Source: an uncultured Flavobacteriales bacterium (GTDB taxonomy: Bacteria; Bacteroidota; Bacteroidia; Flavobacteriales_E; Vicingaceae). From it: 44,586 bases of DNA. The position numbers and the translations under genes are program-made. The notes under the pieces were generated by a model. It worked only from the letters and a program-made list of their open reading frames with translations. It did no database searches and was not told the origin of the DNA. Positions 1 to 44,586 of the stretch are shown in pieces (position 1 is the first letter of the stretch; every line of letters begins with the position of its first letter). The stretch spans positions 1 through 44,586 of the forward strand of contig CAJWVX010000009.1 of NCBI GenBank assembly GCA_913048175.1, given 5' to 3'.

Positions 1-177
1 GTTTTAATACAACAGCACTAACCAGAGCTGATACGCTCTTAAATCGCTTTAAAACAAATAAAATTTAAAATAAAAACTCTGTTATGAAATAATCACTCTT
101 ACACTGAACAAGCTAAACCACTATGGACTGAAAATCCACAACTTTCTTAAAGTCAACTTAAAGTTACTCCTCCACAC

Positions 178-548
178 TTACTCTTCCAATATGAAATCTG
201 AACTATTTTTATCATCAAGCTTTCTATAGTAGTAAGTATTCATATTATCATTGCATCTGCAAGATTACCTGTACCCAAACATACAAAAATTATTGCCCAA
301 AATACCTACCTAAATATCGCTTCGTCAATAAGAAAAACTCTTGCTACAACTTCCTATATGAACTTCCTTTTAATCATTTCACCAACTCACTAATTGATTG
401 AGATGGGAGATAATTAATCTGCATATAAATGTGACTATTGGATAAAAACCTTTCAGCATCTACACATCTTCGGATTCGAAAATCGGCATTAACAAGTTAA
501 GATAACGAATTTAACACCCACATCCAGTCCTGTTTAAGGCTGTTTCAT
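178..548 (-). pseudogene. Decayed IS200/IS605-family Y1 transposase (tnpA remnant)
   Basis: Conceptual translation of the minus strand, allowing stops and one frame change, follows an IS200-type TnpA. A segment HIYMQINYLPSQSISELVK (about 438-382) matches the HUH block and the region after it, with the second metal-binding His of the HUH motif changed to Tyr. LKGSS.RKL.QEF and KRYLGRYF follow. After a frame change come GTGNLADAM and YRKLDDKNSSDFILE up to a stop at 178-180. At least three in-frame stops and the damaged HUH motif make it non-functional. It is about 370 bp against about 450 bp for an intact gene, and no intact ends were recognised. This explains most of the gene-free stretch 1-689. 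Confidence 0.72.
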
Positions 549-689
549 GTTCTAGGCTACACTATCATTTAAGCGAGACACTGCAGGCCACTTTGGCCAC
601 CTGAAGTAAACTCTCCAACAAAACATAAGTTTTTAGAAACTCATAACGAAATGCATAGAAAGCACATATCTTTAGCTGACACAACAAAG

Positions 690-705
690 TGTTCCACGTG
701 AAACT
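690..705. other. parS-like ParB binding site 1
   Basis: The 16-mer TGTTCCACGTGAAACT matches the widely conserved chromosomal parS consensus TGTTNCACGTGAAACA at every fixed position except the last base. It lies 9 bp beyond the stop codon of mnmG. A second, perfect site lies at the other end of the same gene. No parA or parB is in the window. Confidence 0.75.
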
Positions 706-713
706 AATTTAAT

Positions 714-2576
714 CTATCGCCCATGAAAAACCATTAATACAGAAACATCAGATGGCGAAATTCCACTTATACGAGAAGCTTGTCCAATAGTAGTTGGTTT
801 TACTTTGGATAATTTATCTACAGCCTCACTTGATAAAGAACTAAGTTTAGCATAATTAATATCTCTATAAATCTTAATGTCTTCAAGACGCATCAATTTG
901 TCAGCAACTTCCTTTTCACGTTTGATATAGCCTTCATATTTCATTAATATTTCAGCATTTTCTATTTCTAAATCAGTAAAATCAACAAGAGTATCAGCAA
1001 GAATCAAATTGTTTTCTTTTAATCCTACGACAGTAATATTAGGTCTAGTTACAACAGTAGATGCTTTTACTTTTTGTTTAAGGGGAGAAGATTCTAGGCT
1101 TATTAAATATGGATTTACCTCCTCAGGCATTAAACTAGTTTTAGCGAAACTTGATATTATAGAATTAATATTTAGGGCCTTTTTCTCCACCTCTTTTAGT
1201 CGACCATCATCAGCTAATCCGATTTTGTTTGACATTTTAGTTAAACGTATATCAGCATTATCCTGTCTTAATAATATTCTATACTCAGCCCTAGAAGTAA
1301 ACATTCTATAAGGCTCAGTTGTTCCCTTTGTAATTAAATCATCGATCAATACACCAATATAGGCTTCATCTCTTTTCAGAACAAAAGGGTCTTTATTGTT
1401 AATTTTTAAATGAGCATTTATTCCCGCCATCAAACCTTGACCCCCAGCTTCTTCATAACCAGTTGTTCCATTAATTTGACCAGCGAAATAAAGACCAGGA
1501 ATAAGCTTAGTTTCTAAAGTATTTTTTAATTGAGTAGGCTGAAAAAAGTCATACTCAATAGCATAACCTGGTCTAAACATTTTAGCCTTATCAAAGCCAG
1601 GAATCAAACGCATTGCTTTTAATTGAACATCTTCAGGCAGAGACGTAGAGAAACCATTAAGGTAAATTTCAACCGTACTCCAACCTTCTGGCTCGACAAA
1701 TAACTGATGCCTTTCTCTCTCAGAAAAACGAACTATTTTATCTTCAATAGAAGGACAATAACGCGGGCCTAAACCTTGTATTCTTCCAGTAAACATAGGT
1801 GACTTTTCGAAACCAGTCTGCAAAACATCATGTACATTTTGATTCGTATAACCAATATAACAACTTCGTTGTTTAGTTAACCTGTGTTCTGCCTTATAAG
1901 AAAAAGTACCCGGAATTTCATCTCCAGGCTGCTCTTCTAAAACAGAATAATCAATTGATCTTCCATCTACCCTCGGAGGTGTTCCTGTCTTCATTCTTCC
2001 AGACTCAAAACCCAAAGACTTTAATTGCTCCGTTATTCCAGTCGAAGATCTTGCCCCAGCTCTTCCTCCACCAAACTGCTTCTCACCAATATGAATTAAC
2101 CCATTAAGAAATGTGCCATTAGTCAAGATAACAGACTTAGATTTAAACTCAACTCCAACCTGGGTTTTAACACCAACACAAACATCATTTTCAACAATCA
2201 ATCCTACGACCATATCTTGCCAAAAATCTAAATTTTCAGTTTGCTCTAACATTAAACGCCATTCTTTAGAAAATAACATTCTGTCATTTTGAGTTCTAGG
2301 ACTCCACATTGCAGGACCTTTAGATCGATTCAACATCTTAAATTGAATAGCACTTTTATCACTAACAATGCCAGAATATCCACCTAACGCATCTATCTCC
2401 CTAACAATTTGCCCTTTTGCAACACCACCCATTGCAGGATTGCAAGACATCTGGGCAATAGTGTCCATGTTCATTGTAATTAAAAGTGTTTTAGAACCTA
2501 AATTAGCGGCTGCAGCTGCAGCCTCACATCCAGCATGGCCAGCACCAACAACTATAACATCATACTCTTCGTTCAT
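714..2576 (-). CDS. mnmG: tRNA uridine-5-carboxymethylaminomethyl modification enzyme MnmG (GidA)
   Basis: FAD-dependent subunit that, with MnmE, builds the 5-carboxymethylaminomethyl group on wobble U34 of certain tRNAs in the cytoplasm. The 620 residues are full length for the family. An N-terminal dinucleotide-binding motif GAGHAG lies at 11-16, the family signature SCNPAMGG at 44-51 and GGGRAGA at 169-175. The catalytic-region motif YCPSIEDK and a conserved C-terminal helical MnmE/tRNA-binding domain with ISGISPSDV near the end follow. The start is the ATG at 2574-2576, just after a parS-like site. It is followed on the same strand by no partner. ybeY lies upstream (39 bp gap), so mnmG is probably the last gene of that run. 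Confidence 0.97.
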   Translation of the reverse strand: MNEEYDVIVVGAGHAGCEAAAAAANLGSKTLLITMNMDTIAQMSCNPAMGGVAKGQIVREIDALGGYSGIVSDKSAIQFKMLNRSKGPAMWSPRTQNDRMLFSKEWRLMLEQTENLDFWQDMVVGLIVENDVCVGVKTQVGVEFKSKSVILTNGTFLNGLIHIGEKQFGGGRAGARSSTGITEQLKSLGFESGRMKTGTPPRVDGRSIDYSVLEEQPGDEIPGTFSYKAEHRLTKQRSCYIGYTNQNVHDVLQTGFEKSPMFTGRIQGLGPRYCPSIEDKIVRFSERERHQLFVEPEGWSTVEIYLNGFSTSLPEDVQLKAMRLIPGFDKAKMFRPGYAIEYDFFQPTQLKNTLETKLIPGLYFAGQINGTTGYEEAGGQGLMAGINAHLKINNKDPFVLKRDEAYIGVLIDDLITKGTTEPYRMFTSRAEYRILLRQDNADIRLTKMSNKIGLADDGRLKEVEKKALNINSIISSFAKTSLMPEEVNPYLISLESSPLKQKVKASTVVTRPNITVVGLKENNLILADTLVDFTDLEIENAEILMKYEGYIKREKEVADKLMRLEDIKIYRDINYAKLSSLSSEAVDKLSKVKPTTIGQASRISGISPSDVSVLMVFHGR

Positions 2577-2588
2577 TATTTTTGAAAT

Positions 2589-2604
2589 TGTTTCACGTGG
2601 AACA
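2589..2604. other. parS-like ParB binding site 2 (perfect consensus)
   Basis: TGTTTCACGTGGAACA is the exact reverse complement of the parS form TGTTCCACGTGAAACA. It lies 12 bp upstream of the mnmG start codon, in the mnmG-ybeY gap. A second CACGTG core overlaps its right end (2603-2608). It must lie inside the mnmG leader or promoter, so ParB binding could affect mnmG transcription. That last point is inference. Confidence 0.85.
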
Positions 2605-2615
2605 CGTGAGTAGGT

Positions 2616-3047
2616 TTACTGCAAATTTAGATAAAAATCCTCTTTTGCTCTCATTTTTTGTTTATCAACATCAGACTTATCATCGTAACCAACCAAATGT
2701 AAAACACCATGAATCATAACTCGATTTAACTCTTTTTCGAAAGTGCATTTAAAGATATCAGCATTCTCTTTAACACGATCAATACTAATAAAAACATCTG
2801 TATTTACTAGGTCATCTTCACAATAATTAAAAGTTATTATATCTGTTAAAGTATCATGATTTAAATGCTCAATATTCATTTTATGTAAATATACATCAGA
2901 GCAAAATATATAATTTATGTTACCAGGACACATACCTTCATTAGTTATAGTATTGGTAATCCAAGCTGAAGTTTTTAACTCGTCAAGTAGCTTAAAAGTA
3001 ATATCTTCAGAAAAAAATGATATAGAACTATCCAAAACCTTAACCAT
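2616..3047 (-). CDS. ybeY: Endoribonuclease YbeY (rRNA maturation factor)
   Basis: Metal-dependent single-strand endoribonuclease of the UPF0054 family, acting in 16S rRNA 3'-end maturation and ribosome quality control. 143 residues, typical length. The C-terminal signature reads HGVLHLVGYDD: the first two zinc-binding His of the H-x3-H-x5-H motif are present, while the third position is Asp instead of His. I recall similar substitutions in other Bacteroidota YbeY proteins, so this is probably a lineage variant and not a dead enzyme. The start overlaps the end of the upstream ATPase gene by 8 bp, which suggests translational coupling. mnmG follows 39 bp downstream. Confidence 0.92.
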   Translation of the reverse strand: MVKVLDSSISFFSEDITFKLLDELKTSAWITNTITNEGMCPGNINYIFCSDVYLHKMNIEHLNHDTLTDIITFNYCEDDLVNTDVFISIDRVKENADIFKCTFEKELNRVMIHGVLHLVGYDDKSDVDKQKMRAKEDFYLNLQ

Positions 3048-3459
3048 TTACAACAGTGAACGTTAACCTTACAATAGTGCCATTATCTTCAAAAGAAACT
3101 TCATCAGCTAAGTTTTTCATTAAAAACAGACCTCTTCCTCTTATTTTTTCTAAATTCTGTGGCAATGTAGGATCAGGAACTGAATTAAAATCGAAGCCAG
3201 CCCCCTCATCTTTAATAGTAAACTCAACCACTTTGTTAGTTGTTTCCATATAAATATTAACCTTCTTGCTAGGGTCTAATTGGTTTCCATGAGTAATTGC
3301 GTTATTAACACCCTCAGACAAAGCAATTAAGATGTTGCCATAATAATCATCACTTACCTTGCATTGCTCGCAAAAACCCTCAATAAAGACTTCAATTTTA
3401 GAAAGGCTGTCCATTGTAGAAGGAAATTCCAATTGCTCTATTAATCCACCCTGAATCAT
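3040..3459 (-). CDS. RsbW-like ATP-binding protein (anti-sigma/serine kinase family)
   Basis: A 139-residue single-domain GHKL ATPase of the HATPase_c_2 family, which includes the anti-sigma kinases RsbW and SpoIIAB. The N-box ALSEGVNNAITHGNQ, the G1 motif DEGAGFDF and the G2 motif GRGLFLMKNLADEV are all visible. No transmembrane or sensor segment exists, so it is cytosolic. Such proteins usually bind or phosphorylate a STAS-domain antagonist, but none is adjacent here. It overlaps DUF4175 by 4 bp upstream and ybeY by 8 bp downstream, so the three form one operon. Its partner and target cannot be deduced. Confidence 0.85.
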   Translation of the reverse strand: MIQGGLIEQLEFPSTMDSLSKIEVFIEGFCEQCKVSDDYYGNILIALSEGVNNAITHGNQLDPSKKVNIYMETTNKVVEFTIKDEGAGFDFNSVPDPTLPQNLEKIRGRGLFLMKNLADEVSFEDNGTIVRLTFTVVNG

Positions 3460-6400
3460 TCGTTTATATTTTGGAAATATTGTGTGACTTTTTTCTTGTA
3501 AAAATTGTTTAAATTAGGGGGTGTGGTTTTTATCAAGTCCACCTCCTGTTCTTTTTGCTTGTTATACTCAAAAAACAATTTTGGGTTACCTTTTATAGTT
3601 TCTTTTCCCTCTTTAGACTCTCGCTTGTCATCCCACTCTCTTTCTCTGTCTGCTTTATCTGACTCTAACAAACGAGTTAAGATATCCTCTTGTCTGTTAA
3701 TTGTTTGCTGCGTAATTCTCTTATTTACAATGTCAGTTTCGGTTTGTTCCATCATTTTAGAAAGCTCATTAATTCCCCCAGAACCATTACCTTTGTTTAA
3801 TTTATTTAATTCTTCTCTAATTTTAGCTTGTTGAGCCGCCATTTTAGCTAAAGATTCACTCATCCCTTTTCCTCCTGGCATTCCCATTCCATCTCCATCG
3901 CCTTTCCCAGGTTTATCGCCAGGCTTTTTGCCACCAGGCTTCTTTCCTTCTTCCATAGCCTTTTTCATTTCTTCTAATTGCTTTTGCAAAGACTTTTGCA
4001 TTTTTTTAATAGAGCCCATTCCGGGCTTAGGCTTTCCTTTCCCTCCAGGCTTATCACAACTACCTTCGCCAGGTTTTTGTTTAGCTTGAGCTTGCATCTG
4101 CTGCAAAGCTTCATCAAACAACAAGGCTAAATTATTTATAGAAGTCATAACATATTGTTGCCTAGTAGCTGCCATAGGAGTTTGTCTTTCAGCCATAAAC
4201 TCAATGGTCTTTTCCATATTGTTATTAATCAAACCAATTTCTTTATTAATGGTTGATGCTAATTGAACAACCCGCTTACTTAGGGCAAAAAGTGAATCCT
4301 CAATCATCTTAGCATCATCTTTTAACTTTTTTTGTTCTTGAGTTACAGCTACATATTCTGGACTTTTTCTATCCATCTTTTTGTATCTCTCCATAAGATC
4401 TTCTTGCTCAAAAGACAAATGCAATAGATTATCTAAAAGTTGTCTTAAAGCATCCATATCTTCACCTTGATCTTGAGCAGAATCTTGCATTGCACCCATT
4501 TTTTGAGCCATTTCACTCATTTTTTTTGCAGCATCTTTTTGTGATTCTGAAGACTTTTTATTTTTCTTCTTATCTAATTGCTCAGAGCTTTCTTTCATGT
4601 CTTCAGAAACCTCTACTTGATCTTTTTTAGTGTCCTCCATTCCATTTGGCTTCTCCAGCTCTTTGTCCAACTCTTCCAACTTATCAAGTTCTTCTTTTAC
4701 TTTCTCAAACTCATCGTTTAGTTTTTCTTGCTTTTCTTTTAAAGCCTCAGCAGCCTCTTTTTTGTTCTTCGTATCTTCTGCTAAATCATTTTGTTTATCA
4801 GCCAATTCATCTAGTTTGTTTTTTACTTCATCCAGCTTCTCTTCAAATTCCATTTGTTTAAAAAGCTCTAGAGATCTATCCAATTCTTTCTCTAAATCCT
4901 TATTAGACATGTCCATTTTCTCCATCTCATTCTCCAACATATTCTTATCCATCTTCTCCATCATGTCTTGGAGTTTTTCCATCATTTCTTTCATTTCATC
5001 TGTCATCAACTCATCAAACAATTTTTGTAGTTGCTCTTGTTTTTTAAGAATTTCTTCATTGTACTTCTTGTATTCGTTTTGTTTATTATTACTCTTTTCG
5101 TTTTCTTTCTGAATTTCACTTACCTTTTTCTGAAGTTCTTTTTGCTTCTCCATCAGTTCTTTCAACTTCTCTTTTTCTTCCCATCCAACTTTCTTTTTTT
5201 CTGAAAGTTTCTTTTTCAATTTTTCTAAATCTTTTTGGATTTGCTTTGCATCAGAAATACTCTCGCTTAAGTTTTTCTTGATGTCTTTATTACTTTTTGA
5301 CGCATCTGAGTTTCTTTCATCAATAGTCTTAGATTTAAACGTTTTTAAGCTTGTTTTAGAAGACTTTCTTCCGTTTACAGCATCGTTGTCCGAAACTTTG
5401 AAATAATACACTACCTCATCTCCTGGAAGGACGTTTAATTCTTCTAAATTCCAAAAATGAAAAAACTCATCAATTGTTACTGAAGAATTAAATGGAATAG
5501 AAATTGTTATTAATTCTCCTCTATTCGGAATGGAATCTATTTCTGTTGTAATTTGATAATTAAATGATAAAGCAGAAAACCCATAATCATCAGAAACCGT
5601 TCCTTTAAAATAAATTCTATTCTCATTGGTAGAATCTAATCTTTCATCTACTTGAATTGAAGGAAACTTATCTGGCACAACTTGAATTCCGTATTGAATA
5701 GTATCTCCGAATGGAACAAACCTGTTCGATGGAATTATTGAATATCCAGTGCTTGCTTTAACAGTTGTTTCTTTATAAAAATTGTTATTAGATGGTTTCA
5801 ACTCCTCGGCAACATCAGAAAACAAAAAATAAACAAGATCAGCATCTTCAGCTTTTATATTCCACTTTACTTGTGTGCCTTCAGGAAGTATTAAATCTCC
5901 AGAATTATTTAAAACCTCATTAGGCTTATTTAAGTATTTAGGATAATTTATCTTAATAGAAAAATTGGTTAAAATAGGGTTAGGAATAACTGCTAATAAA
6001 TATTCTTGAGTATAAAAACCCGATGCATAGAATTTGAAATCCTTTTGTTTTTGAACATTTTTAAACGTGTAGGCATAACTTCTTTTATCAGTTTTACTAA
6101 GCGGATACTTATTTCCTGAATGTTCTATGTATATTTTATCAGGTAATTGATCTCCAGAAACAACAACCTCCATATTAAAATCTTTGTTCTTTAAAACAGA
6201 CAATTCATTATTTGAGATACTGATTTCAAATGGAGCAATTGGAGCTATATAGATGTTGTGATTAACTAATCTATCAGTTCCTTCTGTAAATATTTTAGGC
6301 GAAATAATAGAAATTCCAATAATAAAAAGTAATGGAATCAAAAGATATTTTAAATGCTTCTTATTTTCAGAAAAATCAATTGCTCCTGCGAAAGCAACAG

Positions 6401-6818
6401 GTTTTAATTCTAAAGATTTTTGATCAATACTTGCCAATAACAAACCATTACTACTATGCAACGCTTTATGCTCTAATTGAAGGACATTAATCAATTTATC
6501 TTTTACCTCATCAAAATGATTTCCTATAATTTCTGCGGCCTGATTATGATTAATAACACGACCAAACTTGTACAATTGGAAAAGTGGTATTGCAACAAAA
6601 TTGATTAATAAGTAAAGTCCTGAAAAAATAAAAAGATAGAAAAGTATTGTTCGGCCTGTAATACTAAACTGACCAAAGTATTCTGTCGTTGTAAAAATAA
6701 TAAAAGAAGCCAACAACAAACTAACAGTATAAATGCCACCTTTTAGCAGCCTATTTTTATAGTACTTCCTAATAAAAGCATCTAGCTTTTCAATTAATAT
6801 TTGATAGTTACTACTCAC
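3456..6818 (-). CDS. DUF4175 family membrane protein with long coiled coil
   Basis: A large (1120 aa) Bacteroidota-specific protein of the DUF4175 type; function unknown. Membrane segments are visible at about 27-45, 57-80 and 158-174. A beta-rich presumably extracytoplasmic region (about 190-490) follows. Then comes a very Lys/Glu-rich coiled coil from about 500 to 800 with heptad-like EKL/KEL repeats, and a Gly-Pro-Lys-Met-rich low-complexity stretch around 925-1000. The C-terminus is charged with no further membrane span. It overlaps its neighbours by 4 bp (RsbW-like) and 8 bp (small membrane protein), so it is translated within one operon. A mechanical or scaffold role in the envelope is only a guess. 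Confidence 0.85.
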   Translation of the reverse strand: MSSNYQILIEKLDAFIRKYYKNRLLKGGIYTVSLLLASFIIFTTTEYFGQFSITGRTILFYLFIFSGLYLLINFVAIPLFQLYKFGRVINHNQAAEIIGNHFDEVKDKLINVLQLEHKALHSSNGLLLASIDQKSLELKPVAFAGAIDFSENKKHLKYLLIPLLFIIGISIISPKIFTEGTDRLVNHNIYIAPIAPFEISISNNELSVLKNKDFNMEVVVSGDQLPDKIYIEHSGNKYPLSKTDKRSYAYTFKNVQKQKDFKFYASGFYTQEYLLAVIPNPILTNFSIKINYPKYLNKPNEVLNNSGDLILPEGTQVKWNIKAEDADLVYFLFSDVAEELKPSNNNFYKETTVKASTGYSIIPSNRFVPFGDTIQYGIQVVPDKFPSIQVDERLDSTNENRIYFKGTVSDDYGFSALSFNYQITTEIDSIPNRGELITISIPFNSSVTIDEFFHFWNLEELNVLPGDEVVYYFKVSDNDAVNGRKSSKTSLKTFKSKTIDERNSDASKSNKDIKKNLSESISDAKQIQKDLEKLKKKLSEKKKVGWEEKEKLKELMEKQKELQKKVSEIQKENEKSNNKQNEYKKYNEEILKKQEQLQKLFDELMTDEMKEMMEKLQDMMEKMDKNMLENEMEKMDMSNKDLEKELDRSLELFKQMEFEEKLDEVKNKLDELADKQNDLAEDTKNKKEAAEALKEKQEKLNDEFEKVKEELDKLEELDKELEKPNGMEDTKKDQVEVSEDMKESSEQLDKKKNKKSSESQKDAAKKMSEMAQKMGAMQDSAQDQGEDMDALRQLLDNLLHLSFEQEDLMERYKKMDRKSPEYVAVTQEQKKLKDDAKMIEDSLFALSKRVVQLASTINKEIGLINNNMEKTIEFMAERQTPMAATRQQYVMTSINNLALLFDEALQQMQAQAKQKPGEGSCDKPGGKGKPKPGMGSIKKMQKSLQKQLEEMKKAMEEGKKPGGKKPGDKPGKGDGDGMGMPGGKGMSESLAKMAAQQAKIREELNKLNKGNGSGGINELSKMMEQTETDIVNKRITQQTINRQEDILTRLLESDKADREREWDDKRESKEGKETIKGNPKLFFEYNKQKEQEVDLIKTTPPNLNNFYKKKVTQYFQNINE

Positions 6819-7260
6819 TAATTTTTCCTAAACTTTTTAAAATAGTTTTTAATTCCTCTTCTTGTTGAGTTCCAATAATAAATGCTTTACCACTATTCAA
6901 TTCAACCACAAGACCTTTACTTCCTCTAATGTTATAAACGGTTCCGAACTTAGTCCATAATCGAACACCCCAACCTCCAACAAAACCGTAATCAATTACT
7001 TTTACAAATTTAATTTCTGTCCAATTTTTAAACTTACCCAAATAAGGAAGGTAACTCATCCTAATACCCTTCTCATTAATTCTTGTTTTTAATTTAAAAA
7101 TGTAAAACAATATAACAAGTAAAATTACCGGGCTTGATTTTAAGGCTTGTGTAAAGTCTACAAAAACAAAATCATATACAGGAATAGACAATACCGCAAC
7201 AATAATAATCCACAACCACCATTGAGTAAACTTTTGCTCTTCTATAAATTCTAATTTCAT
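6811..7260 (-). CDS. Small membrane protein with PH-like domain, function unknown
   Basis: 149 residues. Two hydrophobic segments (about 14-33 and 41-56) form an N-terminal hairpin. The remaining soluble part has alternating strands with the Trp/Gly-rich run GFVGGWGVR. It resembles the bacterial PH-like domains seen in small Bacteroidota membrane proteins, but this is judged from pattern only. It lies first in the four-gene operon with DUF4175, the RsbW-like ATPase and ybeY, overlapping DUF4175 by 8 bp. The ATG at 7258-7260 is the only plausible start. I do not recognise a more specific family. Confidence 0.75.
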   Translation of the reverse strand: MKLEFIEEQKFTQWWLWIIIVAVLSIPVYDFVFVDFTQALKSSPVILLVILFYIFKLKTRINEKGIRMSYLPYLGKFKNWTEIKFVKVIDYGFVGGWGVRLWTKFGTVYNIRGSKGLVVELNSGKAFIIGTQQEEELKTILKSLGKISE

Positions 7261-7347
7261 TCTACTAATTATGTGATAAATTCAGCAAAACTTGCCTTGC
7301 AAACCCATAAAGTTCGTGTTTTTTATGACACAAAAAAACTTGAACTA

Positions 7348-8352
7348 TTAATGAGAGATTTCATAAAGAAGATTTGCTACTTGTTTTGGTGTTATTCTTT
7401 TTATACAACTACATTCTTTTCCATTCTTACAAAGTTCACAATTAGCATCAAAGACTAAAAATTTAGCTTGCTTGCCAACTGGTCTCCACCTTCCCGGATG
7501 AATTGGTTTTTTAGGACAAAACAGACCTATTGCTTTTTTACCTAAAGCAGCCGAAATATGAAGAGGACCTGTACTTGCCGCAATCAACCCATCTGCAGCA
7601 GCAATAAAACGAATGAACTCATCTAAACTTAACTTTCCAATTAGCGAGGTAACATTAGATTTTTCAAAAGGCAAACTATCTCCAATTAATTCACCTTCAT
7701 CTTTTGTTCCTGATATAAAAATTTGAAATTCATTTTGAGGTAAAATTTCAATTAATTTTTTAAAGTTTTCTAGCCCCCATTCTTTAGCGCTACCTTTAGA
7801 TTTTGGATGAATAATAATATTCTTTTTATCTTTATGAATTAACTCTTTAAGCTTTTCGGGTAAAGGCATCATCTTGTCAAAACCATAATAACTTCCCAAA
7901 ACAGCTAATGTAAGTGACATGTCAATATTTAAAGGCTGAAGTAATTTCAAGTTTAATTGAGCCTCATGTAAATGAGAGTTTCTTCTAGAAAAACTCACTT
8001 TTTTATTACAAGTAAAAAAATGAAAAAGCCGTCCTTTAGTTCCAATTCTTTTTGGAATTTTAGCTTTTAAAGCTAATCGAGCAATCTCTTTATTCGGAAA
8101 AACATGGACTATAACATCTGCGTTAAGAGCTTGAAAAACCTCAACAATATTTTTCTGTTTTTGTAAATCATCCCAATTAACAAATTCATCTACATGTTTA
8201 GATAAACGAACCACTGGTTTAGTATATGTTCTTCCTAAAAATAGAATTTTACAATCCGGATATTTCTCCTTAATAATTCCAGCCATTGGTAGAGTTAACA
8301 CTACATCTCCAATACTATCTGCTCTACTTATAATTATTCTTTTAGGAATCAT
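7348..8352 (-). CDS. Glycosyltransferase family 9 (heptosyltransferase-like)
   Basis: 334 residues, similar in length to WaaC/WaaF/WaaQ-type ADP-heptose:LPS heptosyltransferases. The N-terminus has the GT9 signature RADSIGDVVLTLP. The C-terminal donor-binding half has HPKSKGSAKEW, a SGTKDEGE loop and the diagnostic AASTGPLHISAALGKKAIGLFCP. It should add a sugar to the inner core of lipooligosaccharide or to a similar surface glycan at the inner face of the cytoplasmic membrane. The exact acceptor and donor are not readable. Its start overlaps the end of the GT2 gene by 4 bp, so the two are co-translated. A Cys-rich tail (CELCKNGKECSC) near the end is typical of several Bacteroidota GT9 proteins. 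Confidence 0.9.
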   Translation of the reverse strand: MIPKRIIISRADSIGDVVLTLPMAGIIKEKYPDCKILFLGRTYTKPVVRLSKHVDEFVNWDDLQKQKNIVEVFQALNADVIVHVFPNKEIARLALKAKIPKRIGTKGRLFHFFTCNKKVSFSRRNSHLHEAQLNLKLLQPLNIDMSLTLAVLGSYYGFDKMMPLPEKLKELIHKDKKNIIIHPKSKGSAKEWGLENFKKLIEILPQNEFQIFISGTKDEGELIGDSLPFEKSNVTSLIGKLSLDEFIRFIAAADGLIAASTGPLHISAALGKKAIGLFCPKKPIHPGRWRPVGKQAKFLVFDANCELCKNGKECSCIKRITPKQVANLLYEISH

Positions 8353-9107
8353 TTATTCTTATTTAAGGTCCGCAGTTTTCTATATTTCATTGCTGTAGCT
8401 TTAGCTGATATTTTAGCAATTAAAAAACCAGCTTCTCCATCTAAAAACCCTTTTTTTAAAATATAATCTCTAAAAAACTTAAAGGTTGATTTATAAAATA
8501 TTTTAAATTGACTACTTTTTATACCCTTATCAAAAGCTGCTTTAGAGTTTATAGTAGTAAAATACTCTACTTGCTTTAAATGATCCTCTATCGTATAATA
8601 AGAATAGTGCAAAATATCAAGATTAATACTCTTTATCTTAACATGCTTATCCATAATTACCATATCATGAGGATTATCTCCTCCCCAGCAACCTTTACTA
8701 GTATCCCAAAGCCTTAACTTCTTGTCTGGATACCAACCCGAATATTTAATCCACGTTCCACAATAATTAGTAAGACGATTAAATATATAACCATCGTACT
8801 GCCAATTATCTCTAATATTTTGTATCTCCTTTTTTAACTCTTTAGTTATAGCTTCATCAGCATCTAAAGAAAGTACATATTGGTTTTTTGCTTGAGAAAC
8901 AGCATAGTTTTTTTGTTCTATATGCCCGTCAAATTTATGCTCTACAAAACGAACACCTTTTTCAATGCAAATAGCTTTAGTTCTATCAATAGAATAAGAA
9001 TCTACCACCACAACATCTTTAGATAGGCCATTAATAGAATCTAAACATCTTCCAATGTTTTTCTCTTCATTAAATGTGATAATTACTATAGAGATTTCTA
9101 CTAACAC
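8349..9107 (-). CDS. Glycosyltransferase family 2 (WaaE/KdtX-like)
   Basis: 252-residue GT-A fold enzyme. The start ISIVIITFNEEKNIGRCLDS is the classic GT2 nucleotide-sugar site, VVVDSYSIDRT follows, and the DXD motif is LDADEA (Asp82, Asp84). The pattern with GHIEQKNYAV and the KLRLWDTSKG.WGG.NPHD block is that of the LPS-core beta-1,4-glucosyltransferases related to WaaE/KdtX. No membrane span is evident, so it works at the cytoplasmic face. It forms a two-gene operon with the GT9 gene (4-bp overlap). The true acceptor is unknown. Confidence 0.9.
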   Translation of the reverse strand: MLVEISIVIITFNEEKNIGRCLDSINGLSKDVVVVDSYSIDRTKAICIEKGVRFVEHKFDGHIEQKNYAVSQAKNQYVLSLDADEAITKELKKEIQNIRDNWQYDGYIFNRLTNYCGTWIKYSGWYPDKKLRLWDTSKGCWGGDNPHDMVIMDKHVKIKSINLDILHYSYYTIEDHLKQVEYFTTINSKAAFDKGIKSSQFKIFYKSTFKFFRDYILKKGFLDGEAGFLIAKISAKATAMKYRKLRTLNKNK

Positions 9108-9196
9108 TTATACAAAGGTGAGAAAAAATATTAGAGTAAAGCCACTCATTTAATCGCTTTATTGAGCTAAATTGATTGACTTAAGGAGATTGAGTT

Positions 9197-10225
9197 TTAT
9201 GCTTTTTTTAATGTAAAAGAAAATGTTGATCCAATTCCCTCCGTACTTCTTACATTTATTGTTTGGTTATGAGCCTCAATAATATGTTTTACAATAGAAA
9301 GACCAAGTCCTGTACCTCCGCTATCTCTTCCTCTATTTTTGTCTGTTCTGTAAAAGCGTTCAAACAAACGAGACAAATGTTTTTCCGCAACTCCCTGTCC
9401 ATTATCAGCCACTTCAACTAATATATTATCATGTAAGTTATGAAGCCTTACCAAAGTCTCCCCATTTTCTTTTCCATACTTAATTGCATTAACAATTAAA
9501 TTCACCAACACTTGATTTACTCCCTGATAATCAGCCATAACCCATAGAGCCTTAGTGGGTTCCTCTACAAATTTTAGTGTTATATTATTGGTTTTCGCAC
9601 TCATTTCTAAAGAACTCAAAACCTCTTTAATCAATTCTTTTAAATCAATCTTTTGAATATTTAATTCAATAGTCCCAGATTCTAATTTAGAAATCTCATC
9701 TAAACCTTCAATCAAAGAAATCATCCTATCAACTCCTTTATTCGCTTTTACTAAATATTTTACATTGATATTAGGATCTTCCAAACCGCCCTCTAGCAAT
9801 GTTAAAAGATATCCCTGAATATTAAATATTGGAGTTTTTAATTCATGAGATACATTTCCAACAAACTCTCTTCTATAACTTTCAAGTCCTTTTAATCTAT
9901 CTATTTCTTCTTTATTTAATTGAGCCCAATCTTCCACCTCAGCTTGTATCTGATTCAAACTAAATTCTTTTTGTTCTTCTCCTTTTTTTAATTTGAGGCT
10001 GTGAATTGTTCTGTGAATAACTTTAATTTTTTTATAAATGAACCTTTCTACGGCAATCCTAAATCCAGTATAAGAGGCTAAAAACGTAACTGGAAAAACC
10101 AATGCGATTAATGGGTAGTTAACTGTAGACATTAAATATTCTAACGCAAAAACAAGTAAGGTAATTGAAATCGCAACAACTAAAGATATTCTTAAAGCTA
10201 TTCCGTTGGGTGTTAAATCTTTCAT
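9197..10225 (-). CDS. phoR: Phosphate-type sensor histidine kinase PhoR
   Basis: 342 residues. Two membrane spans at about 13-32 and 39-59 leave almost no periplasmic loop, as in PhoR proteins that do not sense a ligand directly. A HisKA dimerisation helix carries the phospho-acceptor His127 in FVGNVSHELKTP. The HATPase_c domain follows with NLIVNAIKYG, DNGQGVAEKHL, FERFYR and GTGLGLSIVKHI. It is separated from phoB (upstream, same strand) by 105 bp. Call as PhoR rests on the PhoB partner, the minimal periplasmic domain and the Pho-box genes around it. No pst operon or separate phoU is in the window. The PhoU-like tail of the nearby Na/Pi cotransporter is a possible signalling partner (inference). 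Confidence 0.88.
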   Translation of the reverse strand: MKDLTPNGIALRISLVVAISITLLVFALEYLMSTVNYPLIALVFPVTFLASYTGFRIAVERFIYKKIKVIHRTIHSLKLKKGEEQKEFSLNQIQAEVEDWAQLNKEEIDRLKGLESYRREFVGNVSHELKTPIFNIQGYLLTLLEGGLEDPNINVKYLVKANKGVDRMISLIEGLDEISKLESGTIELNIQKIDLKELIKEVLSSLEMSAKTNNITLKFVEEPTKALWVMADYQGVNQVLVNLIVNAIKYGKENGETLVRLHNLHDNILVEVADNGQGVAEKHLSRLFERFYRTDKNRGRDSGGTGLGLSIVKHIIEAHNQTINVRSTEGIGSTFSFTLKKA

Positions 10226-10330
10226 TAATTAGTTTCTAAGATTAGAAGTTTTGTAAAGTTAAAAGTTTTAGAATGCCTATTTAATATTGTTATAAAAAAT
10301 ACCCTTTAACACCATATCAGGTTTCTACTG

Positions 10331-11017
10331 TTAAATCGTTTGTGCTTCAAACTTGTACCCTACGCCTTTAACCGTTTTAATATAATTATCTCCCAACTTC
10401 TCTCTTAACTTTCTAATGTGCACATCAATCGTTCGATCTCCAACAACAACATCTCCACCCCAAACGCTACTTAGAATAACCTCTCTAGTAAATACTTTGC
10501 CTGGTTTAGATAATAATAACGCTAATAATTCAAACTCTTTTTTAGGAAAAGAAAGTTCCTTGTCATCTTTATAAACAAGGTATTTTTCTCTATCAATCTT
10601 TATTCCATTATTTGTTTCAGAAACAGCAGCTTTACCTCCGTCAGAAGCTCGTCTTAAAATAGCTTTAACCCTACTTATTAATAATCTGGGCTTTATTGGT
10701 TTTGTAATATAATCGTCTGCACCAGCATCAAATCCAGCAACCTGAGAGTAATCTTCTCCTCTAGCACTTAAAAAAGCTATTAACACATCTTTTAATCCTT
10801 CTGTATTTCTTAATTCGTGGCACGCTTCAATACCATCCATTTCAGGCATCATTACATCTAAAATAATTAAATCCGGATTAATCTGCTTAGCAATTTCTAT
10901 AGCCTCTTTTCCATTCGTAGATGTGGTAACATCATAGCCTTCCTTAGCTAAGTTATATCCTAAAAATTCAATGATGTCTGGTTCATCATCAACCAATAAT
11001 ATTTTTTCTTTAATCAT
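10331..11017 (-). CDS. phoB: Phosphate regulon response regulator PhoB
   Basis: 228-residue OmpR/PhoB-family regulator. The receiver has the acidic pair in ILLVDDEPD (Asp10, Asp11), the phospho-acceptor Asp54 in LIILDVMMPEMDG and the conserved Lys in DDYITKPI. The C-terminal winged helix spans about 130-225 and ends RTIDVHIRKLREKLG...IKTVKGVGYKF. It is transcribed ahead of phoR. Four 11-bp-spaced repeats in its own promoter (11065-11103) indicate autoregulation. The same repeats precede six other transcription units nearby, which supports the name PhoB beyond generic family membership. Confidence 0.92.
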   Translation of the reverse strand: MIKEKILLVDDEPDIIEFLGYNLAKEGYDVTTSTNGKEAIEIAKQINPDLIILDVMMPEMDGIEACHELRNTEGLKDVLIAFLSARGEDYSQVAGFDAGADDYITKPIKPRLLISRVKAILRRASDGGKAAVSETNNGIKIDREKYLVYKDDKELSFPKKEFELLALLLSKPGKVFTREVILSSVWGGDVVVGDRTIDVHIRKLREKLGDNYIKTVKGVGYKFEAQTI

Positions 11018-11035
11018 AACGATATAATTTTTATA

Positions 11036-11103
11036 CGAAAGTACAACCCTTGCTCCGTAAGGATGTTAATTTAATATTAATAAATTGTTTAATCCTTGTC
11101 ACA
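11036..11103 (-). promoter_or_regulatory. phoB promoter with predicted Pho boxes
   Basis: Reading the minus strand, the -7 element is TACTTTCG (11043-11036, one mismatch to TAnnTTTG). Six-base repeats begin exactly 27, 38, 49 and 60 bp upstream of its first base: ATTAAC, ATTAAT, TTAAAC and TGTGAC. The two proximal copies fit the consensus well and the two distal ones are degenerate. The start codon of phoB is 18 bp below the -7 element. Confidence 0.7.
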
Positions 11104-11157
11104 ATTGAGTCTTTAGGATTCTTTCGATAGTAAAAACGCTTTTCGAAAACACAAATC

Positions 11158-11225
11158 CTTAACATGGTCTTAAGGCAAGTATAAGATTCCTTTCATCATC
11201 AAATAACAATAGGGGTCTTTCTTTG
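11158..11225 (+). promoter_or_regulatory. Predicted Pho boxes and promoter of the lipoprotein gene
   Basis: The -7 element is TTTCTTTG (11218-11225). Repeats at -60, -49, -38 and -27 are CTTAAC (11158), CTTAAG (11169), TATAAG (11180) and TTTCAT (11191); AATAAC sits at -16. The two distal copies are the strongest. The -7 region, TTTCTTTGCA followed by AT-rich sequence, is nearly the same as in the TonB receptor promoter at 12765. Confidence 0.68.
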
Positions 11226-11261
11226 CACCATAAATAATTATAAAACTAAAGATTGAAAAAA

Positions 11262-12611
11262 ATGAAAACAAAAAACTTATTATTAATCGGAGTAATTACT
11301 ATTGGATTACTAACAGCTTGCTCAAAAAAAGAAGGTTGTACAGATTTAACTGCAGAAAACTATAGTGCTGATGCAGAAAAAGATGATGGGTCATGTGAAT
11401 ACGCAGTTGAACCAACAACAGCAATAACAAGTAATATTGTTACCGTAACAGATGACGGAACAGGAACCGGAAGTACAACATGGACAAATGACAAAGTCTA
11501 TTTATTAGATGGGTTTGTTTTTGTAAATTCAGGACAAACACTTACAATTGAACCAGGTACAGTTATTAAAGGAAAGCCAGGTACAGGAACGAATGCTTCT
11601 GCATTAATTGTTGCTAGAGGTGCAACTATAAATGCTTGCGGAACAGCATCACAACCAATCATTTTTACTTTTGAAGCTGACCCATTAGACGGTTCTGTTC
11701 CAGCAACTACTACAGGTCAGTGGGGTGGTTTAATGATATTAGGGGATGCTATTTTAAACACAGTTCCAAGTTTTCAAAATATTGAAGGAATTCCTACAAG
11801 TGAAACAAGAGGATCTTACGGAGGAAGCAATGATGCTGATAATTCAGGATCGCTATGTTATGTTTCTATCAGACATGGAGGAACAGATATTGGAGCAGGA
11901 AACGAAATTAATGGATTAACTCTTGGTGGTGTTGGTTCAGGAACTTCTATTCATCACATAGAAATTGCTGCAAATGCTGATGATGGTGTTGAGTTTTTTG
12001 GAGGGGCTCCAAATCTAAAACACATACTAGTTGCTAACGTTTTAGATGATTCTTTCGATTACGATCAAGGATATAGAGGAAAAGGTCAGTTTTGGGTTGC
12101 TATTGAAAATGCAAATTCTGATAGAGGTGGAGAGCATGATGGAGGAACTTCTCCAGAGGATGGAACACCATATGCAACTCCAGTAATTTACAACTCCACT
12201 TATATTGGTAATGGTTCTAGTAGAGCATTAACTTTTAGAGATAATGCTGGTGGGGAATACCATAACTCTGTATTCCACAACTTTGGTAAAGGAATTGATA
12301 TTGAAGATTTAGCTTCAGGAGAAGATTCTAAAGCAAGATTAGATGCTGGACAGTTAAAATTTGCGGGAATTGTTCTTTCATCTATTGGAAGTAACAATAT
12401 TGTTGATAACAACGGTACAGATTTATCTGGACACCAAAGCATTACTAATGTTAGTACAACTACAGCTTCGATTACTGGTGCTAATCCAGTTCCAGCATCA
12501 AGCTTAGGATCAGGTGTTGCTTCTGCGGATGCTTGGTATGATAATGTAACTTATGTAGGTGCATTTAACGGAACAAACTGGGCACAAGGTTGGACACTAA
12601 CTTTTCCTTAA
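11262..12611 (+). CDS. Exported lipoprotein, beta-helix-like, predicted Pho-regulated
   Basis: About 449 residues from the ATG at 11262; an in-frame TTG at 11253 is a weaker start. The signal peptide ends in a lipobox LLTAC, so the mature protein is lipid-anchored, probably on the outer membrane. A GCTDLTAENYSADAEKDDGS motif follows, a short segment common in marine Bacteroidota surface proteins. The rest is Gly/Asn/Thr-rich with repeated short strands (GTVIKGKPGTGTNASALIVARGA, shown in part: GTVIKG and ALIVARG) typical of parallel beta-helix proteins. I know similar proteins next to TonB-dependent receptors in Flavobacteriia, function undefined. It is followed by a strong terminator and then the receptor gene. 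Role in capturing a phosphorus-containing substrate is inferred from Pho boxes only. Confidence 0.82.
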   Translation: MKTKNLLLIGVITIGLLTACSKKEGCTDLTAENYSADAEKDDGSCEYAVEPTTAITSNIVTVTDDGTGTGSTTWTNDKVYLLDGFVFVNSGQTLTIEPGTVIKGKPGTGTNASALIVARGATINACGTASQPIIFTFEADPLDGSVPATTTGQWGGLMILGDAILNTVPSFQNIEGIPTSETRGSYGGSNDADNSGSLCYVSIRHGGTDIGAGNEINGLTLGGVGSGTSIHHIEIAANADDGVEFFGGAPNLKHILVANVLDDSFDYDQGYRGKGQFWVAIENANSDRGGEHDGGTSPEDGTPYATPVIYNSTYIGNGSSRALTFRDNAGGEYHNSVFHNFGKGIDIEDLASGEDSKARLDAGQLKFAGIVLSSIGSNNIVDNNGTDLSGHQSITNVSTTTASITGANPVPASSLGSGVASADAWYDNVTYVGAFNGTNWAQGWTLTFP

Positions 12612-12660
12612 TAACTATTAATTCTCTTTCGGCTTTGAACAAGGAAGCCACACAAATTAT

Positions 12661-12690
12661 AAGCCCCCTGTAACCGCAGGGGCTTTTTTT
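12661..12690 (+). terminator. Rho-independent terminator after the lipoprotein gene
   Basis: Stem CCCCTG/CAGGGG, extended by AAG.../...CTT, with loop TAACCG and a run of seven T. It ends the lipoprotein transcript 50 bp beyond its stop codon, so the receptor needs its own promoter. The 18-nt core (12665-12682) recurs exactly in the terminator at 17633-17650. Confidence 0.92.
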
Positions 12691-12704
12691 GTTGGTAGCA
12701 ATTA

Positions 12705-12772
12705 GTTAATCTGTAACTAACAAATACTTAACATTTGATTAACCCCTTAATTACGCAAGGGAAGTTTCTTTG
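12705..12772 (+). promoter_or_regulatory. Predicted Pho boxes and promoter of the TonB receptor operon
   Basis: This is the clearest array in the plus orientation. Four repeats at an exact 11-bp period are GTTAAT (12705), ACTAAC (12716), CTTAAC (12727) and ATTAAC (12738). The -7 element TTTCTTTG starts at 12765, exactly 27 bp after the last repeat starts. The ATG follows at 12787. Confidence 0.78.
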
Positions 12773-12786
12773 CAAAATAAATAATA

Positions 12787-15597
12787 ATGAAAATGAAACG
12801 AATAATATCAATACTAATATCAGCTTGTTTAACAGGTTCAATTTTTGCTCAAGGAACAATACAAGGAAAAGTAAATAGCTCTGACGGTGAAGAGCTAATT
12901 GGAGCGACAGTACTTCTTAAAGGAACTACTACTGGATCTATGGTAGATATTGATGGCAACTTTAGAATAACAAATGTAGTAGCTGGAACATACAACGTAA
13001 TGTGCTCTTACATTTCATTCTCTTCAGATTCTGCAAAAATTACCGTTAAAGATGGTGAGGTAAGTTCATACAACTTTACATTAGGAACTTCCTCAATGGA
13101 GATTGAAACCTTTACCGTATCAGCAAAAGTTGAACGAAACAACGAAGCTTACCTACTTAACGTAAAGAAAAAAAGTGCAACAGTAATGGAGGCTATAGGC
13201 GCTAAAGAAATTGCAAAAAGAGGAGATGGCAATGCTGCAGCAGCAGCAAAGAGAGTTACAGGTTTAACGATAGAAGGTGGTAAGTATGTTTACGTAAGAG
13301 GTTTAAGTGATCGTTATAGTAAAACAACATTAAATAAAGCAGAAATACCAGGACTAGATCCAAACAGAAATTCAGTACAATTAGATCTTTTTCCAACAAG
13401 CATGATCGAAAACATGAAAGTTATTAAGTCTTTTAGTCCAGATTTACCAGGAAGTTTTACAGGAGGACTGGTAGATATTGAAACAAAAGATTTTCCTGAA
13501 CAATTTACACTTCAGTTTTCAACATCGTTAGGATACAATACTGAATCTAGTTTTAAAAATGATTTTTTAACTTATAATGGAGGCGGAACGGATGCTTTAG
13601 GTTTTGATGACGGAACTAGAAATGCTCCAAGTTCAGTTCAACAAATACCTGCACTTTTTGTAGATAATGATAGGCTTTCTAAGATTAGTAAATCGTTTAA
13701 TAAGGAAATGGATGTAAGTGAAAAAACATCTTTTTTAAATCAAAACTATTCCCTTTCTGTTGGTAATCAGAAAAAGCTATTCGGTAAAGAAATTGGATTT
13801 ATTACTGGCTTATCGTATTCTAAAAAGTACATCCATAGACAAAATGATGCATTTACAAATAGATATGAGCTTACCGGAAATGTTGCTAATGTTAATGAGC
13901 TAAATGCTACCAGAACCTTAAGTGATAATCGCTCTCAAGAGAATGTTTTATGGGGTGCTTTTGCAACAGTTTCCTACAAAATATCTCCAAACCATAAATT
14001 AGGTTTCAACTATTTAAGAAATCAAAATGGAATTAGTACCGCAACATTCCAAGAGGGAGAAATACCAGCAGACCAAACAGGATTATTTTTTCAAACCAGA
14101 GCTTTAGAATATGAACAAAATGCTTTGAGTAGTTATCAATCAAAAGGAGAGCATTATTTTGAAGGGCTTAAGAAATTAAAGGTAGATTGGATGTGGGCAT
14201 GGTCTGAGTCTAGTCAAAAACAGCCCGATTTACGGTACTTTTCTAACGATTATATCATAGAGGCAGATTCAAATAATTATAACATTCAAGCATCAATATA
14301 CCCAGTACCAACAAGGTTTTATAGAGACTTAAGCCAAACAACTGGTGACGGAAAAGTAAATTTTGAGTTTAATATAAAAGAAAAAGAAGGAAAAAATTCA
14401 AAAATAAAATTTGGTAGTGCTTTCTTAATTCAAGAGCGTGTTTTAACAGAAAACCGATACAACTATAGAACCCAAGGTAATTTAAATTACACTGGAAGTG
14501 TTGCCGATTATCTAAATAACAACAATATGAATTTACCAACAGCAGGAAACCCTGTTACTGATTATTTATATATTGAGGAAGCAACAGAAAGGCGCAATAG
14601 CTACGGTGCTGATCAAGAAATATTTGCAGGGTATTTAATGGCTGATATTTGGGCTACTAAAAAATTAAGAATGGTTGGTGGTGCAAGATTAGAAACTACA
14701 AACATAATAGTTAGAAGCTATGACCAATCGCAAGAACTAGGAGAATTAAAAGAAACAGATATTTTACCTGCACTAAACACATCTTATGCTTTAACAGAAA
14801 AGACTAATATCAGAGCCTCTTTATCTAGAACATTAGCAAGACCAACTTTTAGAGAGATAGCGCCATTTGCTACTTATGATTTTTCTACCAATTGGACTAT
14901 TGTAGGAAATCCAGATTTAGAAAGAACCTTGGTAGATAACATTGATTTTAGAGTTGAAACATACCCCAACTTTGGAGAAATAATTTCTGTAGGAGGTTTT
15001 TATAAGTCATTCACCAACCCTATAGAATTAGTATTTAACACACAAGCACAAAACGATGAGTTAACTTGGAGAAACATTGATAAAGCCACCGTTTATGGTG
15101 CAGAGTTTGAAATTAAAAAGAACCTTTCCTTTATTTCTGATACAGCAAACACGTTTACTGTTGGGGCTAACTTTACTTATGTTTTCTCTGAAGTTGGAAT
15201 TGATGAGCAAGAGTTAGACTTAATAAAGGCAAATGATGAAAATGCTGATGAAACAAGAAGAATGTTTGGACAGTCGCCATATATCGTTAACTTCTTTTTA
15301 GGATACAATAACGACACTATAGGCCTTTCTGCCAACTTAAGCTACAATGTTTCGGGCGAAAAAATTGCAGTTGTTGTGGTTGGAGCTACACCAAATGTAT
15401 ACCAAAAACCAGTGCATCAATTAGATTTTAACATCACTAAAAGAATAGGGAAAAAATTTAGTTTAAAATTTAAAGCTCAAAACATTCTTAATCCTATCAT
15501 TAAAAAAGCCTACGACTATAAAGAGCAAGAATACATCTTTAACTCATACAGAAGAGGGGCAACATTTAGCCTAGGTCTTAAATATTTAATTGGATAG
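12787..15597 (+). CDS. TonB-dependent outer-membrane receptor, predicted Pho-regulated
   Basis: 936 residues. The signal peptide ends near residue 22 (GSIFAQ). A CarboxypepD_reg-like beta-sandwich (about 23-105: GTIQGKVNSSDGEELIGATV) is followed by a plug domain with KRVTGLTIEGGKYVYVRGLS and FSPDLPGSFTGGLVDI. A long 22-strand-type beta-barrel with aromatic-rich strands runs to the C-terminus, ending FSLGLKYLIG. It imports a large or scarce solute across the outer membrane using TonB energy. No SusD-like partner is present; the neighbouring lipoprotein may be the surface partner. Strong Pho boxes suggest a phosphorus source such as phosphate ester, nucleotide or polyphosphate (inference). A SpoIIE-type phosphatase follows 10 bp later. 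Confidence 0.9.
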   Translation: MKMKRIISILISACLTGSIFAQGTIQGKVNSSDGEELIGATVLLKGTTTGSMVDIDGNFRITNVVAGTYNVMCSYISFSSDSAKITVKDGEVSSYNFTLGTSSMEIETFTVSAKVERNNEAYLLNVKKKSATVMEAIGAKEIAKRGDGNAAAAAKRVTGLTIEGGKYVYVRGLSDRYSKTTLNKAEIPGLDPNRNSVQLDLFPTSMIENMKVIKSFSPDLPGSFTGGLVDIETKDFPEQFTLQFSTSLGYNTESSFKNDFLTYNGGGTDALGFDDGTRNAPSSVQQIPALFVDNDRLSKISKSFNKEMDVSEKTSFLNQNYSLSVGNQKKLFGKEIGFITGLSYSKKYIHRQNDAFTNRYELTGNVANVNELNATRTLSDNRSQENVLWGAFATVSYKISPNHKLGFNYLRNQNGISTATFQEGEIPADQTGLFFQTRALEYEQNALSSYQSKGEHYFEGLKKLKVDWMWAWSESSQKQPDLRYFSNDYIIEADSNNYNIQASIYPVPTRFYRDLSQTTGDGKVNFEFNIKEKEGKNSKIKFGSAFLIQERVLTENRYNYRTQGNLNYTGSVADYLNNNNMNLPTAGNPVTDYLYIEEATERRNSYGADQEIFAGYLMADIWATKKLRMVGGARLETTNIIVRSYDQSQELGELKETDILPALNTSYALTEKTNIRASLSRTLARPTFREIAPFATYDFSTNWTIVGNPDLERTLVDNIDFRVETYPNFGEIISVGGFYKSFTNPIELVFNTQAQNDELTWRNIDKATVYGAEFEIKKNLSFISDTANTFTVGANFTYVFSEVGIDEQELDLIKANDENADETRRMFGQSPYIVNFFLGYNNDTIGLSANLSYNVSGEKIAVVVVGATPNVYQKPVHQLDFNITKRIGKKFSLKFKAQNILNPIIKKAYDYKEQEYIFNSYRRGATFSLGLKYLIG

Positions 15598-15607
15598 TCT
15601 TTAAAAT

Positions 15608-16384
15608 ATGTCGATTAACGCTAAAGAATATGAGGAAAGCTTACAAAGTGCAAAGCTAGTACAGCAAGGACTCTTACCTAAGAAAAGACACTTTAATCGA
15701 CTCTTTACCGATTCTTTTGTTTTTTACAGTCCTCAATATATTATTTCTGGAGATTTTTACTGGTTAGGAGAAAAGCATGGTTTAAAATACCTTGTAGTTG
15801 GTGATTGTACGGGACATGGAGTTTCTGCTGCATTACTATCAGTTTTAGCACTTAATTTGTTTGAGTATACGATTATGAACAAAAAGATAAAAAGAACCCA
15901 CAAGATATTACAGGAGGTTGATAAAAGATTTGTTGAAAGCTTTAAAGCTGCGCAACTAAAAAACTATGACACTCCCTGGATAGACCTTTCTATTATTTGT
16001 ATAAATGATGCAGAAAATAAGCTTTACTTTTCTTCAGCCAATAGGAAACTTCTAATTGTAGATAAAGACCAGAATTCAACTATTCTTAAAGGCTCAAAAT
16101 ACCCTGTAGGTGGTTGGCAAGTTGAAAAGAACAGAACGTTTGAATCACAAACTATTAGCTACTCTAAAGGAGATCAGCTATATTTAGGTTCAGATGGTTT
16201 TCAGGATCAAATTGGAGGTCCCAAGGATAAAAAATACAAATCAAAAAAATTGCACAACTTCTTAATTTCAAATAGTTACTCCGTATTAAACACCCAAAAA
16301 GAGAAGATCGAAGCAGAGTTTAATGGATGGAAGCTAAATAACAGTCAAACAGATGATGTTTGTATTGTAGGTATTAAATTATAG
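15608..16384 (+). CDS. SpoIIE-type PP2C-like serine/threonine phosphatase
   Basis: 258 residues, essentially one PPM/SpoIIE catalytic domain. Metal-binding motifs are visible in ISGDFYWLG (about 47-55) and VVGDCTGHGVSAA (about 68-80), with LGSDGFQDQ and TDDVCIVG near the C-terminus. There is no sensor or membrane domain. Such enzymes dephosphorylate STAS-type proteins or act in other Ser/Thr signalling. The start lies 10 bp after the TonB-receptor stop, with no terminator between, so it is probably in the same Pho-controlled transcript. That pairing with an outer-membrane receptor is unusual and its target is unknown. It converges on the PhoB-like gene at 16404. Confidence 0.88.
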   Translation: MSINAKEYEESLQSAKLVQQGLLPKKRHFNRLFTDSFVFYSPQYIISGDFYWLGEKHGLKYLVVGDCTGHGVSAALLSVLALNLFEYTIMNKKIKRTHKILQEVDKRFVESFKAAQLKNYDTPWIDLSIICINDAENKLYFSSANRKLLIVDKDQNSTILKGSKYPVGGWQVEKNRTFESQTISYSKGDQLYLGSDGFQDQIGGPKDKKYKSKKLHNFLISNSYSVLNTQKEKIEAEFNGWKLNNSQTDDVCIVGIKL

Positions 16385-16403
16385 TTCAAGAAAATTTTGC
16401 TAT

Positions 16404-17081
16404 TTATGCCAACTGATAACCAACTCCTTTAACAGTTTTAATTGTTTGTTCGCCTATCTTTTCTCTTATTTTTCTGATATGAACATCAATTATTCTATCG
16501 TTACTACTGGCCTCTTTTTGCCAGATACTTTTGTAAATTTCTTTTCTAGTAAAAACCTTTTGAGGATTCGTTAATAACAAATAGAGCATTTCAAATTCTT
16601 TACGTGGTAAAGTAACCTCTTCGTTTTCTTTATTTATTATATACCGACTCCTATCAATCTTTAATCCTTTATATGAAAGAATTTGAGGAATAGAACTAAT
16701 AGCAGTTTGTAACTTCCGCTTTAATAATGCATGAACTCTCCGCTGTAAAATTCTGGGATTAATTGGTCTAACAATATAATCATGAGCCCCAGCCTTAAAT
16801 GCTTCTATCTGAATATAGTCATCACTAGCTTCAGAAAAAAGAACAACAAAACCTGTTAATGCAGCCTCTGAGGTTAAACGATAACACAGCTCAATCCCAT
16901 CAGTATTAATGATGTCTAAATCTAATAGAACAATGTCTGGATTATATTTATAAAGCTCATTAATTTGTGTCTCTCCTGCGGTAGAGTAAACAAAAACCTC
17001 TGCACCTTCATTTCTGAAGGTCTTTGTTGTGTTGTCAAGCAATTCTTTATTGCTACTAAATATACTAATTCTTGATGCCAT
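16404..17081 (-). CDS. PhoB paralogue with degenerate receiver (orphan response regulator)
   Basis: 225 residues with the same layout as PhoB in this window. The winged helix is very similar (DRIIDVHIRKIREKIGEQ...IKTVKGVGYQL against RTIDVHIRKLREKLG). The receiver is altered: the acidic Mg-binding pair (DD at 10-11 of PhoB) is SS here in ISIFSSNKE, and the conserved Lys of the T-K-P motif is Arg (DYIVRPI). The Asp at the phospho-acceptor position (Asp54 in VLLDLDI) remains. It should therefore be poorly phosphorylated or act without phosphorylation. No kinase gene is adjacent. Pho boxes precede it, so it is probably induced by PhoB and may bind the same sites. The functional role is inference. 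Confidence 0.9.
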   Translation of the reverse strand: MASRISIFSSNKELLDNTTKTFRNEGAEVFVYSTAGETQINELYKYNPDIVLLDLDIINTDGIELCYRLTSEAALTGFVVLFSEASDDYIQIEAFKAGAHDYIVRPINPRILQRRVHALLKRKLQTAISSIPQILSYKGLKIDRSRYIINKENEEVTLPRKEFEMLYLLLTNPQKVFTRKEIYKSIWQKEASSNDRIIDVHIRKIREKIGEQTIKTVKGVGYQLA

Positions 17082-17090
17082 TTCTATTTA

Positions 17091-17147
17091 TAAAATTAAT
17101 AGAACCAACAGCAGAAAGGGTTAACTTAAAGTTAAGCTAAGTTTAAT
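17091..17147 (-). promoter_or_regulatory. Predicted Pho boxes and promoter of the PhoB paralogue
   Basis: On the minus strand the repeats ATTAAA (-49), CTTAAC (-38) and GTTAAC (-27) precede a -7 element TAATTTTA (17098-17091), with the same 11-bp period and register as the other six promoters. On the plus strand they are GTTAAC at 17120, GTTAAG at 17131 and TTTAAT at 17142. The start codon is 9 bp below the -7 element, so the leader is very short. Confidence 0.7.
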
Positions 17148-17607
17148 ATTCTTTTTTATTAACGATTTGTCCTTTTTCATCCCACATAATCCAAGTACCA
17201 ACTTTCTGTCCTTTTAAATAGTTCATTAAATAACGTTTAACACCTCTCTCGTCCCAAATTTGCCACTCCCCATTCTTCTTTCCATTTGCATAAAAAGCTT
17301 CAGCCAGCTTAGTACCTTTTTGAGACCATCTTACCCATTTGCCGTTTTTCTTGCCATCCTCAAAAGCACCTTGCTCCATAATTTCGCCAGAAAAGTAATA
17401 GAACTCTACCTTGCCATTTTCAACACCATTTTTAACACCGTAAACCGCTTCTTTTTCGCCATTATCATAATAGGAAATGTAAGCTCCAGTATACTTTTTT
17501 AAAGATTTTGCGTTAACATAAACGCCTTCTTTTTTAATTATTTGTTGTCCAAACCCAAAAGCAGACACCAAAAAAAACACTACTAAAACTATTGTTCTTA
17601 ATCTCAT
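17143..17607 (-). CDS. Exported YwqK/MORN-like repeat protein
   Basis: 154 residues from the ATG at 17605-17607; an in-frame ATG six codons earlier would put charged residues ahead of an otherwise good signal peptide (MRLRTIVLVVFFLVSAFGFG). The mature part has about five repeats of the form G-x-W/V-x-x-W/Y-x-x-x-G (KNGKWVRWSQKGTK, KNGEWQIWDERGVK, KVGTWIMWDEKGQ), the YwqK-type MORN-variant repeat. Such proteins are often labelled antitoxins by name only; the signal peptide makes that role unlikely here. It lies 17 bp below the terminator of the CarboxypepD-like gene, so expression may depend on readthrough from that Pho-controlled promoter. Confidence 0.85.
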   Translation of the reverse strand: MRLRTIVLVVFFLVSAFGFGQQIIKKEGVYVNAKSLKKYTGAYISYYDNGEKEAVYGVKNGVENGKVEFYYFSGEIMEQGAFEDGKKNGKWVRWSQKGTKLAEAFYANGKKNGEWQIWDERGVKRYLMNYLKGQKVGTWIMWDEKGQIVNKKEY

Positions 17608-17623
17608 ATAAACTATTTTATCC

Positions 17624-17652
17624 AAAAAAAATCCCCTGCGGTTACAGGGGAT
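17624..17652 (-). terminator. Terminator between the CarboxypepD-like and YwqK-like genes
   Basis: On the minus strand CCCCTG-TAACCG-CAGGGG (17650-17633) is followed by ATT and a T run that ends 17 nt before the YwqK-like start codon. The 18-nt core equals the one at 12665-12682. Its position just ahead of a start codon suggests partial termination or an attenuator between the two genes. Confidence 0.88.
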
Positions 17653-17672
17653 TTAAAAATTATACCTCTTTC

Positions 17673-17993
17673 TTATTTCTCATTTAACTCAACAGTAACC
17701 TTTTCGTTACTCTTTGTGTTCAAAACAACTTCTTTGTTTTTATATGCAATTAAACTAAAAGCAATAATATGCTCTCCCTCAATAACATTGTTTATTGTAA
17801 AATTGCCATCAAAATCAGTATAAACAGTCGTTTCTTTACCATCTAACCACACTTTAACCCCAGTTAGGCTTTCTTGTGCGTCAACTACATTACCGCTAAT
17901 AGAACACATTTTTAATTCCTTATCACCCTTGTTATTGTTAGCAAATGCTAATGTAAAAGTAAATAGTGCTATAATCGTTACAATTGTTTTCAT
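17673..17993 (-). CDS. Small exported CarboxypepD_reg-like domain protein
   Basis: 106 residues. A signal peptide (MKTIVTIIALFTFTLAFA) is followed by a single carboxypeptidase-regulatory-like beta-sandwich (about 30-104): SISGNVVDAQESLTGVKVWL, then TDFDGNFTINNV and a C-terminal VTVELNEK. It is the same fold as the N-terminal extension of the TonB receptor at 12787, but free-standing. Predicted periplasmic or surface protein. It is preceded by predicted Pho boxes (18019-18086) and followed by a terminator and a YwqK-like gene. Function is unknown; binding to an outer-membrane partner is a guess. Confidence 0.85.
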   Translation of the reverse strand: MKTIVTIIALFTFTLAFANNNKGDKELKMCSISGNVVDAQESLTGVKVWLDGKETTVYTDFDGNFTINNVIEGEHIIAFSLIAYKNKEVVLNTKSNEKVTVELNEK

Positions 17994-18018
17994 CTTTAAT
18001 TTGTTTTTATTTATGATA

Positions 18019-18086
18019 CAAAGTAATGGCTTTAAAACAAGAGAAACGTAAAACTAATTTTACGCTTCTGTTATGCTATTGTTAAG
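18019..18086 (-). promoter_or_regulatory. Predicted Pho boxes and promoter of the CarboxypepD-like gene
   Basis: Minus strand: CTTAAC (-60), CATAAC (-49), CGTAAA (-38) and TTTTAC (-27) precede a -7 element TTACTTTG (18026-18019). The register matches the other Pho-box promoters, though the two proximal repeats are weak. A further pair GTTAAT/CATAAC, also 11 bp apart, lies just upstream (18091-18107) but one base out of phase. Confidence 0.6.
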
Positions 18087-18107
18087 CAACATTAACTTAA
18101 AGTTATG

Positions 18108-18248
18108 TTCAATGATATGTATACTCATCTGCTAATTGGGGTTTATTGAAACGACCCTTTTTAAAAAGATTAAGAATATATATAAAGCTCTAATTTTTAA
18201 AAATAAAAATACTGTTAACATATCCTTTTTAACAAACAGAAAAATATA
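18108..18248. other. Gene-free stretch between the CarboxypepD-like promoter and the Na/Pi terminator
   Basis: Part of the 305-bp gap 17994-18298. After the Pho-box promoter and before the terminator hairpin I see no open frame, RNA fold or repeat that I can support. Confidence 0.5.
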
Positions 18249-18284
18249 AAAAAGCCGAAGAGATAAATTCTCTTCGTCTTTTTT
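18249..18284 (-). terminator. Terminator of the Na/Pi cotransporter gene
   Basis: Hairpin GCCGAAGAG / CTCTTCGTC with loop ATAAATT, flanked by A- and T-runs on both sides. On the minus strand it lies 15 bp after the cotransporter stop and ends in a T tract. It could also work in the other direction. Confidence 0.85.
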
Positions 18285-18298
18285 GCCTTTAAATTATT

Positions 18299-19996
18299 CT
18301 AATGCTCTCCAGTAATTCCTTCCGTTACATTGATTACGTGATCTCCAACTTTTTCTAAAGAATTAAACAAGTCAGCATAAATAGCAGCACTTTTAAAGTT
18401 ATAATAACCTTTCTCTACACTTGCAAAATGCTCTTTTCTTAACGTTTTTCTAAACTTATTCAATGCATCTTCTTGTTCTTGTGCTTTAAGCATAGATACT
18501 CCACCATAACTTCCTTCAAGATTTCCACACATTGTAGTTAAATTCAACTCAACTAAATCAAACATGTCCAAAATATTCTTTCTCTGTTCAGGAGTAAAAT
18601 ACACCTTGCCCTCAATCTTACGTTCTAATCCTTTTGACATTTGATAATAGATATCGCCAATACGCTCTAAATCTCCAACAATACTTAACATCCCTCTTAC
18701 TTTTATAGATGAGTTTTCACTCATTTCGCCCTGAGAAACTTTGGTTAAATAGTCCGCTACATCTTGTTCTATTCTATCAGTAATGTCTTCGTATTTTTTA
18801 ACTCTAGCCAAAGTTTTGCTAACCTCTTTGTTTTCTAAATTCTCCGCAACTAAGCTTCGCACAAAACCATTCATCTTTTTTACAACATCTCCAAATTTAG
18901 ACACCTCTTTTTGCGCTTCAAATAAAGACATCTCAGGTGTTGACATCATTCCTGAGTTAATATATTCTAAATGATACTCTTCATCTGCGTCTCCTTTAGA
19001 TTTAACAGACTTAATAGCCAACTTAACTAATATTGGAACAAACCAAATCATAATTAAAACATTTACCAAGTTAAAAGCAGTATGGAAAATTGCTAATCCC
19101 ATCGGTGCACCTTCGGCAGTCATTGGGTCTGGAGAACCTAACAAATTAATTGCTATAGATCTTACTCCATCTAAAGCAGGGGTAAACGAAATTAAAAGAA
19201 CTGCCCACGTAACACCTACAATATTAAACATAGAGTGAATTCTTGCTGATCTTTTGGCGTGAACGTTTGCAGGTAAAGATGCTAACTCTGCAGTTATTGT
19301 AGTTCCAATATTTTCACCTAAAATCATTGCAGCTGCAACTTCAAAAGGAATAATACCACTAAAACAAAGCGTTTGAGTTAGCGCCATAGATGCACTTGAA
19401 GATTGAACGACAATTGTTAAAATTGTTCCAACAATAATAAAAAATATGTTACTTAAAAACCCGCTATCAGCATACGCTCCTAAAAAATTTAAGATTTCTG
19501 GATTATTCTTCACATCAGGCACTGCGTGCTTCAATTCAGATAGTCCCCAAAACAGAATAGCAAAACCAACAATAAATTGCCCAATATACTTTATTTTATT
19601 TTTTCTCATAAATAACATTGGAACTCCAATAGCTAATAAAGGAAGTGCCATTGCCGCAATTTTTACTTTGAACCCTAAAACAGCAACTAACCAACCTGTA
19701 ATAGTTGTTCCAATATTTGCTCCTAACATTATACCTGCAGACTCTACTAAAGAAAGTAAACCCGCATTTACAAAACTTACAGCCATTACAGTACTTGCAG
19801 AAGAAGACTGTACCAGACAGGTAACTAAAAATCCAGTTAAAACACCTAAATATCTATTCTTTGTCATAGTAGAAAGTATTCTTCTCATACTACTACCAGC
19901 GGCCATCTGAATACCTTCACTCATTATTTTCATCCCGTAAATGAAAAAACCAAGAGCTCCAATTAATTTTAATGCATCAATAAATCCAAAATCCAT
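18299..19996 (-). CDS. Na+/phosphate cotransporter with PhoU-like C-terminal domain
   Basis: 565 residues of the NptA/YjbB type (Na_Pi_cotrans family). The duplicated transport motif is clear: QSSSAS at 63-68 and again at 198-203, each in a membrane-embedded inverted repeat, with GANIGTTITG and GENIGTTITA as the paired loops. Hydrophobic segments run to about residue 330. The cytosolic C-terminal part (about 355-560) is helical and PhoU-like. It should import inorganic phosphate, although YjbB-type relatives can also export it. Pho boxes in the promoter argue for import under starvation. The PhoU-like tail could report transport state to PhoR (inference). Confidence 0.92.
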   Translation of the reverse strand: MDFGFIDALKLIGALGFFIYGMKIMSEGIQMAAGSSMRRILSTMTKNRYLGVLTGFLVTCLVQSSSASTVMAVSFVNAGLLSLVESAGIMLGANIGTTITGWLVAVLGFKVKIAAMALPLLAIGVPMLFMRKNKIKYIGQFIVGFAILFWGLSELKHAVPDVKNNPEILNFLGAYADSGFLSNIFFIIVGTILTIVVQSSSASMALTQTLCFSGIIPFEVAAAMILGENIGTTITAELASLPANVHAKRSARIHSMFNIVGVTWAVLLISFTPALDGVRSIAINLLGSPDPMTAEGAPMGLAIFHTAFNLVNVLIMIWFVPILVKLAIKSVKSKGDADEEYHLEYINSGMMSTPEMSLFEAQKEVSKFGDVVKKMNGFVRSLVAENLENKEVSKTLARVKKYEDITDRIEQDVADYLTKVSQGEMSENSSIKVRGMLSIVGDLERIGDIYYQMSKGLERKIEGKVYFTPEQRKNILDMFDLVELNLTTMCGNLEGSYGGVSMLKAQEQEDALNKFRKTLRKEHFASVEKGYYNFKSAAIYADLFNSLEKVGDHVINVTEGITGEH

Positions 19997-20018
19997 TTTT
20001 CTTTGTTTTAATTTTTAG

Positions 20019-20075
20019 CAAAAATATTGCAGTTTTGTTATTTCCAAATAAAATCAATGTTAAGTAATTGTTAAG
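20019..20075 (-). promoter_or_regulatory. Predicted Pho boxes and promoter of the Na/Pi cotransporter
   Basis: Minus strand: two perfect copies of CTTAAC at -49 and -38 (plus-strand GTTAAG at 20070 and 20059), a weak TTTTAT at -27 and AATAAC at -16. The -7 element is TATTTTTG (20026-20019), a full match to TAnnTTTG. Identical -7 sequence and register to the porin promoter. Confidence 0.75.
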
Positions 20076-20155
20076 TATTCCATTATTAACTTTAGAATTA
20101 AGCTATACTTTTTTGATTTTGTATCCATTTAGCTACTCTCTTAAAAGAGTCTTTG

Positions 20156-20163
20156 TATATTTG
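20156..20163 (+). promoter_or_regulatory. -7 element of the small membrane-anchored protein gene
   Basis: TATATTTG is a full match to TAnnTTTG and ends only 5 bp before the ATG at 20169. Transcription would begin at or next to the start codon, giving a leaderless or nearly leaderless mRNA. Confidence 0.5.
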
Positions 20164-20168
20164 TAAAA

Positions 20169-20471
20169 ATGAGAATTATCAAAATAGTTGCAATTACATT
20201 GATGTTTGTTCTAATAGTTCCAACAATTATTTCTGCTATTTCATCTTTTTACAATGTTGATTGTGATCTAATATCTTGCGAAAAACCAACAGAAGAAGAG
20301 AAAGAAGAAAACAAATCAGAAAAAGATATCGATGATTTAGAAGAATATATCCTAAATCAAGGGGAATATTACTCTGAATATAAGAATAGTTTTTTTTCAT
20401 ATTCTTTCAGTGGCAAACACTTTATTGACATTGTTTCGGATGTTATCACACCCCCTCCAGAGTTCGGATAA
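20169..20471 (+). CDS. Small membrane-anchored protein, function unknown
   Basis: 100 residues. An N-terminal hydrophobic segment (about 3-26, MRIIKIVAITLMFVLIVPTI) acts as anchor or signal. A strongly acidic stretch EEEKEENKSEKDIDDLEEY follows, then a Tyr/Ser/Phe-rich tail ending TPPPEFG. I do not recognise the family. It lies divergent from the Na/Pi cotransporter and 78 bp before the SulP gene on the same strand. No Pho boxes are in register with its promoter. A coding origin is supported by the clean frame and membrane anchor, but not by homology I can name. Confidence 0.6.
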   Translation: MRIIKIVAITLMFVLIVPTIISAISSFYNVDCDLISCEKPTEEEKEENKSEKDIDDLEEYILNQGEYYSEYKNSFFSYSFSGKHFIDIVSDVITPPPEFG

Positions 20472-20549
20472 AGAACTCCGAAAACTTAATTCTCCCTATT
20501 TGTGCAAATCTCCATTTGTTGATATTCAACAAAAAAATAATAATATATA

Positions 20550-22394
20550 ATGAAAAAATTATTCAACTTCAAACACTTCAAGGGTGATCTTTTTGGAGGT
20601 CTCACTGCAGGAATTGTTGCTCTACCATTAGCCTTAGCTTTTGGAGTAAGTTCTGGATTAGGACCAAGTGCAGGTCTATACGGAGCAATATTTGTCAGTT
20701 TCTTTGCTGCTTTATTTGGCGGAACAAGTACTCAAATATCTGGTCCAACAGCTCCAATGACAGCAGTTAGTATGGTCGTAATTGCAGGTTTTATTGCTTT
20801 AAATGATGGTGACATTGAAAAAGCGCTACCAGGAATATTAATCATATTCTTACTTGCAGGATTAATGCAAATTGGTTTAGGATTTTTAAAGTTAGGAACC
20901 TATATAAAATACATTCCTAGCCCAGTAGTTTCTGGATTTATGACTGCAATTGGCGTAATTATTTTGATTACTCAAATACTACCCTCTGTTGGATATTATC
21001 CTAAAGATGATGAAGCTTATGTGAGTAAATTTAAACCTCATGCAGAAGAGGTTATTTTAGAAAAAATTCTGATAGAAGAAGAGGGAGAGGGTATTTTGGT
21101 TTTAGAAAACTTTGAAGAAACGATAAATAGAGCAAGCAAAATAACTGAAGAGCAAATATTAAGAGAATCTAAAACTTTAGCAGGGAAAGAGTCTGGTGGT
21201 GTTTTAGGAACACTTAAAGTTTTACCAAGAGCTCTGCAAAACATTAATTGGTTAGAATTGTGTTTAGCATTTTCCACTATAGTTATTATTTATGGATTTA
21301 AAAAAATTACAACAGCCATCCCAAGTACACTTGTTGCATTAATTATTGTTTCTGGAGTCGCCTATATGTTAGGCTTAGGCTACATGCCAATTCAAGAAAT
21401 TCCAAGCGGATTACCAATGGTCAATTTTGGCATATTCTCAGAATTTAACTTAGGAAGTATTACTCCATATATTTTTACAGCACTTACTTTAGCTTTATTA
21501 GGAGCTATTGACTCTCTATTAACTTCTGTTGTTGCTGATAATATGACTAAAACAAAACATAACCCAAACAAAGAGTTAATTGGACAAGGAATAGGTAACT
21601 CAATTGCAGCATTATTTGGCGGTATTCCTGGTGCTGGAGCAACAATTAGAACCGTTGTAAATATTAAAGCAGGAGGAAAAACTAGATTATCTGGAATGAT
21701 GGCTGGTATTTTCTTGTTGGTTATATTACTACTACTTGGTCCTATAGCCTCTCAAATACCTGCAGCAGTTTTGGCTGGAATTTTAGTAACTGTAGGAATT
21801 GGAGTTATGGATTGGAAAGGACTAAAAGCAATTCCAAATCTTCCAAGAACTGAAGTTTTGATTATGATTGTAGTACTGGTTTTATCTTCAATATGGAATC
21901 TTGTTTATGCTGTAGGAATAGGACTTGTACTTGCATCATTAACCTTTATGAAAGAAATTTCAGACTTGACACTAAAAGGATCTAATATATCAACACTAAA
22001 TAATTTTAAGGAGTTAGCTGATGAAATGGGTGTTCCAGAAAAATTAAGAGAAAAGGTTGTTGTTAAAGAAATAAGCGGACCTTTATTTTTTGGTTCTACA
22101 AGTGATTTTCAAGTAATGTCTAAACAAATTCCAAATACAGCATCTGTAGTTATCATGAAAATGGGAGATGTAACCTACATGGATCAATCAGGTGTTTTTG
22201 CTATGGAAGATGTTCTAATTGACTTATGCGCAAACAGCAAAAAAGTCTTATTAGTTGACCTGCTAGAACAGCCAGAATATATGATGGGAAAATTAGGAAT
22301 AATTCCAGATCTTATATCTAAAGACCAGATTTTTGAAACAAAAAAAGATTGTTTAACCTGGATAAAAAACAATATTAATAATACTATTAAATAA
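20550..22394 (+). CDS. SulP-family anion transporter with STAS domain (predicted bicarbonate importer)
   Basis: 614 residues. The membrane domain (about 10-470) starts with the SulP signature GGLTAGIVALPLALAFGVSS and has ALLGAIDSLLTSVVADNMT and the Gly-rich GQGIGNSIAALFGGIPGAGA. A charged segment of about 80 residues sits between membrane helices (about 145-230). The C-terminal STAS domain (about 500-610) has VTYMDQSGVFAMEDV. Family members move sulfate or bicarbonate. Because a beta-carbonic anhydrase follows 6 bp downstream, bicarbonate uptake like BicA is the best guess. It acts in the cytoplasmic membrane, probably driven by Na+. Confidence 0.9.
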   Translation: MKKLFNFKHFKGDLFGGLTAGIVALPLALAFGVSSGLGPSAGLYGAIFVSFFAALFGGTSTQISGPTAPMTAVSMVVIAGFIALNDGDIEKALPGILIIFLLAGLMQIGLGFLKLGTYIKYIPSPVVSGFMTAIGVIILITQILPSVGYYPKDDEAYVSKFKPHAEEVILEKILIEEEGEGILVLENFEETINRASKITEEQILRESKTLAGKESGGVLGTLKVLPRALQNINWLELCLAFSTIVIIYGFKKITTAIPSTLVALIIVSGVAYMLGLGYMPIQEIPSGLPMVNFGIFSEFNLGSITPYIFTALTLALLGAIDSLLTSVVADNMTKTKHNPNKELIGQGIGNSIAALFGGIPGAGATIRTVVNIKAGGKTRLSGMMAGIFLLVILLLLGPIASQIPAAVLAGILVTVGIGVMDWKGLKAIPNLPRTEVLIMIVVLVLSSIWNLVYAVGIGLVLASLTFMKEISDLTLKGSNISTLNNFKELADEMGVPEKLREKVVVKEISGPLFFGSTSDFQVMSKQIPNTASVVIMKMGDVTYMDQSGVFAMEDVLIDLCANSKKVLLVDLLEQPEYMMGKLGIIPDLISKDQIFETKKDCLTWIKNNINNTIK

Positions 22395-22400
22395 TACTAC

Positions 22401-23003
22401 ATGGAAACATTAACAAAAGATATTCAAAATAACATAACACCTTCAGAAGCAATTGAAAGATTAAAGATCGGAAATAAAAGATATGTTTCTGGGTCAATGT
22501 TAAATAGAAACTATAGCGAACAAGTTAAAATTACTGCAGGTGGACAAGCTCCATATGCTGTTGTTTTGGGATGTATTGATTCGAGAGCGCCAATAGAACT
22601 TATTTTTGACCAAGGTGTTGGAGATATCTTTGGAACAAGAGTGGCAGGAAACATTATTAACGAAGATGTTTTAGGATCATTAGAATATTCTTGTAAAGCT
22701 GCTGGTTCTAAATTAGTTGTTGTTTTAGGTCACACTAAATGTGGAGCTGTAACATCAGCTTGTAATAATGTTGAATTAGGAAATATAACAGCATTATTAG
22801 CTAAAATTAAACCCGCAGTTAATGCTATTGGTGGAGAAATGACTCCTGATAATATTGAAACTATAGCGATAAAGAATGTTGAACTTTCTTTAGAAAGAAT
22901 AAGAAAAGAAAGTTCAATTTTAAATGAAATGGAACAAAGTGGCGAAATTAAAATAGTTGGTGCTTCTTACTCAGTTGAAAATGGAGAAGTTACTTTCTTA
23001 TAA
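22401..23003 (+). CDS. Beta-class carbonic anhydrase
   Basis: 200 residues. All zinc-site residues of beta-CAs are present: Cys58, with the Asp60-Arg62 dyad in GCIDSRAP, and His111 and Cys114 in LGHTKCGAV. It interconverts CO2 and bicarbonate in the cytoplasm; no signal peptide is present. It starts 6 bp after the SulP gene, so the pair is one operon that probably supplies bicarbonate for carboxylases or pH balance. Its transcript ends at the shared hairpin 23018-23048. Confidence 0.95.
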   Translation: METLTKDIQNNITPSEAIERLKIGNKRYVSGSMLNRNYSEQVKITAGGQAPYAVVLGCIDSRAPIELIFDQGVGDIFGTRVAGNIINEDVLGSLEYSCKAAGSKLVVVLGHTKCGAVTSACNNVELGNITALLAKIKPAVNAIGGEMTPDNIETIAIKNVELSLERIRKESSILNEMEQSGEIKIVGASYSVENGEVTFL

Positions 23004-23017
23004 GAAATGCTAATAAA

Positions 23018-23048
23018 CAAAAAGACCAGCAAAATTTGCTGGTCTTTT
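23018..23048. terminator. Bidirectional terminator between carbonic anhydrase and porin genes
   Basis: Nearly perfect hairpin AAAGACCAGCAAA / TTTGCTGGTCTTT with A-runs on one side and T-runs on the other, placed between two convergent genes. Confidence 0.92.
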
Positions 23049-23066
23049 TCTAGTTTTTTTACTTTG

Positions 23067-24302
23067 TTAGAAGTGCAAGTCAAATTGTAATCTGAAAATT
23101 AATTGACTGTCAGGACTATCTTCAATAGTAGAGTAAGTAACATCAGATTGCACTTTTAATTTGTGTCCTTTAAAGAACTTTGATAAACCAAAAGTGTACT
23201 GAGTTTGAGCATCTATTCCGGTAATGTCTTTATTCCATTCAGTTAAAGTATATCTGCCTGCAACTTCCCAATTATTTTTAAACATATATCCCATTTGTAA
23301 GTTTGCTCCTTTTCCAACTGAAACAACTTCACCAGTCTTAGTCCCATCAATATTTGTAACACTATCTTGTTGAGCTGATCTAAAAGCATATTCTCCCATC
23401 AAAGAAAAACCTCCATACTTAAACATCATATCAGCGAAAATAGTTGTTATATCAGTTTCAAAATAACCTTCTATATCGTCTCCATTTACATCTATACCGG
23501 TAATATTTGTCATGTAGCTTCCTTGATTACTTTTTGTTTTAACAGCTCTGCCGTTTAAATCATAAGTTCCGCCAATAGATAGCTTAGGCGTAGATTCTCG
23601 TTTTACAGAAGATCCTATATAATCACCTTTACTTTCAAAATTTCCGAAAGGTAAAACCTCTAATCTACTTGTATATTGATAACCTCCAAGATTGTCTTGT
23701 ACAACATTTCTACCTTCTCCTTGAGATACAGAAATAATCTCTTTTATAAGAAAATTTTTGCCAATTTTAAAATAGTGTCTTAATTGCCCACCCATATCTC
23801 TATCAATATTAAAGTTAGAGTTCAATTTAGAACGATCTACAAATTGTAAATTAGCAGAAGAAACAACACGCTCTCTATTACCTGGTAATTTGGTTTGACC
23901 AGCCCAAAGAGTAAAATTTTTGTAAAAATTCCACTTTACAACAGCATCTAATATCATTTTTGGTGCGTTATTATTTCTATCACCAACTTTTCCTAAATCT
24001 TTGTTTGATAAACCTAACTCCAACTTATACTTAAGTTTTGGACTAAAGGCAAAACCACCAAATTTTAACCTTGCTCTTCTTATTAAGAATCTTGATCCTT
24101 CGGAGCTTACTCCATTCTTATCATTTACATTCCATTCTCCAGTATATAATGATTGAATTCTAAAAGCAAATTTCATACTGTAAGAACTATCTTTTGCTAT
24201 TACATTATAAAGTCCTTTACCAAACTTATTATTGGTTACATCTTGAGCTAAAACTGTTGTTGAAAAAGCAAATAATGCTAATACTAATTTAATCTTATTC
24301 AT
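23067..24302 (-). CDS. Phosphate-selective porin O/P-like outer-membrane protein
   Basis: 411 residues. A signal peptide ends at about 20 (STTVLAQ). The mature protein is all alternating amphipathic strands (FAFRIQSLYTGEWN, RRARLKFGGFAFSPKLKYKL), ending LIFRLQFDLHF with a terminal Phe as in many outer-membrane barrels. The order of strands and the RFLIRRARLKFGG block match the OprO/OprP (porin_O_P) family. A perfect four-copy Pho-box array lies upstream, so it is probably a phosphate-starvation porin. No clear Arg-ladder count can be made by eye, so phosphate selectivity is inference. It converges on the carbonic anhydrase gene. Confidence 0.9.
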   Translation of the reverse strand: MNKIKLVLALFAFSTTVLAQDVTNNKFGKGLYNVIAKDSSYSMKFAFRIQSLYTGEWNVNDKNGVSSEGSRFLIRRARLKFGGFAFSPKLKYKLELGLSNKDLGKVGDRNNNAPKMILDAVVKWNFYKNFTLWAGQTKLPGNRERVVSSANLQFVDRSKLNSNFNIDRDMGGQLRHYFKIGKNFLIKEIISVSQGEGRNVVQDNLGGYQYTSRLEVLPFGNFESKGDYIGSSVKRESTPKLSIGGTYDLNGRAVKTKSNQGSYMTNITGIDVNGDDIEGYFETDITTIFADMMFKYGGFSLMGEYAFRSAQQDSVTNIDGTKTGEVVSVGKGANLQMGYMFKNNWEVAGRYTLTEWNKDITGIDAQTQYTFGLSKFFKGHKLKVQSDVTYSTIEDSPDSQLIFRLQFDLHF

Positions 24303-24340
24303 CTCTTTAATTTCTTGTTATCTATTTTATCGATATCAGA

Positions 24341-24408
24341 CAAAAATATCGAGCTAATTAGAACATAGCGTTACTAGATGGTTATTGATATGTTAAGTTT
24401 ACGTTAAC
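24341..24408 (-). promoter_or_regulatory. Predicted Pho boxes and promoter of the porin gene (best array)
   Basis: Minus strand: GTTAAC (-60), CTTAAC (-49), AATAAC (-38) and AGTAAC (-27) lie at an exact 11-bp period. The -7 element is TATTTTTG (24348-24341). On the plus strand the repeats start at 24403, 24392, 24381 and 24370. All four share TAA at positions 3-5 or AAC at the end, which makes this the best-conserved array in the window. Confidence 0.8.
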
Positions 24409-24423
24409 AATAATTAATTAGAA

Positions 24424-24456
24424 ATAAAAAAAGCGAACTATAAAAATAGTTCGCTT
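24424..24456 (-). terminator. Terminator of rpiB
   Basis: Stem AAGCGAACTAT / ATAGTTCGCTT with loop TAAA; on the minus strand it ends in a run of seven T. It lies 22 bp after the rpiB stop and separates it from the porin promoter. Confidence 0.9.
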
Positions 24457-24478
24457 AATTATGTAAATAGGTTATAAA

Positions 24479-24916
24479 TTAACAACTAATTTTTGCTATT
24501 CTATCTGTATGTCTACCACCTTCAAAATCAGTTTTTAAAAATATATCTATACAATTTAAAGCAGACTCTTCAGTCATAAATCTAGCTGGTAAAGCAATTA
24601 TATTTGCATTATTATGTAATCTAGCCATCTCAGCAATATCTACTTGCCAACAAAGAGCAGATCTTATTTCTTGATGTTTATTAGCAGTCATATTAATACC
24701 ATTACCACTTCCGCATATTAAAATTCCTAAATCAACACTTTTTTCAGTAACAGCATTTGCAACAGGATGAGCAAAATCAGGATAATCTGCTCTATCATCG
24801 GAAAAAGGACCGAAATCTTTATATTTAACATTAATATTATCTAAATGTTTTTTAACAGATTCTTTTAAATTAAACCCAGCATGATCACTACCTATAGCTA
24901 CCTTAGTTACTTCCAT
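24479..24916 (-). CDS. rpiB: Ribose-5-phosphate isomerase B
   Basis: 145 residues, normal for RpiB/LacAB family enzymes. It interconverts ribose-5-phosphate and ribulose-5-phosphate in the non-oxidative pentose phosphate pathway. The N-terminal IGSDHAGFNLKE includes the substrate-binding Asp/His, and the catalytic Cys68 lies in ICGSGNGINMTANK. LHNNANIIALPAR provides the phosphate-binding region. It stands alone: a terminator follows, and a 470-bp AT-rich gap precedes it. Confidence 0.95.
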   Translation of the reverse strand: MEVTKVAIGSDHAGFNLKESVKKHLDNINVKYKDFGPFSDDRADYPDFAHPVANAVTEKSVDLGILICGSGNGINMTANKHQEIRSALCWQVDIAEMARLHNNANIIALPARFMTEESALNCIDIFLKTDFEGGRHTDRIAKISC

Positions 24917-25386
24917 TTATTAATTTTTAGAGTTATTAACACCTATTTTAATCAAAATTATTAAAGTGTTGAATATTAAGACTATAAAATTAACTATAAA
25001 CCTGTTGAAAACTATAATAACTTGTTGTAAAAAATAAAAACTTTTAATAGGAATATTCAATTAAAAAATCAGGTGATACTTCAATTGATTTAAACAAATT
25101 TATATCATTTTTTTATAAGACCATTTATCAACAAAAAATGAACTCAAATTTAACATTAAAAGAATATAATATTATTAAAATGGGACTAATTAACAACATG
25201 TTAATAACCATCTTATTTAATTATTTATCAAACAGTTATAATATTGATAACTACGTATTATCCTTTATAACTTTCAATAAATAGAAAAACAAAGAAAACA
25301 ATTTATTAATTTTAAACTGTTTAAACAGCTATATAGTAATAGCATTTTCTTTTTATAATTTTTAAATAATATTAATATATATATAA
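24917..25386. other. AT-rich gap, nothing recognised
   Basis: 470 bp of extreme AT content between rpiB and the YwqK-repeat gene, which point away from each other, so both promoters must lie here. A 48-codon frame (25138-25284) is not convincing. A few TTATCAACA/TTTTCAACA words resemble DnaA boxes only loosely. I see no RNA gene or repeat array. Confidence 0.6.
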
Positions 25387-26904
25387 GTGTTAATTAAAAC
25401 TGTTTCCATATTTCTAATTATTCTATTTCCATTTCATTTCTTTGCCCAAGAGAAATTAAAAGATGGAGAACAAATTTTTTATTATAAAAATGGACAAATA
25501 TCTAGTAAAGGAATTATTAAAAATGGTTTACCTGAAGGCTACTGGATATCATACTATCCAACAGGAATTATTAAATCTGAAGGTAATAGAAAATTAAGTT
25601 TATTAGATAGTACATGGGTTTTTTATAATAATTATGGAGATTTAAAATCTAAAATAAATTATACTTATGGAAAAAAAAATGGTTTAAAAATATCTTATAG
25701 CGATAGTTGTAATATTCTTTTAGAAGAGTATTATATTGATGATAATAAACAAAATAATAGTACTTATTTTTATGATGTAAAAGATCATAAAAAATGGAAA
25801 GAAATCAATTTTAAAGATAATATTAAAGAAGGAAAATCTTTTGAGTATGCTTTAGATGGCAGATTAATTTCAATTATCTTTTATAAAAAGGGTACTTTAA
25901 TGGGCACAGAAAAAATTAATAGATATGATAAATTAAATAGAAAAAAAGATACTTGGAAAATTTTTCATGATAATGAAAAACTAAAAGAAGAAATGCGTTA
26001 TAAAAACGATCTTTTAAATGGATACTATAAAAAATATGATAAAAAAGGAAGGCTTATAAATGCTACTTTATATATTGAAGGAGTTCCACAAAGTTTTACA
26101 GAAGAATTAGCTACATTAGATATTAGAAAAGAATACTATCCAGACGGAATAGTTAAATTAGAAGGTATTTATGATATTATTGGAAAAGAAAATGGACTAT
26201 TTAAATTTTTTGATAAAAATGGTAAAATAGAACGATCAGAAATTTATTTGCATGGTATTATATTAGCAAAGGGTTTAATAGATGAAGAAGGAAAAAGACA
26301 AGGATATTGGGAGGAATTTTATAATAATGGAAACCTAAAATCAAAAGGAAAGTATAGAGACGGACTAAGGATAGAAAATTGGAAATATTTTTTTGAAAAT
26401 AATAAAATACAACAAGAAGGAAAATATTTATCGGGAGAAAAGGCCACAGGTATATGGATGTGGTATTATAATGATGGTAGTGTTTTAAGAAAAGAATATT
26501 TTAGAAAAGGTAAAGAAGATGGAATGATGTATGAATATAATCAAAATGGTAAAATTATTACTGAAGGAGAATATATTGATGGATTAAAAGATGGACCTTG
26601 GTTTTACGAAATGGGAGATCATATTGAAGAAGGAAATTATTTAGATGGACAAAAAACTGAAAAATGGATTCATCATTATACAAATGGTAAATTAAATTTT
26701 GAAGGAAATTTTAGAGATGGAGAACCAAATGGCAAGCACAAATTTTATTATAATACTGGTAAGATTCAAAGAGAAGAATTTTATTTAATGGGGATAAAAT
26801 CAGACAGTTGGAAATATTTTAATGAACTAGGAGAATTAAATTTAACTATAATTTATAAAGAAGGAAAAGAATTTAAAATAAATGGATTAAAATTGAAAAA
26901 ATAA
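25387..26904 (+). CDS. Secreted YwqK/MORN-like repeat protein
   Basis: 505 residues starting at GTG 25387; an in-frame TAA lies directly upstream, and the resulting N-terminus is a good signal peptide (MLIKTVSIFLIILFPFHFF), so GTG is the likely start. The whole mature protein is built of about 20 YwqK-type repeats of 22-24 residues with pattern Y-x-x-G-x-x-x-x-E-G-x-x-x-x-G-x-x-x-G-x-W (for example GYWISYYPTGIIKSEG, GYWEEFYNNGNLKSKG). It should form a long beta-solenoid outside the cytoplasm. Base composition is more AT-rich than the neighbouring housekeeping genes. It lies 3 bp before the histidine kinase gene, in the same frame. No toxin is next to it, so antitoxin naming would be wrong. 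Confidence 0.85.
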   Translation: MLIKTVSIFLIILFPFHFFAQEKLKDGEQIFYYKNGQISSKGIIKNGLPEGYWISYYPTGIIKSEGNRKLSLLDSTWVFYNNYGDLKSKINYTYGKKNGLKISYSDSCNILLEEYYIDDNKQNNSTYFYDVKDHKKWKEINFKDNIKEGKSFEYALDGRLISIIFYKKGTLMGTEKINRYDKLNRKKDTWKIFHDNEKLKEEMRYKNDLLNGYYKKYDKKGRLINATLYIEGVPQSFTEELATLDIRKEYYPDGIVKLEGIYDIIGKENGLFKFFDKNGKIERSEIYLHGIILAKGLIDEEGKRQGYWEEFYNNGNLKSKGKYRDGLRIENWKYFFENNKIQQEGKYLSGEKATGIWMWYYNDGSVLRKEYFRKGKEDGMMYEYNQNGKIITEGEYIDGLKDGPWFYEMGDHIEEGNYLDGQKTEKWIHHYTNGKLNFEGNFRDGEPNGKHKFYYNTGKIQREEFYLMGIKSDSWKYFNELGELNLTIIYKEGKEFKINGLKLKK

Positions 26905-26907
26905 AAT

Positions 26908-29900
26908 TTGGATTATTCAAAAAAAACAAAAAAAGATTTAATTAAGGAAATACAATTTCTTAAAGAAGACTTTTTGTGTAAAAAGGAACAAGAAGCTAAC
27001 AAACAAAAAAATGTTGAACTTCATTTAAAAGAAAACGAAGAAAAATATAGAACATTATTTACTAAAAATTTAGCAGGTGTTTTTATAACAGAAGAAGAAA
27101 TAATTTTAGATTGTAACAATTCTTTTGCAAAAATATTTGGATATAAATCAAGAGTAGAATTAATTGGTAAGAATGTTGAATGCCTTTATTTTTATAAAAA
27201 TGATAGAGATAAATATATAGAACAACTACTTAAAAATGATTTTTTATCTAACCATATAATAAAACATAAAAATAAAAATGGTAAAGAAATATGGATTTCT
27301 GCTAACGTTTATTTAAAAGATAATAGAAGAATAGAAGGAACTTTAGTAGATATTACAGAACAGGTAAAATTTGAAGAAAATAATCGTAAAAAAGAAGAAA
27401 ATTATAAAGAATTAACAGAAAATTCTCCTTACGGTGTTTGTGTACATATTGATGGAAATATAGTTTATGTAAACAAAAAAGCACTAGAAATAATTGGTGT
27501 AGATTTAAATTCAAAAAGTAATTTTTATGATTTTATTTTACCTGAAAACCATCAAAATGTTAAAGAAAGAACAGAAAGAGCTTTAAATGGAGAAGATGTA
27601 CCTTTTAAAGAATTTAGTATTAAAAAATCTAATAATAAGATAATTTATATTAAAGGAAAACCAACACTATTCAATTATCAAGGTAAAAGAGCAGTTCAGG
27701 TTGTATTTAATGATATAACATTTGAAAAGGATTTATTTAAAGAAAAATTAAGGGCTACAATAGCTGAAGAGTCAAATAAAATACTTCAAAAAGAAATTAA
27801 TCATAGAAAAAAAATTGAGGAAAAATTGATTGAAAATCAAAAGTATACTCAAAATGTAATTAATAGTTCTTTAGATATTATTTGTGCATCCGATAAAGAA
27901 GGAAATATAATAGAGTTTAATAAGGCTGCAGAAAAAGCTTTTGGTTATACATTAAAAGAACTCTTAGGAAAAAATATATCTATAATTTATGCCTTAAAAG
28001 AGGATCATATAAATATTAGTAAACAACTTTTAGATACAGGATCTTTTATTGGTGAAGTAAAAAACATAAATAAAAATGGTAAATTATTCACATCATATTT
28101 AACAGCTTCAGTTTTATATAACGATAATAATGAGCAAATAGGAACTATGGGTGTTTCTAGAGATATAACAGAGCTAAAAGAAGCAGAAAATCAACTTATA
28201 GAAAGTGAAGAGAGATATAAAGATATTTTAGAAAATGCTACAGATTTAATTCAAAGTTTAGATAAATATGGAAATATTATTTATGTAAATGAAGCTTGGA
28301 AAAAAACTTTAGGATATAATTCAGAAGAAATTATAGGGAAAAATATTTTTGAAATAATACATCCAGATTGTATAAATAAGTGTAAAATATTTTTTAACAC
28401 CATTAATAATAGTTTAACTAATAAAAGTCATGTAGAATTAATTGAGTTTAAAACCAAAAAAGGTAAAAAAATTATTGTAGAAGGTAATGTTAGTGTAAAA
28501 ATTAAAAATAATAAAGTAGAATCAACAAGATCCATTTTAAGAAATGTAACTGAAGAATTGTGGGAAGAAACAAAACAAAAAATATACAATAACATAGCTA
28601 CTATTGTTGTAGAAAAAGTTGTTGCTGAAGAAATTTATGAAGGAATTAGAAAAGAGCTTGGTAAAGTAATGAATACAGAAATCTTTGTTATTTCATATTC
28701 TTTAGACGATAACATTCTTACTTTTCCTTATTATTATGACAATGTTAGATCTAAAGGTATAATAGATAAAAAAGATAGAATTAAAGGAAATGGTATTAAT
28801 GAATATTTTTTAAAACAAAAAAATTCTAAACTTTTAAAGAGAGATGATTTAGATTTTATCATAAATAAAGGAGAATACAATGTTTTAGGTAAAAAATGTA
28901 AAGCTTTTGTTGGCATACCACTAAAAATTAAGAATAAAACAATAGGTGTTCTTTCTGTTCAATCTTATGATAATGAAAATGAGTATTCAAAAAAATCTAT
29001 GGATATTTTGGATTTTATATCAGGAACAATAGCATTAACTGTTCAAAGAAAACAAGATCAAAATATAATAAGTAAACAATCTTATAAATTAAAATCTATA
29101 ATAGAAAACAGCACACACTTATTTTGGAGCTATGATATAAATAAAGGTGTTACATCAAGTAATAAAAACTTTGTTAAATACATTAAACAAACCTATGGTA
29201 AAAATGCAGAAGTTAAAAATAGACTAAATAAAAGAGTAAGATTTTCTAATGAAGAAGAGCATACTTTTTGGAATAAAAAATATGCAGAAGTTTTTAAAGG
29301 AAATTCACAACAATTTTTATCTAAAAAACTAAATAAATACGGAAAAGAAGTTGTTAAAGAGGTTTTTTTAAATCCAATTTATAATGAGGATGGAAAAATT
29401 ATTGAGGTATCAGGAATAGCTCATGATATAACAGAAAAAACAATTTCAGAGAAAAAACTAAAAGAATCTTTAAAAGAAAAAGAAGTTTTATTAAAAGAAG
29501 TTCATCATAGAGTTAAAAACAATTTACAGGTAATATCTAGTATTTTAAATTTACAATCTTCTTATGTTAAGGATGAAAAAATACTTGATATATTAAGAGA
29601 AAGTCAAAATAGAATTAAGTCAATGTCCTTTATTCATGAGAGTTTATATCAGAATACAGATTTTTCAGAAATAAATTTTTCAGAATATATAGTAAGTTTA
29701 TCTAAAAATTTAGTACATTCATACGGTATATATGATGATTTAATCGATTTAAATATGTCAGTTGGAAATATATCTTTAAATCTTGATCTTTCGATTCCTT
29801 GTGGACTCATTATAAATGAATTAGTTTCAAATGCTATTAAATATGCCTTTTTAGACAAAGAAAAAGGAAAAATTAATATAAAATTGTTTGAAAAAAATGA

Positions 29901-30081
29901 CAATGTTCATTTAATAATACAAGATAATGGCTTAGGTTTGCCAAAAGAAATAAATTACAAAGAGACAGACTCTTTAGGGCTGCAATTAGTAATAACATTA
30001 GTAGAACAAATAAGCGGAACAGTAAAACTGGACAACAATAAAGGAGCGAAGTTTACTATTATATTTAAAAAAGAACAATAA
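26908..30081 (+). CDS. Multi-PAS/GAF sensor histidine kinase (HisKA_2 type)
   Basis: 1057 residues from TTG 26908. No membrane spans are visible, so it is a soluble sensor. Four PAS domains come in order at about 45-150, 168-275, 313-425 and 437-550 (each with a G-N-I-I-x-x-N core, such as DKEGNIIEFNKAAEKAFGY). A GAF domain lies at about 565-715 and a fifth PAS-like domain at about 725-850. The transmitter follows: HisKA_2 with the likely phospho-acceptor in EVHHRVKNNLQVISSILNLQ (about 863-882), then HATPase_c with INELVSNAIKYAF and IIQDNGLGLP. This HWE/LytS-like transmitter pairs with the LytTR regulator that overlaps its stop. Composition is AT-rich, like its upstream partner. Confidence 0.9.
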   Translation: MDYSKKTKKDLIKEIQFLKEDFLCKKEQEANKQKNVELHLKENEEKYRTLFTKNLAGVFITEEEIILDCNNSFAKIFGYKSRVELIGKNVECLYFYKNDRDKYIEQLLKNDFLSNHIIKHKNKNGKEIWISANVYLKDNRRIEGTLVDITEQVKFEENNRKKEENYKELTENSPYGVCVHIDGNIVYVNKKALEIIGVDLNSKSNFYDFILPENHQNVKERTERALNGEDVPFKEFSIKKSNNKIIYIKGKPTLFNYQGKRAVQVVFNDITFEKDLFKEKLRATIAEESNKILQKEINHRKKIEEKLIENQKYTQNVINSSLDIICASDKEGNIIEFNKAAEKAFGYTLKELLGKNISIIYALKEDHINISKQLLDTGSFIGEVKNINKNGKLFTSYLTASVLYNDNNEQIGTMGVSRDITELKEAENQLIESEERYKDILENATDLIQSLDKYGNIIYVNEAWKKTLGYNSEEIIGKNIFEIIHPDCINKCKIFFNTINNSLTNKSHVELIEFKTKKGKKIIVEGNVSVKIKNNKVESTRSILRNVTEELWEETKQKIYNNIATIVVEKVVAEEIYEGIRKELGKVMNTEIFVISYSLDDNILTFPYYYDNVRSKGIIDKKDRIKGNGINEYFLKQKNSKLLKRDDLDFIINKGEYNVLGKKCKAFVGIPLKIKNKTIGVLSVQSYDNENEYSKKSMDILDFISGTIALTVQRKQDQNIISKQSYKLKSIIENSTHLFWSYDINKGVTSSNKNFVKYIKQTYGKNAEVKNRLNKRVRFSNEEEHTFWNKKYAEVFKGNSQQFLSKKLNKYGKEVVKEVFLNPIYNEDGKIIEVSGIAHDITEKTISEKKLKESLKEKEVLLKEVHHRVKNNLQVISSILNLQSSYVKDEKILDILRESQNRIKSMSFIHESLYQNTDFSEINFSEYIVSLSKNLVHSYGIYDDLIDLNMSVGNISLNLDLSIPCGLIINELVSNAIKYAFLDKEKGKINIKLFEKNDNVHLIIQDNGLGLPKEINYKETDSLGLQLVITLVEQISGTVKLDNNKGAKFTIIFKKEQ

Positions 30082-30833
30082 TGTCAAAAAACAACATTTT
30101 AGTTATAGAAGACGAGGCAATCGTATCTAAAGATATACAACAAAGCTTAAAAAAATTAGGTTACAATATTGTTGGATCTGCCGCAACCGGAGAAAAAGCG
30201 GTTGAATTAGCAAAACAAACAAAACCTGATTTAGTTTTGATGGATATTATGCTAAAAGGAGAAATGAGCGGAATAGATGCAGCAGAAAAAATTAGAGAAA
30301 CATTAAATGTTCCTGTTATTTATTTAACGGCTTATGCTGATGAAAATACTCTAGCAAAAGCTAAGGTAACTGAGCCTTATGGCTATATTATTAAGCCATT
30401 TAAAGAAGTTGATTTACATACATCTATAGAAATGGCACTTTATAAATACTCTAAAGAAAGAGAGGTTATTAAAGAAAGAGATTTTCTTTATTCTTTAGTT
30501 GAAAACAATGAATCTGAAGGAGTTATTTTTGTTAAATCCAATTCAAGATTAGTAAAGGTTAAAACAAATGAGATTCTTTTTGTTGAAGCTTTAAAAGATT
30601 ATGTTGTTGTTAATGTTGGTGATGTGAGATATACTATTCACTCAACAATGAAAGAAATACAAAAGAAATTACCTACTAAAGAATTTCAAAGAATTCATCG
30701 CTCCTATATTGTTCGTTTAGATAAAATTGTTGCAATCGAACAGCCAAATATTGTTATAGAGGGTGGTAAAAAAATGTTGCCAATAGGAGGATCTTATAAA
30801 GAAGAGCTTTTTAGCAGAATAAATTTAGTTTAA
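30081..30833 (+). CDS. LytTR-family response regulator
   Basis: 250 residues. The receiver (1-120) has the acidic residues Glu10-Asp11 in LVIEDEAIV, phospho-acceptor Asp55 in LVLMDIML, and Lys in YIIKPFKEVD. A linker leads to the LytTR DNA-binding domain (about 150-248): RLVKVKTNEILFVEALKDYV, then FQRIHRSYIVRLDKI. The start ATG overlaps the kinase stop (TAATG), so kinase and regulator are translationally coupled. Its target is unknown; the adjacent YwqK-repeat gene is the obvious candidate. Its stop overlaps the stop of the convergent SDR gene. Confidence 0.93.
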   Translation: MSKNNILVIEDEAIVSKDIQQSLKKLGYNIVGSAATGEKAVELAKQTKPDLVLMDIMLKGEMSGIDAAEKIRETLNVPVIYLTAYADENTLAKAKVTEPYGYIIKPFKEVDLHTSIEMALYKYSKEREVIKERDFLYSLVENNESEGVIFVKSNSRLVKVKTNEILFVEALKDYVVVNVGDVRYTIHSTMKEIQKKLPTKEFQRIHRSYIVRLDKIVAIEQPNIVIEGGKKMLPIGGSYKEELFSRINLV

Positions 30834-31582
30834 GTTCTATTAATATAGTGGCTACTTGCCTGTGAAATTGAGGTTACAATTAAGTCGTTTATACAAAGGT
30901 TTTTTGGAAGTGTAGTAACATAATATATTATGGAGGCAACATCTTTTGCAGACATAGGTTCATAACCTTTGTAAATTTGTTTTGCTTTTTCAGTATCGCC
31001 ATGTAGTCTTACCTCAGAAAATTCCGTTTCTGCAGCTCCTGGGCATATTTGAGATACTTTTATTCCTTTTCCGAGCAAATCTATACGCATGGATTTTGAT
31101 AGAGCGTCTACAGCGTGTTTTGTGGCACAATAAACATTTCCTTTTTCGTAAGATTCCTTACCTGCTGTTGAACCAATATTTATAATGTGACCACTTTTTT
31201 CTTTTATCATTAATGGCATTATAGCTTTAGAAACATATAATAGTCCTTTTATATTGGTATCTATCATTTTTTCCCAATCATCAAGCAAGCCATCTTGTAT
31301 TTTGTTTAAACCACTAGCTAAACCAGCATTGTTAATTAACACATCAATTTTTTTATTAGATAAGCTACTCACCGCAGCGATTACTTCTTCATTTTTTCTT
31401 ACATCAAAACAGAGTGTGGTAACTTCCACATCATATTTTTCTTGTAGAGTTTTTGATAAAATTTCAAGTCTATCTTTTCTTCTACCAGTAATAATTAGAC
31501 GATGACCTTTTTCAGCAAAAATCGATGCAGATGCTTTTCCAAAACCAGAGGTAGCTCCAGTTATAAATATAGTTTTAGACAC
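30830..31582 (-). CDS. Short-chain dehydrogenase/reductase (YdfG-like)
   Basis: 250 residues, classical SDR. The NADP(H)-binding motif is TGATSGFG (8-15), followed by GRRKDRL with Arg residues that favour NADP. NNAG lies at 84-87. The catalytic triad Ser138, Tyr151 and Lys155 lies in NIGSTAG and YCATK. The closest style is YdfG, the serine/3-hydroxy acid dehydrogenase, but the substrate cannot be read. It overlaps the metalloprotease gene upstream by 1 bp, suggesting co-translation, and its stop codon shares TTAA with the convergent LytTR gene. Confidence 0.92.
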   Translation of the reverse strand: MSKTIFITGATSGFGKASASIFAEKGHRLIITGRRKDRLEILSKTLQEKYDVEVTTLCFDVRKNEEVIAAVSSLSNKKIDVLINNAGLASGLNKIQDGLLDDWEKMIDTNIKGLLYVSKAIMPLMIKEKSGHIINIGSTAGKESYEKGNVYCATKHAVDALSKSMRIDLLGKGIKVSQICPGAAETEFSEVRLHGDTEKAKQIYKGYEPMSAKDVASIIYYVTTLPKNLCINDLIVTSISQASSHYINRT

Positions 31583-34173
31583 TATTTAATTTCTTTTAAA
31601 GCGTTTATAATTAATGTTTTTAAATGAGAACGATGTGCCTTTGTAGAAATATCTCCGGTAGTATTATTTGCTGTTTCCTGAATTTTCTTTAAATTGTAAA
31701 CAGCCATAGATTGTGCAGAAGAAACATATCTTTTACTTTTTGTACCAGTTACCATTGCTATTAAAGTCTTAGTATATTCTACTTGAATATTTTGTCTAAA
31801 TGAATTAACACTTTCATTAGCATCAGCTTTAAAAATTGCATTATTTAAATCAGTCATCATATCAGATAATTTATATTCATTTCCATACAATTCAGAATCA
31901 ACAATTCGCTGAGTTGTATTTGGATGTAATACATGTGCTAAAACATTTTTTTGATATGTTAAAACTTGTTTGTGTATTTTAGGATCTTCAGGACCTCTAA
32001 AAAAGTCATAACCTCTTCTTTGTAACGCTAAATAATTAAATAAATCATTTGGAGCATTAAAAGCATTTGGAGCAAAAACATTTTTGGTTAACGTTTCCAT
32101 AGCTCTTTTTTGATCAATTAATGAAACAGGAATGTAAGGTTTTGTTCCACCTTTTTGTCCAACCATAGCACGATCAACATAAATACCACCAATGAAACGA
32201 GAAACAACATTTGCCGCAGTTCCTCTTTGTCTACTTAAAACATAATAAACACGTCTTAATTCCTGATAAGATTCTCCTTCTTTAGAAAAATTAGATTTAA
32301 CATCTTTCATCATATTATCAACTAATTCAAAAATATTGTTAGAATAGGTAATTTGATCATTAGATAAATCACCAATCATAACTCTTGGATCAATTGCCTT
32401 ACCAGGAGATCTCATATCATCAGCATCGTTACCAAAAATTAAAGCTGCTTCTGTTGATCTATTTAATAAAATGTTCTTTTCTGAATCCGACTTAAATGGA
32501 GTATAACCAAATTGAACTGCCCAAACATCATATGGGCCTACAGCAACATCTACATATTGGCCCTGTTTATTTCTATCTTTAGTTAAGTTAATAGCTGCAT
32601 AATCCATTACAGAGCCTGTAAGACATTTTCCTTCAATAAATGAAGCATCAGCTAGTTGTGCAGGAGAAAACAACTGACTTGCTTTCATATTGTGATTTAA
32701 ACCTAGCGTATGACCAACTTCATGCATTATTAAAGCAATCATAGATTGCTCTTTCATCTTTTTTAACTCTAAAGGAGAAGCTCCTTCTGCTGCTAATACA
32801 GAAGAGGCAAACATTGTATTTTCGTGCATAACGTGACCTAAAGAACAAGTCATTTTATTTATGTCTTTTTCAAATGACGGAGCTTCAAACTCTTTTAAAC
32901 TTGAGGACAAATCAAAAATCTTATCATACATAACTCTATTTGTGAAGTGTACATATTCTAACATAATATCAGCACCTAATATTTCACCTGTTTTTGGATT
33001 AACAAAACTTGGCCCGTATCCACCAAATGGAGCACGTGGAGAAGAGGTCCATCTTAACACATTGTAACGAATATCTCCAGCATCCCAATCTGCATTATCA
33101 GGTTGTAATTTTACTTCCATAGCATTTTTGAAACCAGCTTTTTCAAAAGCAACATTCCATTGTAAAACAGCATTCTTAATTGTTTCTCTCCACTCTAAAG
33201 GAGTAGAGTTTTCCATCCACCAAGTAATCGGTTTTACAGGTTCCGAAATAGCTGCAGTAGGATTTTTTTTCTTTAAGTTCCAACGATGTACCAAGTCTCT
33301 GTATGGTACAGAGCCTATTGAGGTCATATCTGTAACTTGAGTTGTAAAATAACCAACGCGAGGATCATCAATTAAGGTTTCATAATCATTTTCAGGCATT
33401 TTAATTAAACTATGAAAAACCTTTATACTAACATTCCTACCATCAGAAACAGCTCTAGAACCTCCATTTAAAACAGTTCCTTTAGAGTAAACATACTCAA
33501 TTGCTAAATCTGTATTCTCGGGGTAATTTCTTATTGAATTAACTTTTGTCTTTTCTTTATCTAAATTACCTAAAGAAAATGCTGTAGGAGACTGTTTTGG
33601 ATACTTTGGAGGTTTAATTTGAGAAAAAGTTTCTTTTAAGAAAAGGTTGTCAGCATTGATTAAATACAATCCTTTCTCTTCGTCAACTCCTTCAATTTTT
33701 AAGCTAGCCATTATTCCTGCACTCATATTTGCAGAAGCGGATTTTGATAAAGCACTTTTTGGATCGAAATAAGAAGAAGTATTTTGAGTAATAAACTCTA
33801 TTTTATTAAAATATTTTTCAATTTTAAACACTTTAGAGCCCCTGTACGAACCTCTAAAGCTACCTGCGTCTAAAACTCCATCAGCAACCTGGCTAAAATA
33901 AATATATTCCTTTCCTATCTGATCTTTGCTAACAACCATTTTTATAGCACCAGTAGTTGTGTCTTGATACAAGAGAAATAAGCCGTCTATTTTTTTGTGC
34001 CTCTTTGTTAATTCACTAATTTTTTTTGGAGAGTCTTTATCCTTTTTTGGAGTCTCTGTTTTTGATTTTTTATCACCTTTTTTTTTCTTTTGTGCTGAAG
34101 CAGTACTAAAACTTAAAAGTAAGATTGATACAAGCCCAAGGCTAGCAATTTTTAAAGAATTTCGGTTATTCAT
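31582..34173 (-). CDS. Exported zinc-dependent metalloprotease (DUF5117/DUF4953 type)
   Basis: 863 residues. A signal peptide ends near 27 (STASA), then a Lys-rich linker (KKKKGDKKSKTETP). The N-terminal half is a beta-rich DUF5117-like domain. The central part contains the zinc site HEVGHTLGLNHN (about residue 481), an extended HExxHxxGxxH motif of the metzincin class, followed by the Met-turn candidate SVMDY. This family is common in Bacteroidota, usually periplasmic or surface, and its substrates are largely unknown. It shares 1 bp with the SDR gene downstream. No lipobox or T9SS C-terminal domain is evident. Confidence 0.92.
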   Translation of the reverse strand: MNNRNSLKIASLGLVSILLLSFSTASAQKKKKGDKKSKTETPKKDKDSPKKISELTKRHKKIDGLFLLYQDTTTGAIKMVVSKDQIGKEYIYFSQVADGVLDAGSFRGSYRGSKVFKIEKYFNKIEFITQNTSSYFDPKSALSKSASANMSAGIMASLKIEGVDEEKGLYLINADNLFLKETFSQIKPPKYPKQSPTAFSLGNLDKEKTKVNSIRNYPENTDLAIEYVYSKGTVLNGGSRAVSDGRNVSIKVFHSLIKMPENDYETLIDDPRVGYFTTQVTDMTSIGSVPYRDLVHRWNLKKKNPTAAISEPVKPITWWMENSTPLEWRETIKNAVLQWNVAFEKAGFKNAMEVKLQPDNADWDAGDIRYNVLRWTSSPRAPFGGYGPSFVNPKTGEILGADIMLEYVHFTNRVMYDKIFDLSSSLKEFEAPSFEKDINKMTCSLGHVMHENTMFASSVLAAEGASPLELKKMKEQSMIALIMHEVGHTLGLNHNMKASQLFSPAQLADASFIEGKCLTGSVMDYAAINLTKDRNKQGQYVDVAVGPYDVWAVQFGYTPFKSDSEKNILLNRSTEAALIFGNDADDMRSPGKAIDPRVMIGDLSNDQITYSNNIFELVDNMMKDVKSNFSKEGESYQELRRVYYVLSRQRGTAANVVSRFIGGIYVDRAMVGQKGGTKPYIPVSLIDQKRAMETLTKNVFAPNAFNAPNDLFNYLALQRRGYDFFRGPEDPKIHKQVLTYQKNVLAHVLHPNTTQRIVDSELYGNEYKLSDMMTDLNNAIFKADANESVNSFRQNIQVEYTKTLIAMVTGTKSKRYVSSAQSMAVYNLKKIQETANNTTGDISTKAHRSHLKTLIINALKEIK

Positions 34174-34266
34174 AATATTTATATATGATGGGTTTTCAAT
34201 GTTAAATGTAATAATTAATTGGGAGGATAAAAATCAAGAAAGGATGAGTGGTTAAAATTCTAATGA

Positions 34267-34632
34267 TTAATAGTTGTCAATAGAGAGTAATATTAAGGTG
34301 CATGCCTCTTCTGTTTTTATACCTTTTTTTGAGGCAAGCCTAACAAGTTCTTTGTTTTCTGTACCAGGATTAAAAATGATACGTTTTGGATTAATGGTGT
34401 TAATGATATAGTCATAATATTTAGGCTGGTTTTTTGGACCAATATAAAGTGTAACAGTATCTATATTTTCTAACAATGGTGAGTTTGTTAAAATTTCTTT
34501 AACACCAATTTCTCCATCTCTTAAACCAACAGGGAAGACTTCATGTTGATGTTCTGACAACATTTCAGTTGCTTTATATGCATACCTCTCAGGGTTTGGG
34601 CTTGCGCCTAATATTAAAGTTCTTTTATTCAT
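34267..34632 (-). CDS. CoA-binding domain protein
   Basis: 121 residues forming one Rossmann-type CoA_binding_2 domain: LILGASPNPERYAYKATEML at the N-terminus, then HEVFPVGLRDGEIGVKEI, and NPGTENKELVRLASKKGI near the C-terminus. The family is widespread in Bacteroidota, cytosolic and of undetermined function; it resembles the CoA-ligase alpha N-terminal domain but lacks any catalytic part. It precedes the metalloprotease gene by 93 bp on the same strand, so shared transcription is possible. Confidence 0.9.
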   Translation of the reverse strand: MNKRTLILGASPNPERYAYKATEMLSEHQHEVFPVGLRDGEIGVKEILTNSPLLENIDTVTLYIGPKNQPKYYDYIINTINPKRIIFNPGTENKELVRLASKKGIKTEEACTLILLSIDNY

Positions 34633-35154
34633 ATTACAAATTACATTATTTAAAAGTATTAACTTTTTGTTTAATAAATTTCATTATGGCATCGTTTGAG
34701 TTTAATTAGGGAACCCATTTTTTGTGGAAATTTAATTTTTAAAACAGCATTAACTAACACATTGTATAAAGCATCTCTAATTTTGAGTTAAAAGTTCTCA
34801 AAGAGGAAGTTTGGGTTGGTCTATTCTTTTTTTGATCTATTTTCAATAGACACTTAAAGGATTAAATCTAAGAATAATTCCTAAGGATAAGCCATCTATA
34901 AGTTTTTAAAATTTATATCTATATTCATGAATAATTTGGTTAACCAATTTATAAAATTTGATAAAGCCATAAAATTGAATTACTATTAACATCAATAGTT
35001 ATAATTTAGGATATTTTTATTCATTTAATTAGACTTAATAGGGAATAAGCTTTATAATAATTTAGTTTATTTAAAAACTTACAACTTAAGTGGATTTCTC
35101 ATGAGCGATAACTAAGTAAATAAAATTTCAATTATTCTTTCGAGTAAGGGTTAT
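34633..35154. other. Gene-free stretch, nothing recognised
   Basis: 522 bp with many stops in all frames. I compared short frames on both strands with transposase and toxin motifs and found no convincing match. It may be decayed sequence, as the IS remnant 900 bp further on suggests. Confidence 0.5.
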
Positions 35155-35625
35155 TTATTCTGCAACAAAAATATTTGTCAGATCTTTATCTCTAATAATA
35201 ATTTTTTCATTGTTCTTGTGCTTCACTTTAACCTTGTAACACTCGCTAGAGGCACTATGGTATAACGTTTTGTATTTAATAGACCACTCCTCAAAATTTA
35301 TGTTTAACCGCATTCTCCAATCTCCCGTTTTTCCTTTATTTATATACAATGCTTTCTTTATACCATCAAGACTTATAAATACCAGATAATAATTCTCTTC
35401 AGGAGATAGTTTAACATTATATTTAGATCTAGATTTTAGAGTTCTTATTTTAGACCAATTATTATTATTTTCCTGAAAAATTGTAATATCTGCTTTTTTG
35501 TTTGCCAATATTTTACCACATAATTTAAAATGACTTTTTCCTTGTGCTGAAGCATTTCCTATACCAACAGCGATTATCAATATAATTATTGATAAAATGT
35601 ATGTAACTGATTTTAAATTTTTCAT
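35155..35625 (-). CDS. Exported protein, function unknown
   Basis: 156 residues from the ATG at 35623-35625. An in-frame ATG 14 codons upstream would add a charged His-rich leader before the signal peptide, so the inner start is preferred. Signal peptide about 1-27 (YILSIIILIIAVGIGNASAQ). The mature part, HFKLCGKILANKKADITIFQ, then NNWSKIRTLKSRSKYNVKLS and YLVFISLDGIKKALYINKG, looks like a small beta-sandwich of the kind that binds or presents something on the surface, with one Cys near its N-terminus and one near the end. No family recognised. It stands alone beside an IS3 remnant. Confidence 0.7.
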   Translation of the reverse strand: MKNLKSVTYILSIIILIIAVGIGNASAQGKSHFKLCGKILANKKADITIFQENNNNWSKIRTLKSRSKYNVKLSPEENYYLVFISLDGIKKALYINKGKTGDWRMRLNINFEEWSIKYKTLYHSASSECYKVKVKHKNNEKIIIRDKDLTNIFVAE

Positions 35626-36032
35626 AACATAAAAGTGTTCGTTAATATTTTTATGAACTCTATACATATAATAATGGTGCCAAAAAGCATATTCTCCAGA
35701 TTATCAGGTTTTTATGTTTTTAATTATCAAGAATAATGTTTCTTTTTGAGAGTAAATTCCCAATAAATGTAAAAGTTTGTCTTTTTTACTGAGTTTAGGA
35801 ATATCTAGTATTGTTTTGACATTATTTAGTAGCTTATAACTTATATTTTGGGGTTATGGAAAAGAGGAAGGATGATGATTAATTTAAGAATTTGCTTACA
35901 GAGCGAACAATTTCAGTTAGAAAAACTAAATAGCTGAGTATAGAATTTATTCGGGCTTAACAAGAGTATGTAAGTGTGAAGATGCTGATATAACTGTTGG
36001 TTTGTCTAAGAAAAGAGTCTTCTTAATTATTA

Positions 36033-36560
36033 GAATTAAAACGGTTAAAGAAAGAAGGTTGAATGGAGTTTTATATATTAAAAAAGGTAGTTAGACTCTT
36101 GTCCAATAACGAGCAGTGTGTTATAAATTCATTTTAAATAATGAAGATAATTAACTACATCAGAAGATCTGGAAGTCAATGATATATAGAAGATATGCTA
36201 TTATAATTCGATAAAATCCAACGATTTGCGTGTTTATACATTTGATTATTAATGAAGTAAATGGGTTTAAAAAGTGTTTTGTGAATCAAATTTGTTGTAA
36301 AAACAGAATCTTAAAATTCGTCAATAGCTAATAACGGTTTTAATGGAGTTTTTAGTAGTTTGAAATTAGGATAGAATTGGGTGTCAGATATTACCTATAT
36401 TCGAGTTAACGATTATTGGATTTATTTAATTGTAAGAGTTGAATTATTAGACAGTAGAAAACACAATAATGAACGCAAGGTTTACTTCAAGATGAAATAG
36501 GAATGTCATTAATATATTTATTTTGCATTCGAATAATGCTAGTAAATCTTAGTGATCATT
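36033..36560 (+). pseudogene. Decayed IS3-family transposase (orfAB remnant)
   Basis: The first part (36033-36119) reads ELKRLKKE...KKVVRLLSNNE, like the end of an IS3 OrfA leucine-zipper segment. From ATG 36261 one frame reads MGLKSVL, stop, IKFVVKTES, stop, then SSLKLG, stop, and WVSDITYIRVNDYWIYLIV, ending LLDSRK at about 36461. That is the OrfB block around the first catalytic Asp. After a +1 shift, FILHSNNASK (36517-36546) corresponds to FHSDRGxQYAS with the second catalytic Asp changed to Asn. Three stops, a frameshift and about ten missing residues between the two blocks show it is dead. No intact terminal repeats were found. This explains much of the gene-free stretch 35626-36733. Confidence 0.85.
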
Positions 36561-36682
36561 GAATACCTGAACTTGAGACAAGAACTGATGAATAAAAAAA
36601 TGTAAAGACTTTAGACAAAATAGGAATAGGCAAAAGAAAAAGAATAGTGTTTTGCATTTTATAAAGCGAGATAGTTTTTATA

Positions 36683-36712
36683 AAAAAAGCCTCGATTTAT
36701 CGAGGCTTTTTT
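36683..36712. terminator. Terminator of the sdh operon
   Basis: Perfect hairpin AAAAAGCCTCGA / TCGAGGCTTTTT with loop TTTA, 22 bp beyond the sdhB stop. The T run on both strands allows action in either direction. Confidence 0.95.
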
Positions 36713-36733
36713 TATAAATAAATAAATCAATTA

Positions 36734-37486
36734 TTATTTTTCTGACGTAATAGAAGCCGTTAAATAATCTTTATTCATTCTGGCTATAAATTCTAAAGAA
36801 ATTCCTTTAGGACACTCTACTTCACAAGCTCCAGTATTTGTACAATTACCAAAACCTTCTTTATCCATTTGATCAACCATATTTAAAACACGTTGTTTTC
36901 GTTCTACTTGACCTTGTGGAAGATAAGAAAATTGAGAAACTTTAGCGGCAACAAACAACATTGCTGAAGAATTTTTACATGTTGCAACGCAAGCACCACA
37001 GCCAATACACGTTGCAGCATCCATTGCTTTGTCAGCCATTGGTTTTGCAATAGGCACTGCATTTGCATCTTGTGTATTTCCGGAAGTATTAACAGAAATA
37101 AAACCACCCGATTGTTGTATTCTATCAAAAGCACTTCTATCTACTACTAAATCTTTTAACACGGGGAATGAACCAGATCTGAAAGGTTCGATATGAATCG
37201 TTTCACCATCTTTAAACATTCTCATGTGTAATTGACAAGTAGTTACCCTTCTATCTGGACCATGAGCTTCCCCATTAATGTATAATGAACACATTCCACA
37301 AATACCTTCTCTACAGTCATGATCGAAAGCGACAGGTTCAATTCCTTGAGTAATTAATTGCTCATTTAATACATCAAGCATTTCTAAAAATGAAGCATGT
37401 TCAGAAATTCCAGTAACAGGATATGTCTCCATAGATCCCTTATCATTTTTATCCTTTTGTCTCCAAATTTTTAGCGTTAAATCCAT
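36734..37486 (-). CDS. sdhB: Succinate dehydrogenase/fumarate reductase iron-sulfur subunit
   Basis: 250 residues. It passes electrons from the flavoprotein to the membrane subunit of complex II. The plant-type [2Fe-2S] ligands are Cys58, Cys63, Cys66 and Cys84 (CREGICGMC and C at 84). The cluster Cys set 160/163/166/170 in [11 protein letters not shown] and Cys215/221/225 carry the [4Fe-4S] and [3Fe-4S] clusters. It is the last gene of sdhCAB, 73 bp after sdhA, followed by a strong terminator. Confidence 0.96.
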
Positions 37487-37559
37487 TTTTTTTAATTTAA
37501 AAAGTGAACAATTAATAAATTTTGTAATTATGAAATTACTTCATTAAAAAATTGCCAAA

Positions 37560-39575
37560 TTATTTATAAGAACGTTGTTTCAGTTCAATATCATTAAATT
37601 CTAATTCTTCTTTATGCAGAACAGCATCTCTGGGATCTCCTTTATATTCCCAAGCAGAAACAAATGCAAAGTCTTTATCGTTTCGTAATGCTTCTCCTTT
37701 TTGTAAACCGTCTTTTTCAACAGACTCCTCTCTAAAGTGACCACCGCAAGATTCTTCTCTTTCTAAGGCGTCTTTAGCAAATAACTCTCCTAGCTCTAAA
37801 AAGTCTGCAACCCGACCTGCTTTAGCTAACTCTGAGTTTAATTCGTAAATTCCTCCAGGAATACTAACATTTTTCCAGAAATCTTCACGAATTGCTTTAA
37901 TCTCATCCATTGCTTCTTTTAACCCTTTCGCATTTCTTGACATGCCAACTTTATTCCACATTACCTCACCTAGTCTTTTATGAAAAGAGTCAACAGTTTT
38001 GGATCCTTTTATAGCAACCAATCGTTCTAGTTGATCAGTTATTTCTTTAGCAGCGTCATTAAACTCAGGTAAATCAGTTGATATTGGTCCTGTTCTAATA
38101 TCATTAGCTAAATAATCGCCAATAGTATAAGGTAAAACAAAATAGCCATCAGCTAAACCTTGCATAAGTGCAGATGCGCCTAATCTGTTAGCTCCGTGGT
38201 CAGAAAAGTTTGCTTCACCAGCAGCGTAGCAACCAGGGATTGTTGTCATTAAATTATAATCACACCATACCCCACCCATTGTATAGTGAACAGCAGGGTA
38301 AATCATCATTGGTGTTTTGTACGGGTTTTCTGCAACAATTTTCTCATACATTTGAAAAAGGTTACCGTATTTTTCTTCAATAATAGCTTCGCCTAGTTCT
38401 AAAATTTTATCTTCTGTTGGACTGTTAAGTCCTAAAATATGAGCTTTTTCAGAACCATAACGATTTATAGCAGCTTTGAAATCTAAATAAACAGCTTCAC
38501 CGGTTTCGTTAACACCGTAACCAGCATCACATCGTTCTTTAGCAGCGCGAGAGGCAACATCTCTTGGAACCAAGTTTCCGAAGGCAGGGTATCTCCGTTC
38601 TAAATAATAATCTCTTTCATCTTCATTTAATTCCGTAGGCTTTTTCGTGCCTTGCTGTATTGCTTTTACATCTTTTAAGTTTTTAGGGACCCAAATCCTA
38701 CCATCATTTCTTAATGACTCGGACATTAATGTTAATTTGGATTGGAAATCTCCAGCTCTAGGAATGCATGTTGGATGAATTTGTGTGTAACAAGGATTCG
38801 CAAAATAAGCACCTCTTTTGTGCACTTTCCAGGCTGCACTAACATTTGAACCCATTGCATTTGTCGATAAAAAGAATACATTACCATATCCACCAGATGC
38901 AATTACAACAGCATGAGCAGAGTGTTTTTCAATTTCACCAGTAATCATATTTCTAGCAATAATTCCTCTTGCTTTTCCGTCAACTTTAACAACGTCCATC
39001 ATTTCATGGCGGTTATACATGGTGATTTTTCCTTTTCCAATCTGCCTATTCATTGCTGAATAAGCTCCTAATAAAAGTTGTTGTCCTGTTTGGCCTTTTG
39101 CATAAAAGGTTCTAGAAACTAAAACCCCACCAAATGAGCGGTTATCAAGTAATCCACCATATTCTCTTGCAAACGGAACTCCTTGAGCAACGCATTGGTC
39201 AATAATATTCGTAGAAACTTCAGCTAAACGATAAACATTGGCTTCTCTTGATCTATAATCTCCACCTTTAACGGTGTCGTAGAATAAACGGTAAGTTGAA
39301 TCGCCATCATTTTGATAGTTCTTTGCAGCATTAATACCACCTTGAGCAGCAATCGAGTGTGCTCGTCTAGGAGAGTCTTGATAGGCAAAAGCTTTAACAG
39401 CATATCCCATTTCCGCCAAAGAAGCACAAGCTGCTCCTCCTGCTAAACCAGTACCTACAACAATAATGTCTATTAATCTCTTATTTGCTGGATTAACAAC
39501 ATTGATATCATTTTTATGTTTTGTCCACTTATCCTTTATAGGACCTTCTGGAGTTTTTGAATCTAATTTTGACAT
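37560..39575 (-). CDS. sdhA: Succinate dehydrogenase/fumarate reductase flavoprotein subunit
   Basis: 671 residues. The N-terminal FAD site is [19 protein letters not shown] (about 39-57) and the predicted covalent FAD link is His73 in [11 protein letters not shown]. The active-site region [30 protein letters not shown] and the C-terminal helical domain ending with LKQRSYK are present. It oxidises succinate to fumarate (or the reverse) on the cytoplasmic face. The length and [19 protein letters not shown] style are of the Bacteroidota/epsilon-type complex II. It follows sdhC by 19 bp. Confidence 0.97.
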
Positions 39576-39594
39576 ATTCTAACCGTTAAAAAGA

Positions 39595-40263
39595 TTAATG
39601 AGAAGTAAGTAGGTGGAAAAGTGCAATGAAAACAAATCCTGAAGGGATTCCTATTGCATAAATATTTCCTAATTGCTTAATAATTGGAGTATACTTATTG
39701 TGGTTAAAACCAGCGGATTGGAAGCTGGATTGAAACCCATGTAATAAATGTAATCCTAAAAATATAAACGAAGCACAGTAGATCCCCACTCTAATTGGAT
39801 CACTCATTTTATGAACTAAGTGAGGAAAATATTTTGTTGGTTCATCCCATTTTCCTTCAATAAATTTATCAATGATTTCTGGAATCCAAAAGTCATAAAA
39901 ATGTAAGCCTAAAAATAACATGACCATAATTCCGGTAATAATCATATTTCTACTCATCCAAGAAGAATTTTCACTTGGCTTATCCATTGCATACTTAATT
40001 GGTCTTGCAGCTTTGTTTTTAAAGTCTAAGTAGATACCCATTCCTAAATGAAAGACTACTCCAAACAATAAAATGGGTTGCATAACAAATTGAATTAAAC
40101 CGTTTGTTCCCATGAAATGGGAAACTTCATTAAAGGTCTCCGAATTAATTACAGATAAAAAGTTGATAACGAAATGTTGAAGTAAAAATATTAACAAGAA
40201 GAAACCCGAAAGGGCCATTAAAATTTTTCTACCAACGGAAGATGTTGAAAATCCTTTGCTCAT
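39595..40263 (-). CDS. sdhC: Succinate dehydrogenase cytochrome b subunit (TIGR02046-like)
   Basis: 222 residues, five hydrophobic segments (about 13-36, 58-80, 105-125, 155-178 and 195-218), the single-subunit membrane anchor of type B complex II in Bacteroidota. His residues placed in helices (His26 in LLQHFVINF, then HLGMG, HFYDF, HLLHGF) are candidate heme b and quinone-side ligands. No separate sdhD is present, as expected for this type. It begins the operon sdhCAB; a good -33/-7 promoter lies 36 bp upstream. Confidence 0.93.
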   Translation of the reverse strand: MSKGFSTSSVGRKILMALSGFFLLIFLLQHFVINFLSVINSETFNEVSHFMGTNGLIQFVMQPILLFGVVFHLGMGIYLDFKNKAARPIKYAMDKPSENSSWMSRNMIITGIMVMLFLGLHFYDFWIPEIIDKFIEGKWDEPTKYFPHLVHKMSDPIRVGIYCASFIFLGLHLLHGFQSSFQSAGFNHNKYTPIIKQLGNIYAIGIPSGFVFIALFHLLTSH

Positions 40264-40299
40264 AGGGTGCGATGTTTATTGTTTAATAAATAAGTTTGG

Positions 40300-40329
40300 C
40301 AAAGGTAAAAATTGTATGGGACGTTACAA
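40300..40329 (-). promoter_or_regulatory. sdhCAB promoter (Bacteroidota -33/-7 type)
   Basis: Minus strand: TTG (40329-40327), 19-bp spacer, TACCTTTG (40307-40300). This matches TTG-N19-TAnnTTTG exactly. The sdhC ATG lies 36 bp below. Confidence 0.75.
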
Positions 40330-40464
40330 GGCTTCGTTGTCGTTTTTTTGGCTTAGGGCTTATTTAGAATCAATCAAGATAGTAAAATACAAGTTTGTAA
40401 AATCTTGGACAAGGTTTAAGTTTAAAAATGTTGAATTTAGCAATGAGTTAAGAAAACAGTTAAA

Positions 40465-41493
40465 ATGAAAACATTACAGAAAGAAGTTAATCAATTATCG
40501 AAAGCTGCTTTTCAGGTGAAAACTCTTGAAAAGACTAATGAAATTAAGTTTGCTGAGAAGTTGAAAGGACTAAATCTTTTTCCACTAAAACCTACAATAA
40601 TAGAAATTCTTCAGATTAATTTAGGGAAACTGTGTAATCAGGTTTGTGAACATTGTCATGTAGATGCCGGACCAGACAGGAAAGAAGTAATGATTAAAGA
40701 GGTGTTGTTGCAATGCTTAAAAGCTGCAAAAACAGCAACAATTCATACTGTTGATTTAACGGGCGGAGCTCCAGAAATGAATCCAGATTTTAGATGGTTT
40801 GTCTCCGAACTATCTAAGCTTGGTAAAAGGGTGATAGTAAGAAGTAATCTTACAATTTTAACATACAAAAAGTACTTAGATATTCCACAGTTTTATGCTG
40901 ACAATAATGTAAACGTAGTTTCTTCAATGCCCTGTTACTCTAAATATAATGTAGATAAGCAGAGAGGAAATGGTGTTTTTGAAAGATCTATTCAGGCATT
41001 AAAAAGATTAAATGATGTTGGCTATGGAAAAGAAGGTTCTGGGTTAGAGTTAGATTTGGTTTTCAATCCTGGAGGAGCTTCTTTGCCTCCAGAACAGGAA
41101 GCTTTGGAACTGGATTATAAAAGAGAGTTAAAAGAACTTTTTAATATTGAGTTTAACAGTTTATACACGATCACAAACCTTCCAATAAGCAGGTTTTTAG
41201 ATTTTCTTATAAAAGAAGAAAAGTATGAAGATTACATGAACAAACTAATTGAATCGTTTAATCCAATTGCTGCCGAAGAAGTGATGTGTAGAAACACGGT
41301 TTCTGTTGGTTGGGATGGCAAACTTTTTGATTGTGACTTTAATCAAATGTTAGAGTTAGGTGTTGCTTCATCTTCACAAAACATAGAAGAGTTTAATAGC
41401 GCTGAGCTCGTTAACAGAAATATTATTTTAGGACAACATTGTTACGGGTGCACAGCTGGTGCAGGATCAAGTTGTCAGGGAAGTTTGGCTTGA
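40465..41493 (+). CDS. arsS: Arsenosugar biosynthesis radical SAM protein ArsS-like
   Basis: 342 residues. The radical SAM cluster motif is C57-xxx-C61-xx-C64 (KLCNQVCEHCHVDAGP). The Gly-rich SAM site DLTGGAPEMNPDFRWFV follows. The C-terminal DUF3641-like part ends with the Cys-rich HCYGCTAGAGSSCQG, diagnostic for this family. ArsS-type enzymes act on an arsenic-methylated, SAM-derived intermediate in arsenosugar synthesis, after ArsM. The gene heads an operon with a rhodanese, a TIGR04282 glycosyltransferase and a lipoprotein. No arsM or arsR is in the window, so the name rests on sequence and context. Confidence 0.9.
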   Translation: MKTLQKEVNQLSKAAFQVKTLEKTNEIKFAEKLKGLNLFPLKPTIIEILQINLGKLCNQVCEHCHVDAGPDRKEVMIKEVLLQCLKAAKTATIHTVDLTGGAPEMNPDFRWFVSELSKLGKRVIVRSNLTILTYKKYLDIPQFYADNNVNVVSSMPCYSKYNVDKQRGNGVFERSIQALKRLNDVGYGKEGSGLELDLVFNPGGASLPPEQEALELDYKRELKELFNIEFNSLYTITNLPISRFLDFLIKEEKYEDYMNKLIESFNPIAAEEVMCRNTVSVGWDGKLFDCDFNQMLELGVASSSQNIEEFNSAELVNRNIILGQHCYGCTAGAGSSCQGSLA

Positions 41494-41499
41494 TTTTTT

Positions 41500-41525
41500 G
41501 TCATCTTGAACCTGTCGAAGGGCAG
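41500..41525 (+). repeat. Possible dispersed intergenic repeat unit
   Basis: A 26-bp segment starting GTCATCTTGAACCTGTCGAA and ending GGGCAG, between the ArsS-like stop and the next gene. It resembles a short repeat (TCATCCTGAGCCTGTCGAAGG type) I have seen scattered in intergenic regions of many Bacteroidota. It is present once in this window. Confidence 0.45.
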
Positions 41526-41539
41526 AAAAATACAACTCC

Positions 41540-42046
41540 ATGAAAAAACAATTTATCATAATTCTTTTTTTAGGTTTCACTTTAAGTGTTGCTTCCCAGA
41601 ACTACGTTTCGTTTGATGAAATGAAAGAGAATATAGTTTCTAAGACAATTCCTTTAATTAGTGTTCAAGAACTTAAAAAAGTAGAAAACACTAAAGCGAA
41701 ATTTTTGTTAATTGATACTCGGGAAAAAGCCGAATATGAAGTAAGTCACATTAAAGGAGCAAAATTTATAAGCTATGATAATTTTAACATTAAAGACTTA
41801 AAAGAAGTTGATAAAGAAACAATTGTTATCGTTTATTGCTCTGTTGGCTATAGAAGTGAAAAAGTAGGAGAGAAGCTGAAAAAGGAAGGGTTTAAAAAAG
41901 TAATGAATTTAAAAGGAGGAATTTTCGACTGGGTAAACTGGGGTTTTCCTGTTTATGATATCGAAGGAAATGAAACTGAAAAAATACATGCTTATGATAA
42001 ATCATGGGGAAAATGGTTAACAAAAGGAGAGAAGGTTTATGGGTAA
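41540..42046 (+). CDS. Exported rhodanese-like protein
   Basis: 168 residues. A signal peptide (about 1-19) places it in the periplasm. The rhodanese domain (about 35-155) has LIDTREKAEYEVSHIKGA and the active loop IVYCSVGYRSEKVG, with catalytic Cys100 in a six-residue CSVGYR loop typical of sulfur- rather than arsenate-handling rhodaneses. It lies inside the ArsS operon, with a 46-bp gap from ArsS and an 8-bp overlap with the glycosyltransferase. A sulfur-transfer or arsenic-linked role outside the cytoplasm is inferred. Confidence 0.88.
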   Translation: MKKQFIIILFLGFTLSVASQNYVSFDEMKENIVSKTIPLISVQELKKVENTKAKFLLIDTREKAEYEVSHIKGAKFISYDNFNIKDLKEVDKETIVIVYCSVGYRSEKVGEKLKKEGFKKVMNLKGGIFDWVNWGFPVYDIEGNETEKIHAYDKSWGKWLTKGEKVYG

Positions 42047-42632
42047 AGTATTGTTAATCGTATTCGTTAAAAATAGTATCCTCGGAAAAGTGAAGACTAG
42101 ACTAGCAAAAACTGTTGGAGATAATAAAGCTTTTGAGGTTTACAAGCAGTTAGTTGATATTACCGAAGAATGCTCTCTAAAAGTAGATTCAGATAAACAT
42201 ATTTATTTTTCCGAAAAAGTAATTAATAGCAAATGGGTTGATGAGTTAAAGTTTGTTCAGGAGGGCGAAAGTTTAGGTGATAGAATGATGAATGCTTTTA
42301 AAAATGGCTTTAGTCAAGGATATGAAAAAGTTATATTAATAGGGTCTGATTTGCCTGATATTTCTCCAGAGATAATTCAAGAAGGATTTGAAAGACTTGA
42401 AAAAAATGAAGTTGTGTTTGGGCCAGCTGAAGATGGAGGATACTATTTAATAGGGATGACAAAATTTCAAAAGTTTATGTTTGAAAACAAACCTTGGAGC
42501 GATTGTAGTTTGCTAGAAATAACCTTAAAAGAGTTAAGAGAACAAGAGGTGAGTTATTCTTTACTCCAAACCTTAAATGATATTGATACTTTTGAGGATT
42601 TAAAATCAAGTAAAATTTATGTTGATGCGTAA
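42039..42632 (+). CDS. TIGR04282-family arsenosugar biosynthesis glycosyltransferase
   Basis: 197 residues of the DUF2064/TIGR04282 type. The N-terminus IVFVKNSILGKVKTRLAKTVG is the nucleotide-binding motif. Then come SLGDRMMNAFKNGF, LIGSDLPDISPEII with the D-x-P motif, and FGPAEDGGYYLIGM, all family markers. Next to an ArsS-like radical SAM enzyme, the natural role is handling a sugar intermediate in arsenosugar formation. It overlaps the rhodanese gene by 8 bp and the lipoprotein gene by 14 bp, so all are translated together. Confidence 0.9.
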   Translation: MGKVLLIVFVKNSILGKVKTRLAKTVGDNKAFEVYKQLVDITEECSLKVDSDKHIYFSEKVINSKWVDELKFVQEGESLGDRMMNAFKNGFSQGYEKVILIGSDLPDISPEIIQEGFERLEKNEVVFGPAEDGGYYLIGMTKFQKFMFENKPWSDCSLLEITLKELREQEVSYSLLQTLNDIDTFEDLKSSKIYVDA

Positions 42633-43023
42633 TTTAATTTTTTTAGCGATTGTGACTTTAGTTACTTCTTGTTCTCCTCAAAAACCTATTTCAGGTGGAG
42701 GTGTATCTTCAAATCCGGAGGTAAAAAAACAGGGTTCTAAAATGTTTGGGAAAGTGGTTGTTAAGTCTAAAATGTCATTAGATGGGAAATCAGAAATGCC
42801 AGTTTTGTATTTTGACATTAATGGAGTTGAGTATTTTATAGATTTTTCGGCTAGTAAAGTTGCTAAGGTAGATATTCAGAAATATATTCTTAAAGAAATC
42901 GATATTCTTGGAGAGATAAAGACAGAAGGCTTTTCCGTGGCACAAGGACAAAGCAGAGTTGAGCAAGAAGAGGCAAAAAAGTATGAGGGAAACGCAATTG
43001 TTATTTATAAGGTTATGGATTAA
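42619..43023 (+). CDS. Small lipoprotein, function unknown
   Basis: 134 residues, starting ATG 42619 or the ATG two codons later at 42625. A signal peptide ends in a lipobox-like LVTSCSPQ, so it is membrane-anchored. The mature part is beta-rich with VLYFDINGVEYFIDF and IDILGEIKTEGFSVA; a segment SRVEQEEAKKYEGNAIVIYK closes it. No family recognised. It is the last gene of the ArsS operon by overlap with the glycosyltransferase, and converges with the vWA-like gene (4-bp overlap). Confidence 0.75.
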   Translation: MLMRNLIFLAIVTLVTSCSPQKPISGGGVSSNPEVKKQGSKMFGKVVVKSKMSLDGKSEMPVLYFDINGVEYFIDFSASKVAKVDIQKYILKEIDILGEIKTEGFSVAQGQSRVEQEEAKKYEGNAIVIYKVMD

Positions 43024-44300
43024 TGGTTTTCATAAATAGAATGAAACGTTCCATTTTGAAATAAGTATTCTCTCTCATCAATAAAAAAATAATCGCCATT
43101 TTTATAACTTTTCAGATTAACAACATCTGTGTGTTTTGTATGAACAGAGCCATTTGTTTGTCGAGCTAAATCCATATAAGTTACATTTATTCGGTTCCCT
43201 GCACCACAAATAATAACTCTAACAGGCTTCTTAATTTGATTAATGAATTTATAGTCTCGCATTCCCTCCATGTTGTCTGCAACCAGTATTATTTGATCCG
43301 CTTCAGGGTAGTGTTTTATCCCATCAATAATTGCCTCAATATCATTCTCTAATCCCTCTCCGCCTCCAGAACCACTCCTCATACATTTTGTAGCTGTATT
43401 TATAACAGCATCAATGTTTTTGTTTTTAGTGATGTAAATACCTTTTGTTTCTAGTGGCTTTTTTTTGTTTGAACGCTTTTCATCACCATCATTAAAAAAC
43501 ACAAAGTATTGAGCGGTTTTGTTTTCGGCTTGTTGTTTTAACCAAACAAAAACTTGCGCACTGTAAGGAGACATACTTCCTGTTACATCTGTAGCTACAA
43601 TAAAGTTAGTCCAATTTTTATTTCTATTAAATGCCCCTAAAACAGTAGTGTCTTTATAAAGTGATTGCAAATAGAAGAAATCTGGTGGAGAAGGAGGTTT
43701 AATAGTCTCAATAGACCAGAGAGTATCATGTATGTATCCAACAGCCTGATCATAGTGAGTTTTTATATCATATTTTTTTGGAATAGTATCGGTTTCTAGA
43801 CTGTCATTTTTAAGCATAGATGTTACTAAATCTGTAAGGTAATTAGCTTCAGCGGCAAGCATTGATTTTGATGAGTTTGGACGAAATGTAACAATAAACC
43901 CATGGAACATTTTATTACATTCTTCTCTGGAGTTTCCTTTTGTTTGGCTTATTAAATTAAATCCCCAAAAACGGTTTTCAAATAATGCTGGAACTAAGTT
44001 GTTTAATTCTTTTAGTCTATTTTGGTTAAGGTTTTTTTGATCAAAAGATTTAACAGTTCTGTATTTGGTGTAAACCAACTCTAGCTTAATAGAAACTCTT
44101 TCTTGTAGTTGTTTTTTTTGCTCAGGATTCAATACGAGCTTCTTTGCAAAAGGCATTGAAATATATAGCTGGTTTTCTTTTAACGTAGTTAAATCAATTT
44201 CATAAATAAAATCAGGTGATGTATTTACTAGAGAATTGAAATTTTGTGCACTGCTAATTTTAGCACAAAAAAGAATAAGAAGTAAATAAAATATACGCAT
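43020..44300 (-). CDS. Secreted von Willebrand factor A-like protein
   Basis: 426 residues from the ATG at 44298-44300, which begins a good signal peptide ([19 protein letters not shown]). A longer in-frame reading starts 42 codons earlier but would place a Cys-rich leader ahead of the signal peptide and cover the rsmA start region, so it is rejected. The C-terminal half has a MIDAS-like motif [13 protein letters not shown], then [12 protein letters not shown] and the acidic [13 protein letters not shown], typical of vWA domains that bind metal and protein ligands. No membrane anchor. Role unknown; its stop overlaps the lipoprotein stop by 4 bp and its start diverges from rsmA. Confidence 0.82.
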
Positions 44301-44315
44301 TAAGGGTGTTATGTT

Positions 44316-44323
44316 TAGCTTTG
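44316..44323 (+). promoter_or_regulatory. rsmA -7 element within an inverted repeat
   Basis: TAGCTTTG matches TAnnTTTG. A perfect 11-bp inverted repeat, TTTGCAATATA (44320-44330) and TATATTGCAAA (44352-44362), overlaps this element and the proposed rsmA start codon. The earlier ATG at 44311 would lie upstream of the promoter, which favours the TTG at 44356 as the start. Confidence 0.55.
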
Positions 44324-44355
44324 CAATATACAAGAACTTTAAAGAACCCACTATA

Positions 44356-44586
44356 TTGCAAAACGTAAAAGCCAAAAAACACCTCGGGCAGCATTTTTTA
44401 ACAGATTTAAGTATTGCTAAAAACATTGTTGATGCTCTTTCTCAAACTTCTAAATATAAAAAAGTAGTTGAGGTTGGACCCGGAATGGGTGTGCTTACTC
44501 AATATTTAATTGAGAATAAAGAGTACGAAACATACCCTATAGATGTTGATCGAGAATCGATTGGTTATTTGGCTGAAAAATATCCA
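44356..44586 (+). CDS. rsmA: 16S rRNA dimethyladenosine transferase RsmA (KsgA), 5' part
   Basis: Only the first 77 residues are in the window and the frame runs off the edge. The start [20 protein letters not shown] is the family's N-terminal signature, and [15 protein letters not shown] is SAM-binding motif I. The enzyme dimethylates two adjacent adenosines at the 3' end of 16S rRNA. I choose TTG 44356 because it puts the start three residues before VKAKK, as usual for this phylum, and lies below a good -7 element. An in-frame ATG at 44311 is the alternative. Confidence 0.93.

Follow-up and report, generated by a model that had tools for sequence, protein, structure and literature searches.

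Arrays of 11-bp-period repeats upstream of phosphate-uptake genes in a Flavobacteriales genome: a predicted Pho box of the Bacteroidota

Results

Seven promoters in the window, the 44,586-nucleotide stretch of DNA from an uncultured Flavobacteriales bacterium that was analyzed here, carry arrays of six-base direct repeats with a period of 11 bp, set in fixed register to a TAnnTTTG-like -7 element. Judged from sequence comparisons, these arrays are very probably a Pho box of the Bacteroidota to which PhoB binds, with the proximal repeat covering the -33 region, because relatives throughout the class have the same layout ahead of their phosphate genes.

Repeat arrays and genes of the locus

The original observation was borne out at all seven promoters: counted from the -7 element's first base, repeats begin at -27, -38, and -49, in most cases also at -60, with exact register at each of the coordinates and strands in Table 1. 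The repeats have the consensus NTTAAC, usually followed by A, and the 26 repeats in the window yield [CA]TTAACA, with the core T (25/26), A (22/26), A (26/26), and C (18/26) conserved to different degrees. The -7 elements vary across the seven promoters, and so do the repeats. The -60 copy of the phoB array, TGTGAC, is a poor match, and the lipoprotein array, with TATAAG and TTTCAT as its proximal repeats, is the weakest of the seven; its degenerate units are kept in eight orthologues from the same genus. The array at the PhoB paralogue promoter is also kept in orthologues. The highest score in the window with a pooled matrix (35.7) was that of the porin array.

Table 1. Repeat arrays and genes in the phosphate-uptake locus (E values and ranks are from the genome-wide profile search)
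Feature	Position	Strand	Details
phoB array	11036..11103	-	-7 element TACTTTCG; TGTGAC, TTAAAC, ATTAAT, ATTAAC at -60/-49/-38/-27
Lipoprotein array	11158..11225	+	-7 element TTTCTTTG; CTTAAC, CTTAAG, TATAAG, TTTCAT; rank 46, E 3.4, not significant
TonB-dependent receptor array	12705..12772	+	-7 element TTTCTTTG; GTTAAT, ACTAAC, CTTAAC, ATTAAC; E 7e-10, best match
PhoB paralogue array	17091..17147	-	-7-like TAATTTTA; three units, ATTAAA, CTTAAC, GTTAAC; E 0.013, rank 6
CarboxypepD_reg-like gene array	18019..18086	-	TTACTTTG; CTTAAC, CATAAC, CGTAAA, TTTTAC; E 4.5e-5
Na/Pi cotransporter array	20019..20075	-	TATTTTTG; three units, CTTAAC, CTTAAC, TTTTAT; E 1.1e-5
Phosphate-selective porin array	24341..24408	-	TATTTTTG; GTTAAC, CTTAAC, AATAAC, AGTAAC; E 1.8e-4
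phoR-like sensor histidine kinase	9197..10225	-	HisKA + HATPase_c; adjoins phoB
phoB, OmpR/PhoB-family response regulator	10331..11017	-	Response_reg + Trans_reg_C; proposed array binder
Putative outer-membrane lipoprotein	11253..12611	+	Target gene
TonB-dependent receptor	12787..15597	+	Target gene; Pfam
PhoB paralogue	16404..17081	-	Receiver without acidic Asp pair; PhoB-like recognition helix
Small secreted CarboxypepD_reg-like protein	17673..17993	-	Target gene; Pfam
Na/Pi cotransporter with PhoU domain	18299..19996	-	Target gene; PF02690 + PF01895; TIGR00704 above cut-off
Phosphate-selective porin O/P family	23067..24302	-	Target gene; PF07396

The best NCBIfam model for the phoB product was that for PhoB (TIGR02154), at 223 bits, below the cut-off of 296, and its score against the equivalog NF053854 (212 bits) was likewise below the cut-off of 270; the PhoB equivalog models may not cover this lineage. 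The protein has the features of a PhoB-type regulator, namely, an intact receiver with the acidic pair and phospho-acceptor, a winged helix, and a recognition helix nearly identical to that of Escherichia coli PhoB (DRTIDVHIRKLRE compared to DRTVDVHIRRLRK). PnpS and PhoR models ranked top for the adjoining kinase, with scores under the equivalog cut-offs. The lipoprotein had no match in Pfam or NCBIfam; its homologue in Flavobacterium is also preceded by an array. The PhoB paralogue without the acidic pair provides an additional lead.

Statistical support for the arrays

Arrays were evaluated against 395 kb of control sequence from the same genome (787,120 positions), with matrices trained without the genome of the window. 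A matrix built from phoB promoters of other genomes placed five of the seven sites at ranks 1 to 5 in the window and a sixth at rank 7, and the control maximum was 18.9 compared to 28.1, 25.6, 22.9, and 19.5 for window sites. When each promoter type was also omitted in turn, none of the 787,120 control positions equaled six of the sites, including that of the lipoprotein, and two scored as high as the site of the PhoB paralogue. With a matrix pooled over all promoter types from other genomes, the window sites scoring at least 9 were exactly the seven. The top six matches of a profile built without the genome itself were, across the 3.5-Mb draft, six of the seven arrays, and all six significant genome-wide matches fall inside one locus.

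The 11-bp period is real. In the regions upstream of phosphate genes in relatives, 122 pairs of TTAAC-like units were 11 bp apart, compared to 10 to 25 at spacings of 8 to 10 and 12 to 15 bp, and the spacing of such pairs was flat in control sequence.

Some search models were discarded. A two-repeat IUPAC pattern allowing up to three mismatches matched the whole genome as often as the reversed-pattern control, and a profile of all 74 columns from phoB promoters only was overfitted, recovering phoB alone and failing on other promoters. A pooled alignment of phoB and pstS promoters was dropped because MAFFT slipped by one 11-bp unit.

Distribution among relatives

The array is present at phoB promoters in about 16 to 20 family members, with a register of 27 or 28 bp to the -7 element. 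Training on phoB promoters only gave a matrix that also detected it, in register, at the pstS promoters of relatives that possess pst genes. Across the relatives, the array was found upstream of phoB, pstS, and genes for the Na/Pi cotransporter, phosphate-selective porin, TonB receptor, and PhoU-like or Pit proteins, and it tracks phosphate transport genes through both the pst and the Na/Pi lineages. The pst and phoX targets that had been predicted were found in relatives.

Equal frequency of the array upstream of unrelated genes had been named as a result that would count against a Pho box. A scan of the genome itself and 59 relatives did not find this. Among 35 classified matches outside the training set (E ≤ 1e-3), 28 were upstream of homologues of the same genes, 5 were upstream of PhoU-like/PHO4, Porin_O_P, or Na/Pi-cotransporter operons, and 2 had no assignment. 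Matches away from the locus in relatives precede genes for the Na/Pi cotransporter, porin, TonB receptor, or PhoU_div-PHO4 proteins. Together with the confinement of significant matches to one locus in the genome itself, this pattern supports the proposal of a single PhoB regulon.

In Flavobacterium species close to Flavobacterium johnsoniae, the array is upstream of genes for DUF47-Pit, the TonB receptor and lipoprotein of the PhoBR locus, PhoX, which was found in only two of the eight Flavobacterium genomes examined, and MauG; a weaker array precedes the receptor gene of a phytase operon. In F. johnsoniae grown at low phosphate, counterparts of array-bearing genes increased by log2 7.6 to 12.5 and PhoB by log2 3.06, and PhoX, MauG, and the PhoBR-locus receptor and lipoprotein were strongly induced by phosphate starvation (PMC8115612). 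Bacteroides-type genomes keep the same register with TGTAAC as the half-site; their arrays, upstream of phoB and pst genes, have a constant register of 38 bp.

Proposed mode of regulation

Bacteroidota promoters of the -7/-33 type are already known. The TAnnTTTG -7 element occurs in variants, and a TTG is expected about 19 bp upstream; control promoters of this genome had only a weak TTG peak at -22 (9%). At the array promoters, a repeat occupies the place of the TTG region, the array lying just upstream of the promoter core, with 27 bp from repeat to -7 element (27 to 28 bp in relatives).

We infer that when phosphate is scarce, PhoR would phosphorylate PhoB, dimers of which would bind head-to-tail on the NTTAAC(A) direct repeats, 11 bp, or one helical turn, apart. 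The repeat nearest the promoter overlies the place expected for the phylum's -33 element; PhoB may therefore stand in for the -33 contact and bring RNA polymerase to a TAnnTTTG element held at constant spacing. The predicted targets, phoB itself (autoregulation), the lipoprotein, TonB receptor, PhoB paralogue, CarboxypepD protein, Na/Pi cotransporter, and phosphate porin, would constitute one phosphate-uptake locus.

Alternative explanations

The PhoB paralogue might be the main protein on the arrays, or might compete there with PhoB, so that the readout would not be simple activation by phosphorylated PhoB. Its recognition helix is almost identical to that of PhoB (NDRIIDVHIRKIREKI compared to GDRTIDVHIRKLREKL), its own gene carries an array, and the acidic pair is missing from its receiver in every orthologue examined. 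However, the array is retained at phoB in two genomes whose Pho locus has no paralogue (L073 and L075; in the latter an orthologue is on a different contig), as well as in distant families, for which no full-length orthologue was found in the stretches examined. Thus, the paralogue is not required, though it may also act on the array, and a main or competing role for it seems rather unlikely. A class-wide operator in fixed register to the -7 element, at which phosphorylatable PhoB competes with a self-regulated paralogue that reads DNA in the same way but has lost the acidic pair required for phosphorylation, the paralogue acting as a phosphate-independent brake or memory on the regulon, is a tentative possibility.

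It is quite improbable that the arrays are targets of another OmpR-family regulator, similar to ArcA or to PhoP of Riemerella anatipestifer, with an indirect link to phosphate. The motif obtained by DAP-seq with purified Riemerella PhoP is TTTAACA, which is ArcA-like (PMC9603813), and deletion of that PhoP system increased pstS expression 8-fold (PMC5399024). With TTAAC-like half-sites reported for this "PhoP" as well, the half-site alone cannot name the binder. However, significant genome-wide matches to the array are found almost solely upstream of phoB and genes for phosphate acquisition, a contrast to the 583 peaks in Riemerella (PMC9603813), and the array follows phosphate transport genes over the pst and Na/Pi lineages.

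PhoB could also bind the arrays and repress some promoters, such as that of the porin, given that OprP in the PhoBR operon of F. johnsoniae was not induced at low phosphate (log2 -1.3; PMC8115612). Most array-bearing homologues were strongly induced in the same study, however, and the array is upstream of the -7 element, an activator position, at all seven promoters; repression is very improbable. The region has a GC content of 31%, and DNA near promoters can be bent by phased AT-rich tracts, but the idea that the arrays are no more than AT-rich sequence in helical phase (curvature or UP-like elements) without a specific regulator is hardly credible, as the C of TTAAC is kept in 132 of 200 units in relatives, the pattern holds in genomes of 41 to 48% GC, control promoters from the same genome had no enrichment of the repeat unit, three or four units in register were absent from the 395-kb control, and the held-out controls led us to reject a chance or AT-rich origin.

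Comparison with known Pho boxes

PhoP boxes in Bacillus subtilis are TTAACA-like direct repeats with an 11-bp period. The half-site and period of the arrays are very close to these, but the sigma factor, promoter type, and phylum differ, and the targets here are mostly outer-membrane uptake genes. The Pho boxes of E. coli are also 11-nt direct repeats (PMC4415409), with a CTGTCAT core, near the -35 position, and autoregulation of phoB and phosphate-gene targets are further similarities. What differs from E. coli is the half-site, TTAACA here and TGTAACA in Bacteroides-type genomes, the usual number of three to four repeats, and the anchor, a -7 TAnnTTTG element rather than a -10 hexamer.

Within the phylum, PhoB of Bacteroides fragilis binds the pstC promoter in EMSA, the one such binding assay known to be published, and is needed for growth at low phosphate, but the paper defines no box (PMC3547664); the TGTAAC arrays of Bacteroides-type genomes are candidates for it. 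PhoP of Riemerella, which is related to the Flavobacteriaceae, has a very similar half-site; the available portion of that report describes neither an 11-bp array nor a -7 register, and the peaks are not centered on phosphate genes (PMC9603813). In F. johnsoniae, phoB, phoR, OprP, a TonB receptor, and a lipoprotein likewise share one locus, and phosphate depletion induces it; the study provides expression and proteome data in a text that does not contain the words "motif," "promoter," or "Pho box" (PMC8115612).

The layout had been put forward as one not seen described, which stands in part. Our literature search of open-licence papers found no defined Bacteroidota Pho box, but the promoter type was known, and the TTTAACA half-site had been published for Riemerella PhoP (PMC9603813). 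The array is of a known kind, the 11-bp PhoB/PhoP direct repeat; what looks new is its sequence, the way it is anchored, and its spread through the class, an old activator geometry adapted to promoters that lack a -35 box. The Bacteroidota have a major part in phosphorus recycling in soil, the sea, and the gut. For their phosphate regulation there are expression data but, in the papers searched, no defined operator, and the array offers a box and a register that can be tested, with a list of targets, from which phosphate-starvation genes could be predicted in unstudied genomes.

The porin promoters here carry strong arrays, in contrast to the uninduced OprP of F. johnsoniae, which speaks against the proposed reading.

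Seven promoters share a repeat array in fixed register

The source genome is a 3.5-Mb draft (252 contigs, ∼90% complete), and contig C9, the window (44,586 bases, 31% GC), carries the locus listed in the table. When the seven promoters (phoB, lipoprotein, TonB receptor, PhoB paralogue, CarboxypepD_reg, Na/Pi cotransporter and porin) were printed in register, the arrays of the original prediction were seen at the claimed register and strands, with six-base units at -60, -49, -38 and -27, counted from the -7 element's first base. The 26 units have the core TTAAC, mostly followed by A. The porin and the TonB receptor have the best arrays. At the lipoprotein gene a single distal unit is strong and the proximal ones are weak, but the degenerate units are kept in eight same-genus orthologues.

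Genes of the phosphate locus
Feature	Positions	Strand
Histidine kinase and PhoB-like regulator	9197-11017	-
Lipoprotein	11253-12611	+
TonB receptor	12787-15597	+
SpoIIE-type phosphatase	15608-16384	+
Second PhoB-like regulator (paralogue)	16404-17081	-
MORN protein; CarboxypepD_reg protein; Na/Pi cotransporter with PhoU domain
SulP transporter; carbonic anhydrase; Porin_O_P

The SpoIIE-type phosphatase gene lies directly 3' of the TonB receptor gene, with which it is probably cotranscribed. No pstC scored above the cut-off; as far as an incomplete draft can show, the genome seems to depend on the Na/Pi cotransporter.

The arrays are specific

Three independent tests used a phoB-only matrix, leave-type-out matrices and a pooled matrix. 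The phoB-only matrix, trained on phoB promoters from other genomes and scanned over the window and 395 kb of control sequence from elsewhere in this genome, placed five of the predicted sites at ranks 1 to 5 in the window and a sixth at rank 7. With leave-type-out matrices (50 training sites from other genomes, minus the tested promoter type), six sites scored above all 787,120 control positions, and the PhoB-paralogue site was equalled by two of them. At a score of 9 or more, the pooled matrix returned exactly the seven sites in the window and no others. The same 50 sites, all from other genomes, gave a sequence-only profile that was run genome-wide; its top six matches were six of the seven sites (E, 7e-10 to 0.013), followed by a gap to E 0.08, and the lipoprotein site was not significant in this search (E, 3.4). 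The leave-type-out test is stricter than the profile because orthologous promoters of relatives were among the profile's training sites. A phoB-only profile with all columns failed to generalise.

The arrays are conserved before phosphate genes

The phoB promoter array is kept in most family members, 27 or 28 bp from the -7 element. In relatives, the phoB-only matrix found arrays before TonB receptor, porin, Na/Pi cotransporter, paralogue and CarboxypepD genes and, where pst is present, before pstS. The profile search of 59 relatives (E ≤ 1e-3) gave 91 matches, of which 81 were classified on available sequence, 46 of these being training sites. Among the 35 classified non-training matches, 28 preceded homologues of the same eight genes, 5 preceded a Porin_O_P gene, a PhoU_div-PHO4 operon or an operon that includes a Na/Pi cotransporter, 2 were placed in neither gene group, and none lay inside a gene. 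These matches do not show the array equally often before genes unrelated to phosphate. The expected pst and phoX targets were also found, the latter as arrays before PhoX in two Flavobacterium species. In other families of the class, including some genomes of 41 to 48% GC, arrays precede phoB, pst or porin genes.

Phosphate depletion of Flavobacterium johnsoniae raised PhoB (log2, 3.06), the TonB receptor (8.02) and lipoprotein (9.91) of the PhoBR locus, PhoX (12.50), MauG (9.58) and the phytase-operon receptor (9.22); the OprP porin did not rise (PMC8115612). In eight related genomes (seven Flavobacterium, one Psychroserpens), strong profile matches preceded DUF47-Pit, TonB receptor and lipoprotein genes, the latter two homologous to those of the window. 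Pooled-matrix scores were 21.7 for PhoX and 17.9 for MauG in one Flavobacterium species and 18.3 for PhoX in another; the phytase-operon receptor was marked, more weakly, in six of seven genomes. Several Flavobacterium matches at E 0.01 or worse lay inside genes or before unrelated genes, and the profile is therefore near its noise floor there.

In Bacteroides-type genomes, chosen by a PhoB of the NF053854 type, the regions upstream of phoB and pst genes contain TGTAAC-N5-TGTAAC pairs (stretches L379-L428). The second unit lies exactly 38 bp from the -7 element in 9 of 9 cases fitting a search that allowed 26 to 28 and 37 to 39 bp. The next 11-bp steps often carry TTTCAT/TGAAAT and then GAAATA units. 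In EMSA, PhoB of B. fragilis bound the pstC promoter; the study did not define a box (PMC3547664).

Proposed role of PhoB

The window's PhoB and E. coli PhoB have nearly the same recognition helix. At -27 to -22, the proximal repeat overlaps the expected place of the -33 element, which in promoters of this phylum is TTG; control promoters have a weak TTG peak at -22. We infer that PhoB binds the arrays, dependent on its phosphorylation, and activates these promoters; in the simplest model it would take the place of the -33 contact as a class II activator. E. coli PhoB binds head to tail on 11-nt repeats (PMC4415409).

Direct PhoB/PhoP repeats of 11 bp are of an already known kind, and TTAACA is similar to the PhoP box of Bacillus. 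The layout had been put forward as not described before. Among open-licence papers, none was found that defines a Bacteroidota Pho box or describes its array or -7 register. A caveat to the earlier claim is the TTTAACA motif published for Riemerella PhoP (PMC9603813), although this regulator acts differently (PMC5399024).

The PhoB paralogue and other observations

The paralogue is conserved within both genus and family, often adjoins the Na/Pi cotransporter gene, and carries an array in its own promoter; in the genus, its start codon lies 16 to 19 bp past the first base of the -7-like element. Its receiver keeps the phospho-acceptor Asp, SSN/SIN/SNN-like residues replace PhoB's acidic pair (10 of 10 orthologues read), and a PhoB-like recognition helix is kept. 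As a lead only, the same boxes could also be bound by the paralogue, free of phosphate control.

Four same-genus genomes (G009, G001, G011 and G002; stretches L038-L041) have a second phoB copy without an array, directly behind another gene, and a division of labour between the two PhoBs is possible. In relatives (stretches L222, L223 and L230), a conserved operon with a Pho-box array encodes proteins of about 250 and 372 aa and a Na/Pi cotransporter. The two proteins had no Pfam match when searched in L222 and are candidate new phosphate-uptake partners. On stretch L124, two near-identical arrays (GTTAACAATAACTTAAC...) about 1 kb apart, at 2782 and 3779 (+), precede a 243-aa gene and a Porin_O_P-pst cluster, a probable promoter duplication.
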